A stretch of DNA of 64,000 nucleotides. It comes from Bolinopsis microptera (lineage: Eukaryota; Ctenophora; Tentaculata; Lobata; Bolinopsidae). The translations under genes were made by a program, and so were the position numbers. This document shows positions 1 through 64,000 of the stretch, in pieces (the first letter of the stretch is position 1; each line of letters starts with the position of its first letter). The notes below the pieces were generated by a model. The model was not told where the DNA came from and searched no databases. It worked only from the letters and a program-made list of their open reading frames with translations. The stretch lies in the NCBI RefSeq assembly GCF_026151205.1, contig NC_087084.1:14617760-14681759 (forward strand), read 5' to 3'.

Positions 1-22
1 CGTCAACGACACTCACCCCACG

Positions 23-96
23 ACCAGGCAGACAGTGGGATTTGAACCCACAACCTCACGATTGCAAAGCTGGCTAACCAACTGCGCTACCTGGCC
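23..96 (-). repeat. tRNA-derived SINE head (tRNA-like, probably not a functional tRNA)
   Basis: Read on the minus strand this stretch has both internal RNA polymerase III promoter boxes of a tRNA: an A box TAGCGCAGTTGG and a B box GGTTCAAATCC, the latter inside a perfect five-pair T stem (GTGGG/CCCAC). The 5' end GGCCAGG can pair with CCTGGTC, but six extra bases separate that from the T stem, and the D stem does not pair. A tRNA-derived SINE or tRNA pseudogene therefore fits better than a working tRNA. The bases just outside it resemble a stretch near 9286-9315 (a GTCAACG...GCTCACCCC pattern), as expected for a dispersed family. The body of the SINE runs off the window start. Confidence 0.55.
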
Positions 97-1352
97 GTAA
101 ATATATATATATTATATACATTTATATATTATATACATTTCAGCTATGAGGATATTGATAACGAACTACACGAGGACTTTTCTGGCGGACACGGGAATCT
201 TCGAGACACTCTTCAGGGGGCAGTTTAAGATAGTAAGTCGGTCATCTCAGTACAAAATAAACATCTCCGTTCAAGTGTCAATCAGCTAGCTATCGCCTAT
301 CATATGAGAGTGGAAATGTAAAGCCGATACTGCAGTTTATTATGGTTATGTTAATCTAATCTCGGATAACATTAATGAAATGTCCATACCAGATTAAAAT
401 TATCTAGTTTGTAGATTTTAAATTCGGTCTAAGAATCACTCGAACCTTTCTGTTACACTATCATGTTTTTAAACAAGTTTCGGAGTTAGACTTTAAATGT
501 TTGGAATTCTTTAACCGACTATCTTTTACCTCAGGAGGACACAATAATCGACTAGCACTAGTTTCACAGTGAAGGATTATGATGCTAACAAGGCGGCTGA
601 GAGTTTCACCGTGAAGGTGAGAGGGGAAGGAGGGGAGGCGGCTGGAGATTGGCAGACCCATCAATCTACCGGGCATGGAGTCAACGAGGAAAGCTTGGTT
701 CCGGTGTCTTAAACTATTGGACTCGTACTATAATCCTTAAACTCTTAAAGATATTCATTCGAGCTCAGCTAAGAGAGACAAAAGGAAATTTGCAGAAACT
801 TTTGACTGACAGCTAGAGCCCAAGAAACCTGTTAATATCGTGTTTAATGTTTTTGCAAATTGCCAAATATTATTGTAATTTGCTACTGTTCACTGTTACA
901 ATAAGCGATTTTCTGTATTTGGTATTAATAGGCTGATTTTCCGGAATGACAGGCTGTGCGGCGCCCAGAAAGTTTCGACTTTAAACAAAAAAGAAACCAA
1001 TTCAACATCATTCGCCATTGTCATTTTCAATGTTAATGTGACCTCTAATTTCACTTTTATTTCAATTTTTGTCGGTGATGGTATTTTTCAATAAAACTAC
1101 TGTTCGTGCAATAAAATTAAAAACTATGAACATCCTTTATTAAATATTAATATTTGACATAGGCATTAAAATCAATAATATAGATACTCATCTTATTAAA
1201 AAATTAATTTTTTTCTTGGTTTAATATTTATCAGCCGATTAAAAGTTTTTATCTTTAAATCTGTATTATCATTTTTTTTCTTTGATGTAATAACTTTAAG
1301 TTTAACAATCTAATAAAGTCTCATGCATTTTGATTTAGATCCAGTAGAAACT
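97..1352. other. gene-free AT-rich stretch
   Basis: No convincing reading frame is present. The stretch holds AT microsatellite sequence at about 100-145 and long T/A-rich tracts (1130-1290) that form the 3' flank of the secreted-protein gene that follows. A motif GGAATGACAGGCTG at about 943-956 recurs near 8469, so part of the stretch is probably old dispersed repeat. Confidence 0.5.
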
Positions 1353-1998
1353 TCAGCAGATATAACCCACCGCGATCCACTCCACGTTCCAACCCTTTTC
1401 ATTCGCAACACCGCCTCTGCCATCTGGAGCGAACAGGTACATCTTAAATGTGCTGGTAGTCGCCCTGTAAATCTCCGAGCTCCCTGTCGTTTTCCAATGA
1501 GACTTGGTGCCCTCAAGAGAGGAAGTCACAGTTGGAATTGTCACGAACCCACACTTGCTGATGTCAACTTCTGTGTAGATTCCATTCGAGCTAGTATCCA
1601 CCCAGTTGGTTGCTCCCCTGACTGAGGTTCCAGCACACACTTTCGCACAGCGCTCCTCCCTCAGATCCTCCTCTCCGCTAACCACCATCACGTCATTCTT
1701 TCTGGCTCTGCGACGAGAAAGGTTTAAATTTACAAATCAACTTCATTAATTATTGCAATAGTTAAACTCTCGGAGAATTTTCCTCGCGAATTCAAGGAAT
1801 CATATATTAATATAACTACTGCTATAAACTGTTTACTTACTTCAATTCGTTGATCTCTCTTGTGATGTCACTGATCTTCTTTGTCTGCTGTTCGACTAGA
1901 GCTGTTAAACTGCGTAACCCCCCCTTCTTATCACCCTTCTTGCTTGAAGCGAGAATGATCGCTACTGCAGAGAACACCATCAATTTCAGGAAGGCCAT
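1353..1998 (-). CDS. small secreted protein, two exons, C-terminal 'IY...W.AVGY' domain
   Basis: Exon 1 is 1841-1998 and exon 2 is 1353-1707, joined across an intron with a GTAAGT donor (1835-1840) and a T/C-rich tract ending CAG (1708-1710). The exon lengths (158 and 355 nt) keep one frame and give 170 residues. Residues 1-19 (MAFLKLMVFSAVAIILASS) are a clear signal peptide. A lysine-rich stretch and a short amphipathic, coiled-coil-like helix (about 31-53) follow. The rest is one domain beginning at a CAKVC pair, with the spaced pattern GIYTEVDISKCGF, SLEG..SHW and WIAVGYIC. I recall this pattern from uncharacterised secreted proteins of marine invertebrates and protists, but I cannot name a Pfam family. 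Four cysteines suggest disulphides, so an extracellular role is likely; ligand and function are unknown. No AATAAA is visible close behind the stop. Gene structure is well supported, identity is not. Confidence 0.75.
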
Positions 1999-2584
1999 AG
2001 TTCTGCTGAAGCATCAGAAAGTTGTGGTTAATTTTTGTGAGATTAAAAACGGAATAGTCACGGCATGATTTCACTACGATAAACGCATATTTTATTTATG
2101 TTATCTCAGTCTCCAACTCACAAGATGAAAGATATGGACTATTATTACTATTTATAATGAGGAGAAACTGCGGCCGATGAGATATAGAATTGAAACCAAA
2201 TAGATTCAATTTCTAACCACATGGTCAACCATCGATCGAAACTCATAAGCATAACTAACATTTCTATGATCAAGAATTATATGAATTCAAAACTGTCGGA
2301 AAAGGCCTTTGGGAAATTAGAACCATAGAAGCCATGACCATGTTCACTTTGAAATTTAGATTTTGGACGAATATTTGACGAGGCAGCAAAAGAAATAGTG
2401 GTCAACTGGATCGAACTTATCTTATTACATTCCATACCTTTAGCTTTTATCGTTTGAATTGCGTCATGATAACACGTAGCGTAGCTGTAAGTGGTAAGGG
2501 AGCGTTCACATGTGAAAATCGCAATTTCTCCCCAGTTGTTGCTATCTTGACGTTAGGCCTGCCGGTAACTCGTCCTATGTTCTT
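1999..2584. other. upstream flank of the secreted-protein gene, nothing recognised
   Basis: About 590 bp of AT-rich sequence lie between the start codon of the minus-strand gene and the next mobile element. It should contain the promoter and 5' UTR of that gene. I see no TATA box or other element that I would call, and no open frame of note. Confidence 0.4.
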
Positions 2585-2585
2585 A

Positions 2586-3262
2586 TAGTCAGTGTAATAA
2601 GCGCCAAGCGCGAGCACAGAACTTTATTTCTCCGATTTCGATAAATTTGGTACCAAAAGTTGTCTAAAAATGTGAATAAAATAAATCCACCGTGTAGCAA
2701 TTTTCGCTAAAAATGCTACACGGCGCTTGTTCGCCGCACGTGCTTTTTTTGCGCAAATTTTTAGTTTTTTGGCCTATAACTTTCACATTTTCAATTATTA
2801 CCACATAGTTATTATGGTATCGTAATCAGCTCATCGAGACGAAACTTTTAGTACTAATATTCTAAGATTTAAAGGAATTTTTTTTCAAAAGTTTTTAATC
2901 TGAACACAAGGGTCCCCCCCCCCTTGTGTAAAATTTGAACAAATTTTCGAAAAATTTGGTGCTTTAAATATTATAATTTTGGTACCAAAAATTGCGTTTG
3001 ATTAAGTTCATTACGATCCTGTAAGAATTATTTCAAAATATTCAATATTTTAGGAGTTATAGGCATTTTAAGCAATAAATTAACCATTTTTCGTCCTTTG
3101 TACACTTTTGCAATGCAGAGGAGGCCCACATACATCTCGACGTTATCGTGCTACACGGTGAATTTTAATTATTCACAGTTAAAGGCAACTTTTGGTACCA
3201 AATTTATCAAAATCAGAGACAAAAAATTCTGTGGCAACTCATGGCGCTTATTACATAGACTA
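2586..3262. mobile_element. 677-bp MITE-like element with ~110-bp terminal inverted repeats
   Basis: The two ends are inverted copies of each other. The left starts TAGTCAGTGTAATAAGCGCC, and the reverse complement of the right starts TAGTCTATGTAATAAGCGCC. The match continues inward past GATAAATTTGGTACCAAAAG to CACCGTGTAGCA, about 110 bp. A TA dinucleotide flanks both ends (2584-2585 and 3263-3264), as for Tc1/mariner-like insertions. No coding capacity is visible. A second, diverged copy with the same ends is at 40419-41387, which shows that this is a family rather than a chance palindrome. Assignment to a superfamily is inference from the TA flanks alone. Confidence 0.7.
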
Positions 3263-3263
3263 T

Positions 3264-3555
3264 AACCCTCTAATCTGATCCCAACCCTAACCCTAACCCA
3301 ATTCGTAACAAAAGCATATGCTGAAACTCTAACCCTAGGCCTAACGAGAAATTAGACTAACTTCCTTATACGGTCATATCACGTGATCGAGACAGTTTTT
3401 CGCCAATATCTCGTCAGGGGAGCATTTTAACCCTATTATGTCATGGGGGTGATTCGGAATCAGCGTCCGCAAATACATCGATAGCAGTTGATTTCAACTG
3501 TCGGGGGCCCTTTTACAACAATCTCGAAAATCGACTGTATAGCATGATTTAGCAC
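3264..3555 (-). repeat. dispersed repeat with interstitial TTAGGG units, copy 1
   Basis: On the minus strand this reads through a GATTTCGAGAT-type start, GGGCCCCCGA, ATCGATGTATTTGCGGACGC, a run matching TGATTCCGAATCACCCCCAT, a CACGTGAT box, then TTGGGTTAGGGTTAGGGTTG. The same order of landmarks is present at 53583-53850 and, more diverged, at 15196-15425. It abuts the right end of the MITE at 2586-3262. The TTAGGG units are few and embedded in unique sequence, so this is a repeat family and not a chromosome end. Confidence 0.65.
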
Positions 3556-3626
3556 GCTCGTGCTTTTGGTCCCATGGAAAAATATTGTTCCTAGCCGAAA
3601 TTATCGCCGGTCAAAGGTCAGCGCTT

Positions 3627-6068
3627 ATCACAGTGCTGGCAAGCACGACCGTTGCATTTATTGTGGGTATACTATGTTCCCCATTTACTATTATACCCCC
3701 TTTACGGCGGCCGCCGCCTCCGGCAGGAGTTTTCCAGGCATTAAGACTCATCGGAAGTCGTTAAGCAGAATTATTTTTAGTTCAAAACATTCTAATTTGA
3801 TGTCAAAGATGACAGGAATAAAAAATAGTTATGTTGAGATTTTTAAGAAATTTGCATAAAATACTCGCCAGCACTGTTATACGAAAAAACCCAAAATCGC
3901 CATATTCAGGTGCCTTAAAAACCATGTTAAAATTGAGTTAGAGATCTGAAATTTTTCAGGGCGTCTAGACGTTGATCAAATCGACTGCAAAAAAAGTTTC
4001 AGGTTTCAGGAGTATCGGGAAATGGGTTTTCTAGAACCCCTGTTTTACGACAGATTGTCGTGATATATATATACATACATTTTACCAAAACCCATAATCA
4101 TGGGTAGAGTGGACCGCTGCCAGTGTCTCTCTTTCCCAAACAAAAGGAAATGATATTAATTTGATTGACCGTTCTCAAATGCAAAATGATACCGAGAATG
4201 AAATCGGTCGCTCGCTTTTCCCATTCATTCACGGCTTACGAATTGTATAAATAAGTTTCGATTGATTACATCAATCAGATGCTGTAAAAATATCTTTGGG
4301 TTGCGTTCGGGTAGATACCTAGTATTTCGGGGTAAGGGACAAGGGTGGTAGTTATTACTTATTGAACAAGCTGAAGTTTATTGAATCTTCATTGCCGAGT
4401 ACAGCTGCCTTTGGGTAGTTCTTCTTAATCTATTACAATTGTAAATGAATGGGAAAAGCGAGCGACCGATTTCATTCTCGGTATCATTTTGCATTTGAGA
4501 ACGGTCAATCAAATTAATATCATTTCCTTTTGTTTGGGAAAGAGAGACACTGGCAGCGGTCCACTCTACCCATGATTATGGGTTTTGGTAAAATATCATC
4601 TCTTTTTGATTATAATGTCAGGGTACTTTATAAAGTCGAAATATAAACTGATATCTTCATTAATATAAGGAGGAAGTTTCAACGATTTCGAAATTTTTCC
4701 TTTAAAAACATTTCCTTGTGTTTAGGGAAGCATATCGGTCGATCACTGACTGAATATGCCACTTAATACTCATTCAAGTTGGCATTAAATTCATATATAA
4801 TGACATTAAACTGTCGTGGCAAAGCAGAATTTGTTGGAAATCACGAATGAACAAAATTCTCACCTTTCGCACGTGCAAACTTTGAGCGGACGTTGCGTGC
4901 GCATCCAATATTGAATCACCGTAAATTTTTGCATGTAATTGTTTTATATATAGCTTGATAAGCATGCAACGTTTCAAAGTATTTCAAGAAGAACTGTAAT
5001 CACAACGGCACTCTAAAGTTGACAGAAAATGACGAAAACAGCAATTTTCAGTGATTTTAGCAATTTTCTATCAATTTGGGCGTGTCCCCACTTGTGCAAC
5101 TTTTCGATTTTTAACTTTAAAACTAGCCTAATGCACAATTTATACCTATAGGAAGCAGAACTGAGCTCCACAACCCAAGGCATGGCCCAACACCAGAGAA
5201 TACTAAATCGCAAAATTGACGTTTTTATAAAATAATTCTTCAAAAAAGCACAAACTTCAATGACGAATATCTTTATGAAGGAGCAAGCTAGAAAAACTTT
5301 CCGGTAGATTTTCAGAATGCTTGAACAATTATCTAAGGTGAAAATTTCCTCAGATTTTGAATAAAATTACTCCTTAATGGTTTAAAATTAATTTTAAAAG
5401 TTATTACTTTGTCAAAAATCAAGTTTTTAAAATGGTTAACTTGATGACGTCATCAAGGGGTGTTTATGACGTCAAATAATTTTTTTATACAATGTAAACG
5501 AAAGTGTAAACAATTATTTGCAAGACCTGTGGTCGGAAATGGCTGTATCTTTTATACTTTTGAATCTATGGACACTTAAATACAGGCTACAATTGACTGG
5601 CAAAGCGTCTATCCCTGAATATATATGTATATCTGTATGTATATCTTTATATGTCCCGACAATCTGTCGTAAAACAGGGGTTCTAGAAAACCCGTTTCCC
5701 GATGCTCCTGAAACCTGAAATTTTTTTTGCAGTCGATTTGGTCAACATCTAGACGCCCTGAAAAATTTCACATCTCTAACTCAATTTTAACGTGGTTTTT
5801 AAGGCACCTGAATATGGCGATTTTGGGTTTTTTACCGAATTTCGTATAACAGTGCTGGCGAGTATTTTATGCAAATTTCTTAAAAATCTCAACATAACTA
5901 TATTTTATTCCTGTCATCTTTGACATCAAATTAGAATGTTTTGAACTAAAACACTACCAAAGGGGGTATAATAGTTAAGGGGGTATAATAGTAAAGGGGG
6001 TAAATAGTAAATGGGGAACATAGTATACCCACAATAAATGCAACGGTCGTGCTTGCCAGCACTGTGAT
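3627..6068. mobile_element. inner element with ~430-bp inverted ends beginning TCACAGTGCTGGC
   Basis: The left end (TCACAGTGCTGGCAAGCACG from 3628) and the right end (reverse complement, to 6067) match inwards for some 430 bp. The match passes the landmarks CATTTATTGTGGGTATACTA, AACATAACTA, CTAGAACCCCTGTTTTACG and the palindrome CGACA...TGTCG. A TA lies outside each end. The left end carries about 75 bp of extra GC-rich sequence near 3699-3775 that the right end lacks; the right end has short GGGGGTATAATAGT repeats there instead. Between the ends lies one complete copy of the 1.5-kb arm B1. Confidence 0.6.
4079..5616 (+). repeat. left 1.5-kb inverted arm (B1)
   Basis: This arm pairs with 6070-7612 on the other strand at high identity. 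Landmarks in both include the CATCAAGGGGTGTTTATGACGTC segment (two TGACGTCA-type sites) and CCGAACGCAACCCAAAG. Its outer tip is itself a hairpin: 4079-4236 is the inverse of 4445-4594 (TTTTACCAAAACCCAT, CCGCTGCCAGTGTCTCTC, CCCATTCATT). The arm therefore looks like a small element with 150-bp terminal repeats carried at the end of a larger one. Confidence 0.7.
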
Positions 6069-6069
6069 A

Positions 6070-7612
6070 TTCAGGGATAGACGCTTTGCCAGTCAATTGT
6101 AGCCTGTATTTAATTGTCCATAGATTCAAAAGTATAAAAGATAAAGCCATTTCCGACCACAGGTCTTGCAAATAATTGTTTACACTTTAGTTTACATTGT
6201 ATAAAAAAATTATTTGACGTCATAAACACCCCTTGATGACGTCATCAAGTTAACCGTTTTTAAAACTTGATTTTTGACAAAGTAATAACTTTTAAAATTA
6301 ATTTTAAACCATTAAGGAGTAATTTTATTCAAAATCTGAGGAAATTTTTACATTAGATAATTGTTCAAGCATTCTGAAAATCTACCGGAAAGTTTTTCTA
6401 GCTTGCTCCTTCATAAAGATATTCGTCATTGAAGTTTGTGCTTTTTTGAAGAATTATTTTATAAAAACGTCAATTTTGCGATTTAGTATTCTCTGGTGTT
6501 GGGCCATGCCTTGGGTTGTGGAGCTCAGTTCTGCTTCCTATAGGTATAAATTGTGCATTAGGCTAGTTTTAAAGTTAAAAATCGAAAAGTTGCATACGTG
6601 GGGACACGCCCAAATTGATAGAAAATTGCTAAAATCACTGAAAATTGCTGTTTTCGTCATTTTCTGTCAACTTTAGAGTGCCGTTGTGATTACAGTTCTT
6701 CTTGAAATACTTTGAAACTTTGCATGCTTATCAAGCTATATATAAAACAATTACATGCAGAAAGTTACGGCGATTCAATATTGGATGCGCACGCAACGTC
6801 CGCTCAAAGTTTGCACGTGCGAAAGGTGAGAATTTTGCTCATTCGTGATTTCCAACAAATTCTGCTTTGCCACGACAGTTTAATGTCATTTTAAATGAAT
6901 TTAATGCCAACTTGAATGAGTATTAAGTGGCATATTCAGTCAGTGATCGACCGATAAGCTTACCTAAACACAAGGAAATGTTTTTAAAGGAAAATTTCGA
7001 AATCTTTGAAACTTCCTCCTTATTAATTAATGAAGATATCAGTTTATATTTCGACTTTATAAAGTACCCTGACATTATAATCAAAAAGAGATGATATTTT
7101 ACCAAAACCCATATTCATGGGTAGAGTGGACCGCTGCCAGTGTCTCTCTTTCCCAAACAAAAGGAAATGATATTAATTTGATTGACCATTCTCAAATGCA
7201 AAATGATACCGAGAATGAAATCGGTCGCTGATCGCTTTTCCCATTCATTTACAATTGTAATAGATTAAGAAGATCTACCCAAAGGCAGCTGTACTCGGCA
7301 ATAAAGATTCAATAAACTTCAGCTAATTCAATAAGCAATAACTACTACCCTTACCCCGAAATACTAGGTATCGATCCGAACGCAACCCAAAGAGATTTTT
7401 ACAGCATCTGACTGATGTAATCAATCGAAATTTATTACAATTCGTAAGCCGTGAATGAATGGAAAAAGCGAGCGACCGATTTCATTCTCGGTATCATTTT
7501 GCATTTGAGAACGGTCAATCAAATTAATATCATTTCCTTTTGTTTGGGAAAGAGAGACACTGCACACTGGCAGCGGTCCACTCTACCCATGAATATTGGT
7601 TTTGGTAAAATT
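6070..7612 (-). repeat. right 1.5-kb inverted arm (B2)
   Basis: Inverse of 4079-5616 with scattered substitutions and small indels; for example an extra CTGAT near 7230 and CACTGCACACTGG near 7560. Its tip hairpin is 7097-7252 against 7452-7612. The presence of substitutions means the duplication is not brand new, and also argues against a simple assembly inversion. Confidence 0.7.
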
Positions 7613-7625
7613 TATACTATAAATA

Positions 7626-7973
7626 TAATTGTATTGTGCGAGCGATTTTAAAATCGAGGTCCAAGATTTTCAAAATCGAATTAAAAATATTTGAAGGCCT
7701 TGTCATACGTTGTATGACCCGCCGCGCACGAGTGCGCGGCTCCCCTGTATCGTCAGGACGATAGTGAAACGACCGTGGGGGTCGCAACGTGATACAATGA
7801 AGGCCTATATCAAAATTTTGGCGCTAGAGTTCTTTTCTAACTGATCCTAATATGAGAACATATTTTGAAAAATTGAGGGTGATTGCTCAAAAATTGTAGG
7901 AGAAGATAAATTTTTAAACTCGATTTTCAGAATGCGCGATTGAAAATCGCTCTCGCAATACTAAATACAATTA
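7626..7973. mobile_element. 348-bp element with imperfect inverted ends
   Basis: The ends read TAATTGTATTGTGCGAGCGA on the left and, reversed, TAATTGTATTTAGTATTGCG on the right, followed by AGAGCGATTTT. No target duplication is evident. It hosts the 98-bp hairpin MITE at 7700-7797, which was therefore inserted later. Confidence 0.45.
7700..7797 (+). mobile_element. ~100-bp hairpin MITE, copy a, with 8-bp target duplication
   Basis: The element runs from TTGTCATACGT to ACGTGATACAA (imperfect inverted ends) and is flanked by TGAAGGCC at 7692-7699 and 7798-7805. It contains two tight palindromes, CATACGTTGTATG and GCCGCGCACGAGTGCGCGGC, then CGACCGTGGGGGTCG. Two other near-complete copies are at 8503-8602 (inverse) and 39794-39893. 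It has no coding capacity. An 8-bp duplication is typical of hAT; the 9-bp duplication at copy b would also fit Mutator-like elements. Confidence 0.8.
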
Positions 7974-8053
7974 CACATATATAATAAGCGCTGACCTTTG
8001 ACCGACGATAATTTCGGCTAGGAACAATATTTTTCCTGCATGGGACCAAAAGC

Positions 8054-8320
8054 ATGGCTGATAGATAATGATATCACTCCCCTTTGATTCACTATGTCAA
8101 TCCTTCCTAGCTCGGCGAGGCCCAGTGGTACATTTCGCCGATCTGTGGTTGCGACAAAAATTATTTGATGCACGGTGCGGCCCAGTACTACTAGTAGTGC
8201 ATTGCGCTACAACACTCCCCTCTATTACTATTAGAAACGTTGGAAATTATAAAGTCGATTTCGAGAGAATTTTGATGAAGACCCTCCCCCGGCCCCCGGC
8301 CTCCTTAATATATAAAATAT
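8054..8320. other. unassigned sequence between repeats
   Basis: Short stretch with an 84-codon open frame (8068-8322, plus) that resembles nothing I know and whose composition is repeat-like. It contains two partial copies of a GGCCCAGT motif (about 8119 and 8181). Treated as non-coding. Confidence 0.35.
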
Positions 8321-8322
8321 GA

Positions 8323-8915
8323 TACAATTACATGTCACATAATTGGGTAGTTAAGTTGAATTAACTATGAAACTTGTGCTACAAATTTTTACGCAGAACT
8401 GCGTACTGCTTATTACCTGAGGACCCTAGGCTTTAATGTTCATAAACAACAACGAATAGAGATTAGGCGGAATGACAGGCTGACCGCGGCCTAGTAAACT
8501 GTTTGTATCACGTTGCGACCCCCACGGTCGTTTCACTATGGTCCTGACGATACAGGGGGAGCCGCGCACTTCGTGCGCGGCGGGTCATACAACGTATGAC
8601 AAGTAAACTGTTTAGTACTTTTAGTTCTATTCATGCTTGAGCGGTGAATATAATGTTTACAGAGGCTCACGCACGCAATCAATCACAAATAACGAGCGCG
8701 CGGTTTTTTTAAATCTCTCCATTATTTAATCGGATCGCAGTGTTCACGGCGCGCCTGTACTGCGCCAAAGACAGAAATATCCTTTAAATTATCTAAATTT
8801 AGGCTCTAGTAATTAATTGGCCATTTTTAATGATCTGGCCCGGCGCGCGCTACTTCGAAGAAATTTAGACGAGTAACATCCGTCAAGTAATTAAAAAATG
8901 TGACATGTAATTGTA
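8323..8915. mobile_element. AT-rich element with inverted ends around ATTACATGTCACAT
   Basis: The left end TACAATTACATGTCACATAA and the right end (reversed TACAATTACATGTCACATTT) are inverted matches of about 17-20 bp. Between them lies a mosaic that includes the hairpin MITE copy b and a GCGCGC-rich patch with GGCCCGGCGCGCGCTA (about 8836-8851). That patch has a relative near 40178-40195. No target duplication is clear, so the boundaries are tentative. Confidence 0.4.
8503..8602 (-). mobile_element. ~100-bp hairpin MITE, copy b, with 9-bp target duplication
   Basis: Inverse orientation to copy a, running TTGTATCACGT to ACGTATGACAA. The flanks GTAAACTGT at 8494-8502 and 8603-8611 are exact. 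It keeps the hairpin GCCGCGCACTTCGTGCGCGGC in uninterrupted form. The exact duplication shows this copy inserted whole. Confidence 0.82.
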
Positions 8916-9321
8916 AGATAACAATTATACGCAATGCAAATAATTCCACCCTGCTGCGCTGCAGCAGGGCCATCAAGTGAAATGACCACCCTTACGATTT
9001 ACTTTGGACAACCATGGCTATAGCCTATATAGTTACGGCATGTTACCAGCACTTACAGGAAACCGAATGATCAAATCTAACGAATGATCAAATCTAACCG
9101 AATAATCAAATCTAACGCCGGCGACGGTTGAGGTGTTATACCACATAAACATTTTCTTCGTCCGAAGCTTTGCTGTATTGATCATGTACAGCTCCTCATT
9201 TAACCCTCACACACGATTTCTCGAGTATTCGGCTGAGTAGACCGGGGGCTGCATAGGTCCAACAGAACCCTTACTCTTAGCAGAGCGTCAACGCGAACGA
9301 CGCTCACCCCAAGGCTAGCGG
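8916..9321. other. gene-free stretch with a short tandem repeat
   Basis: Contains three tandem copies of an approximately 17-bp unit (CGAATGATCAAATCTAAC and variants) at about 9065-9115. Near 9286-9315 is a stretch resembling the 3' part of the SINE at the window start. No credible reading frame. Confidence 0.5.
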
Positions 9322-9600
9322 CACAGACGGCCATTTCTGTCATATTGTTTTGGCCCTGCTCGGCCATGGCCGAGGAGGGCCATTTTTTCGTCATATTGTT
9401 TGGCCCTGCTCGGCCATGGCCGAGGAGGGCCATTTCCGTCATATTGTTTGGCCCTGATCTGCTGCTCGGCCATGGCCAAGGAGGGCCATTTTTGCGTCAT
9501 GTTGTTTGGCCCTCCTCGGCCATGGCCGAGGAGGGCCATTTCTGTCATATTTTTTTTTATTATTTAAAAATGGCCCTCCTCGGCCACCTCGGCCCTCCTG
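9322..9600. repeat. palindromic minisatellite, about 5 units
   Basis: The unit is about 50 bp and carries the 16-bp palindrome CTCGGCCATGGCCGAG, then GAGGGCCATTT, a YYGTCATATTG stretch and TTTGGCCC. The units are near 9322, 9360, 9410, 9460 and 9515, with small length differences. Each unit can fold on itself and on its neighbours. The open frames that run through it in several phases are side effects of the repeat. Confidence 0.75.
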
Positions 9601-9610
9601 TCCTGCTTAG

Positions 9611-9932
9611 TGGCAGGACAGATGTGCGGTACAAGACTAAGAGAGCCATACCGAAAGAGTACGGAAACAATAGTGAACAGTACTACTTGGTGCTTGAGCA
9701 GAAGACCCCTGAGGCTAGTATCCTTAAGGAGCTCCAGAATATCGCGACCTCACCAACAACTAGCAAACAAGATTCCTTGAATGAAGACCCGAAGAAACCT
9801 ACGCTAGATGTGACACCCTCTAACAACATAGAAGAGAGCAAGACGGAACAGAATATGAACCTAAAAGTAAAAACTCCCCCAACAGTTGTCCGGGTCACTT
9901 CGGCAGGAGACAGTTTATTAATATTATTATAG
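9611..9932 (+). CDS. possible last coding exon of an unrecognised gene
   Basis: A good 3' splice site (TCCTGCTTAG, ending at 9610) precedes a frame that stays open to TAG at 9930-9932, about 107 residues. The composition is protein-like: basic at the start (RYKTKRAIPKEYG), then a Ser/Thr/Pro/Lys-rich, probably disordered stretch, ending with SAGDSLLILL. No domain is recognisable, and the upstream exons would have to lie beyond the minisatellite or outside the window. A conserved 3' motif about 135 bp downstream (10065-10104) is shared with the flank of the gene at 54315. That may be chance sharing of a repeat. It could also be a piece of an unannotated transposon protein. Confidence 0.35.
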
Positions 9933-10746
9933 AGTACTCAGTATTATACATTTTATCATTGTAACCCAATAATCCTTAACAAAAGCTTTTTAGAACAATC
10001 TCGAAGATCGATTGCAAAGTAATTTAGCACGCTCGCAAAACTTAATACTTTCACGTTTTACGTTTTAATACTTTTAACACTACTATATAACAAATAATTT
10101 GAGGGACAGGATGGATTACTGAGAGGCACTGTGTTAAGGTGATTAAGTGGGTCCCAATCCCCACCGAGCATTGATCTTCTTTGTGTCATGCCTATTGCCT
10201 ATGTTCTGTAGGGTTCAATTGATGTCGGCCAAATAAAGTCCGATTACGCTGGTTCATTGATCAGAGGCAAACTTGATTCAGAACGAGAAAGGGTAAAATG
10301 TGATAATGATTAACTGGTCCAATTGGGCGCAATCCCCCCACAGATTACAATCGTGTCACCTTATTATTTTCAAGGCAGCATGTATAATGTATACTTTCTA
10401 ACCGTGGCTAATGCGACTAAGGACCATGATCGATAGACGATAGAATTAGACTATTATTAATATTAACAATGTAATATACTTGGTAGTCGCCAAGGCTCAA
10501 ACGTTGGACGTGATGCAAGTTGCAGCGTTAGACTCGATGTTTAACTTATCAACTTATTAATAACCCAACAGTTGAAACTCATCAAAGTTAAACTTGTATA
10601 ATTTATTGTTTTCCTAACATTACCTCCAGACCGTTAAGTTAATGAATCATATTATCAACAATTAACTGAGTAGGCGATGGGGAGCCGGAGAGCTGTGTTA
10701 CAATAGCAAATAGAACATGACATGATATGCGTGAGTTCGTTTTATA
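9933..10746. other. gene-free stretch upstream of the hAT element
   Basis: Contains AACACTACTATATAACAAAT (about 10077-10096), repeated near 55909, and a piece (AACAATCTCGA...TTTAGCACGCTCG, 9992-10036) that matches the outer sequence of the TTAGGG-bearing repeat near 3520-3555. Otherwise no feature is recognised. The last 8 bp are the hAT target site. Confidence 0.45.
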
Positions 10747-11460
10747 TAGGGTTGCCAACCGATATTACCGGCCGATAATTATCGGCGATAATTTCCCAAA
10801 AACCGTTATCGATTATTGCGATGATTTTCGATAATTATCGCGATAATCAACCAATTTTTATTATGGTAAAATGGCCACATTTAGCATATTTTTCAAATCT
10901 ATTTCTCTGTTTGTATTAACTAAAGTTGAAACCCAGTGCTAGCATAATTTGCAGTGTGATACTGATTGTATGCTGACGTGCTGTGTAGTATGTAATGTGT
11001 ATGAATTTGTAGCAGTGAAAATTGGAATGTTGCGTTATCGCATCTAATAAGTAACTTGGAGGTTGTTATATGGTCCACCATATGTTACCATCACTGGACA
11101 ACATGACACTCCAAAACTTTGAACATAACACGAGGAAATATATACATAAGTTATAGTACACATAAGTTATTCTCTGTGTTGACAACATGACACTCCAAAA
11201 CTTTGAACATAATATTAATACAAGGAAAATATGGACAGAACTGAACAAAAACAAAAACCATGGAAGCATGTAGGGATTTAGACCTGATATCGATCATATA
11301 TACTAAAAATACTCTAACACAATTGTAACTGCAGTTTTACAGAACTCTAAATGCTTAATGAACACTCTTGCAGATACCACCTGTATTCACACTCAGACCT
11401 GAGTGTAGTCATTTTCCGATACGAGATTGGGGACGGGTTCTATAAACAAACAAACAACAA

Positions 11461-11755
11461 ACATATGGTCAGACGTAGTTATTGTTGTTTGTTAAAGCCC
11501 GGAAAGGAACTCAGACTGCAACGAGACTACAAAACCTGTTGGAGCTCAGTGTGCAGTATTTTGGAGAGATATGACCGGATAATTGATGCAGTGCACAGAA
11601 TTTTAGATGACTTGGAGCTAGGCAATCTAAAGCTGGATGCAGGAGAGACTGAGTTAGCTAAAGACATAACCAAGACTCTCGCACCGTTCAAGAATGTAAC
11701 TGAGTTTTTGTGTAAAAGAGAAAGCATGCTCGCTCAAGCAGAAGTGATAATTTAG
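11461..11755 (+). pseudogene. hAT transposase fragment 1
   Basis: The frame carries the hAT/BED-type landmark RDYKTCWSSVCSILERY, where a typical element has RW(S/N)S, then a long helix (IIDAVHRILDDLEL) and ELAKDITKTLAPFKNVTEFL. These are characteristic of the region between the catalytic residues of hAT transposases. It stops after MLAQAEVII. The N-terminal zinc finger and the C-terminal dimerisation domain are missing. The open frame technically begins at 11351, but transposase similarity starts near 11461. Confidence 0.8.
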
Positions 11756-13384
11756 TTTATTGACAGTAATTAAGCTCGGGAAAATGGGTCAAACTTAATC
11801 CTTGTCATGTCCACCTGTAGGTTCCACCAGGATCTCGAATTTATAACGTTCATTAGTATAATAGTATAGTGACACTCGAAAACCACGAACTTTAGTACGT
11901 AAATCGTCCGATAGTTAGTGAGAAGAGGAGCAATTTTGTTTACAATAGCTCAAAGCTATCAAGATAAGCTCGAAATGATTCGACTTCGAATGAAATCTAC
12001 TGGAAATCCATTCATCACGGACTTGAATCAAGATAGGATTTCTATCGTGGGAATAGCTACCAGAGCTGAGGTATGGAACTATGATCATTATTTATTATTA
12101 GAAACCCTGGCCCCGGTCATATCCGGTGGTTTTACATTTACGAGCCGACTAGCTCCTAGACACCTATTGACAGCCTGACAGGGTGGCTCACTCAAATTTG
12201 AACTGTGACACGTCCAAATTCCATGGTAAATTGGGGTTTTGATGTAGTAACCAGATTCATTAATCATTATAAATAACATTTATGTCATGATAATCAATAT
12301 GCCCATCAGCTGGTTAGGTGAGTGTGTAAAAAATATGCAATAAATTGTAGATTTACTGATCACCAGCCTGACGGTGCTAGCTCTATGAGGCTGGTCAACA
12401 AACCAGCAGAACAATAAGAAAATGTAAAATATTCCCCGTCAATAGGTCTCAGCGAACCTTAACATTAGTCGAAATATTCTCCTTAGCATCGCGAGGCTAT
12501 TATTAACAAAGAAGCTTAAAATTGTGTATAACAGAATAACTTGATGAACGTGTGTATAAACGCTTCACATCACTCTATATTTGCCGTACGGATGCCAATT
12601 ATGGATCGCTTCCCCCTGGTTTAAAGTCCTGGCTGAAGATTGATTAAAAATGGATTTGTCAACTAAGACGATAAATGGGGAAGGAATTTAAACAGGCAAC
12701 TATTTATTTGCTTCACTATGCAGTATGCACCTATGCACCCTGTTAGCGTTCACGTGCACCCTCTCAGTTTCTCATTTGATCTCATGCAGATGCGGCAGAG
12801 GTGCCGACCAGAGTAACAGGTCACTGTTAGAACAGTGATTATTGAACGTATGATAGATAACAACCGATACTAAAGCAGTGGATCTAAATGTCACCTGGTA
12901 AAACCCGGGGTGAAATATTTACATTAAGCGTCTCAACGGCTCCTGGCACATGGTAGAACCTGGTTAGCACGGGAAATTGGGTCAAACTTAACCCTAATTG
13001 TCATATCCTCCTGTAGGTTTTACTTAATGAATTTACAAAATTCAATTATAGTAATAGTATTGTGACACTTGAAAGTCACGAACTTAAGTTGCTCAAAGCT
13101 ATCAAGATTAGTGTTACTAACCGATATTATCGAGGAAAATTTCCCAAAAATCGTTATAGATTATCACGACAATTTTCGAGAATTATCGCGATAATCAACC
13201 AATTTTTATTATGGTAAAATGGCCACATTTAGCATATTTTTCAAATCTATTTCTCTGTCTGTAAAGTTAAAACCCAGTTCTACTGCTAGCATAATTTGCA
13301 GTGTGATGGTATGTGCGTATGAATTTGCGGCAGTAAAGATTGAAATTTTGCGTTATCGCATCTAGTAAGTAACTTGGAGGTTGT

Positions 13385-13615
13385 ATGGTCAGACGTAGTT
13401 ATTGTTGTTTATTGAAGCACGGAAAGGAACTCAGACTGCAACGAGACTACAAAACCCGTTGGAGCTCGGTGTGCAGTATGTTGGAGAGATATAACCGGAT
13501 AACTGATGCAGTGCACGGAATTTTAGATGACTTGGAGCTAGGCTGGATGCAGGAGACACTGAGTTAGCAAAAGACATTACCAAGACTCTCGCACCGTTCA
13601 AGACCATATTTGGTT
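13385..13615 (+). pseudogene. hAT transposase fragment 2
   Basis: Second copy of the same region as 11461-11710, with RDYKTRWSSVCSMLERY (keeping the expected RW) and a 14-bp deletion after LDDLELG. The deletion shifts the frame, and a stop follows. Sequence matching the next part, KDITKTLAPFK, continues in another frame to about 13603. This copy is broken independently of fragment 1. Confidence 0.75.
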
Positions 13616-13928
13616 CGTGCGTCATTTTTTCGGGAAAAGTGCGTGAAGTGTGTTCATTTTTTTTTTCGTGCTTTAAAGTGCGTTCTCCGTTGGCACATTT
13701 ATACAATTAAAACAACAGATCATAAAATATTAGCAAGAAATTAAGTACAAAGGTTGCAATGTTACATCTTACTCTTAGCATAGGAGCATAATTCAAATAT
13801 GCAAAGTGTATACACATATTACTTGACAAATTAATCGCCGATAACAGATATAATCGCGATAATTTTGAAAAAATTATCGATTATCGCGATAAAAATGTTG
13901 TACCGATAATGGCAACCCTAGTTTTATA

Positions 13929-14053
13929 AGTACCCTTGCGTTTATTATATCGCCGCGCGGGCGTTTACTATATCGCCGCGCGGTCGCGGGCTGTCACAGC
14001 TCGCTAATATAGCGGGAGCCCGCTATACCATCGGGCTTGACATACGTACTTGC
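13929..14053. other. GC-rich motif cluster (TATATCGCCGCGCGG)
   Basis: Short stretch with two direct copies of TATATCGCCGCGCGG (about 13947 and 13970) and an inverted TATAGCGGGAGCCCGCTATA hairpin. Similar ATTTATATAGCGG motifs recur at 20700-20940 inside the provirus. Confidence 0.4.
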
Positions 14054-15675
14054 ATGCCACTTTTAGCGCGCGAAACATGTATCAATGCTGGAATTGATGA
14101 AATTTCAAATGAGCAGTTAAAGTACGGTTCTCCTGGACTTCTGCCTTGGTTAAAGGATTTTTTGAAACTGTGTGGACAGTGGAAAAGTGAGGATATTCCT
14201 AATGATTGGAGAAAAGGAATAATCACCATCATCCCAAAGAAAGGGGACCTCACATATTGTAACAATAACAGAGGTATAACTTTACGCTCAACTATATCAA
14301 AGTTATTCCAAATTGTGTTGTTAAAAAGACTGAGTAATGGGCTTGAAAAATTACTCAGAGAGAATCAGTGTGGTTTCAGGAGAAACTGTTCTTGTATAGA
14401 TAAGCTGTACTCACTTCATTGTATAATACACAATTGTATAGAATTCAACGTCCCTTTGTACATAAACTTTATTGATTTTAAAGCTGCTTTTGATTCAATC
14501 AATCGTGACTTTATTAATTATTTGGAAAGCTTTTGAACATTATGGTCTTCCGACAAAATATATTAATGTTTTCAAAGCGTTCTTTAGAGCAACTGAAAGT
14601 GAAACTAATAAATCAATGAAACTAATAAATCAATGTTTTAGCTCATTTTACAAAGTCAAATATTTAAAACAATTAAAATTGTATAGTGCTCAATTTGTAA
14701 ATGACTAGTTGATCTTTGCTATTGGAAGTTTGTCAAGGACTGGCAGCTAGCGGGGCAAGGAATGCACGGGCTTAGGGGCTTTTGTGCACACCAGAACACT
14801 AGCTCGGTAGATTTTTGGAAACTAGAAGGACTGAAAACTAAAATTGTTTTTGATGGAGGCTGAGGCATGTTTTTGAGAGGGACGGTATAATAGCTTGTGG
14901 TAACTACTGGCCTTTACTTTAATAGGATGAAGTTTTAGTTTTAGGACAGGAAGAAGGCATTAAGAAGATTTGCTCTTTGTTTACAAGGCAGAATATAAGC
15001 AATGTTGGTTATAATATGTAGAAAGTGCAGTTCGTGTCAATGGAGAATTGACAAGATGGTTTGATGTCGATTCGGGGACTGGACAAGGTGATGTGCAAGG
15101 GCCCCCCTTTTTAATCTTGTACTTAACTGGGGATTGCAGAGAAGTTTAAGAATATGAATTCTTGTGAAAAGGCCCTTTGGGTATGAAATTGATCCAAATC
15201 GATATATTTTTGGACGCTGATTACGAATCACCCCCCATGACGTAGGGTAAAAATGCTTCCCTGGAGAGTTATGGGCAAAAAACCGTTTTGGTCACGTGAC
15301 AGGCTAGTAAAACATGAATTCGATTGTTTAGGGCTCGGGTTAGGGTTAGGGTTGTGGTAAGGGTTATGGATAGCTTCGGGGTTATGGTTAGGGTTAGGGT
15401 TGGGATTAGTGTTTATGTAAAACCGTTTTGTACGGCTGTAAAACCATAAAAACCAAAGTCACGTGAAATTTTGGGCGAGCGAATTAGTAAAAGCCCTTCA
15501 GTACAGACAAAGTTCCGGACAACCGGAAAAATGTGTCATTGATCTTGACTATGCTGATGACATCGCAGGAATGGATGACACTGTTGAAGGACTGCAAGAA
15601 ACTACGGACAATATTGCGAAATACTGTGGACTTGGGGGTTTAAACTTGATGGAGGTTGTAGGTATTAGGTTATAA
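14054..15675 (+). pseudogene. non-LTR retrotransposon reverse transcriptase, broken
   Basis: The first 160 codons (14054-14536) are clear LINE reverse transcriptase, with the order WRKGIITIIPKKGDLTYCNN, RGITLRSTISKLFQ, ENQCGFRRNCSCIDKLYSLH and YINFIDFKAAFDSINRDF. The last contains the first catalytic aspartate motif. The frame then shifts and decays. The polymerase YADD motif reappears at about 15547-15560 (IDLDYADDIAGMDDTVEGLQET), after a 230-bp insertion of the TTAGGG-bearing repeat (15196-15425). The domain set fits an APE-type LINE (RTE/CR1/L2-like; clade not resolved). The endonuclease and the C terminus are absent. Confidence 0.85.
15196..15425 (+). repeat. dispersed repeat with interstitial TTAGGG units, copy 2
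   Basis: Carries TTTTTGGACGCTGATTACGA, ATCACCCCCCATGACG, a GGTCACGTGAC box and two clusters of GGGTTAGGGTTAGGGTTG. It interrupts the LINE reverse transcriptase at 14054-15675. It is the most diverged of the three copies. Confidence 0.65.
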
Positions 15676-15721
15676 TATTCATTTGTAATGCTTAGATGGG
15701 GTAGACTAAATTTGTCGTTCT

Positions 15722-16920
15722 TGTAGGAACCTCCCGTGGGAGTAACTACTAACTAGTCACTAGGTCTACGCAATTTATAGGGCTCCATCCTATAAGAACC
15801 AGTATAGGATCTAACTACGCCTGGTATATAGTACTGACTACAAGTCTTAATAACTTGCGGTCTAACTACTAGTAGCTAGAGCGCTCTAATGATGACTAGC
15901 TTGAGGGTCTTCGGGATCGATAGTCTCCACCAGTATGGTGTTACTCTAATTCGCCAAGAACTTGTATCCTCCTGAAACTGTACGAGTTAAGCTTGTGATT
16001 AAATACGACTTTCTGTGTCAAGGACTCAAATTTACTTGTGGCAATGCACACTTTTAGTAATTGTAACGACTCAACTTTCAATCATAGTCTCAGAGACTTG
16101 CAGTATAGCAGTTTTAGCAGTTGTAGTATAAGCGATTAATGACAGTATATGAAAAGACCAGCAGAACATCTGGTCATCACGGTAAGTAGTATCAAGTATC
16201 ATAGTATAGTACAATAAAATATAGTATCGACCGAGCTAACCGACCTTAGGATGAGTGGGAGGGGTGGACAGTTGAAGAGCTGGTTCTCTAATCTGCATAT
16301 CGCCACCGCAGCTTAAAGAGTCGACTTTCCTCAACAAGTCCGGAGATGAGTCTGATCGCTGGCCGGAGATGAGTCTGATCATCTTCAGTCGCACGGAGGC
16401 AGAATCAGGGCGTCATCTTAGGGATAAGGGCAGGAACAGAGTAGAAGTGAAGGGATCCAGAGGGTCAGTGTCGGAACGATCGGAGGCCGAGTGGCCAACT
16501 CGAAGTTGGAATAATGGAACTGAGTAGAAGTGGGGAGAAGTCCAGGTCGTCATCTCGAATAGTCTCCCAGGTTCTGTTAATTTACCGTTTAAACTCAGAG
16601 GTCCGCTAATTAATTGGTCGTATCAGCTCGGTTTGTCTCGTCCTGTCCCGGTGCACTGAAATATGAGATTTCGCCGTCAGGACACCGGTTCGGGGGCTCC
16701 GTGATTGGTTGCTATTCGTACGGTTGCTACGGTGATTGGCGCGCTCCACAGTTTGATGGGAGCCTCATCACTGCAACTCTTAATGAGTTTTCATTCGCTC
16801 CTAGGCAGGTGTCCCGTCCGGTCCATCACGGTATGAACTAGGTATGAAGTGTAAGTGTCAACTCCCAGTGCTCAGTTATTAACTGAGCGACAAAAAGAAT
16901 AGGGGGCCGAGGTTCTTACA
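15722..16920 (-). repeat. 3' long terminal repeat of the env provirus
   Basis: 1199 bp, TG...CA ends with short inverted tips (TGTAGGAAC / TGTAAGAAC). It carries internal tandem words (GGAGATGAGTCTGATC twice, near 16342 and 16364). An identical 75-codon open frame on the plus strand at 16614-16841 and 24919-25146 exists only because the LTR is duplicated. In element orientation a TATAAAT lies close to the end of the LTR (about 15773-15779). Confidence 0.9.
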
Positions 16921-16934
16921 CGTCCCTTTCTTCC
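16921..16934 (-). promoter_or_regulatory. polypurine tract adjoining the 3' LTR
   Basis: On the minus strand GGAAGAAAGGGACG ends exactly where the LTR starts (TGTAAGAAC). A purine run in this place primes plus-strand DNA synthesis in LTR elements and fixes the orientation. Confidence 0.75.
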
Positions 16935-17690
16935 AAACTGGCGTCCCGCCATGAGTCTATCTGCGTTTTTGGAATCGGGGAGTTGACATGGAGAATGGAG
17001 GTTGACATCAAGGGTTGCTTGGGAGAGAGATCCACGATGGTTAGGAGTTGTTGGCCCGGTTAACCTTGGTCGATACATTAATACACTTCTAAAAACGTGG
17101 TTTCGCCGCAATAATTTAAGTTAACCCGGTTGTAAATAGTTAAAATAAAACTTGTTTTTTTTTTACAACAAACATTTCGCCAATTATCTTTTACTTTAGT
17201 TCGTAAATAGTTTTCGGCATTAGGCCAATGGTTATTGATGAATGGAGCTGTGCGGTGTTAAGTGTATGACTTTGAATGACTAACAATATCGCCAACATTT
17301 GTTAGAAAAGAAAAGTTACAACTGCAAGTACTAAGGCACGGTTTGTGAAAAGCTTCTTCTTCCTCATTTATTCAAGCCGAGGGTTGCGACTGGGTGATCG
17401 CAGGTAGAGGGTTCCCATGATTGGGAGACCATAACCTGCTTTCTTCGGTCGGACCAGCACTCGCCCACTCGGCAGAACCGAGATTTTAGTGAGTTTGTGA
17501 GTGAGTGTGACCTAAGGTTCGACGGTAAAGGAGAGAGGCAGAGAAGGAAAAAGAGGGAATTGGTTTTATCATGGAACGCCTATGACCAGGTCGTATCCAG
17601 ACATCTACTCAGAGGTTTGGAAGTACCACTATTCTAGAGAAAACTACCTCCTATTTATAAAAGTCACACTACTATACTCACGCGCCGCCA
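16935..17690 (-). other. non-coding 3' region of the provirus between env and the 3' LTR
   Basis: About 750 bp with no open frame of note on the element strand. It is long for a retroviral 3' untranslated region and contains T-rich sequence and inverted words near 17390-17500 (GGGAGACC, CCGAGATTTTAG). It may be remnant sequence or regulatory. Nothing is recognised. Confidence 0.4.
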
Positions 17691-19814
17691 TTACTGGAAA
17701 GTTCGTTTTTCGTCCTGTAAGCCAGGGTAGACTGGATGATATCCGCCCGGGTACATGTATTGTGATGCGTAAGGTCCGGGTAGTGTGCCATCTTGCTGTT
17801 CTGCTTGTCCGATGGGTGCTGTCGGTTTAGGGGCTTCCCCTGCATTTACCACTAATGATATGTGGCTCTCTGATCTCGGTAAGGTACTGCATCGTTCTTC
17901 GCCATATCTTTCTAAGCCGGGGTCTCGGAAGTGCACTCTGGTTGAGTTTCGCCTGCACTTGCAACACGGTGGGGGACACATATTAGTGTTAGGAGCGACA
18001 AAGTCTTTGATCATTTTCAATACCACAAATACCAGCAGTGTGACCCCTACGATGCATGCCATTTTAAAGTACTTGGGGATCATTTTTATATTTTGTATGG
18101 TGTCTTTAATTATTGGTTGTGCACTCTGCATGGTGGCAATCCCCTTTTGTCCTTCTTTCAGCTTCTGTAAGTCCTCCTGGAAGTTTTGCACGTCTCTCGC
18201 CAAGCTCTCTGCTCCCAGCCCCGGAATTTTGATCATATCCTCTCGATCTATCATTGGCGCCAGTAGAGGTGGTTTTCGGTACATGATACTGTTGGGCGCC
18301 GCATTCTCGGGACTGTGTATCACTATGTTACCGAAGCTAACACTCGTGGTATTTCGATCCCATTTCACAAATGTCACTTGATGCTCCGGCATTATTCTTT
18401 CCGCCACTGATGATGTGGTTTGCATGTGTGGGTGGGAAGTACCTTGTTCCGAGGATTTGTGGGACACTATCTTTATCGCCGTCGAGTTGGTTCGTAGTCC
18501 AGCTGGTGTTGAGATGTACGCGTCAGTGTTACATGCCACCAAGGGGCAGCTAGAGGTCTTGGTTCGCCGGGAGTTGAGACAGTCGTCAAACTGTACAAGT
18601 TCGTATTGAGTTTCTTGGCAGATCATTGCCCTCGCGAAGACAGGACACTGCTTTGGGGTTCTTAAAACATACCATTTGCCGTCCTGGAATGTTGCATAAG
18701 GTGGTGACTTAAAAGCGAGGCAGTGGGTGCTGTTGTCATAGGTAGTTCGAGCGACGAATCCAGTTTGTCGTATAGCAAAGAACGCCGAGAGTTGTGCTGT
18801 GTCCATGTCAGGAAACAGGAGTACAAATCTAAATTGTAGATTTTCAAAATCTGCCTCGATCAATGTCGCTGTAGCCGTTTGATACAGAAGATGGGGAAAT
18901 TCTGCGAAGAATTTTGAGGTCTTGGCCAGTTGCCCAGTTGCTAGGTGTCTCACTTCGTCTACACTGAGAAGGGAAGGAGTCAGTCGTCCCGACAGTTGAC
19001 CGTTCAGCACAAACTGGAGCAGATCTTTCAGTTGGTCGATCGATTCTTTCGCTAATGCATATGCATACGCTCCCACTTGGCAGTTTAGCACCCTGCTGAG
19101 ACCAAAGAATTGTTTCTGCAATGCTCGTGTGTATCCAAACAGCTTTGTTGTTGCTTCTGCCAACTTCTGATTGAAGTCATCCTCGTGTTTTATTCTCGCC
19201 GCTAGGGAAGCCTTTATTTTGCCGATTGAGTTTTCTTGTTCAGTTAACATCTGTTGGATCTTTTTAATTGTTCTTTCGTTTTGAACACTAAGGTCCAGTG
19301 CCGTTGCAGCTGTCGCTATTGCAGCGACCCCCACGAGGAATCGCCGTCTCCTGTGTGGAAGTTTATGGCACCTAGCGTCGGTGATGTTAAAGGTTTCGCA
19401 GAGCCTTGCCGATTTGAGCTGGTATTCCGACAAATAGATAGCTTCATATGCCGCCGATAAAGCATTTATTTCTAGTTGGTAATTCGCCTCCGCCATTTCG
19501 GTTCTTTGTCTAGTGTGTAGTCCGCAATGTAGCCCTTCAGTTAGTGCCGAAATATTGGCCTTCTGGAGTTGTATGACTATGCTGGACACTTGATATCCAG
19601 CATGGGTGATGAGAGTGCCTGTCCTTTCCATTAACACTCCTCGTGATGGTAAACTCACGAATCCTGTTCCGTCTCGCCCAATATCTAAAGGTAGAACTTC
19701 TGGTTCGGGAGGATCGCCTAGAGATTCGCCGTCTACTGTTCCGAAGATTGCCAAGTTCCATATGGTTGTCAGGGTGGTGATCCAGAGCAGTATCCTCCAT
19801 AGTTCGGTTGACAT
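17691..19814 (-). CDS. env: retroviral-type envelope glycoprotein, class I fusion architecture (707 aa)
   Basis: Intact frame with the order expected of a class I fusion glycoprotein. A hydrophobic signal lies at residues 5-25. A surface part ends at a furin-type RRRR (155-158). Next comes an Ala/Gly-rich fusion peptide (about 159-175) and a long heptad-repeat helix (about 176-240). A cysteine-bearing core follows (Cys at 245, 365, 390, 399, 412, 423, 428), then a second shorter helix (about 535-565). One membrane span (about 584-601) and a 106-residue tail with a CPPPCCKC cluster complete the protein. N-glycosylation sequons are near 87, 143, 361, 443 and 488. It would act at the membrane, promoting virus-cell or cell-cell fusion. 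It sits just before the 3' LTR, the canonical env position. I cannot assign it to a named env family; errantivirus/baculovirus F-like and other retroviral types share this plan. A spliced mRNA is likely, since a donor lies near the 5' LTR. Confidence 0.85.
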   Translation of the reverse strand: MSTELWRILLWITTLTTIWNLAIFGTVDGESLGDPPEPEVLPLDIGRDGTGFVSLPSRGVLMERTGTLITHAGYQVSSIVIQLQKANISALTEGLHCGLHTRQRTEMAEANYQLEINALSAAYEAIYLSEYQLKSARLCETFNITDARCHKLPHRRRRFLVGVAAIATAATALDLSVQNERTIKKIQQMLTEQENSIGKIKASLAARIKHEDDFNQKLAEATTKLFGYTRALQKQFFGLSRVLNCQVGAYAYALAKESIDQLKDLLQFVLNGQLSGRLTPSLLSVDEVRHLATGQLAKTSKFFAEFPHLLYQTATATLIEADFENLQFRFVLLFPDMDTAQLSAFFAIRQTGFVARTTYDNSTHCLAFKSPPYATFQDGKWYVLRTPKQCPVFARAMICQETQYELVQFDDCLNSRRTKTSSCPLVACNTDAYISTPAGLRTNSTAIKIVSHKSSEQGTSHPHMQTTSSVAERIMPEHQVTFVKWDRNTTSVSFGNIVIHSPENAAPNSIMYRKPPLLAPMIDREDMIKIPGLGAESLARDVQNFQEDLQKLKEGQKGIATMQSAQPIIKDTIQNIKMIPKYFKMACIVGVTLLVFVVLKMIKDFVAPNTNMCPPPCCKCRRNSTRVHFRDPGLERYGEERCSTLPRSESHISLVVNAGEAPKPTAPIGQAEQQDGTLPGPYASQYMYPGGYHPVYPGLQDEKRTFQ

Positions 19815-22800
19815 TTTGCTTTTAAAAGTTGAGGTTAGTGGGCGTTTATCACTTATGTGTTATGGTTCAACACTACTGGGGTGCTCTGAGACTGTAATAT
19901 CGTTACCAAATTGAGTTTATCACTCCAATAGTGCGGAACCACATGCAAATAACACATATTTACAGATAACATAGAAATTTCAAGCACAATTTAGGTTTGT
20001 GAAATCATATTAGTCTGGTAATTAAACACGCAAATATGTGATTAACGGTATTCAATTCATCAATTCCAATTCCACTACATCTCATTCAATCAAAAATTTT
20101 CAAAATGTTCCCTAAAAATGTCGTCGTTCTGGAAAGAAACACTTAAAAGTTACACTTCTTGAAATTTCGTCAATGATATTCTTATCTGGAAAATTTCGAA
20201 AAAAATCGCCTTAACTTAAAATCACACGTGTGTTTTACAAATTCATTCTACGCTAACCATTTTCGCCTTCTAATACGTGCTGTAAAACAACAATTCACAT
20301 TATATCGTACAGGTGGTCTGCTCGCCAATCTAGTTGACTTGCGCACTGTAAGCTCAGGTTGCTCTACTTAGTTGTGTCCGCCTGAGGAGCTTCAACTGCT
20401 GCTTGTGGTTAATTTACTACTTCTAAGTCAGTGGGGGCTGCAGTACCAGAATCTGTGTTTTTTTTTTTTCTATAAGTTTGTAATTTACACTAAATGATGG
20501 TTTATCATTATGAATGTAATGACGGCTTGTCTCCGATCACCTTTGCTTACCTTACTACTCACCTAGACCTTACTTTTTTTCTTTTTTTTTTTTTTTAAAT
20601 GTTTTATATAACGGCCCAGTGCCCATATTGGTTATACTCATATAATATTTCATTAAACTAGGCGCAAACTACCGCTTATTTATCATTATAAATATCATCC
20701 CGCTTCAATATCAACTTGGCTATTTCTATACCGCCGCAGGCTATTTATATCGCGCCGCAAAACGTGCTTTAATTATCATCGATCTTCTCACTTTTGGAGG
20801 AATAAAATAACCGGTCAACCTTTATATACATAAACACATCTCCATTTTTTTATACCGGTGAGCATCATCATTTATATAGCGCTTTATCGGAATATCATTT
20901 ATATAGCGGTTCATGCACGTGCAATTTATATAGCGGCGAACTTCAACTTTAAAATGTAGGCGGTTAATCATCAGTTCTATTCTAAGAGCTCTATTCATAA
21001 AAGTGAGGTTGCTTTACTACAGTTGCCTAATGAAACCTTTTACCTGGTGAGATGAATGGTGAATGGGTGAATTGATAAGTGAATGAATTTGATGTACCTG
21101 ATGATTACCTCCTGTAGCTTAAGCTGGCCACTGTAGTGCGCCCTCACTTATCCTTACCTTACGTTAATATAAGTATTTATAGTATATAGGCCGGTACCGT
21201 TGTCGGCCAGGATCGCCGTATTAGCCACGCTGAGGGCTTTGTTAAGTAGTATATAACTTAATTGGTAGTGATTTCATGGTTTATCTTATCAACTTATAGT
21301 TATACCTTTGGTGACCGGGACAGTGCGTGTGACTTTGAGTAAACACATCTTCTGTAACTCCTCGTGGTGCACAAAACCATTCCAACCTATGTATGTCCCC
21401 CTTACGGGTTCCACAAGCCCGACGGTACATAGTTAGACGAAAGACAGAGAAGCCTTGATTGCCAGATCAAGGACTGCATCAGTAGCAGCGAAATACGGAT
21501 ATACCTTCTCCCTTACAGTCAGCGAGCTGACAACTATCTGACTGTGTCTTTTAGGCCTTGCCACACCACTTTCGCTATTGCATTCGCTCGCCCTTATTTA
21601 CTGACACATTCGTACACAAGGTCTCTCTTATTGAGTCTATACTCACGATCGCCATTACTTACCAGTTCAACTTGTGCTACACAGGTACTGTTGACATGTG
21701 AATCTTGGGTGCCCTATTTAGTTCAGTGACCTGGTTATGTGTCACGTACGTTTCCGTACGTGACTACATTATATAAAATGTTTGAGGTCTTTAAGATTAT
21801 ATTTTTACTTAAATGCACCAGCCTGCGAATGTTCATTGAGATATTGAATGCAGCCTGACCCGGGTGACGTTAGTAAAGTTGTGTTTAAATGATCCGGCCC
21901 GGAGACAAACTTGTTATATTATTATGACTCGGTTCTCGGACTGCGATATATATTAAAATTTCTCATTGCTGTCCATGGTGAGACATGAGAAATAAATGGT
22001 AATCTACCCGTCAATATTTGTGCAAATGCCTTATAGTTAATAATAATATGGCTGGTACGTTAACTCCGTTCATATTGTGCACGTTACATTGGTCTTTAAT
22101 GCAAGTTTTATAAAAATCAAAAACTATCAGAGTTTCATTGATTGAAACTTTTAGTAACTCAACCGTCGCTTTTAACAAAATGGCCTTATGAATTTGGTTA
22201 AGGGGGGTATATGTTAGTCGACGAATTTTGTTAAATTTTCAATAGTCCTCGTTTACTAGTGTACTGTAATGTTATACAAATTGTACTGTGGAAAATGGAA
22301 TTGACGTGTTACCCAAAAGTGCTCCAAGAAATCTGTTTGGATCAATGAGGGGGGTTCGTAGAATATGACTTGTAAAAATATATAGTCCGCGTTTTAAGCT
22401 GTAGGTAGTAGTCTCGCCAAGTGAGAGCTACTGTGTAAACTACGCAAACTAAGGCCATGCAGAATTAATGACTACATGGTCATCAAGTAGGTGCTCGCCT
22501 TCATCTTTGTCAAGGAATTAAAGAAAATTAAAGGAATATTTTAACCTGTTTAAAAAATACAGAAATTTAAGGCCATGCAGACTTACCACTGCATGGTCGT
22601 CAAAATCTTTCGGCCAGTTCTGCATACAGCCGCCTTTTTCATTAAACTAACGGCGATCTATATAATTTAGTAGTGTTCTTGGTGTTTTATGGTAAAATGT
22701 AAGGATGTCCGCAGTTGTTTAACCACGGACACATCACGCCTATTTAAGTCTAGTTGCAAATAATGGCCGTAAAGTATTCGGATAAATAATGTAAAAATTC

Positions 22801-23780
22801 CGCGTTAATCAGTAGGCTGGCATTGGACACAGTGCTTTGTCTCTTTGATTGAGACGGGGTAGACGTGGTGGATATTGATTAATGAGCAAGAATATTGACG
22901 CAATAGTGAGAGTAAGTGGTCATGTGGTGGGGTGAATTGACAAGGTTGGCTTTAAGTTTGTCCATTTAGTAACCGTAATTTGTTTGAAAAACAACTTCCG
23001 AATTTGGTGCCGTTAATTTGAATAAGAGTAATATTCGATCTCAGAATTTGTTTTAGCTGTACGGTTGCCTGAAGTAAATGCTGGCATTTCGGAGCGTTAC
23101 AAAAGGTTTGCCTCTGGCCTCTCTTTTGAATAAACCAAAATGTGCCGTCCCAGCAGCAACCACACAGCCCGGCACTCGGTTACTATAAGTGGACCCACTC
23201 TACGCCTTATTTTACAATTATTAACAGCAAATATTGTCGCCGAAAAACTGAAATAACTGGAAAATACAGTTGCAATGACTGTTGCCGTCAATTGTGCTAA
23301 TTCGATTTCGCCATAAATGGGCGTGCACCCGTTTATCAAGCCATAAACTTAACAGTAGTCATAAACGATCGACTTTACCTGTCTAAATAATTTAAGGAAC
23401 AGTCGATTACCAATATTGTGACGATGACTTGTGATATGGGTGATACAATAATATTGTAAATTTCCGTACTGACTAACTGACGAGGTAACGAACAACTGCA
23501 CAGGTCACACAGTGATTATGCAGTGCTCACTGCTCTTTCTTACCAGTTACTGGTCTAGTAACGCCTTATCTGGCCCGTTATATTCTCTCACAGTTCGCCA
23601 CTACACACACGGTAATTATACAGTGCTCTTTCTACCAGTTACTGGTCTAGTAACGCCTTATCTGGCCCGTTATATTCCATTATGTTCTATCACATTTCGC
23701 CAAAAATTTTCTGCCGAAAGTAGCGCATTTAGCTTACAATTCGTTACTAGTGCAAACTGAGCGCTTTTATGGAACGACAA
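19815..23780 (-). other. provirus interior lacking gag and pol
   Basis: About 4 kb where gag, protease, reverse transcriptase, RNase H and integrase would be expected. No frame exceeds about 80 codons, and I see no catalytic motif of any of these enzymes. Features seen: T-rich runs (20457-20470, 20573-20597), repeated ATTTATATAGCGG motifs (20700-20940), two diverged copies of GGCCATGCAGA...ATGGTC (22453 and 22572), and a tandem duplication of about 100 bp near 23540-23690. The last contains TACTGGTCTAGTAACGCCTT twice. The stretch may be a long packaging/leader region, captured host DNA, or the scar of a large deletion plus replacement. Confidence 0.6.
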
Positions 23781-23788
23781 CTCTTACC
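23781..23788 (-). promoter_or_regulatory. candidate major splice donor of the provirus
   Basis: On the minus strand ACCAAG|GTAAGAG lies 239 nt inside the 5' LTR edge, where retroviruses keep the donor used for the env message. The stretch from the LTR to here is open in one frame (ending RHCRPPR then stop) but has no ATG, so it is more likely leader than gene. A plausible acceptor (TTTTAAAAG) lies just before the env ATG. Confidence 0.45.
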
Positions 23789-24005
23789 TTGGTGGCCTGC
23801 AATGCCTCTTCTTGGGAGTTGTCCTCTTCTTATCCACTTTGTCGCCGTAATGTGGGGTAGAGATCTTTTGAGTTTGTCTTGTCTTGCTTCTGAGGTATTC
23901 TCTCTGTCCTTCTCGGAGTTCGTCAGAGAGATAGCCGTCTGTAGGATTCGTCTTCCTTGATTGTCTTAACTCGTTACTGTTTGGGAAAGTTCTTTTAGAA
24001 TCAGA

Positions 24006-24023
24006 GTCTCGTTTCAGTCTCCA
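24006..24023 (-). promoter_or_regulatory. candidate primer-binding site of the provirus
   Basis: TGGAGACTGAAACGAGAC starts 3 nt after the 5' LTR on the element strand and begins with the obligatory TGG that pairs with a tRNA CCA end. I could not match the remaining bases to a specific tRNA. Confidence 0.5.
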
Positions 24024-24026
24024 ATT

Positions 24027-25225
24027 TGTAGGAACCTCCCGTGGGAGTAACTACTAACTAGTCACTAGGTCTACGCAATTTATAGGGCTCCATCCTATAA
24101 GAACCAGTATAGGATCTAACTACGCCTGGTATATAGTACTGACTACAAGTCTTAATAACTTGCGGTCTAACTACTAGTAGCTAGAGCGCTCTAATGATGA
24201 CTAGCTTGAGGGTCTTCGGGATCGATAGTCTCCACCAGTATGGTGTTACTCTAATTCGCCAAGAACTTGTATCCTCCTGAAACTGTACGAGTTAAGCTTG
24301 TGATTAAATACGACTTTCTGTGTCAAGGACTCAAATTTACTTGTGGCAATGCACACTTTTAGTAATTGTAACGACTCAACTTTCAATCATAGTCTCAGAG
24401 ACTTGCAGTATAGCAGTTTTAGCAGTTGTAGTATAAGCGATTAATGACAGTATATGAAAAGACCAGCAGAACATCTGGTCATCACGGTAAGTAGTATCAA
24501 GTATCATAGTATAGTACAATAAAATATAGTATCGACCGAGCTAACCGACCTTAGGATGAGTGGGAGGGGTGGACAGTTGAAGAGCTGGTTCTCTAATCTG
24601 CATATCGCCACCGCAGCTTAAAGAGTCGACTTTCCTCAACAAGTCCGGAGATGAGTCTGATCGCTGGCCGGAGATGAGTCTGATCATCTTCAGTCGCACG
24701 GAGGCAGAATCAGGGCGTCATCTTAGGGATAAGGGCAGGAACAGAGTAGAAGTGAAGGGATCCAGAGGGTCAGTGTCGGAACGATCGGAGGCCGAGTGGC
24801 CAACTCGAAGTTGGAATAATGGAACTGAGTAGAAGTGGGGAGAAGTCCAGGTCGTCATCTCGAATAGTCTCCCAGGTTCTGTTAATTTACCGTTTAAACT
24901 CAGAGGTCCGCTAATTAATTGGTCGTATCAGCTCGGTTTGTCTCGTCCTGTCCCGGTGCACTGAAATATGAGATTTCGCCGTCAGGACACCGGTTCGGGG
25001 GCTCCGTGATTGGTTGCTATTCGTACGGTTGCTACGGTGATTGGCGCGCTCCACAGTTTGATGGGAGCCTCATCACTGCAACTCTTAATGAGTTTTCATT
25101 CGCTCCTAGGCAGGTGTCCCGTCCGGTCCATCACGGTATGAACTAGGTATGAAGTGTAAGTGTCAACTCCCAGTGCTCAGTTATTAACTGAGCGACAAAA
25201 AGAATAGGGGGCCGAGGTTCTTACA
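24027..25225 (-). repeat. 5' long terminal repeat of the env provirus
   Basis: 1199 bp, matching the 3' LTR at 15722-16920 base for base in every stretch I compared (constant offset of 8305, no indels). It is followed by target duplication GTTCT at 25226-25230. As the 5' LTR on the minus strand it would hold the promoter. Confidence 0.9.
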
Positions 25226-25296
25226 GTTCTTAAGGAAAATGGACCTTTTCGAGATCCATTTTCCAAAACAGGTAATTGGTTTTAAAATACACTGAA

Positions 25297-26282
25297 CTAA
25301 CCAGGTTCACTTTCGAAGCAAGATCTGTCGACATATTGCCACTCTGAGTTTGCAAAAGTTGTGTGTTCTCCAATAATGAAACACCCTGTCACCCTCCAAC
25401 CGAGTGGACTGATCACAATACCCTCGCATCTGTAAAATTTGCATAGTGATAATTTAATATAACTAATCCTCCACCACGATTTGACGCTCTGGCGGGAGTC
25501 TGAACATACGGTGGATAGAAACCGTCTAGTTCGAGCTCCTCTCCCTGAAAAGGCAAACATTCCGTGTTACAATTTGTTTCATTGAAGCAGAGAACGTCGT
25601 ATTTTGTGTATTGATCTATATTCTCCCGAAATTCTTCAATGTTCCCATTAAGTGACCTAACGTTTAGCGAGAAAAGTTTTAATTCATACTCCTTCGTATT
25701 TTTTATTGCTTTCGCGGTATAGTATTTGCAGTTATTTAGAAGACTAGACGTTGTTTCCCATGGATTCAAATCAGCATCAGTATCATCACGATCACCTATT
25801 TGATTTGATAGGTGGTCGCGATTAAAGGGGTTAAACCTAATAGTGTTACTGAGATTTATCATGTGAAGCTGTCTAATGGAGACATCATATGCTGGGAAAA
25901 TTTTTCTCAAGCATTCTTTGCAGCCTGTTGAGCCAGCAGAACATCTTGTGTGGGATAGGTTGTCACAGTAGCAACATTCGGTCATTTGTCTTACATTCCC
26001 AATTTTTGTGCAAGTGTGACATTTTTCTCGTTTATTGGAGACTGGGATTTGTATAGGCCGTGATGATAATAGAGGCATGACGGCGCCCACTGGAAGAATT
26101 TCTGAAATGCAGCTGTAGCAAGACCATTCTCCAGTAAGTTCAGTTATGTCGCTAGGTGTTAGGTGAGCACATTTTGGGTGATATGTCATATAACAGATAC
26201 TACAAGTGATACTTATCTTGTGTGAGACTAGGCGCTTTGTACAGGCCTTACAGCTATTTTTACTACTTCGGATAACTACCAT
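25297..26282 (-). pseudogene. 5' part of a non-LTR retrotransposon: PHD-type zinc fingers plus endonuclease start
   Basis: The frame 25413-26282 encodes 289 residues. The N terminus has two cysteine-rich clusters of PHD type: CKACTKRL..ITCSICYMTYHPKCAHL...WSCYSC, then CHTCTKI...ECCYCDNLSHTRC..GCKEC. The C-terminal third matches the start of an APE-like endonuclease (LKLFSLNVRSLNGNIEEFRE, YDVLCFNETNCN, GGGLVI). PHD fingers fused or adjacent to an endonuclease occur in some CR1-like LINEs. The match continues in another frame to about 25297 and then ends, with no reverse transcriptase. The 3' part has therefore been lost or displaced, which is unusual because LINEs normally lose their 5' end. 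Confidence 0.8.
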
Positions 26283-27138
26283 TTTTTGGCTGTAAATGAT
26301 ACTCTTGTTTAAATGTAGATATAGGTTTGCTACTGTATATTAATATATAATAAAGTACACGGAAAAACAGTTACTGAAAGTATCTACTCCAGATGAGTGA
26401 GCCAAGAAAATGGGGCCAGGGAAGAGTGAGAAAACGTGCGAGGTTTTGTGAACACTCTGTCCGGGTCCCTAACTTCAGCTCCTAACTAGAGAAATCAATT
26501 CAGTTAAGTGTTATTCTGTGGGAATAAGTTTAAAAAGTTAATTGAAGTATGTGAAATGAATGTGAAATGAATACAAATATTGTTACAAATATTGTTCGAA
26601 ATTATCCTTGAAACGTGCAAGGTAGATATTCAAAAAGATAAATAGTAACAGACATATCAGAGATACTGAGCAGGTACGTATTTTTCTCGTTACCTTGTTC
26701 AGTTTTAATTGATATCTAAGTTAATAAATTAATAGTTTAAAAGTAGGACCCAAATTAACCGTACACCCCGATTTTTGATTATTTCCCCTTTTCTCCATTG
26801 TTTCAAAAACTTCATTATGCCATCCTGTTAAACTCAACAACATATTGCCGTGTGCATAGGTTTGGATTGAGCTCTAGTAAATAATAAGATTCAGTTCAAG
26901 CCATCTAAAGCGACTCATGAACATGAACAAAAGAACTTAGAATTTTATGAAGTATGGTTATATACAAATATATATATAGAGATATAGTAATATATAGCCG
27001 ATGTTGATAATGGTGCGATGAGACGCACTGTTCTTGCAACGTGACATGTATAAATATAATGAATATTATTATTACACCTGTATTATACCTGAACAACTAG
27101 GTTCTTTTAAGTAAGTGAATTCACGAAGATACCTTTCA
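26283..27138. other. gene-free stretch
   Basis: Contains probable 5' UTR of the LINE on its left side, two short direct repeats (GTGAAATGAATGTGAAATGA near 26550), and an AT-rich tract at 26950-27000. No gene recognised. Confidence 0.4.
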
Positions 27139-27750
27139 ATTGGCCACACAAGTAGGAAGTAAAATAAGGACCCGAGCACAGACTAAAATAGATCATAATA
27201 AGAGCACAGCTCAAAATAGAACAAAATCTGATTGGCAGTCACGCTGCACGTGACTGCCCGCACGTGACTGGCGCGCGTCCAATGGAAGTTATGAAGGAGA
27301 TTTGTTTTGGTTATAGCAGGAGAGATCACGTTTAGAGTGCGTCTGTCTGATTAGCCCACGTCACTGCACACGTGACTGTGCAGAGCCAATAGGGTGCTAT
27401 GTAACTTGTGTAAGGTGTGTACGCTAGGTGCGTGTAAGGGACATCTAATTTATCATTAAACACAGCTGGCCGGCAGAGAATCGAAAATATAAGGACTTTT
27501 TATGGATGAAAATCGAAGCGAAAACCTTGAAACCCTATGTTTTCGAGTACGCTGAACAAAATTAAACTGGTTATAATTATCATACTCATGGGCAAATTGC
27601 TTTAAAATGTACTTGAATATCATAGATGCTATTATACCGGCTTATCGAGTGGCACCAGTCTCTCTCGCCACTAGTTCTCAGCTTATTATCGGGCTCGTGA
27701 AGGAAAGATCTCGAGCTCAGAAGACGAAAACCATTTTCTCAAACATTTGC

Positions 27751-27939
27751 TAACATTAACGAATACTTATGTTAATATTACGATATATTAACCAAGTAAC
27801 CAGTATCAAGGATTGTATCGGGACTTCTATAAGAGTATAAGCGGTATTTCTAGTCCGCAGTTCTATTCATAGCGGTTTTATGATGAACTAATTATCATCA
27901 TATGACTGTGTTAGGGCTACTTACAGATTGGTAAGAAAT
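27751..27939. other. spacer between the left arm and the satellite
   Basis: AT-rich sequence without a frame or recognisable motif. Confidence 0.4.
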
Positions 27940-30089
27940 ATGAGGAGGACTGAGGAGGAGGATGAGGACTGAGGAGGATGGCTGAGGAGGATGACTGAGA
28001 GGGAGGAGGAGGATAAAACTGAGGAGGACTGAGAAGAAGGAGGATGATGACTGAGGATGACTGAGGAGTAGGACTGAAGAGGGGGACTGAGGAGGAGGAG
28101 GGGAGTCGGAGGAGGACTGAGGAGGATGACTGATGAGGAATGATGAGGAGGGGAAGGAGGTGGATGAGGAGGATGAGGAGGATGAGGAGGACTAAGGAGA
28201 AGGAGGAGGAGAAGGAGGACTGGTAAAGAGGATTAATGAGGAGGAGGAGGAGGACTGAAGAGGAGGATCAGGAGAACTGAGAAGTAGTTCGGACTGAGGA
28301 GTAGGAGTAGGAGGATGACTGAGGAGGGGAGGAGGAAGAGGACTGATGAGGACTGAGAAGGAGAAGGACTGAGGAGAACTGAGGAGGAGGACTGACTAGG
28401 AGGAGGAGGGGGACTGGGGGAGGACTGAGGAGGACTGAGGAGGAGGACTAAGGAAAACGATGAGGAGGAGGACTGAGAAGGAGGAGGAGGAGGAGGACTA
28501 AGGAGGACTGAAAAGGAGGAGGATGAAAAGGAGGAGGACTGAGGAGGAGGAGGGGAGGAGGAGGACTGAGGAGGATGGCTGAGGAGATTGACTGAGGAGG
28601 AGGACTGACAGGAAGGAGGAGGAGGAGGAAGACTGAGGAGGAGGAGGAGGTAAAGGACTGAAGAGAAGAAGGAGGAGGAGGAGGAGGACCCATGAGGAGG
28701 ACCCAGGAGGAGGACTGAGGAGGAGGAAGAGGAGGAGGAGGAGGAGGACTAAGGAGAACACTGAGGAGGAGGATTGAGGACTGAAGAGGAGGAGGATGAA
28801 AAGGAGGAGGACTGAGTAGGAGGGGGAGGAGGAGGAGGGGAGGAGGAAGACTGAGGAGGACTGAGGAGGATGGCTGAGGAGGTTGGCTGAGGAGGAGGAC
28901 AGACAGGGAGGAGGAAGACTGAGGTGGAGGAGGAGGTAAAGGACTGAAGAGGAGAAGGAGAAGGAGGACTGGTGAAGAAGATTGATGAGGAGGAGGGGGA
29001 ATGAGGAGGAGGAGGACTGAGGAGTAAAAGTTGGAGGATGACTGAGGAGGGGAGGAGGAAGAGGACTGAGGAGGACCCAGGAGGAGGAGGATGACTGAGG
29101 AGGAGGACTGATGAGGACTGAGAAGGAGGAGGACTGAGGAGAACTGAGGAGGAGGACTGACTAGGAGGAGGAGGGGGACTGGGGGAGGACTGAGGAGGAC
29201 TGAGGAGGAGGACTAAGGAAAACGATGAGGAGGAGGACTGAGAAGGACTGAAGAGGAGGAGGATGAAAAGGAGGAGGACTGAGGAGGAGGAGGGGAGGAG
29301 GAGGACTGAGGAGGATGGCTGAGGAGGTTGACTGAGGAGGAGGACTGACAGGAAGGAGGAGGAGGAGGAAGACTGAGGAGGAGGAGGAGGTAAAGGACTG
29401 AAGAGAAGAAGGAGGAGGAGGAGGAGGACCCATGAGGAGGACCCAGGAGGAGGACTGAGGAGGAGGAAGAGGAGGAGGAGGAGGAGGACTAAGGAGAACA
29501 CTGAGGAGGAGGATTGAGGACTGAAGAGGAGGAGGATGAAAAGGAGGAGGACTGAGTAGGAGGGGGAGGAGGAGGAGGGGAGGAGGAAGACTGAGGAGGA
29601 CTGAGGAGGATGGCTGAGGAGGTTGGCTGAGGAGGAGGACAGACAGGGAGGAGGAAGACTGAGGTGGAGGAGGAGGTAAAGGACTGAAGAGGAGAAGGAG
29701 AAGGAGGACTGGTGAAGAGGATTGATGAGGAGGAGGAGGGGGAATGAGGAGGAGGAGTACTGAGGAGTAAAAGTAGGAGGAGGACTGAGGAGGGGAGGAG
29801 GAAGAAGACTGAGGAGGATCAGGATGACCCACGAGGAGGACCCAGGAGGAGAACCCAGGAGGAGGAGGATGACTGAGGAGGAGGACTGTGAAGGAGGAGG
29901 ACTGAGGAGAACTGAGGAGGAGGACTGACTAGGAGGAGGAGGGGGACTGGGGGAGGACTGAGGAGGAGGACTGAGGAGGACTGCGGAGGAGGACTAAGGA
30001 AAACGATGAGGAGGAGGAGGAGGAGGACTAAAAAGGACTGAAGAGGAGAAGGATGAAAAGGAGGAGGGCTGAGGAGGTTGACTGAGGAG
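27940..30089 (+). repeat. 2.1-kb purine (GAGGAGGACT) satellite with ~740-bp higher-order repeat
   Basis: Nearly pure A/G on the plus strand, built from GAGGAGGACTGAGGAGGA-like words with inserts such as GGAGGATGGCTGAGG and GACCCAGGAGGA. Longer order is present: the same blocks recur 740 bp apart (28751 and 29491; 28924 and 29664), and GACTGACTAGGAGGAGGAGG occurs near 28390, 29156 and 29924. Long Ser/Leu/Pro frames on the minus strand are repeat artefacts. Mirror-rich purine tracts of this length can form triplex DNA. The same satellite occurs in the opposite orientation at 56800-58130. Confidence 0.85.
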
Positions 30090-30230
30090 GACCAAAAGCG
30101 ACCAGAAGCGACCAAAAAGCGACCAAAAAAAGCGACCAAAAAAGCGACCAGAAGCGACCAAAAAGCGGCCTCAACGTGAAAAAAGTGACCAAAAGTCGAC
30201 GTTGTAAAAAAAAAGTGACCCAAAAGGGCC
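30090..30230 (+). repeat. short tandem repeat of GCGACCAAAA units
   Basis: About ten irregular copies of (A)GCGACCAAAA/GCGACCAGAA, grading into AAAAGTGACC units and a GCCACTTTTCTGCCAGAAGTG-like half palindrome. It joins the purine satellite to the possible exon that follows. Confidence 0.6.
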
Positions 30231-30428
30231 ACTTTTCTGCCAGAAGTGTCATCAAAAGTGACGGTCACTTTTACACAAGAAGGGGGGCCCACTTACCGCA
30301 ATTTCTTACTTACCCAACAATTTCAATTGATCTTTGTCAAATTCTGACATCATCAACACGAATATTATAAAAACAATAAGAGTATGTAAAACATTGCGGT
30401 CGGTTCCCTCTAAATTACTATATTTCCA

Positions 30429-30899
30429 GGACCGACCGGGAAAAGGGACGTGTTACGGGCTGGGCACAATCTGGGGGGGCAGAAAGGAGCTGATGTCTTT
30501 CACCAGCTTGCTGAAATCATCGGCTCCAAAGGGCAAGGAAAAGGCAAAGCCGAAGATGGGATCGTTGCAGGGGGCCTCGCCACTCACAGCCCCACAAACT
30601 ACATCGGCATCCTTTTCTCCACAGCTCCACCTGGCCGATCAGCCTCACTTCCTCGCTCTCCAGCCGCTATCCATGGTCAAGAGAGGAGCAAGAGAGGTTT
30701 GGGAACCCCAACTAAGAACTATCCTGTACTAAAGTATAGGAACCCCCTTCAGTTGTTCAGGTCCCCAAAGAAGGTAGAACCCTCTCCTAACAAAAACTCA
30801 AGTCTGGACACACCAGCATTCCGACTTGATGACGAGATTGACATGACAGTCAAGATCGTCAACAAGAACGTGAAGAAACAAGGTTTCACCCCGTTCTGA
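30429..30899 (+). CDS. possible terminal exon, unrecognised protein, inside the inverted-repeat element
   Basis: A fair splice acceptor (TTACTATATTTCCAG, ending at 30429 or one base before) precedes about 156 codons open to TGA at 30897-30899. The protein begins GPTGKRDVLRAGHNLGGQKG, is glycine/lysine- and serine/proline-rich in the middle, and ends with an acidic-basic stretch DDEIDMTVKIVNKNVKKQGF. A second frame over the same DNA (30334-30732) is also open and Ser/Thr/Pro-rich, so I cannot be sure which is used. No domain is recognised. Position between the satellite and the right arm makes it cargo or a remnant gene of the element. Confidence 0.35.
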   Translation, partial: GPTGKRDVLRAGHNLGGQKGADVFHQLAEIIGSKGQGKGKAEDGIVAGGLATHSPTNYIGILFSTAPPGRSASLPRSPAAIHGQERSKRGLGTPTKNYPVLKYRNPLQLFRSPKKVEPSPNKNSSLDTPAFRLDDEIDMTVKIVNKNVKKQGFTPF

Positions 30900-31623
30900 T
30901 GAAGATGATATGTGATATTAGACACTGATCATGTACACATATTTTAACATTTTTACTGCTTACCGACTGCTTTTCTTGCTTACTGTATGAAAAATAGATT
31001 TTAAAATCATTATTTGGGAAAATGGTTTTTGTCATCTGAACTCGAGATCTTTCCTTCACGAGCCCGATAATAAGCTGAGAACTAGTGGCGAGAGAGACTG
31101 GTGCCACTCGATAAGCCGGTATAATAGCATCTATGACATTCAAGTACATTTTAAAGCAATTTGCCCTTGAGTATGATAATTATAACCAGTTTAATCTTGT
31201 TCAGCGTACTCGAAAACATAGGGTTACAAGGTTTTCGCTTCGATTTTCATCCATAAAAAGTCCTTATTATATTTTCGATTCTCTGCCGGCCAGCTGTGTT
31301 TAATAATAAACTAAATGTCCCTTACACGCACCTAGCGTACACACCTTACACAAGTTACATAGCACCCTATTGGCTCTGCACAGTCACGTGTGCAGTGACG
31401 TGGGCTAATCAGACAGACGCACTCTAAACGTGATCTCTCCTGCTATATAACCAAAACAAATCTCCTTCATAACGTCCATTGGACGCGCGCCAGTCACGTG
31501 CGGGCAGTCACGTGCAGCGTGACTGCCAATCAGATTTTGTTCTATTTTGAGCTGTGCTCTTATTATGATCTATTTTAGTCTGTGCTCGGGTCCTTATTTT
31601 ACTTCCTACTTGTGTGGCCAATT

Positions 31624-32184
31624 AGTGCCTAGTGGGATACGTATATGATGAAATTAATAATGTACTTGGTTGGTTCAGCGCCGCGCGCCAACAATTATAT
31701 AATTCAGATTATCACGCAAAATAACTTTGCGCAGGTAGTCACGTGGGCGATAACAGTGCTCGCAGGCAGGTACGGTCGGTCGGTCGCACGCAGGCACAGA
31801 CGAAAGCTACCATATACAAAAAAAAACCTCGTTCGCTAACCCTTGTCCTTGACTCTTTTGTGCCTTCGGCACTTTGTGACTGAGGAGTGATTATATTTGT
31901 CCTATAGTAGTAGTACTAATAAGGTAATATAGTAATCGGACACACATGACACACTAAAATTAATGGAAATAATTACCGGACTTTATTATTCACGGACCTT
32001 AATGCAACAGACATTATTGTCACGGACTTAATTATTCACGCTAAGGTCTTTAGCGTGAAATTAATGTCCGTGACTATTATGTCCGATAAGATAGTTGATC
32101 TCGACGACGGTCAATATTTGGAACACATATCTTACGAGTATCACTTGTTAAATGAATCCTTCCCATTCCATTATATCTCAATAC
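31624..32184. other. gene-free stretch with a strong hairpin
   Basis: Holds CACGTGGGC near 31740 and a near-perfect hairpin at 32021-32072 (CACGGACTTAATTATTCACG, CTAA, short loop, then the inverse). Further CACGGAC/GTCCGTGA words extend the symmetry, suggesting a small palindromic MITE around 31970-32090. It is the 3' flank of the receptor gene. Confidence 0.5.
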
Positions 32185-34019
32185 CTAGCTGAAGTTGGCG
32201 TACAAGTCATCCTGCTGCAAGGTGTGTCCTCTTTCTGGGAGAGTAGGTTTGGCAACTTCACTGCAACTTCCACCTTTCTTTTGACTGGTCGAAGGCTCAG
32301 CTTGGTACACCATCTGTATATCTTCCATCATGATCCTTGCTCGTCTTTCCCTCCACGTGAAAATAATATTTCCGATGACCATGGTAATTATGATCACGGA
32401 GAGCGCTATGAACACCATTGACAGAATGTCAGCAGACTTTTGGCAGATGGTTTTATTTTTGGACGGTGAAGTTCCTTCTGGACAGATGCTGCAAGTAGCC
32501 CCGTTTCCAACGTGATTTTCTGGACATTCAGTACAGGCATGGTTCTCCCAAAAGTATCCTTTAGGACAAGAGGAGCATTCAGAAGATTGGGACTCAGATA
32601 CTGTGAAGATAGGGCACTTTGAGCAGACGGAGAAGAACTGTCCACTGAAGTGGTTTGTGGGACAGGGTTCACACCGGCTACTGTCCTCACTCCAGTATGT
32701 TCCTGCTAAGCAGTTACACACTCCACTACTGCTACCCGGAGTAGTGCAGTTCACACAGCTCTCTCCGTCCCAAGATAGTCCACTTGGACAATGACACTCT
32801 TCAGAGAGAGGGAGGGAGGTGGCTTCATGAGGACATCTCCTGCAAGTACCCTGTTGTTTGTCTTTGAAGAAGTTTGCAGGACAGACTTTACAAGATCCAT
32901 CCACGCTGGAGTTCCATTCCCATCCATACCCCTTCTCACAGCTGCAAACTTTTCCATTGTTGATTGGCACTGATCCTGCAAGACAACTTACACAGTCACT
33001 CGGGGCAGTTCCTCCTTCCTTGCTGACGGTACCACTTGAACATGGCACACAGGTACTGTGGTCAGAGTAGAGGTATGTGCCAGCGACACAGGTGCACTGT
33101 GCTGATCCTTTAACAGAAGTAGAATTTTCCGGGCATTCCAGACATTCATCTCCGTCAGGACTCATGTAGGTGTCATCATTGCAGGAGCAGTAGGTAGATC
33201 CAGCGAGGGAAGTGGAGTTGGTAGGACAGGAGAGACAGGAAGACGCTTCACTAGGTTCGGGGGAGTAGGTATTGGCTGAGCATTGTTCACACGTGTTGCT
33301 GTTTGGACGTTTGTGTCCAGGAGGGCAGACGAGCTTGAGGTATTTGTATTTTGGGAGAGCACACCATAGCCAGACGTCGTTGTCGTGAGTTTCTCCGGTG
33401 GTGTCTGTTCCGTAGACACACAGCGGAAACACGTCCTCACTTTCCAAACAATGTAAGTCGTTATACATGATTGTTAGACTTTCTTGAAATTGGTATTTCC
33501 GACCAATGCTCCAGCTCATGACTTTGTCGTACCCCATGATACGACAAATCAACTCCGCAGTCGTTTCATCAAACCTGTTGCCACTTACCGTCCCTCCGTT
33601 GTACATGAGGAGACCGTGTCCTTTTTGAGTGTCCTGTTTGTCTTTGTCTACGAGGTAGAATGAGGTGGAGTCTCCTAGCTGCGTCCGAGCGTTGCATTCA
33701 AGCCAGAGAGACGTGTAATAATTCAGGTTGTGAGCTGTCTGGTAACGACATTGTGGAACTACACTACCTGTACATTCAAGTTGAGAATAACTGACAGGGT
33801 AGTTCTGCTGCCATTCGTAACTGCGACGATGGGTGGTGGAGCTGTAGGACTGGTATCCTAACATCCGGCACATCCAGGTCAGGGTGGTAGAGCGAGAGTA
33901 TACTCCACCGTAGTAAACTGTTCCTCCGTTGATATCAAGAAGTCCGTAGTCAACTGTGTTAGGGATCATGTTGTAGGAGTTGGTGTTAACGAGATGGTAG
34001 TTGTAGATTGCTGCTGCTC
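32185..34019 (-). CDS. single-pass receptor with two SRCR-like domains and cysteine-rich repeats (3'-terminal exon)
   Basis: One long coding exon of about 611 codons ending at 32185. A splice acceptor (GAGTATTTCAG) lies at 34020-34030, and the ATT/TTG codons before it are not a real start, so the signal peptide must be on an upstream exon that I could not find. Order: SRCR-like domain 1 (about 29-113, GLLDINGGTVYYGG...CRMLGY...WLEC), SRCR-like domain 2 (about 128-224, GLLMYNGGTVSG...CRIMGY...WLWC), then about seven GCC2/GCC3 or TNFR-like cysteine modules (about 236-530, pattern CPPGH..C..C..NTYS, CPxNSTS..GS..C.C). A transmembrane helix (about 536-560) and a 55-residue tail ending DDLYANFS follow; the YANF tyrosine could be a phosphorylation/adaptor site. 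The protein is likely a cell-surface recognition or scavenger-type receptor. The family is known widely from early animals; ligand unknown. Confidence 0.85.
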
Positions 34020-34030
34020 CTGAAATACTC

Positions 34031-34721
34031 AATTGTTAAGGTGCTTTTAATGATGCAACTTAACTATTTTAATTTCCTTCGTATTTTAATTTACAGTACT
34101 GGAATCTGGATACTTGACTATCAACAGGTGTTTTCACTACTAACAGGTCATTAACCGAACAAGAAGTGTGCCTCGTAATAGAGAGGACAAACTTGATTTC
34201 TAAATAATCTCAATTTATGTCTTGCAATCTTTATGATTGTGAATTTAATGTATTTGTACTCTACAACTTGTACTCTACAACTTGTAGTACAAGTACAAGT
34301 ACGGTATAATAACTAAATATTAATAATTTATAAATGTCCCAATAAAAAAGCAACCACGTGATCAGTGTTAACGACTCAAAAAAACGTGATTTATCGTTTA
34401 CACTTTACAGGGTTTGACCTCCCGAGTCAGTGAAAAATGTTTCAAGTCTCTAGTTTATTTGAGTAGAGTGTGGCAGCCGCATGAAGTTTTTTACAAACTG
34501 TCTCATATCTTTCTCTTTTTTAAGCTGTTGTCTTGTTATTTTACCTAAGTGAAGATCGCGTAATGCTGAGCTTTGATGTGTTTAAAATGCAAATGAGGTG
34601 GGCAATGAGCAATTTATTGCGGGTGTCATGTGATGAATGGGTACCCGACAACATGATCGGCTACTAGTTGAGCTACTGACTAATAATAATTATTTATGTC
34701 CATAAATCTTTATTAACTACA
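34031..34721. other. intron or upstream flank of the receptor gene
   Basis: AT-rich with a short tandem ACAACTTGTACTCT repeat near 34258-34285. No signal-peptide exon was found on the minus strand. The missing first exon may be very short or lie further right beyond the LINE. Confidence 0.4.
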
Positions 34722-37255
34722 GGAAGAAGTGATGGATTCAGACGGCAAGGGGTAGGTTTAGTCCTCTCGAAGAAGACTAAATATTCAGTGGTTTCATACG
34801 ATATCAGAACGTATTCTTGCAGCGAGGCTGCACAGTCGACATATCAACATTTCGATTGTGATAGCTTATGCCCAAACAGAGGATGCAGCAGGCGGGGTAA
34901 AAGATGACTTTTATCAGCAGTTATCTGGGGCATTTGATGAACTACCAGCTCATGACGTGAAGTTTTTACTCGGAGATCTAAATGCCCGCAGTGACCAAGA
35001 TAACTCAGCTTGGTCCGGTGTGATTGGTAAGCATTCCCTTCACGTTTCATCAGATGACAACGGCCTTCGACTGTAAGATTTCTGTGCGATACATCAGCTG
35101 ACAATCGGTGGGACCCTTTTCCAGCATCGTGATATTCATAAAGGTAGTTGGAGGTCCCCAGATGGCCGCACAGTAAATCAGATTGACCATGTCTGTATGG
35201 TCAATTTAGAGTCAAACTTTTGGCCGTTCAAAAAATGAACGCGTCTCGTAGAATATCTCCAGCGATTGAGAATCTTAGAGATTAGTCAAAGGTTGAATAT
35301 TACTGCATTGCTCTTCAAAATCGTTTTAGCTGCGCTACCAATGGAGGAGAATCTTGATGGAGAATGGACATTAGTTAGGGATACTATTAAAGAAGTGTCT
35401 ATGGAGGTACTGGGTGAGCGCCCCCGGCGCAGAAAGCAGCAGCATATGTCCAGGAAACTAAAAGCCTTATTGCAGAACGCAGTAAGATCAAACAGAAGGC
35501 TCCTAGTGACAGCAACATTGAACAACAGGAGTGAATATTTTCGGGCCAACAAACTTGTTAAAAAGAGCTGCAGGAAAGACGACGAGAATTGGGCTCTTAG
35601 AGTTGCAGCAGATCTGGAAACAGCTGCTGTCCATGGCCGGCAAAGGGAAGTCTGGCAACGGATAACAACACTGTCCGGTAAGAAGAATCGGAAATCAACT
35701 GCTGTAAGAGATAAAACTGAGAAGTTGATTGCTGATCCCTCTGCTCAGAGCTTCAGAGAGAGAGATGGGGAGAACATTTTTCGGAGCTATTAAACCCTCC
35801 TCCCACGAATATGGATCTGTCTAACCTGGACCATCTTGAAATGGTTCCCTGCTTTCCCTATTTTAGTGATGGTGATGGTCCCCCCACTAGACTTGAGGCT
35901 TTAAACCGTCTCATAAAATTGAAGAACTACGAAAGTGCTGGGATTGACGAAATCTCTAATGAACAGTTAAAGTAAGGAGCAAGTGGTCTTGTGGATAGGT
36001 TGAAGATATTGTTCTCTAAAGTTTGGAATTCAGAAACAGTGCCTGACGACTGGTTGAAAGGCATCGTGATAATTGTCCCGAAGAATGGTGATACATCCTA
36101 CTGCTCCAATAAGAGGGGATCACTCTTAGATCTACAGCATCTAAACTGTATCAAATCATCATATTACAACGCATGAGTGACAGTTTAGAAGGTTTGCTAC
36201 GAGACAATCAGTGTGGGTTTAGGAAGAACAGGTCATACATAAACATTGATCTGATTTATTCACTCCGGACCATTATAAGATTATAGATGACTACCTTGAA
36301 TATAATCTACCCATGTTTATAAATTTTGTAAACTTCAAGGCAGCTTTTGATTCGATCGACAGGAATTATATTTGGAAAGCTTTCAGTCATTAATATTGCC
36401 TGCCATGTAAAATGTAAAAACATCCGAATTATACAGGCATTCTTTAATGGAACTGTCAGTGCTGTCGGGCACAATGGTGAATTGTAAGAATGGTTTGAAG
36501 TAAGTTCTGGCAGTGGCAAAGGGGACATTCAGGGTCCCCCACTTTTTAATGTCTGCCTCAATGTGGCTGCTGAGAGAACAGAAAGCATCAAAGTGGTGTC
36601 TCAGGGAGCGGTTCTTCAAAGATCCATCAGTCCGCTTGTTGATGATATCACTGTGTTAGATACGGATTATGCAGATGACATGGCTGTACTGGATAGCAGC
36701 GAGGAAGGTCTTCAAGAAACAACTGAACTTTTGTGTATGTATGGTGCCCAGTGAGCCCTCAGAATCAATGGTAAAAAGACTGACGCTATGGTAATTGGTA
36801 AAGCAACCTCTCAACGCCCATACACGAAAGTCGAAAGAAGACACTGTGAACATTACTGTTGAAGACACGCCAGTGCAGCAAGTAAGTGACTTTACGTACT
36901 TAGGTACAATTATTTCCAACGACGGCACTATCGACCGTGAGCTGTCTGTTAGGATTCAGAAAGGTTCCGGAGCCTTCAACCAACTCAGTAATATATGGAA
37001 AAACCGCAACATCAGGTCTTATACAAAGATCAGGATTTATAAGGCAGCGGTTTTGACAATATTGTTATATGGTAGTGAGGTTTGGAACACAACCAAAAAG
37101 CAGCTACATCGCTTTGAGGTGTTCCGTAAGCGTTGCTTGAGGAGAATACTTAGGATAAGATGGCTAGTGACCGTAAACACTGGAGGGAGACATAAACGGG
37201 AGTTCGTTGGTGCAGGCCACTCGAATGATTGAGGAGACCTAATCAAGTACATGTA
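34722..37255 (+). pseudogene. APE-type LINE, 5'-truncated and frameshifted
   Basis: Reading across several frames gives, in order: endonuclease (GRSDGFRRQGVGLVLSKKTK, then VIAYAQTEDAA and the FLLGDLNARSD motif, 34725-35070); linker (35266-35793, WTLVRDTIKEVSMEVLGE...WALRVAADLE); reverse transcriptase (WNSETVPDDWLKGIVIIVPK at about 36024-36090, DNQCGFRK near 36205, NFKAAFDSIDR near 36335, DYADDMAVLDSSEEGLQET near 36665); and C-terminal segment (FTYLGTIISNDGTIDREL, LLYGSEVW, RCLRRILRI, to 37232). At least four stops or shifts break it. It is the best-preserved LINE of the window and is related to the one at 14054-15675 (same EGLQET block). The N terminus of the endonuclease is missing, the usual result of incomplete reverse transcription. 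Confidence 0.88.
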
Positions 37256-38047
37256 AGTAATCTGGGGTACATACTCCCAGTAACTCCAGATCTAACCCAT
37301 TTTTAGGTCAATCATATTTTATCCATGGATCACATCACTAATTAATCGTTCCTAATTGGCAACGTAAGCTTCAACTTCAAGCTTGAACAGGATTAAACAG
37401 GATTAAAAATAAATTTGTCAATGAGAGCCCTAAACTCACGTCAATCAATATAGAAATAAATAAATAAATAATGTGCAAGAGTGTTCTTGAAATAAAAATT
37501 GTAAAAATCATAAAAATTTAACTTCGTCACATCTTTGTTGAAAGAGAAACAAGTGCGAATAAAATAATTTAATTCCCATGAGCATGTTCCAAAATGATAT
37601 GATATGATGATATGAATTAGTAACCGAATATCAACAGTTCAGTGTCAAAATGAAATGAAATGAAGCTCGACTTGACCGTCCATGTTAATTATTTGATGAC
37701 GGTGGGTAAGATCACTTGGTTCTTCTAAGTTGGGCTGTCAACAGGGTAGATCAAATTTACGGCGAGTCATTAACAAAGGTCACTTGGTTGCGTATTTTGG
37801 AAGCCCTGTACTACCAGTATATATATTCAGTCATCAATGAATCAATTGGGTCGAAAAACAAGTTGATATATATATCTGAACCCGTTTACCTTGGATGGAG
37901 CCCATGAAGCATAGAAGAAAGATCATTGTTTGACTTCATATACCTTGAAAGAAAATGTTTGCATAAGTTAAAACTTAGATTGAATCGTGATAGTCGTTAA
38001 ATGAAATAATGTTAATTTATGACCGCGACGACAAGACCTACTGGTGA
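37256..38047. other. gene-free stretch, with an AAATA microsatellite
   Basis: May include the 3' UTR of the LINE; an (AAATA)n run at about 37452-37472 could be its tail. A short ATGATATGAT repeat lies near 37594-37612. Otherwise nothing recognised. Confidence 0.4.
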
Positions 38048-38347
38048 TGCAATGATAAGACCTGCTCCGGACGCCTCAATCTGACGAACGACACTACTGT
38101 GACCAGTACGAAGACTCATTCCCACCCTCCTACTCCTGCAGCAAACTCTGTCTACACAGCAAAGCAGAACATGATACGGAAAGCTTCCGATACTGACCTC
38201 TCTACGAAACACCTAATTGCTGACGCTGTTGGACCCCTCTCTTTCGAAGCCATGTCAAAACTCAACTGTCAGCAGGAATCCCTCACTAAGATGGCACGTG
38301 GAAGATCAACCAGAAGATGCTCAGACAACCACCTCCTCCCCGACTGA
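38048..38347 (+). other. unassigned open stretch, doubtful coding
   Basis: One frame is open for about 99 codons ending at TGA 38345-38347, with a protein-like composition (SVYTAKQNMIRKASDTDLST, AVGPLSFEAMSKLN). It has no ATG at its 5' end, no convincing splice acceptor and no similarity I recognise. It could be a terminal exon or a fragment of a mobile-element protein. Confidence 0.2.
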
Positions 38348-38544
38348 AGAAGTGGATCGATTACGACCGTCGCTTGAACGTTGTGATTGATTGCTACGAT
38401 GATTATGACAGAATGGACTATTTGAAGTGTATTGGAACAATGATTTTGAATTGAATATTGTGAGTGTAATCTTTAATGAAATATTTTTGATTTAATATTT
38501 AACCCCAATACTCATACGCGACTACACTCTTGTCATTAAAACTG

Positions 38545-39560
38545 TTAAAAAAAGTTCTTTTGGTTTAGTTCGTGAATTTTTGTAGAGTGGAGAGTGGGAT
38601 TCGCATCTCCAAGTTCACCAAAAGGGATGGAGCCCTGAACGTTACAATAAAAAACTGAGAAGTTTCCCGGGGGTCCTGGATTTTTCATGCTAGGGTTACA
38701 AATAAAGATAAGGAGAAAATTGATGAGTAGTATCCAAAGGTAAAGTGATGCAGTTATATTTTGTAGACATGGGATTAAACCTCGTTTGGGATTGTATTTA
38801 ACAAACAACGTATGTAGTGTTTTACCTCTAATAGATAAGCTACTCATTGTACGTCTAATTGCAATACCAATGATAACAAAGTAGAAATTGCAAAGTAAAT
38901 TACCAAGGCTGTTAATATTTAGTAGGAGTGGAAATTTAATAAGCTGGATCAATTTAGCAGGATTTGTAGGCGGGTTTTCAGAAACACAGGTGGTAAAACA
39001 GGGTAACATAACAAGGAAGAAATAATAGTACAGAAAAGCAAGACATATGTGATGTGGATTGAATAAGTTTTGAACGGGTGTGGAATATATTGCTGGATTC
39101 TTTGTTCTCTTCTTGTTTGAGTGGCTATCATTGAAGTAGCCAATACGTTTTCTATATCGTATTTTGTTTTATAAATGGAGTATTATTATTAAACGATGCA
39201 ATTAGGGGACTGTAATTAGAATGACTGATAAGTGTAGAGCCGAGATTACTGATAAGGCGAAATGTTGTATGACGTGTTCTGAAATTGTTATGTTGGCTTA
39301 ATTTGAAATATGGTTGCAGATCAGTCCTTTTACATATTGATCATAGTAATCTTATTTGTTTAATTCTCAGTCGAAACCGCAACTGTTCATATAGTTATAA
39401 CATAGATCTAAAAATGGAGGTCTTAGAGGTAACGATCCTTTACGAAATCTTAAGCTTAGTAAAATTAAATTTATCCAGCATGTCGAGAGTACAGATTTTC
39501 CAGTGTTATTCAAATGTAAGCCATCCCGTGCAAGGTGAGGCATACCATGTACCAAAATTC
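38545..39560 (-). pseudogene. CR1-like LINE fragment: end of an esterase ORF plus start of the endonuclease ORF
   Basis: The minus frame 39367-39555 has HLARDGLHLNNTGKSVLS, the DxxH block of the SGNH esterase found in ORF1 of CR1-like LINEs. Further 3' (39143 to 38545) the frame includes hydrophobic sequence and then FSVFYCNVQGSIPFGELGD...PTLHSTKIHELNQ, which is the start of the second-ORF endonuclease. It stops there. Endonuclease body and reverse transcriptase are gone, so the 3' part is missing. A CR1-type 3' end in the other orientation lies at 42550-43282. Confidence 0.7.
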
Positions 39561-39785
39561 AAATGGAATTGGGACGTATAATATGTTACTAAATAAATTA
39601 TAAAACTAATGTACTATGACATTTGAAATAGGTGTTCTATTTAAACATTATTCCTGTCAGAACGTTGAATGAATATCAATAAAAAGCGTTGAGTTAAGCC
39701 TGGCAAACGATAAAAGGTGGACTAGCTAATAATGATATCGTGTCATGAAGTTCAGCAAAGCAGACGACTATAATACATGGCTCAT
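39561..39785. other. unassigned AT-rich spacer
   Basis: No gene or repeat recognised. Probable upstream continuation of the CR1-like fragment. Confidence 0.35.
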
Positions 39786-39793
39786 AATAAACA

Positions 39794-39893
39794 TTGTCAT
39801 ACGTTGTATGACCCGCCGCGCACGAAGTGCGCGGCTCCCCCTGTAGCGTCTACTATAGTGAAGCGACACAGTGGGGGTCACCACGTGATACAA
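39794..39893 (+). mobile_element. ~100-bp hairpin MITE, copy c, with 8-bp target duplication
   Basis: Runs TTGTCATACGT to ACGTGATACAA and is flanked by AATAAACA at 39786-39793 and 39894-39901. The hairpin GCCGCGCACGAAGTGCGCGGC is intact. A degraded partial copy in the opposite sense follows at about 39910-39965 (TTGTATCACGTCGAGACCCC, CATTGTCGTTTCAC). Another truncated one is at 42505-42546 (TTGTATCACTTCGTATCGTG, CCACGGTCGTTTCACTAT). Confidence 0.8.
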
Positions 39894-39965
39894 AATAAAC
39901 AATGCAATTGCTTGTATCACGTCGAGACCCCCGGCCATTGTCGTGACCCCCATTGTCGTTTCACC

Positions 39966-40418
39966 CCTTGGGAAAAACCATTTGTGACGAATTAAGGCAA
40001 AACGATACAAAATCATGGCTCCAGCTCTTATCTGTCTTATAGGAAAAAGTGTTTGTGAGTTCCGTTGCTAAGAGCAACAGAATCAAAAATGTAATTCAAA
40101 GTCATCCGATACCCCATTCACTGCTTTAATTTAGCATACCAGTACCAAATGGAGAACTGATGGCAAGTTCTACGAAATAGCGCGCGCCGGGCCAGACCTT
40201 TATTTTTTAACAATGGTCAAATATGTTAACCGATTCCGATGAAGTGAGCGGTCATGTCATTGGTCATTAATTAAATATACTTTTAAACTGTTAAATGACG
40301 TAGCCCATTGGCATTAGCTGGGAAAACTCCCTGAATACATAATATGTACGTATTCCCAGCAATCCTGACTGGCTGGCGATAATACTACAGGTAATTGCGT
40401 CTTCACACTTACACTCAC
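39966..40418. other. gene-free stretch
   Basis: Contains TAGCGCGCGCCGGGCCAGA (about 40176-40194), a diverged match to the GC patch at 8836-8851, and a palindromic AATACATAATATGTACGTATT. No gene. Confidence 0.4.
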
Positions 40419-41387
40419 TAGTCAGTGTAATAATTGCGCCAAGCGCGAGCACAGAATTTTTTTTCTCCGATTGTACAAAATTTTATACCAATGTTTTAGT
40501 CAAGATGTAAATAAACTCCAGTTTGACCTCTGTACTGCACTGTTACTGCTAGGAAGGCATTCTTTTTATTTTACGTACAAGCTATAAACAATAGGTTATT
40601 TTACGGATGTAGTATATCTAAGATTTTATCCAGTATGTATATATACAATAATTATACATGCTGGATAAAATCTTAGACTTAAACTTATGGCTCTGAACTT
40701 GTACTTACCGGCCTTACTATAGTTTAGCATGGTTTAAGTAGATAATAAAGTTAGTAGCTGAAAAAATAAGCATGAAACCTGCAACTTAAAGTCCTTAAAG
40801 TCTGATAATAAAATTCTGGTGCAAATAGTATTGGATCCCAAAAGAGTTGCGAAAATAACAAGAGAGCTTTTCGAATATGTTGCACGGAAATCTGACCGAA
40901 AGGACCGTGGCCGTACTGCAAAAAGAAAAGGTTCGCCATTTTGTTGTTTGCTGAGAATAAGAACCATATGCTTTTTGCAAGAATTAGCGCTGGCGCGCGC
41001 GCTAAATTTATTATGTGTATGTAAAAAGTTGATGCGTTAACACTTTGATCTGAACGTGAACTCTTCGTAGCGCGGATCACTGGAATTTTCATTTTGAAAT
41101 AACTCGCATACCAATGCAGGAATTCATAATATGAAGGTGTAGGACTCATAACACATTGATGAGATAAATATTGGTATCAAAATTTTACAAAAAACCTCAT
41201 CGGAGGATGGTAAGAAAACGTTTTTACACATTGACAGTCAAAAACAAAAAAAAATAATATCAGTGTCAAATAAAGCGAGTGAAAATTGTTTTCGATGCTT
41301 CCGTATCCCCCGCACACTTTAAAAAGCATACAAACGATATCCGGACAAAAATTCTGTGCTCGCGCTTGGCGCTTATTACACTGACTA
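40419..41387. mobile_element. second copy of the AGTGTAATAA..GCGCCAAGCGCGAGCAC element
   Basis: The left end TAGTCAGTGTAATAATTGCG and the reverse of the right end TAGTCAGTGTAATAAGCGCC match for about 45 bp, through CAAGCGCGAGCACAGAATTT. They share their outer 45 bp with the element at 2586-3262. CAC flanks both sides (40416-40418, 41388-41390), a possible 3-bp duplication. The interior differs from copy 1 and includes a perfect hairpin at 40618-40676 whose arms are about 21 bp (CTAAGATTTTATCCAG...CTGGATAAAATCTTAG). Confidence 0.6.
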
Positions 41388-41605
41388 CACAACTTGTTGA
41401 GCTCCGCGCGCGCTCGTAAGTTCATTATTTGCACGCTTCAAACATTCCAAGAATGCAATTGCACCACGTACCACGTGATACTGATACAATTCAGCCAATC
41501 AGAGAACAAGAATCCGCAAATTTAAAGCTGCGCACTTTTGTAAGGCCCAAAATAAGACTTTTCGCGATAATTCAAAATCTATAATGTCCCTAATTGTCCT
41601 CCTCT
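41388..41605. other. unassigned spacer
   Basis: Includes CACCACGTACCACGTGATAC near 41462. No gene. Confidence 0.35.
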
Positions 41606-42325
41606 AAGATGAGAAATAGTAATACGTACGGTACGTACCTTTAAAAATAGCTGTACGGTACGTACTTTTAAACTTGGCTGAAAGGTAGTGCTTGCAATTG
41701 CAAAAAAATATGCACAATAACCACGTTTACACGACAACTTTCATGGAAGCTGAATTCGCTCATCGCTGCATTTCAATATATATCATTAGATTTAGAACAG
41801 TTGTACAATACGTGCGCGCAAGAATGTTCCATAAAGGTTGGAACGTGTGACATTGGATTTGGCGCTTTGAACTATGAGTATGGTGGTTGAAAAAGTTGGC
41901 AGATGTTGTTTACGCGATTTTGAGCGCATTCTCATTGTGTGAAACAAACTTTAGAGACTTCGAATATCTTATGAATAAAAGAACTAGAAGGCTGAGGCTG
42001 AAGCCTCAGCTTGCTGAAAAACTAATGTTTATTTACTCCAATAAGCACATTAAAATGTGATACTGATTTTATCTGTCACTGCTCATTTTATCTCTCACTG
42101 TTAATTTATTATCTTAATAATTTATGTTTCTCTTCGACTACTACCTCAAATAAAATTATGATAATACTAAAGGAACATTGCAAGTACTCCACTGACTTTG
42201 AAAAAAGTTACATTTTCCCCCAAAAAAGGCTGTACCCTATAGGGCCTGTTCGGTACGTACCTTTAAAAGTTGCTGTACCGTACGTACTTTAAGCCCAGTA
42301 CCGTACGTACTTCTCATTATAGGTC
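41606..42325. mobile_element. ~720-bp inverted-repeat element with CGTACGGTACGTAC ends
   Basis: The left end (GATGAGAAATAG, TACGTACGGTACGTACCTTT, AGCTGTACGGTACGTACTTT) and right end (the inverse: TTTAAAAGTTGCTGTACCGT, ACGTACTTTAAGCC, CCGTACGTACTTCTCAT) mirror each other for about 70 bp. The ends are built of overlapping GTAC palindromes. No open frame. Boundaries are approximate. Confidence 0.5.
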
Positions 42326-42549
42326 CTCCTGGGGAGGTTATGTTAGTTTTACGAAACGAACATTTTGTTGAAAACCAGATCTCTTTTATTTTCGAAGTTA
42401 GGCCCCTACCAGTATGAGTAAGGTTTCCTGGGTGCTTCACAACTCGACGATCTTTATAATTAAAACAAATATCATACGGGAATCACCTTAAAGTTAACGG
42501 GTGTTGTATCACTTCGTATCGTGACCCCACGGTCGTTTCACTATATCCT

Positions 42550-43282
42550 TTGGCTTTATGGAAATTATGGAATTATTCAAAAATGGAATTATTCAAAATT
42601 CTTAAATTTGATGTCCCCCAGTCGATTAAAGATCTTTTCAAGTTCTGTCCTAGAAATGAAAAACTTCGTCTGATTGTCCCATTACTGAGGTTAGATATCT
42701 CCCAACAGAACTTTTTGTACACCTCTACGAAAATTTGGAATGACCTCAGCCCCTATGTATTCGAAATATTTGATGCTAATGAAGATGGGATAATAATCCC
42801 GGGTTCTTCCAAAAATTCAGACTTATCAGCATCGTCAGGTATTATTAAATCTAACCTTAAAAAGCACTTGCTATCCCTCCAAAATCGAGATGACCCTAAT
42901 ACATGGTAACTAATCTATATTATATCTCAAATTCTAAATCATAAATCCGGTACGGCTCTGCTGTCTGCACACATGATATCTCTCTCTGCCATGAAACATG
43001 GCTAACCTTTTAAACTATGATTTAAAACCTAAACCTAAACTAAAACTCAACTGGGCTCTCCTGCATGTGTCACCAAACTAGACCAATAAGTATTTTTAGA
43101 TTATTATATTTTTCTATATTTGTATAATAAGTATATTGACGTAGTGGATGGTTGCCGTTGCACGTTGAGGGGGTTTGAAGCACAGGTCACTCTCAAATCC
43201 TAAAGATAAGCAGTGGCCTTAGGCACTTCAAACCTCTTCGAACCTCCCCTGATTTATTTATTATTGATATTGTTTGATTGTG
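42550..43282 (+). pseudogene. 3' end of a CR1/L2-like LINE
   Basis: The frame 42550-42909 matches the C-terminal tail of CR1/L2-type reverse transcriptase ORFs: short basic patches, then FLYTSTKIWNDLSPYV and IKSNLKKHLLSLQ close to the stop. About 370 bp of 3' UTR-like sequence follow, up to a 29-base G run. The reverse transcriptase core is absent, so this is a typical 5'-truncated copy. Confidence 0.65.
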
Positions 43283-43287
43283 CCGTA

Positions 43288-43288
<1 letters not shown>

Positions 43289-43319
<31 letters not shown>

Positions 43320-43462
43320 ATGGCATAAAATGGCATAAAATGGAGACTTTTTCTATGGAGAAAATGGAAAAACCCATGAGTAATTCTCCATTTTCTCCAT
43401 TTTATGCCATGAATTTTGTCTTCGGAATTTCATCTTTAACACCATTTAACACCTAAATTGGA
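43289..43462. repeat. G homopolymer (29 nt) with adjacent inverted repeat, cut by the gap
   Basis: The G run is followed by ATGGCATAAAATGGCATAAA and ATGGAGAAAATGGA, then the inverse TTCTCCATTTTCTCCATTTT and ATGCCATG by 43412. This has the look of the homopolymer-ended elements at 56541 and 58638, but the other end falls in or beyond the gap. Confidence 0.45.
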
Positions 43463-43562
43463 NNNNNNNNNNNNNNNNNNNNNNNNNNNNNNNNNNNNNN
43501 NNNNNNNNNNNNNNNNNNNNNNNNNNNNNNNNNNNNNNNNNNNNNNNNNNNNNNNNNNNNNN
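43463..43562. other. assembly gap (100 N)
   Basis: Exactly 100 N, a conventional placeholder for a gap of unknown size. Order and distance of features across it are not certain. Confidence 0.99.
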
Positions 43563-45480
43563 TTTTGCCGGGAATTAATCATAAAAAAACCTCAGAACCA
43601 TTTGAAATAAAAAAAATTGCCAAAACCCCTCACCCACCATTTCCCCCCCAAAGCCCTAAAAACTAAAATTTAAAAATAATTTTTTGGGTTTGGGGTAATT
43701 TCCGAAGGGCTTAATAAAGGGGAAAAACGGTAAGAGTTTACGGGGGTTTTTTTTTTGGGTTGGGCGGATAAACTCTGACAAGCCAAATTAAAGTTTTTTA
43801 AATCGGTCGGTGGGGGTTTTAAGTGGTTTAAATGATCATTTTGTGACCCAAATGTATATTTAAGTGCGGGGGGGATGTGTGTACCTCCCACTCTCGCTCT
43901 CTCGCTCTCCCCTCAAAAAAATTTGCTATATAATTAGGAAATTTTTTGGCGGGAATTTAAGTTTGGGCCTATCAAAATATTACTATTGAAGTGGGGGCCT
44001 CAAATTAAAATTGGGTCTGTTTTGGAATGAGGGGGGTTGAAATTTTCGCATCGTTTTAATGAATGCGGGTTTTGAATAAAAAGGGTGGTTTATACTTTTG
44101 CGATTTTGAAGCCCCGGCCGTAGCCAGGGGTTTTACCGTAAATTTTTTAAAATTCACGTAGTGTTTCAAGCTTTTTTTAAAAGTTTAAAAGTCGGGGGAC
44201 CGTTGGGTGGCAGTTTGGGGGTTAGTGGCCTAACCCGTTGATATTTACCACTACCGCAGGTCGAAAGGAAGGGGGTTTCCGGCCCGGGGAAAATGCTTGT
44301 TAATGGAGAACAGGGGGGTAGCTGTGGGCAATGTAAAATAAAATGTAAAAAAATTTTTCATATTTTTTTATAATAAAATTTTTGAGGTTGATTATTTTCA
44401 AAAAGCAGATTTTGGTACCAACCCCCCCGTAGTTATCCACCCTTTTTTTTTTCCCCTGTGAAGTTTAAAAGGCCCCAAAAGAACCCCTTAAAAGCTCCTC
44501 CCAGGTTAGTCTTTTAGGGTTGCTACAGCGGGTTAAAAAGTTCCCCCGGAAGTGAGTAGTGGGGTGGGGCACGTTTTTTTACGTCACGCCATCCAACCGG
44601 GGGGGGAGAGTGGGTTTTGGGGGGAGTACCTCATTTTGGGTTTTACGAACAATTTAAAACCATTTTATCATGGAATAAAAACCCAAAAGATCCGAAAAGG
44701 ACGATAAGAACTAAAGAAAAACTTCAATGGATTCAGGGTTCACTGTTTTTTTTTCTGGGGAAAAGACACTTTGACCAGATGAAACATGGGGTGGGGGGGT
44801 TTTGTGGAAAAAGTCGCCCCCCAACAAAAGGCCCGGTTTTTCCCAAATCCGGGCCCGGATGCAGTGGGCCATTTACCAAGTGTGTTTTTGGCAGTTCGGG
44901 GACTAACCCCCCCAAAAAGCCCGGGCCCCAAGATTGCTTAGGGTTTAAATAAAAAAGGGGGGAAAAAAAGGGAAAAGGGGGCCATCACTGGGGGGAGAGA
45001 CCGCCTTGTATTGTTTTGTTTGAAAACAGGGGGAACATTACACTGAGTCGACCCCTTGCCCAAACTATAAAAAACTAGCCATCGAGAATTTTGGGGTTAA
45101 TCTGCCCACAATAAATTTAAAATCCCCCGGTTTGGGAGCAATGTCTTGAAGGTGCTAAAGCCCATGATTCAGGATCCCCCCTAACCCAAAGAGTTTGGGA
45201 AGAAAAGGAGGGAGGGGGTAGAGGTGGGGACGAAGCCGGGGAAAAAAGGAGCTTTTTTGAGACCCCTTACCTGATAATTTTATCAGTAGTGAACCCGTAT
45301 AAATTTCACGGGGCCCCCCGGGTTGTTCCCCCCCCCCCCCCCCCCCCAATTATTCCCCCCCCCCCCCCCCCCCCCAATAAATTCCCCCCCCCCCCCCCCC
45401 CCCCCCCCGGGTTTTAAAACCCCCCCCCCCCCCCAGTATTTTAAGGGGGAAAAAACAAAAAAACTCCCCCTTCTCACAGA
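43563..45480. other. low-quality or unusual sequence after the gap
   Basis: Extremely rich in homopolymer runs of G, C, A and T (for example four C runs of 15-22 within 45328-45434). It has no convincing frame and no similarity to anything else in the window. The texture is that of an unpolished long-read contig end. I would not trust gene calls here. Confidence 0.6.
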
Positions 45481-46850
45481 CCATTATTATTACCCCCTAA
45501 AACGGGGTGTAGTCATCACTAAAATGAACGAGAATAAGGATTGTATTATAAGGATTGTATATACAGGCTTTCAAAGTAGAACCTGTAAGGAAACCCAGCA
45601 GGTGATTATTACGTCATTCAGTCACGACCCCCTCACACACACCACTTGCATTTACACAGAAACTAACATGTTCACTATTCGGACATGTTCACTGTTCGAT
45701 ACGTTCACTGTTCAGACATGTTCAGACATGTTCACTGTTCAGACATGTTCAGACATGTTCACTGAACATTGTTCAGACATTGTTCAGACATTGTAACTGT
45801 TTCTGTTATGTAGAAAATATTTGTATTTTTTTCGTGAAACGGCAATATTTCATCAGAACTAAAATTCCACATTTAGCCTATAAAAGGTGAAAATCTAATT
45901 AAAAACCAGATGTTCCCCCTGTAATAAATGTCTCTAACTGGGGGTAAATCGGTCATTGCATTCTAGAATAGTGTATTATTTCCTTCAACATTCGAAATTG
46001 ACGGAAGGATTGCAATCCCATGTTTAGGATTACATAACTTAAGAGCGACCTGCTCCAGATGCACCAGATGGACCATGATCGAGATACAGATACAGCTTAT
46101 GTAGGTAATGCTTTTATCAGTATCAGCTTTAATATGAAAGACATACCAGTACCACCCAATCAAGTGAATTTCCAATACCTCTAATACAACACCTAATACC
46201 GATGAAATTCGTTTCGACTCTATCGTCAATTAAATACTATGACCATATATGGTATTCATTTTTACTAAAACGACAAACAAACTTCAAAGTTTGATCGACT
46301 TCAGATTGTGCGGTTAACTGGTCATGTCATTTCTGAGGAAAACTTTTAAAAACCTGTAACTGACCAGAGACATGACTTCTCGCTGCACGAGAGAAAACGC
46401 CTTAACCAAAAAAATTATTTTCTCCGAAAATTCCACTCTAACCAGGAAATGCTCGATTACAAAAATGGGTATTCTCAAAATATTTTTTTGTGTGGAAACG
46501 GTGCGCTAGATGGTCACTGAACTGCCTATGAGGTCAGTTGGGTTGGACAGGTTTGGTGTATGCCCCCTTAAGTGTTCAATCTTTGTTGGGAAATACACAA
46601 ACCAAAAAGTTTCGATAATAAACTGTTTATATTTCTGCTCATATGATTGTTTATTAATTGTGTCCCAAAATATCGCATGGACCATTCCGTTCGAACCATT
46701 CAAAACCACGTAACTATATTCACGATTTACGTCGAAAATTTCCGAGACGTCGATTATATCTATTGAGATGATAACGATACAAACAATGGTATTATTATTT
46801 ATTGTAATTTTGAAATTAAAAACTTTTAGGTAAACACCACCAGTGCAGCA

Positions 46851-46853
<3 letters not shown>
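45481..46853. other. gene-free stretch with a short tandem repeat
   Basis: A tandem array at about 45668-45796 repeats the words CATGTTCACTGTTCAGA / GTTCAGACATGTTCA seven or eight times. The remainder is AT-rich without a recognised gene. The stretch ends at a 28-base C run (46854-46881). Confidence 0.5.
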
Positions 46854-46882
<29 letters not shown>

Positions 46883-46987
46883 CACAAGTGAACTGTATTG
46901 TTCGAAAATGAAATGTAGTGGTTGTCATGCACCAGTACTGAGATGTGCCGTGTTAGGGAATGTATTACAGGAGAGGCTGAGAGTAGT

Positions 46988-47166
46988 AGTGTTCAGTGTA
47001 CATTATACATTATACATTATACAGTGTACATTATACAGTGTACATTATACAGTGTACAGTGTACATTATACAGTGTACATTATACAGTGTACATTATACA
47101 GTGTACATTATACAGTGTACAGTGTACATTATACAGTGTACATTTTACAGTGTACATTATACAATT
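46988..47166 (+). repeat. tandem array of a 14-bp unit (ACAGTGTACATTAT)
   Basis: About 12 units with a few shortened ones (ACAGTGTACAGTGTACATTAT). The unit is rich in TGTACA/GTAC palindromes, so both strands fold readily. Frames running through it encode Tyr/Thr/Leu/Ile repeats and are artefacts. Similar TACAGTATAC-type words occur near 63520. Confidence 0.8.
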
Positions 47167-47622
47167 CATACACTTAGAGTAGCAGTGTGTACAAGTTTTC
47201 AACCAGTTATTAACATATTCCTTATTGACTCGTCCAGACTCCAGCGGTGAAATGTTCATTATGTCACGTCGTTAGAAGTGAAGATGGAGAAAGGAAAGCA
47301 TATTTCACATTTCACTCTCGTAATGTCACCCTACATCATGACATTACGGGAACCTCCTAATCAGAGTTATTAACAACACTTTCATTTCGTTATTTTAACA
47401 AGTACACTAATAATATTGTTCACGTCATCTCCCAGTAACATGCAAGCCAATTAAACATATTATCCCGTCATTATATCCACCCTTGTAATTGTAGTTGCAG
47501 TTACTAATTACAGGGTGGGCCACAATTTAAGTTATCATGTTCACATGCAAGTACAGGTATCTAACAGTAGCAAAAACATATCTTAGTGATGTATAAATGA
47601 TAAAGTATTATTATATGTATAA
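47167..47622. other. gene-free stretch
   Basis: AT-rich; includes a short imperfect inverted pair around TAATGTCACCCTACATCATGACATTA (about 47321-47346). No gene recognised. Confidence 0.4.
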
Positions 47623-47682
47623 AGTACGTATAAAGTACGTACAATGTACGTACAATGTACGTACAATGTACGTACAATGTAC
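47623..47682 (+). repeat. short tandem array of TACGTACAATG units
   Basis: Five to six copies of a 12-bp GTACGTACAATG unit, preceded by two AAAGTACGTAT variants. Palindromic like the 14-bp array 500 bp away. Confidence 0.75.
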
Positions 47683-48600
47683 TGGGTGTTATGGTTATCC
47701 TATAAATGGTCTTCAGTTCCCACAACAAATCAAGTCCCCGTTATGGTTATATATACTATTAGTATTACAGCATATAACTAGTATTACCTCGTAATATGTT
47801 GACAGTGAGAAAGACTAATAACTAATAAGGTTGTGAGTTGCAATGATGGATCTCGAACTTTATACTCCTTTGTAAAATCAAAATATCGTACAAAAACCTT
47901 CTTTGGGACACAGCATTCTTCAGAAGGCCGAGATTTAATAAGATTTGACAACCCAATTCATCCTATTTTTAGATGTGAGGGTTTTGGTACATTTGATGAC
48001 AAATCACAACATCCATACTGAGTTGAAATAGAGCCTAGAGGGAGTACCTCCCATCCCAAATGAAATCTAAGACGATGGAAAGATCACGAATTTCAATTTG
48101 TAAGCCAGTATCTATAAAGTATAAATACGCAGAGATTTCAACTAGCACATTTCTAAAACTATCTTCAATCTAATAAAGTGTAGACTTTATCAAAGTATCC
48201 TTGTGGCAGGTGTGGCTGGAATTCACTTTCAAAGTTCACAGAAATAATTGCGTTATGATCAAAAGAGCGCAAAGTAAAACTGCTAGTTAGAATTGTCGAG
48301 ACTGAAATCGCGTTTGGTAGACAGTTTCTATACACATATTGTAATTCTTTACTTGTTACTTTTAAATAGTTATCAGACTTACATATCGATCATTTACTTC
48401 AAAGTTTTAGTGTTATTTACTTTACATTTTTAAGATTTTTCGACATTTTAAAAAGATTCTTTTAAAAAAATTAAAATACATTTCACTTGTTTTGTCTACT
48501 ACCGCACTATGGATACTATAGCTGACTGATTCGCAGTTGGCTTTTGGAAAAAGTAGACATCGAGGAGGACCTGCTTTTTTACAGTTGCTTGCAGATTTTA
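47683..48600. other. gene-free stretch with one doubtful frame
   Basis: The plus frame 47842-48021 is protein-like (YSFVKSKYRTKTFFGTQHSS, EGRDLIRFDNPIHPIFRCEG) but short, with no start, no clear splice site and no similarity I recognise. It may be a pseudo-exon. The rest is AT-rich. Confidence 0.3.
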
Positions 48601-48610
48601 TTGGTCGTAC

Positions 48611-49346
48611 TAGCCGGCTGATTGGTAACTAGCTGCCGGCTGATTGGTAACTAGTAGCCAGCTGATTGGTAACTAGCTGCCGGCTGATTGGTAACTAGCT
48701 GCCGGCTGATTGGTAACTAGTAGCCAGCTGATTGGTAACTAGCTGCCGGCTGATTGGTAACTAGCTGCCGGCTGATTGGTAACTAGCTGCCGGCTGATTG
48801 ATAACTAGTAGCCAGCTGATTGGTAACTAGCTGCCGGCTGATTGGTAACTAGTAGCCAGCTGATTGGTAACTAGCTGCCGGCTGATTGGTAACTAGCTGC
48901 CGGCTGATTGGTAACTAGCTGCCGGCTGATTGGTAACTAGTAGCCGGCTGATTGGTAACTAGCTGCCGGCTGATTGGTAACTAGCTGCCGGCTGATTGGT
49001 AACTAGTAGCCAGCTGATTGGTAACAAGCTGCCGGCTGATTGGTAACTAGCTGCCGGCTGATTGGTAACTAGCTGCCGGCTGATTGGTAACTAGTAGCCA
49101 GCTGATTGGTAACTAGCTGCCGGCTGATTGGTAACTAGTAGCCGGCTGATTGGTAACTAGCTGCCGGCTGATTGGTAACTAGCTGCCAACTGATTGGTAA
49201 CTAGTAGCCGGCTGATTGGTAACTAGCTGCCAACTGATTGGTAACTAGCTGCCGGCTGATTGGTAACTACCTGCCGGCTGATTGGTAACTAGCTGCCGGC
49301 TGATTGGTAACTACCTGCCGGCTGATTGGTAACTACCTGCCGGCTG
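48611..49346 (+). repeat. 22-bp minisatellite, about 33 units
   Basis: The unit has the core GCTGATTGGTAACTAG plus a 6-bp variable joint (CTGCCG, TAGCCG, TAGCCA, CTGCCA). The alternation CTGCCG/TAGCCA is not strictly periodic. The last units drift to CTACCTGCCG. Each unit contains GATTGG (inverse CCAATC, the CCAAT-box core). Units are continuous, with no spacers, so this is not a CRISPR array. Confidence 0.92.
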
Positions 49347-51875
49347 TTCCTGTCAAAATTAATAATCTCTTCCTCTGAAGAACTTCTTATCAGTCCACTA
49401 TAATAATTTTCTTATCTCACTTAAAACCAAGTAGGTATAGATAGGCAGATAGGAGTAATATTTCAATCATATGCCCTAGACTGTAATTCTTATCGTCGTT
49501 TATCCACTTGATGTAATTGCGAGAGCGTGTGATACCTTAATTTATCCTAATTAACCTCATTAACAGTAATTACTTAATATTCAAGTTCCATTTCTGCGGA
49601 CTTGCGATGGGGGCGGATAACACAGTGCTATCAACAATTATACCTATGTGAATATGCTATTAATAACGATGAATAGAATATATATTAATTTAATATGTAT
49701 AATGTCTTTGATAATTATAGTATTATTAACAATAAGGCCGGTTCCAGGGAGATTATTAAGTACACTAGTGTGACAATTAATTAATTAATTAATTAACAAT
49801 AATGTTACGCAATGTGTTTTCCGATACTGTTGGACGAATGTTACGCTTGTACTGCAATTATACTAAACTAATGTTATACTAAGCTAAGGTTACTTTAATG
49901 TTACACTAATGTAACACTTTCGTTAAACTAATGTTACAGCATTGAACTGATCTAGATTTACACTGCGAGTATATTACACGTCACATAGTATGTTACACGT
50001 CGCATAACCAATACGTTTTACATAAATAGGTAACAATTCCGTCAGACGAGTGAAGGCAGTGAAATGGGAGGCGTTCCATAAACTGTCACTTCTCCTGTTA
50101 TACATGTATGGTGTATTTATGAAGAGTGTATAAAAAGTGTGCATAATATGTGTATATACTATCTATTTATTGTGTACTTAACTCCACATGTAACACTTCG
50201 CATCATACACAGTGGGGTTAATTTCAACATTCGAGATGACTAGTGAGGGGGAGGGTGGTGTTGTGAAATTCTGAAATTTTAAAAATTAAGAATATCGAAG
50301 GCACCCAAAACTTTAAAAATCAGAACAAAACTTTTTGACACTGATTCATCTGAGAAGAATTTGTCAGATAAATTGGTGGTCTTTCCCATTTATCTACGGG
50401 CTACAATCACCCAATTTCACTTTACCAAATATGGTGTGGTTTTCGGTTGCACATTGTGACACTATTCAGTAACAATATTAGCTGGATCGCACGAGTGTCC
50501 TGCGGGAAATTTGTCCCTATTTCTAAAGTTCTAATTGTCCCTAATTTTCTAATTGTCCTAATTTCAATTTAATGTGACAGAAACTCCATTCTTTCTAGTC
50601 TTCATCATTTCCTAAAGTGGTTATGTCTGTACCTCATGATAGTTTGCTATCTGATCGTTTATCTACTAATAATAATGCACGTAACGTCACGACGTCTAAA
50701 GAAGGGTGGCTGACCGGAAGTGTGTATGTATTGCTGTTATCACGCATACACTGGTTGACGTAAATGTGAAGATGATGACATCTCCGGGAATTTACTGGTT
50801 TTCTGTCAGATTTACACATAATATGTATCGCATATTATTGATGGGTTACACAAAATGATGCATATGAGTTTGCACTGTCTTGAAAATTAACACTCTAAAG
50901 TGAACAGTGCTATAGGGAGTGATGAGCACCACCGACTTTGTGTTCACCTTATTTTGTACATTTTCACATTTTGGAATTTTCAGATCGGTACCTTATTCTG
51001 ATGGGTACCCCTCTGATTGATAACTGACAACCGGAAGATAACCGGAAGATAACCGGATTAGGGGAAGATAACCGGATTGGTGAAAATGTGTACACGCATA
51101 CGCACACACACACAAAAACACATATACGCGCACACACACGTTAACACAACGGCGTGATCGCACGTTTTCAACTACATCACTTTGCAGTAATTTGCAACAC
51201 GTAAATCTCGTAAAAACGGAGCCCGTAGGACTTGGCGCTTTGCCCAAAGAAGGAACAGCCACTCTGACATCAACTCTTTCGCCCGTCTTCCAATTAGGAA
51301 AACTAAGCTGGTTTGAAAGGATCGTGTTACAGATACAGAGTGTAATGAATAGTGTTGAGTGAGTGACACTGAAATGACGTATTTGTACTTGTGTACCGGT
51401 GTTACTCGTCAGATGAACAAAGGTTTATTTCTGGGAGCTTTTAACTCCTCAAAAATGCAACACTGATTTATATTCTTGTGGTTACATTTGATGACTAAAC
51501 GATGTGTTTCTATGGGCTAAATCAAGGGAGTTGAGAACAAGTGAACAGAATTTATTCATTTGTTGAAGAGGAAACTTGGGCAAGCGAAGAACTATCCAGA
51601 AAGAGAGATGGTGAGTGTGGCAGTAGAATGGCCACCGCCTCACAGGTGTCACACACAGTCTGGGATAAATGCCACTGAAATGCAGCTGAAGAGAGAGAAA
51701 GGACCTAATGTTGAGTGGATCAAGACTCCAGGACCGAAGACTCGGATCGAACAAGAATAGCAAACAAGCAAAACAAATGTAGACTCGGTAGGGCTGGGAC
51801 GCCTCAAACAACCCCATTTTAATACCTGCCCATCAAATATCGACTGAGAAGACCTCTTGAAGATCTGATGTATAC
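49347..51875. other. gene-poor stretch, probably intron of the INTS6-like gene
   Basis: Contains TTAATTAATTAATTAATTAA (49780-49795), repeated AATGTTACACTAA words (49800-49935), GATAACCGGAAGATAACCGG repeats (about 51033-51075) and a CA/AC-rich tract (51093-51140). Two plus-strand stretches are open and protein-like: 51187-51360 (KTEPVGLGALPKEG...LSWFERIVLQIQSV) and 51560-51760 (EREMVSVAVEWPPPHR...VEWIKTPGPK). I cannot identify them. No further INTS6 exon was recognised on the minus strand. Confidence 0.4.
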
Positions 51876-52159
51876 CTTGATTGCCGCTGGGAAGTCTTCA
51901 CAGGTGACCAGCATGTACCTATCCTTCCAGTTGACGTGATCTTTACCGCGTATCTGGGGATTGAGTGAATTTAGTTGAAGTTTCTTAATCGGGATGTAGA
52001 GTGAGTGGTGATTAAGATTTCAAGTTGTGGGATGGTTAATACTGATACCTTTAAGAAGCTTTCCACGGCAATCTTTCCGTAGTCAAGATACGTCGGTCCC
52101 AAATAAGTCCGTTGATTCATGGATCCGCTGGTATCTATAAGGAACAGGATGACAGCCAT
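51876..52159 (-). CDS. INTS6: Integrator complex subunit 6-like, first two coding exons (von Willebrand A domain start)
   Basis: Exon 1 (52049-52159, 37 codons) starts at ATG and reads MAVILFLIDTSGSMNQRTYL...YGKIAVESFLK. Exon 2 (51876-51953, 26 codons) reads IRGKDHVNWKDRYMLVTCED...AAIK. Donors GTATCAG and GTATAC and acceptor CCCCAG fit, and both junctions are phase 0. The pattern FLIDTSxSMNQR..LG.TYLD.xKxAVExFxK followed by DRYMLVT is that of the N-terminal vWA domain of INTS6, with the DTSGS metal-binding (MIDAS) motif. INTS6 belongs to the Integrator complex, which in the nucleus processes snRNA 3' ends and terminates paused polymerase II, and recruits PP2A. The next exons were not found to the left. 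They may lie beyond a long repeat-filled intron or the gap, or this may be a fragment. Confidence 0.85.
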
Positions 52160-53582
52160 CGCGATTCATGAGACCTAAAGGAGTTGTTGGGTTACTTGTA
52201 AGTTTTACACTCACTACCGACGAACTTAATGTTGCGTTAGTGTATCATTGTCCGCAAACTAGTAGAGCTCCCAAAACACAACAGCCACAACGGGCTGTTG
52301 CTGGAATTACAAGGAGAGCTGCTAGAGGAAACAAAAAAGTCACGTGGGAGGTCACTGTGTCATGCTTCGATCACGCTTCCCAATCTCAGGTGCTCGATTG
52401 GCTAACGCTTAACTTTGCTGCTTACTCCGCACACATTTCAGAACTGACTATGTGAGATCTGTGATGACAAAGTTTGGGACGTTGATTGCGCGTCGCGGTA
52501 GTTCTAAATATTTCATAATAAAAGTCAATTCCTTGGCACTTAGAGTACAAACTAAATATTTTAAAACTCTTATTGCTTTAAGAATTATTCTGCAAACAAA
52601 ACAACACTAACAGTTGCTAAATTTAATTCACGGAACAGAATTTTTATTATGATAATATGAAAAACTATAATGAAAATGTTAAATAATTTAATAAAGATTG
52701 AAATGAAAATTATTAAATGTTTATAAATAATTGGATAATCTAAAGTATAGATTTTTGTAAATTTTATTAAATCAAGCGGTATACTATAAAACGTTAGATG
52801 ATATAAAATAATTGTAAATCGATATTTATGATTTGTAAATTGGACATGAATTGAAATCAAATATCAAACATTTTCGGTTTCAATTTCAAAATCACACACA
52901 TGAATACAAAAAATTATAAAAGATTTTTAAATGATATGAAAAAGGTTTTTTAGAATTTCTTATAATTATGATATAATGATGTAAAAAAATGGGATCTATT
53001 GACAAAATAAATGGTTAAAATACCCAGAAGCGCTAAAATTCTAAAAATGTGTGCCGCGCAATTTTTTTCTTTTATAGAACTTCGTTATTGGTTATAAATC
53101 GAGCGCTATTTATAAAACTTCCCTGTTCTTGTCAACCGTCAGTTATTAAATTTATTTGACCGTTTAGTTAAATGATTTTAGTTTTTAAACACATTTTACA
53201 GAATAAACAAATTCACATCAATTTAAGTATGACTATTTTTTCTTGACTACTAATTGAATAGTGAATGGGTAGAAAGCAATAGAAAAAGTATTCGAATGAT
53301 GTACATAAAATATAACAATAACCCTATATAAAATGAAACCGTCAAAAATCTAGTGTATATGTGAAAATTGGCCAGAAATTGGGCAGAAAACTGATCTAGG
53401 TCAAGGAACGTGCGGCCTGAAAGTGTTTGCACTCACCAAAATGCTAGCTGGGATGAGTTTTAGAAGACAAGTCTCTTTGACCGTTTAGTTGCCGACGATT
53501 CATTAACTTTCACGTCTTAAGTATGCTTTGATGATACTTGTGCTCTACAAAAGAAGTTTTGATTTTGTCTTTGCCTCGAGCG
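52160..53582. other. upstream flank of the INTS6-like gene and AT-rich spacer
   Basis: The first 300 bp are of more balanced composition, with a CACGTG box (52340) and GATTGG (inverse CCAAT, 52396), and probably contain the promoter. From 52500 to 53300 the sequence is about 75-80% AT with no frame. Confidence 0.45.
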
Positions 53583-53850
53583 TTCTAAATCACTCTATCT
53601 TCGAGATTTTTAAAAAGGGCCCCCGAATGTTGAAACCAACTTGAATCGATGTATTTTCGGACGCTGATTCTGAATCACCCCCATAACACAGTGTTAAAAT
53701 ACTTCCCTGGTGAGATATTGGCGAAGAAATGTCCCGATCACGTGATGTGACCGATTAAGGACGTTGGTCTAATTTCTCGTTATGGTTTCAGCATATGCTT
53801 CTGTCAGGGATTGGGTTAGGGTTAGGGGTGGGATCAGATCCCTATTGGGC
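53583..53850 (+). repeat. dispersed repeat with interstitial TTAGGG units, copy 3
   Basis: Same landmarks as copy 1 in the opposite orientation: TTCGAGATTTTTAAAAAGGG, GGACGCTGATTCTGAATCAC, TTAAAATACTTCCCTGG, GAGATATTGGCGAA, GATCACGTGAT, TTTCAGCATATGCTT, TTGGGTTAGGGTTAGGGGTG. Identity to copy 1 looks high (most bases over about 250 bp). Confidence 0.7.
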
Positions 53851-54314
53851 TACAGTGTAGAGTGATTAATCATCATCCTCTTGGCTTTATAATGAGTTAT
53901 ACTTAAATTACACATTTGCTCACATCACTGCCATCGCTCTGTCACCTTCCTTGTGTTGTTGGTTACTTTTGTGAGCGGGATATAAACACCTCATTTCATT
54001 TCATACATTGATCATATCTTTTTGCCAATATTTAATTAACTAGTTTTATTTCACATTTTTTTATGACACAGTAATTTATTGACACTCACAGCTATAATTT
54101 TAATCATTGAATCAGTATTTTTATCTGTGCTCTGCGTATTGCATCACATGAATCAGTTTTTTAAAATCTATTAACTTATTACACATTTGTGCTCTGCTTA
54201 AGCATCACTTGACTATTTAATAAAATTGTTTGTTCAGGCCATGACCTTATAGTCAGCCAATTGGCCATTGCTATATTATGTGTATATTGTTTTATTTCAC
54301 AACAATTATCAGAT
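53851..54314. other. upstream region of the next gene
   Basis: AT-rich, ending in a fair splice acceptor (CACAACAATTATCAG) 2 bp before the ATG at 54315. That suggests the coding exon is preceded by a non-coding 5' exon. Confidence 0.4.
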
Positions 54315-55064
54315 ATGGAACGTCCCTCTTTCCTCAGCTGCCAGAACTGTTGCTTCACTTCCTATAGCCTTGGTGTTACTGATCCTACGGAAGCTTCAGC
54401 AACATTCACCCTCTGTCCCCACCACATAGCCGAATGGAGAAGAATGCCCCACCTCCCCAACCCATCTACTATCCTTTCTACTTATCCTGAACCATCTATG
54501 AAACGTCCCAGACTTTCTTCCTCTAAACCAATAAAACAAGAAATTTTGTCAATGGAAAAACCTCTCTCCTCCACTCCCTCGATAACAGCTCCTGCCCCCG
54601 TCATCTCTCAAACCCCAAGCTTTACCTCCACCTCAACTTTTCTACCTAATTCACGACATGTCTCCAAATCAAAACCAAGACGTCCTCCTTCCTGGTCCCC
54701 ACAAGGCTGCTTGGATTTCTATAACAAAGTAAAGAAAAGATGTCTTGACCCTGACTACCCGGTCAGTTTGTCCAATGCCATCCAATATGCCACTAATTCT
54801 AGGTGTAGTAGTAATAATCAAGGCTTCAAAATTAAACGAAATATAGCTGAGTTGATGATTCTGGACCACGAAACCTTTACCAGGACTAAACAAAATATGG
54901 ATAGAGAACGGATGGATCAGACACACTGTTTGTACGAAGTTTCACTACAGAGTCTGAGTGACGAGTGTCACAAGATTCTCAGCACGCCGGAAATGATGAG
55001 GAAACGACAGATTGCTGTAGAGGATGGATTTATATTTGGGAAATTCGTCTTAAAAGATACTTGA
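54315..55064 (+). CDS. unrecognised 249-residue protein, Ser/Thr/Pro-rich middle and conserved-looking C-terminal helical domain
   Basis: Start taken at ATG 54315 (MERPSFLSC), right after a splice acceptor; an in-frame upstream ATG at 54261 would add hydrophobic residues that look intronic. The N terminus has CQNCCF...TLCPHH, a possible small zinc site. About residues 60-135 are Ser/Thr/Pro-rich and basic (MKRPRLSSSKPIKQEIL, with a sumoylation-type IKQE). The C-terminal 110 residues are charged and helical (CLDFYNKVKKRCLDPDY, NIAELMILDHETFTRTKQNM, EMMRKRQIAVEDGFIFGKF). This suggests a nuclear or chromatin-associated protein, but no family is recognised. Codon use and composition differ clearly from the surrounding AT-rich DNA, supporting real coding. 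Poly(A) signals AATAAA lie near 55830. Confidence 0.6.
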   Translation: MERPSFLSCQNCCFTSYSLGVTDPTEASATFTLCPHHIAEWRRMPHLPNPSTILSTYPEPSMKRPRLSSSKPIKQEILSMEKPLSSTPSITAPAPVISQTPSFTSTSTFLPNSRHVSKSKPRRPPSWSPQGCLDFYNKVKKRCLDPDYPVSLSNAIQYATNSRCSSNNQGFKIKRNIAELMILDHETFTRTKQNMDRERMDQTHCLYEVSLQSLSDECHKILSTPEMMRKRQIAVEDGFIFGKFVLKDT

Positions 55065-55566
55065 ACTTCAAAAAATTGTACATATATTGCAGTAATCTAA
55101 TCTAATTGCAGCAGCACACACTTACTGTTACTATCACGATTGTACTATAAGCTGAAAAGCTCTCAGATCGATTTTGGGCATTCTTAACCACTTGATATAA
55201 TGTTTAATAGTCATTAAATATTATGAATGACGCAGTCATACACGAGTGCATAGAATGGAGGGGGGGCCAGATATCATACCAGAAATTTGAATTTTACTGA
55301 TGGATATCCATTGGATACCTATTACCTATTCAACAATTTTCGTGAGAATTTTTTGATAAACCACAAACCTGCACTGCTGCCTTAAACACTAGGTGGCCTA
55401 GTGGCCGAATGATAGGAAACTTAATTGAGGGTTAAATGAGGAGGGGTACCTGTTAAAAGTTCAAGAAACTTCCTAGGATACCCCTTCAGTGCATACTGTA
55501 AACATAGTACTATTACTCCTTATAATCAAACGATAAGATATCTGTTATAAAGCTAAAGGTCCTGCT
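55065..55566. other. 3' flank of the preceding gene
   Basis: Probable 3' UTR; a G run of 8 near 55260. No gene. Confidence 0.4.
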
Positions 55567-55778
55567 TAAGCTATCCACTCTGATAATTGATATCGATAAT
55601 TATCTCCGATAATTCGTTAAAAAAAGTTATTTGCTTATCTAGATAAAATATATTTTTATTGGTATAAAAATTCAATAGAAATAACCGAATACTGCCACAA
55701 TACAGTGATAGAACCTAAATCGTTATCTGTTTATCTAGATAAAAGATAAAAGATTTCATACCGATAATGGATAGCCTA
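55567..55778. mobile_element. 212-bp hAT-type MITE
   Basis: The ends TAAGCTATCCA and (inverse) TAGGCTATCCA are flanked by GTCCTGCT at 55559-55566 and CTCCTGCT at 55779-55786, a 7-of-8 match. The interior is rich in GATAATTATC/TATCTAGATA palindromes and resembles the ends of the hAT element at 10747-13920 (ACCGATAATGG). It is probably a non-autonomous relative of that family. Confidence 0.65.
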
Positions 55779-56439
55779 CTCCTGCTAGTTATATATAAAA
55801 TATATTTTTGTTTGCTTTAATTGATATTAAATAAAGTTGTACAATTATATGTTTTCTTGAAATTGTCGTTTTCTTGTCCTGTAAAATACTAATTATTATT
55901 AATACTTTCAACACTACTATATAACAAATAATCTGAGATCATGAATACGATGTAGTTACATTGAAACGTCGAGTAAACTCCTTTCCCTAATAAGAGCATT
56001 TTCACTTGTCGCAACAACCGGGATAAAGATAATTTTACACAATACATTTATATATTGAGTATCTATTTTTTGGATTATAACGCAAGACCAGCCGCAATCT
56101 TTATTTTAATATTGATTGTTGATATATACAAATATTTTATTTCATTTCATTTCATTTGATAAATAACAAACCTGCACTACTACTTTAAACACTCCTTTTT
56201 CTCGTTTTTCCAAAAATAGTTTTTTGAACTTTAGAATTTGCTTAATTAAAATTCTCTTAATTAGTTAACCCTTATTGCTTGAAAATATCGAGAATACGAA
56301 TGATTTTTGTAGCAAAAATACATACCATAATTAGCGCGCTAGTTGTATTCAACTCTCTGCCAATACCATCACACGATTTGATTGAATGTATCATTTTCTA
56401 TCTTTTATCATTTAAAAATTAACTCCCCTTCCTTTATAG
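55779..56439. other. gene-free AT-rich stretch upstream of the UBAP2-like gene
   Basis: Contains a 36-bp block (ACTTTCAACACTACTATATA, ACAAATAATCTGAG at 55903-55937) shared with 10065-10104, and a TTTCATTTCATTTCATTT run (56140). A splice acceptor (CCTTCCTTTATAG) ends it at 56439. Confidence 0.45.
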
Positions 56440-56445
56440 CGGCCC

Positions 56446-58636
56446 ATGGTCCAGGGTTGTGATTTGAACATAATGGACGTTAAGTCCAACGTCACCAAAA
56501 GCATCAAGGTAAATTAAACTTTAACATTATTGTTATATTGGGGGGGGGGGGGGGGGGTGTCACGTCCGTCTATGTCCGCTTGTCTCATAGAATCCATCAA
56601 GGACAGGACATAGGCGGACATAGGCGGACATAGGCGGACATAGACGGACATAGGCGGACATAGACGGACATAGGCGGACATAGGCGGACATAGACGGACA
56701 TAGGCGGACATAGGCGGACAAAGGCGGACATTAATGGACACCTAAATTGCTAAATAAAATGTTCAATTTTTGCTGTTATTGGGGATCATGTTTTTTTCCT
56801 CTTCCTCCTCCCCTCCTCAGTCCTCCTCCTACTCCTCGTCCTCAGTCCTCCTCAACAGTCCTCCTCCCCAGTCCTCCTCCTCCTCCTGAGTCCTCCTCCT
56901 GGGTCCTCCTCCTGGGTCCTCCTCCTCCTCTTCATCCTCCTCCTCTTCCTCCTCAGTCCTCAGTCCTCCTCAGTCCTCCTCCTCATCCTTCTCCTCAGTC
57001 CTCCATCCTCCTCTTCAGTCCTCCCCCAGTCCCCCTCCTCAGCTCCTCCTATTCAGTCCTCCTTCTCAGTCCTCCTGAGTCCTCCTCCTCCTCCTCCTCT
57101 TCCCTCTCAGTCATCCTCCTCAGCCATCCTCCTCAGTCCTCCTCCTCAGTCCTCCTCCTCCTGGGTCCTCCTCCTCCTCTTCATCCTCCTTCTTTTCCTC
57201 CTCGGTCCTCAGTCCTCCTCCTCCTGGGTCCTCCTCCTCATCCTTCTCATCAGTCCTCCTCCTCCCCAGTCCTCTCCTAGTCCCCCTCCTTCTCCTCCTC
57301 CTATTCAGTCCTCCTCCTCCTCCTCCTCAGTTCTCCTGAGTCCTCCTTCTCAGTCCTCCTCCTGAGTCCTCCTGAGTCCTCCTCCTCTTCCTTCTGAGTC
57401 CTCCTCCTGAGTCCTCCTCCTCCTCCCTCTCAGTCATCCTCCTGAGTCATCCTCCTCAGCCATCCTCCCCAGCCATCCTCCTCAGCCATCCTCCTCAGTA
57501 CTCCTCAGTCCTCCTCAGTCCTCCTCCTCCTCCTCAGTCCTCCTCCTCCTCCTCCTCCTGGGTCCTCCTGGGTCTTCCTGATCCTCCCCAGTCCTCTTCC
57601 TCTTCCCCTCCTCAGTCCTCCTCCTACTCCTCCTCCTCGTCCTCAATCCTCCCCATCAGTCCTCAACAGTTCTCCTCCTCCCCAGTCCTCCTCCTCCTCC
57701 TGGGGCCTTTTCCTGGGTCCTCCTCCTGGGTCCTCCTCCTCCTGGGTCCTCCTCCTCCTGGGTCCTCCTTCTCCTCCTCAGTCCTTCTCCTCCTCCCCAT
57801 CAGTCCTCTTCCTCCTCTTCCTCTTCCTCCTCCCTCTCAGTCATCCTCCTCAGCCATCCTCCTCAGCCATCCTCCTCAGTCCTCCTCCTTCTCAGTCCTC
57901 CTCAGTCCTCCTCCTGAGTCCTCCTCCTCCTGAGTCATCCTCCTCAGTTCTCCTCCTCCTCCTAGGTCCTCCTTCTGGGTCCTCCTCCTCCTGGGTCTTC
58001 CTGATCCTTCTCCTCCCTCTCAGTCATCCTCCTCAGTCATCCTCCTCAGTCATCCTCCTCAGCCATCCTCCTCAGCCATCCTTCTCAGCCATCCTCCTCA
58101 GTACTCTTCAGTACTCTTCAGTACTCTTCAGTCCTCAAAATGTTTGTCCGCTAATGTCCACCAATGTCCGCTAATGTCCACCAATGTCCATCCAAGTCCG
58201 CCAATGTCCGTCCGGGTCCGCTAATGTCCGTCCGAGTCCGCCAATGTCCATCCGAGTCCGCCAATGTCCGTCCGAGTCCGCCAATGTCCGTCCGAGTCCG
58301 CCAATGTCCGTCCGTGTCCGCCAATGTCCCAAAAAACACGTCCGTTGTCTCATAGAATCGAAAAAGGACAGGACATAGGCGGACATAGACGGACATGACA
58401 CCCCCCCCCCCCTATATTGTTAATTAAACATATCTCTTGACATGGTTGCATGTTCTATAAATGTATTGTTAATATTTCGGTTTATTAGTGACCATTTATG
58501 AGCTGTTTTTGTGAATATTGTAAACAAGATGTGTTATGACGTCACGTGATGATGTCACTAGTCAGGTGACGTCACATGATCTCGTTAATTAGTTTTCTGT
58601 TATGTTTACAGTGTTTGAAAGAGTTTAGTGGTTCTA

Positions 58637-58672
<36 letters not shown>

Positions 58673-61600
58673 AATGACTACTTTTGGGACTTGGGGAATT
58701 ACTAGTTCAAGGGGGCTATATTTATGAGTCGCATTTAAACTTGATTTCTCTTGGAGAATTTCTCTTTAGACTCTTAACTTGCGAACAAATTGAAGCAGCA
58801 AACTTTAGGCTAGAAACTTTATTGAATTGAAATAATCATTCCACGTAACAACGTCTTCTTCAGTTCTGTAATAAAATTGTTAAACATGTGTAAAAATTAA
58901 CGACGGAAAGAAATTTAAAATAACATTAAAACAAAAACAGAGAAATAAAATTTCCGAAATATGACCCAAAAAATGTAATTGCAAAAAATGTCAAAACAAC
59001 AAAAAATACGACAAGAAGAAATGTGAGCTAATACAACTAAATACTGTACTACTCATGATACTAAACTAATTAGTAAACGTAAAACTGGTTGTTCAGAATT
59101 CACAGTTCATGTGTAAAAACTAATGATAAAATCAGCACTTAAGCAACGATAACTCGGTTGTCATGGATACTATCCAAGATAGTCCTATCAATACATTATT
59201 TACTAGTTAAACATCGACTAAATATTTGTACAAATAACTCAACTCAGAACGATCATTCATTTCAGGACTTAATCTCAATATATACATCGCTTCTACAATC
59301 TTTCTACGAACAGTTTTACTCTGTAAATCAAGTAACTTAAAAGATAAAACTGGGGTTCGGTTAGGATGTAGAGATGCGTAGTGCTGTCCAACCCCATTCT
59401 CTGGATGTGCTCTAGGATTCCTAGCAGCCTGTCTGTGCTCCATCAGACGAGCATGGAGGCTTCTCTCAGTTTCCCCACAGTATCTCTTACCACATAACTC
59501 GCAAGTAACTAAGTAAATAGCTCCTTTTGTTGAGCATGTTGTTCCTGTGAGTCTAGGGCAGATCTCACAATTGTTAGGGTTACCAAGGTCACAAGTCTTC
59601 TTATCCAGTGGACGAGAGCGGCAGAAGATGTCCTGTAACTTCTTACCAGGTGTAAAAATAACTCTGATGGGGAGTTTGTTAGATTTGATGTAGTTGCGAA
59701 TCTTATTACAAACTGTTCCAGAGATGAATGGTAAGGTGAGTGGGACAGAGTCAGGTGTGGTTTGACGTCTTCTCCTAGTCCTCCTGTTCCTTGCGTTATG
59801 ACTCAGAGGTTGGTGTCCATTTTTCTTTAAGAGATCATCGATAATCTTAACTGAATGATCGAGTTCCTGGGGTCCTGAGGAAGCAATGGTGGCATTACGG
59901 TAGAAGTTCTTCTTACACTCCTCCTTCACTGAGTCCGGGTGGTGTGACTTCTGGTGTAATGTTATCCCCTTGTTCTGGGTTTTCCTGTAGAATCTGTGGT
60001 GCACTTTTCCTTCCTCATCGATCCGGATTTCCGTACTCAGGAACGGGACAAAATCCGCAGGGGTAGACGGGAACTCAATCTCCCACTTGATTCTGTTATC
60101 GGGATCCTGGTCGGCTATGCGTTGTAACATATCCAGTGCTTCTTCTCTGGATTTGGCTAAGGAACCAGCATCATCTACATACCGTTTGTATAAGAACCGA
60201 ACAGGGTTACTGATGTAATAACTGTCTAAATATATACTATTACGCTCGAATTTCCACATTCTAATAATCGCTACAGGAGGGGATGGTCTACAACCCATGA
60301 ATAAACCTAAAAGTTGTTTATAAAGTCTCCCATTAAATGTAAAATAAGAATTCGTCAAAACTACTGTAAAGATACCTCTAATTTCTGATAAACTTAAACA
60401 ATACGTACTTAACTTACTCCAATGTTCTTCTGCAAATTCAATAACTGTCTCAATACACTCATTGATATTCAAATTCGTATACAAAGCTGATACATCCGCT
60501 GTAAAGAACTGTAAACCTTTAAGTTCACTCTCTGGTAGCCTACAGAGGATGTCCAGGTGGCTGTAGATATCGTACATATGAGTAGGTACTTCTCTCAACA
60601 AAGGACTGATAATGTCGGTAACTAACCAAGCCAACTTCTCTGTAGGTGAGCCACAACACGATACGATTGGTCTAACTTTCATATCCTCCAAGTTGATACG
60701 AGAGTAGTCAGTATCAGGTGGGAACTTGTGTGTCTTCACCAGGGTGTACATAGTAGGTAATGTAGAGTACGAGCTAATAAATAAATCCTCAATACGTGAG
60801 TCTAATTCCATATGGTTACTGCAAATAGTCCGCCACAACCTATTACACTCTGATTCAATATCTGCACATTTCTTGTTAATTTGATTCTGATACGTTATAG
60901 GAGTAGGTCGTTGAACAGGTCTGCGTACTCCGTAACTCGAACGGGTGGGCTCTACCCATTCGTAGACTCCAGAAGTGCTCTTGTTCAGGTGTTCGATCGT
61001 TAGCGTCCGGTACGTATCAACACTAGTCACGACAAACTCGCCACACTTATCAGACTTCGAGATGTGAATGTTCGGTCTTTCCTTGAGAGTACGTAGTCCA
61101 GTTCGCTGATTAAAAGTGAGGTTTGATGGTGGCTGGATATCTGGTGCTCTCAGGATGCTCATCATAAACCGGTTGAACAATTTCAAGTCCATCTCGAGTT
61201 GTGGATCTTCGTTCGGTGGTGCAGGGATGTAGGGTCGTTGAAACGGGCATTTCTTCTTGCGTGCTTGCCTGTACAAAGAATCTAACTGTCCTGGGTTCAG
61301 AGCTTCGTTAGGTTCGTTGGATTCGTTGTTACGTTTCCATCTGCACTTATACGCACATTCAGTCAAGTTCACTTCAACCTCTTTTATCAACGATTCATCC
61401 ACTTTCCGAGGTAATGCGAATTTTGGACCGAGTGATAAGATGTCCAGCTCGGCCTCCGTAACGTTCAGTGGTTCCTCAGGATTGCAATCAATAACAGTAA
61501 CTCGTGATGTAGGGGTGGATGGATCCACGATAGTGGTGTGAGGAGGAGGACTATAGGGGTAATGCTTCTGAAGTAACCAGTAAAACTTATTCTGAAGATG

Positions 61601-63286
61601 CTCCTTGTAATCACGTTTAACGTCTAGATTATTTGTTTCAAATACTGACAAGATTTCATGAAGACACCACTGATTCGAGAACACAAGATATAACTGGTGT
61701 TTAGTATCACAAATGTGTTGTTTCAAACAATTGATGTCCGCATATAACTGTTTAATACATTGATTTAAACTGAGGATGCGGATCTTATGTAACAACACAG
61801 AGAAGTCCAGAGGGAGATGATTAGGAAATAAAATGTCTGTATTTAAATTACAATTGTTCAAAATGAATGCTGGAAAAATCCTAGTAGCTTTGCATTTCTT
61901 CATAAAACATAACTTTTGTTCCGTGACTTTTAGTTTTTCACCTAAGCTAAGAAATTGACGGGTAAGCCCAATACTGGATCGAGGTAATCCCAGGTTGGAT
62001 AAATAGTTCAAGGGGGCTATATTTATGAGTCGCATTTAAACTTGATTTCTCTTGGAGAATTTCTCTTTAGACTCTTAACTTGCGAACAAATTGAAGCAGC
62101 AAACTTTAGGCTAGAAACTTTATTGAATTGAAATAATCATTCCACGTAACAACGTCTTCTTCAGTTCTGTAATAAAATTGTTAAACATGTGTAAAAATTA
62201 ACGACGGAAAGAAATTTAAAATAACATTAAAACAAAAACAGAGAAATAAAATTTCCGAAATATGACCCAAAAAATGTAATTGCAAAAAATGTCAAAACAA
62301 CAAAAAATACGACAAGAAGAAATGTGAGCTAATACAACTAAATACTGTACTACTCATGATACTAAACTAATTAGTAAACGTAAAACTGGTTGTTCAGAAT
62401 TCACAGTTCATGTGTAAAAACTAATGATAAAATCAGCACTTACGTCAACGATTTTACCCCGAGTCCCCATGATTTTTAGTCCCCATTAGTCCCCAAAAGT
62501 CTCCATTAGTCCCCATTTAGATGATTTTTAGTCCCCATTAGTCCCCCCCCCCCGGTTCTACTGAACTTGATTACGGACCGAAACAAACTGAAACGAGATT
62601 TTCCGTTTCACTATCTACTAACTATCCTATCTGGTCGGTAATCACCGTAATCAAGCCTAGGAGAAAAACTGATTCAAAGGAATACTTACTACTTATTACT
62701 TACGTTACATTGTAGGAAACTAATAGTCACCTGTACCTCATCAGTCAGTAAGTGTTTATTTTGCTCATAATTTGATGTGTAATTACTAATGACTGTCAGG
62801 TAACGGTTCCCACGGAAGAACAGAAGCGATTAGCACAGTTATCCTCATTCGAACGAATAGAAACGATGCAAGATAATATTATTAAAAAAATGGTAAGTTT
62901 CTACTCTTCATTGTAAAAAGGGCTTGTGATACACTGACCAATTCAGATCATTAAATCCGGCAAATCGAGACTCGCCCAAAGTTAGTTAAACAATTTAATG
63001 ATAATTTCCTTGAAAGCACGTGCCATAATAGTTTTTACATGAAAAAGTACGAATATAACATACTCGTTGAAAGTTTTTATACATGAATGTGTTGCATATT
63101 AATTGGTTGCCTGACAGGTAGAAGTCACGAAGCACACGTATGAAGAGTGTGCTATGGAATTGGCGGGAACGGACATGGACATGGAATCAGCTATAACTAA
63201 TTTAATAGATGGTAAATCCTTAGTCCTTATTAATTAATATACTGTTAATCAATGTACTGTTTATAGACTCTACTCAGTGGGATAAT
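56446..63286 (+). CDS. UBAP2/Lingerer-like gene, first four coding exons (UBA domain)
   Basis: Exons: 56446-56508, 62800-62892, 63118-63211, 63267-63286; the gene continues off the window. Donors are GTAAAT, GTAAGT, GTAAAT, GTAAGT and acceptors all end in (C/T)AG. Phases 0, 0, 1 keep one frame. An ATG at 56473 (MDVKSNVTKSIK) is an alternative start. The protein reads ...VPTEEQKRLAQLSSFERIE, then a three-helix UBA-type domain (MVEVTKHTYEECAMELAGTD, SAITNLID) and DSTQWDN. This follows the N terminus of UBAP2L/Lingerer: a TxEQxRLAQ helix, a UBA domain of xVTxxxxxEC..AL.....D...AI..L type, then a Trp-containing stretch. That family acts in the cytoplasm in stress-granule and mRNA regulation, binding ubiquitin or partners through UBA. 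The first intron is 6.3 kb and consists largely of mobile elements. Confidence 0.75.
56541..58412. mobile_element. homopolymer-ended element filled with minisatellites (1872 bp)
   Basis: Left end: a 17-18-base G run, then TGTCACGTCCGTCTATGTCC. Right end: the inverse (GGACATAGACGGACATGACA followed by a 12-base C run). Flanks TATATTG at 56534-56540 and 58413-58419 form a 7-bp target duplication. The interior is wholly tandem repeat: GGACATAGGC units (56603-56740), a CT satellite (56800-58130), and AATGTCCGTCCGAGTCCGCC units (58141-58330). A stretch TTGTCTCATAGAATC...AAGGACAGGACATAGGCGG appears in direct orientation near both ends. No gene. It lies in intron 1 of the UBAP2-like gene. Confidence 0.75.
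56800..58130 (-). repeat. pyrimidine (TCCTCCTCAG) satellite
   Basis: On the minus strand this is the same GAGGAGGACTGAGG satellite as at 27940-30089. It includes the marker words GAGGATGGCTGAGG, GACCCAGGAGGA and GATGACTGAGAGGGAGGA. Presence inside two unrelated inverted-repeat elements suggests transfer of satellite between them or capture by both. Confidence 0.85.
58413..58629. other. intronic spacer with TGACGTCA-type sites
   Basis: Contains TTATGACGTCACGTGATGAT and AGGTGACGTCACATGATC, overlapping CRE- and E-box-like palindromes, within intron 1 of the UBAP2-like gene. Could be regulatory; inference only. Confidence 0.35.
58703..59141 (-). repeat. downstream Penelope terminal repeat
   Basis: 439 bp, AT-rich, from TAGTTCAAGGGGGCTATATT to AATCAGCACTTA. 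Same as 62004-62442 at a constant offset of 3301. It contains the first codons of the ORF (58734 downward) without the rest. Confidence 0.92.
59207..62035 (-). CDS. Penelope reverse transcriptase with GIY-YIG endonuclease (942 aa)
   Basis: Order of domains: N-terminal region (1-300) with several cysteines; reverse transcriptase (about 300-690) with KVRPIVSCCGSPTEKLAW (453-470), the first catalytic motif TADVSALYTNLN (512-523), GLFMGCRPSPPVA (577-589) and the YVDD box (619-622); a basic linker (RNRRTRRRR, 749-757); a cysteine-bearing segment (CDLGNPNNCEIC, 815-826); and a C-terminal GIY-YIG nuclease (AIYLVTCELCGKRYCGET, 839-856, then R858 and EHR, with the downstream E). This RT followed by GIY-YIG layout is diagnostic of endonuclease-positive Penelope-like elements, whose RT is related to telomerase. 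The nuclease nicks the target and the RT copies the RNA there. Length is in the upper range for the family. ATG at 62035 lies 32 bp inside the upstream repeat; no intron seen. Confidence 0.93.
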   Translation of the reverse strand: MRLINIAPLNYLSNLGLPRSSIGLTRQFLSLGEKLKVTEQKLCFMKKCKATRIFPAFILNNCNLNTDILFPNHLPLDFSVLLHKIRILSLNQCIKQLYADINCLKQHICDTKHQLYLVFSNQWCLHEILSVFETNNLDVKRDYKEHLQNKFYWLLQKHYPYSPPPHTTIVDPSTPTSRVTVIDCNPEEPLNVTEAELDILSLGPKFALPRKVDESLIKEVEVNLTECAYKCRWKRNNESNEPNEALNPGQLDSLYRQARKKKCPFQRPYIPAPPNEDPQLEMDLKLFNRFMMSILRAPDIQPPSNLTFNQRTGLRTLKERPNIHISKSDKCGEFVVTSVDTYRTLTIEHLNKSTSGVYEWVEPTRSSYGVRRPVQRPTPITYQNQINKKCADIESECNRLWRTICSNHMELDSRIEDLFISSYSTLPTMYTLVKTHKFPPDTDYSRINLEDMKVRPIVSCCGSPTEKLAWLVTDIISPLLREVPTHMYDIYSHLDILCRLPESELKGLQFFTADVSALYTNLNINECIETVIEFAEEHWSKLSTYCLSLSEIRGIFTVVLTNSYFTFNGRLYKQLLGLFMGCRPSPPVAIIRMWKFERNSIYLDSYYISNPVRFLYKRYVDDAGSLAKSREEALDMLQRIADQDPDNRIKWEIEFPSTPADFVPFLSTEIRIDEEGKVHHRFYRKTQNKGITLHQKSHHPDSVKEECKKNFYRNATIASSGPQELDHSVKIIDDLLKKNGHQPLSHNARNRRTRRRRQTTPDSVPLTLPFISGTVCNKIRNYIKSNKLPIRVIFTPGKKLQDIFCRSRPLDKKTCDLGNPNNCEICPRLTGTTCSTKGAIYLVTCELCGKRYCGETERSLHARLMEHRQAARNPRAHPENGVGQHYASLHPNRTPVLSFKLLDLQSKTVRRKIVEAMYILRLSPEMNDRSELSYLYKYLVDV
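62004..62442 (-). repeat. upstream Penelope terminal repeat
   Basis: Same 439 bp as 58703-59141. It should contain the promoter and 5' UTR; the ORF start codon lies at 62033-62035. Confidence 0.92.
62562..62799. other. 3' part of intron 1 of the UBAP2-like gene
   Basis: AT-rich intron sequence ending in the acceptor ATGACTGTCAG just before exon 2. Confidence 0.5.
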
Positions 63287-63694
63287 GTAAGTGTAGAATA
63301 TTATTATTATATAATTCTTAAGTCATCGAGTACCTATTGTATGTATTCCAGGTGTATTTCTGTTGACTGACATACCCTTAAGTTTTAAAAGCTGTTTAAA
63401 TGCCGCATCACGTTCTCACGCTATACCGTATATAATAATATAATACCACCTTTTCAAATTTGCAGTTTTTAAAGCCTCAAATTTAAGATGAAGTTAGTGT
63501 ACTAAAACTTCATATCTTGTACAGTATACAGTATACAATGTACATGCGTGTATACATTATACACTGCACTGATAGTACACACTGATGTTTAAAAAACTAT
63601 GCTTGCTATACGTACGTGTGATATATAATCACAAGTAATGTTACTTTACAATCGCTTCTGTGTGCTAGAATTAAAAAGTTCCGCAAAGTTTCAA
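63287..63694 (+). other. intron of the UBAP2-like gene
   Basis: AT-rich, with TGTACA-type palindromic words at 63520-63575 (ACAGTATACAGTATACAATG). No exon recognised. Confidence 0.45.
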
Positions 63695-64000
63695 TCCTCC
63701 TTCCCTTGCTCTACCTCAGGCAGGGTGGGGGCCAGGGGGGCACCAGCATGCAACGTTACGTCCCTTGCTCTACCTCAGGCAGGGTGGGGGCCGGGGGGGG
63801 GGGGGGGGTCCCTTGCTCTACCTCAGGCAGGGTGGGGGCCGGGGGGGGGGGGGGGTCCCTTGCTCTACCTCAGGCAGGGTGGGGGCCGGGGGGAGCGTCC
63901 CTTGCTCTACCTCAGGCAGGGTGGGGGCCGGGGGGGTGGGGGCCGGGGGGCACCAGCATGCAACGTTACGTCACAGCATGCAACGTTACGTCACAGCATG
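63695..64000 (+). repeat. GC-rich minisatellite running off the window
   Basis: Five units of about 50-55 bp with the core CCCTTGCTCTACCTCAGGCA, GGGTGGGGGCC and a G run of variable length (5-17). Interspersed are copies of CACCAGCATGCAACGTTACG, which become a tandem 22-23-bp array at the very end. The variable G run could be true or a sequencing artefact. Confidence 0.8.

What the first reader, a model, noticed from the sequence alone, without database searches (positions are those of the whole stretch)
15722..25225. Young provirus that kept env but has no visible gag or pol
Sequence shows two 1199-bp LTRs without a difference in the parts compared, an exact 5-bp target duplication, PPT and a PBS candidate, and an intact 707-codon class I fusion-type env. 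The 4 kb upstream of env lack any long frame. Elements that lose genes normally lose env first; one that retains only env and was mobilised recently implies a trans-acting helper. It may also imply a reason to keep env, such as packaging-independent spread, cell fusion or host use.
Basis: partly seen in the sequence, partly recalled or inferred. Interest (0 to 1): 0.9.

Follow-up and report, generated by a model that had tools for sequence, protein, structure and literature searches.

The report
Comb-jelly satellite provirus with recombined env
A young virus-like element in a comb jelly genome cannot make its own copying enzymes and appears to have picked up its intact envelope gene recently by recombining with a full-length relative, which, unexpectedly, also carries a gene of the Hsp70 chaperone family.

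Summary
The anatomy is real: two identical 1199-bp LTRs, a 5-bp target duplication, an intact 707-codon env on the minus strand, and no gag or pol except a broken pol tail of about 75 codons. The host is the ctenophore Bolinopsis microptera. "Kept env" is not supported. Nine sibling copies lack gag-pol; env is broken or truncated in the other eight, and 6 of the 7 of these whose LTR pair was compared have identical LTRs. In the window copy, a segment from 20330 to 17909-17755 matches a full-length relative on C5, while its left surroundings match the siblings: 137 of 138 versus 3 of 51 informative sites. Simplest account: env was re-acquired by template switching between co-packaged RNAs, with mobilisation in trans. 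The relative has Ty3-type pol, env and, upstream of gag, an open 497-codon HSP70-like gene, 31-35% identical to the other listed database hits. Six of 21 HSP70-like loci in the genome lie within 15 kb of gag or env relatives. Open: C5's gag frame is split, genome-wide pol counts were never returned, both env models were too poor to use.

The parts
15717..15721 (.). target-site duplication GTTCT (low side)
   Evidence: equals 25226-25230
15722..16920 (-). 3' LTR, 1199 bp, TG..CA
   Evidence: identical to 24027-25225
16921..16934 (-). polypurine tract GGAAGAAAGGGA plus CG before the 3' LTR
   Evidence: read directly
17691..19814 (-). intact env, 707 codons: RRRR cleavage-like site at residues 155-158, hydrophobic stretch 159-177, membrane stretch about 584-603
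17755..20330 (-). segment of full-length (C5) type; 5' break between 20334 and 20330; 3' break between 17909 and 17755 against C6, unresolved against C2
20128..20128 (-). candidate splice acceptor (first exonic base) for env, inside the C5-type segment and also in C5; several ATGs lie between it and env
   Evidence: motif only
20246..20470 (-). remnant of the last ~75 codons of pol, broken
20515..21331 (-). stretch shared with C5 just upstream of its HSP70-like gene (90.8%)
21357..21609 (-). 253-bp fragment of a repeat found at many other places, inside stretches shared with the siblings, not matched in C5
22831..23689 (-). leader segment of C13b type (5' break 23689-23677, 3' break 22859-22831)
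23788..23788 (-). splice donor candidate AAG|GTAAG (last exonic base)
24006..24023 (-). primer binding site candidate, 3 bases after the 5' LTR
   Evidence: tRNA not identified
24027..25225 (-). 5' LTR, 1199 bp
25226..25230 (.). target-site duplication GTTCT (high side)

Best explanation
The window holds a recently integrated, non-autonomous satellite of an env-carrying Ty3/Gypsy-type retroelement of the comb jelly Bolinopsis microptera. Satellite RNA is made from its own LTR and carries the leader, primer site and polypurine tract. It would be packaged, copied and integrated by gag and pol proteins of a full-length relative such as the one on C5. During one such round, with satellite and full-length RNA in the same particle, reverse transcriptase switched templates and placed pol tail, env splice acceptor candidate and env of the full-length type into a satellite backbone; another switch involved a C13b-type leader. 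Shown: anatomy, family, LTR identity, mosaic structure, existence of the full-length relative. Inferred: trans-mobilisation, co-packaging, copy-choice as the mechanism, and satellite as recipient. Env is probably a passenger at this locus; whether it is expressed is unknown.
For: Nine copies with matching LTRs and internal sequence; in their fetched pieces tblastn with the relative's gag, pol and HSP70 pieces found only the pol tail (4.6 kb of C12a not held). Of 8 LTR pairs compared, 7 have 0 substitutions and C8 has 12 of 1195; all 8, and C5, have 5-bp duplications of differing sequence. C5 copy: protease, RT, RNase H, integrase zinc-binding and core domains; LTR pair 0/926 different; window LTR differs from it at 4 of 926 sites, against 9 of 1199 for C6 and 14-41 of 1192-1199 for the other siblings. 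Mosaic: C5 versus C6 informative sites 3 of 51 C5-like left of 20334/20330 and 137 of 138 right of it, 0 of 1000 permutations as strong; C5 versus C2 4 of 49 and 89 of 89, 0 of 1000; C13b-type patch 147 of 154 against 2 of 24 before it. Eight of nine copies have env truncated or stopped.
Against: No mobilisation was observed. C5's gag is split into two pieces in different frames (coordinates, phases), so C5 itself may not be the active helper. The own-genome search with a pol piece was asked 13 times and never answered, so the number of gag-pol copies is unknown. The 3' break of the env segment is clear against C6 (109 of 111, then 1 of 8) but not against C2 (541 of 1000 permutations). C6 is itself 89-100% like the window over most of env. 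Direction of transfer is inferred from linkage in the siblings. Gene conversion between loci would leave a similar mosaic.
Confidence: 0.82

Rival explanations
1. Env was kept by selection (host use, cell fusion or spread) while gag and pol were lost.
For: The window env is open for 707 codons and its amino acid sequence equals C5's apart from 3 substitutions in the tail and a 2-residue deletion. C6 also retains most of env.
Against: Eight of nine copies lost env integrity and 6 of the 7 of these with a compared LTR pair have identical LTRs. Env lies in a recently transferred segment, so there was little time for decay or selection.
Confidence: 0.07
2. The mosaic arose by ectopic gene conversion between integrated copies, not by template switching.
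For: Same expected patch pattern; C5 and the window copy share 96-100% stretches right of the segment and, a few hundred bases off, left of it.
Against: At least two patches from two different partners in one young copy with an identical LTR pair fit rounds of copying from mixed RNAs more simply.
Confidence: 0.2
3. The internal region is an assembly chimera of two copies.
For: Family members are highly similar, and no reads could be examined here.
Against: No N inside the element; flanks with an exact target duplication; eight other copies with two LTRs also have exact 5-bp duplications.
Confidence: 0.04

Closest known systems
Env recombination in vertebrate endogenous retroviruses (e.g. murine and feline leukaemia viruses; review PMC10536682, passages seen)
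   Same: Defective and full-length members co-packaged, template switching, env moved between them
   Different: Here the host is a ctenophore, the relative's pol is Ty3-type, and the recipient lacks gag and pol
Non-autonomous LTR elements such as ETn/MusD, VL30, LARD (recalled, no call)
   Same: LTRs, primer site and polypurine tract retained, gag-pol lost, mobilised in trans
   Different: Those known to me do not carry an intact env gained from the helper
Env-carrying gypsy elements / errantiviruses (Chary and Hayashi 2025, seen only as a citation in passages of PMC13172572)
   Same: Ty3-type pol followed by env in the C5 relative
   Different: Env reached no Pfam cutoff; HSP70-like gene upstream of gag. 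Whether that paper includes this element I could not see
TelKA elements of bdelloid rotifers (PMC5408684, passages seen)
   Same: LTR element with an env that the authors liken to paramyxovirus-type class I fusion proteins; related bdelloid elements took up extra genes
   Different: Extra genes named there are GDSL esterase and DEDDy exonuclease; the term hsp70 does not occur in that text
Closterovirus HSP70 homologue (recalled, no call)
   Same: A virus encoding an HSP70-class protein
   Different: Plant RNA viruses; not retroelements

Membership tests
Ty3/Gypsy (Metaviridae) | Protease-RT-RNase H-integrase pol, Ty3-like | tested here: met
   Met for the C5 relative only: RT 3e-30, RNase H 1.8e-27, rve 1.7e-11; best solved structure Ty3 RT 5.5e-79 and Ty3 Gag-Pol for integrase 2.4e-23. 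Not found in the window element. No tree was built.
Ty3/Gypsy (Metaviridae) | TG..CA LTRs, 5-bp target duplication | tested here: met
   8 non-autonomous pairs and C5: 9 of 9
Errantivirus / env-carrying gypsy | env downstream of pol | tested here: met
   C5: pol 5686256-5682138, env 5681701-5679572, same strand
Errantivirus / env-carrying gypsy | env homologous to baculovirus-type F | tested here: inconclusive
   No Pfam family above its cutoff; Fusion_gly E 0.85; profile best PDB hit metapneumovirus F E 0.014, among chance-level hits to other proteins; models of mean pLDDT 36.5 and 39.5
Retroviridae | Second RNase H domain besides the tether | tested here: not met
   Pfam at E up to 1: RNase H matches only at residues 632-761 of the first pol piece, none in the second piece; a very diverged second domain could be missed
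Non-autonomous LTR element | LTRs, primer site and polypurine tract without gag-pol, yet recently mobile | tested here: met
   mobility inferred from LTR identity and target duplications
Domesticated env (syncytin-like) | env conserved by selection at a fixed locus | tested here: inconclusive
   Identical LTRs and a recently transferred env argue against it; expression and population data not available

The most novel reading that the evidence does not exclude
Ctenophores carry a lineage of Ty3-type endogenous retroviruses that encodes its own HSP70-class ATPase chaperone upstream of gag (for particle assembly, folding of env or movement), together with a swarm of gag-pol-less satellites that trade leader and env modules with it by copy-choice, one of which regained a complete env.
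Probability: 0.55. Interest if true: 0.82.

Novelty: new variant of a known kind. Interest (0 to 1): 0.6.

Why it matters
It points to copying from mixed RNAs in one particle, a retrovirus-like trait, in a ctenophore, a phylum that a paper's title supports as sister to other animals (PMC10232365, listing only). The HSP70-like gene in the full-length relative, if functional, would be a chaperone in a retroelement; none of the rows listed in my searches for that describes one (listings only, 15 of 46, 10 of 36 and 3 of 3 papers shown).

Tried and rejected
Pol by homology in 19815-24026: rejected apart from the broken pol tail. KH-domain reading of the 192-codon frame upstream of the HSP70-like gene: looked so by eye, no Pfam match at E up to 1, dropped. 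IMG/VR scan with the env alignment: 59 stretches matched a pattern, none confirmed. Env fold: two models of mean pLDDT 36.5 and 39.5, too poor for a fold search, none run. The 253-bp repeat as an LTR of its own: it is part of a 635-bp repeat, not pursued. The env base count was misregistered by 6 bases and is void; one search replaces it (the breakpoint lists stand).

Search counts: the test used 34 of 34 HSP70 rows (21, 13), 31 of 31 gag rows and 46 of 65 env rows (19 dropped as further fragments of the same loci). Two of the six co-locations lean on weak rows: C12:13023358 (env E 2.5e-5 and gag E 8.6e-8), and at C11:753398 the env row (E 4.3e-4), though gag there is 67% identical. The 15-kb limit was chosen after I had seen some of the coordinates.

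Full report
What is there. The window holds a minus-strand LTR element, 15722-25225, with identical 1199-bp LTRs, target duplication GTTCT, a polypurine tract, a primer-site candidate and an intact 707-codon env. Between env and the 5' LTR the longest minus-strand frame (83 codons) is no longer than chance gives, and pieces of the relative's gag, pol and HSP70 match nothing there except a broken pol tail of about 75 codons.

Organism. The window lies at C13:14617760-14681759 of a 264.65-Mb assembly of 232 contigs. A frame on the 23,637,599-base contig C5 is listed by NCBI as LOC134815383 of Bolinopsis microptera, on a contig of that same length, a lobate ctenophore. A paper gives 265 Mb for that species and compares 13 chromosomes; it gives 346 scaffolds, so the assembly version may differ (PMC11797021, passages).

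The family. LTR and internal searches find nine copies of the satellite type: window, C6, C13 at 1.59 Mb (C13a), C13 at 5.25 Mb (C13b), C2, C8, C9, C12 at 4.87 Mb (C12b) and C12 at 3.46 Mb (C12a), besides solo or partial LTRs. In the pieces held, tblastn with the relative's proteins found only pol tails; a 4.6-kb stretch of C12a was not held. LTR pairs were compared for 8 of 9; C12a's 3' LTR is interrupted. Seven pairs have no substitution, C8 has 12 of 1195; all eight have 5-bp duplications. Env: window intact; C6 nearly complete but with a stop and a frame change; C13a from residue 279 on with two stops; the other six keep only two pieces. So spread of the family does not need env in cis.

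The full-length relative. C5:5677871-5697474, 19.6 kb, has LTRs of 926 bp (matching the window LTR without its positions 678-947), identical to each other, and duplication ATCTA. In order on its minus strand: leader, HSP70-like frame (497 codons), gag in two pieces in different frames, pol open from 5686256 to 5682138, env of 709 codons. Gag is assigned by its place before pol and its recurrence in the genome; Pfam gives no match. The pol frame was seen as two abutting pieces in step. RT and integrase are nearest to Ty3 among solved structures. Relative to C5, the window element lacks the block of HSP70, gag and nearly all of pol.

The mosaic. Numbering from the end of the 5' LTR, in 100-base steps: over 1200-3600 the window copy is mostly 93-100% like its siblings; exceptions are 1601-1700 (C6 86, C12a 88), 1801-1900 (84-87), 1201-1300 for C13b (88) and 2701-2800 for C8 (90). 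From 3701 to 6200 it is 98-100% like C5, while siblings drop to 68-84% over 3701-4170 and then end; C6 resumes at 4304 (89-100%), C13a at 5072, the other six in two short pieces or from 5509. The 5' break lies between 3693 and 3697 (window 20334 and 20330). The copy returns to sibling type between 6118 and 6272 against C6; against C2 the return is not resolved. A leader segment, about 350-1168, is of C13b type. Env of the window and of C5 differ by 8 substitutions in 2124 bases and 6 bases absent from the window; the three amino acid changes lie in the tail, at or beyond the 3' break, and the four other substitutions are synonymous. The window LTR is also nearest to C5's, 4 of 926.

Interpretation. 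A satellite backbone received pol tail, splice acceptor candidate and env of the full-length type. Template switching between co-packaged RNAs explains two patches from two partners in one young insertion; gene conversion is a rival. C5 as the very helper is not shown, since its gag is split and the pol count was never obtained.

The HSP70-like gene. Two pieces score 9.6e-41 and 6.1e-36 to PF00012. The 497-codon frame aligns to BiP over residues 10-491, and the ATP-site motifs line up (naming of motifs and the reading that the helical lid is missing are recalled knowledge). Apart from itself, the 119 other hits listed are 31-35% identical, DnaK-type where named and mostly bacterial (only the 8000 candidates sharing most words were scored). 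In this genome 21 clusters of HSP70-like matches were found; 6 lie within 15 kb of a gag or env match of this lineage, against 0.9% expected per cluster (binomial 2e-8; 7e-7 without C5; retroelements may cluster, which the test ignores). At C11:750500-757500, a decayed relative has HSP70 (40.8% over 157 residues) followed by gag (55-64%) in the same order and strand, and a second small HSP70 piece out of order. At C11:924206-926466 the order HSP70 then gag recurs by coordinates, and at C12:11937418-11938520 HSP70 is followed by an env fragment 73% identical to the window's. Fifteen of 21 clusters have no such neighbour; some may be host HSP70 genes (C6:6410258, open for 651 codons), others are high-identity fragments (C12:12688424, 93%). 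Of 13 gag matches of 54-67% identity, 12 have no HSP70 match within 15 kb, so the gene is not universal in the wider group.

Env type. Cleavage-like RRRR, hydrophobic stretch, membrane stretch and a long helix in two low-confidence models suit a class I fusion protein, but Pfam gave nothing above cutoff and the best PDB profile hit is E 0.014. Related env proteins in the public protein set: 7 distinct ids-89% identical, none with a name.

Literature. In the rows shown by searches I saw no paper on an HSP70-bearing LTR element or on env elements of ctenophores; several lists were capped (e.g. 20 of 2,151). I saw passages of PMC9040795 (and its abstract), PMC12440569, PMC10536682, PMC13172572, PMC5408684 and PMC11797021. 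The most relevant paper, Chary and Hayashi 2025, is not held and may cover ctenophores.

Verdict. The element is a satellite with a recently recombined env. The surprising part is the HSP70-like gene of its relative.

Noticed in passing
C5:5688471-5689988 (L070): HSP70-like 497-codon frame inside the full-length relative, upstream of gag
   Followed up: yes
C3:10394194/10396975, C7:175114/177952, C13:14535871/14538733: Three loci with a gag match starting 2.8-2.9 kb before an env match on the same strand, too short for a pol of about 4.1 kb: perhaps another pol-less family keeping gag and env
   Followed up: no
   Followed up: partly
window 58703-59141 and 62004-62442: Identical 439-bp direct repeats flank an open 942-codon minus-strand frame (59210-62035) without Pfam match: possible further mobile element
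   Followed up: no
window 28001-30000 and 57001-58000: Low-complexity blocks with extreme opposite strand skew (GC skew +0.79/+0.74 and -0.68) and Ser/Pro/Leu-rich open frames
   Followed up: no
window 25416-26339: 308-codon minus-strand frame with a PHD-finger match below cutoff (E 1.6e-4) just beyond the 5' LTR
   Followed up: no
window 13922-14533: Reverse transcriptase fragment, RVT_1 E 1.2e-9
   Followed up: no
window 15328-15413: Degenerate TTAGGG-type array near the 3' LTR
   Followed up: no
L067, L068: 635-bp identical repeats about 4.36 kb apart with RT-like frames (by eye); 253 bp of them match the satellite family
   Followed up: partly
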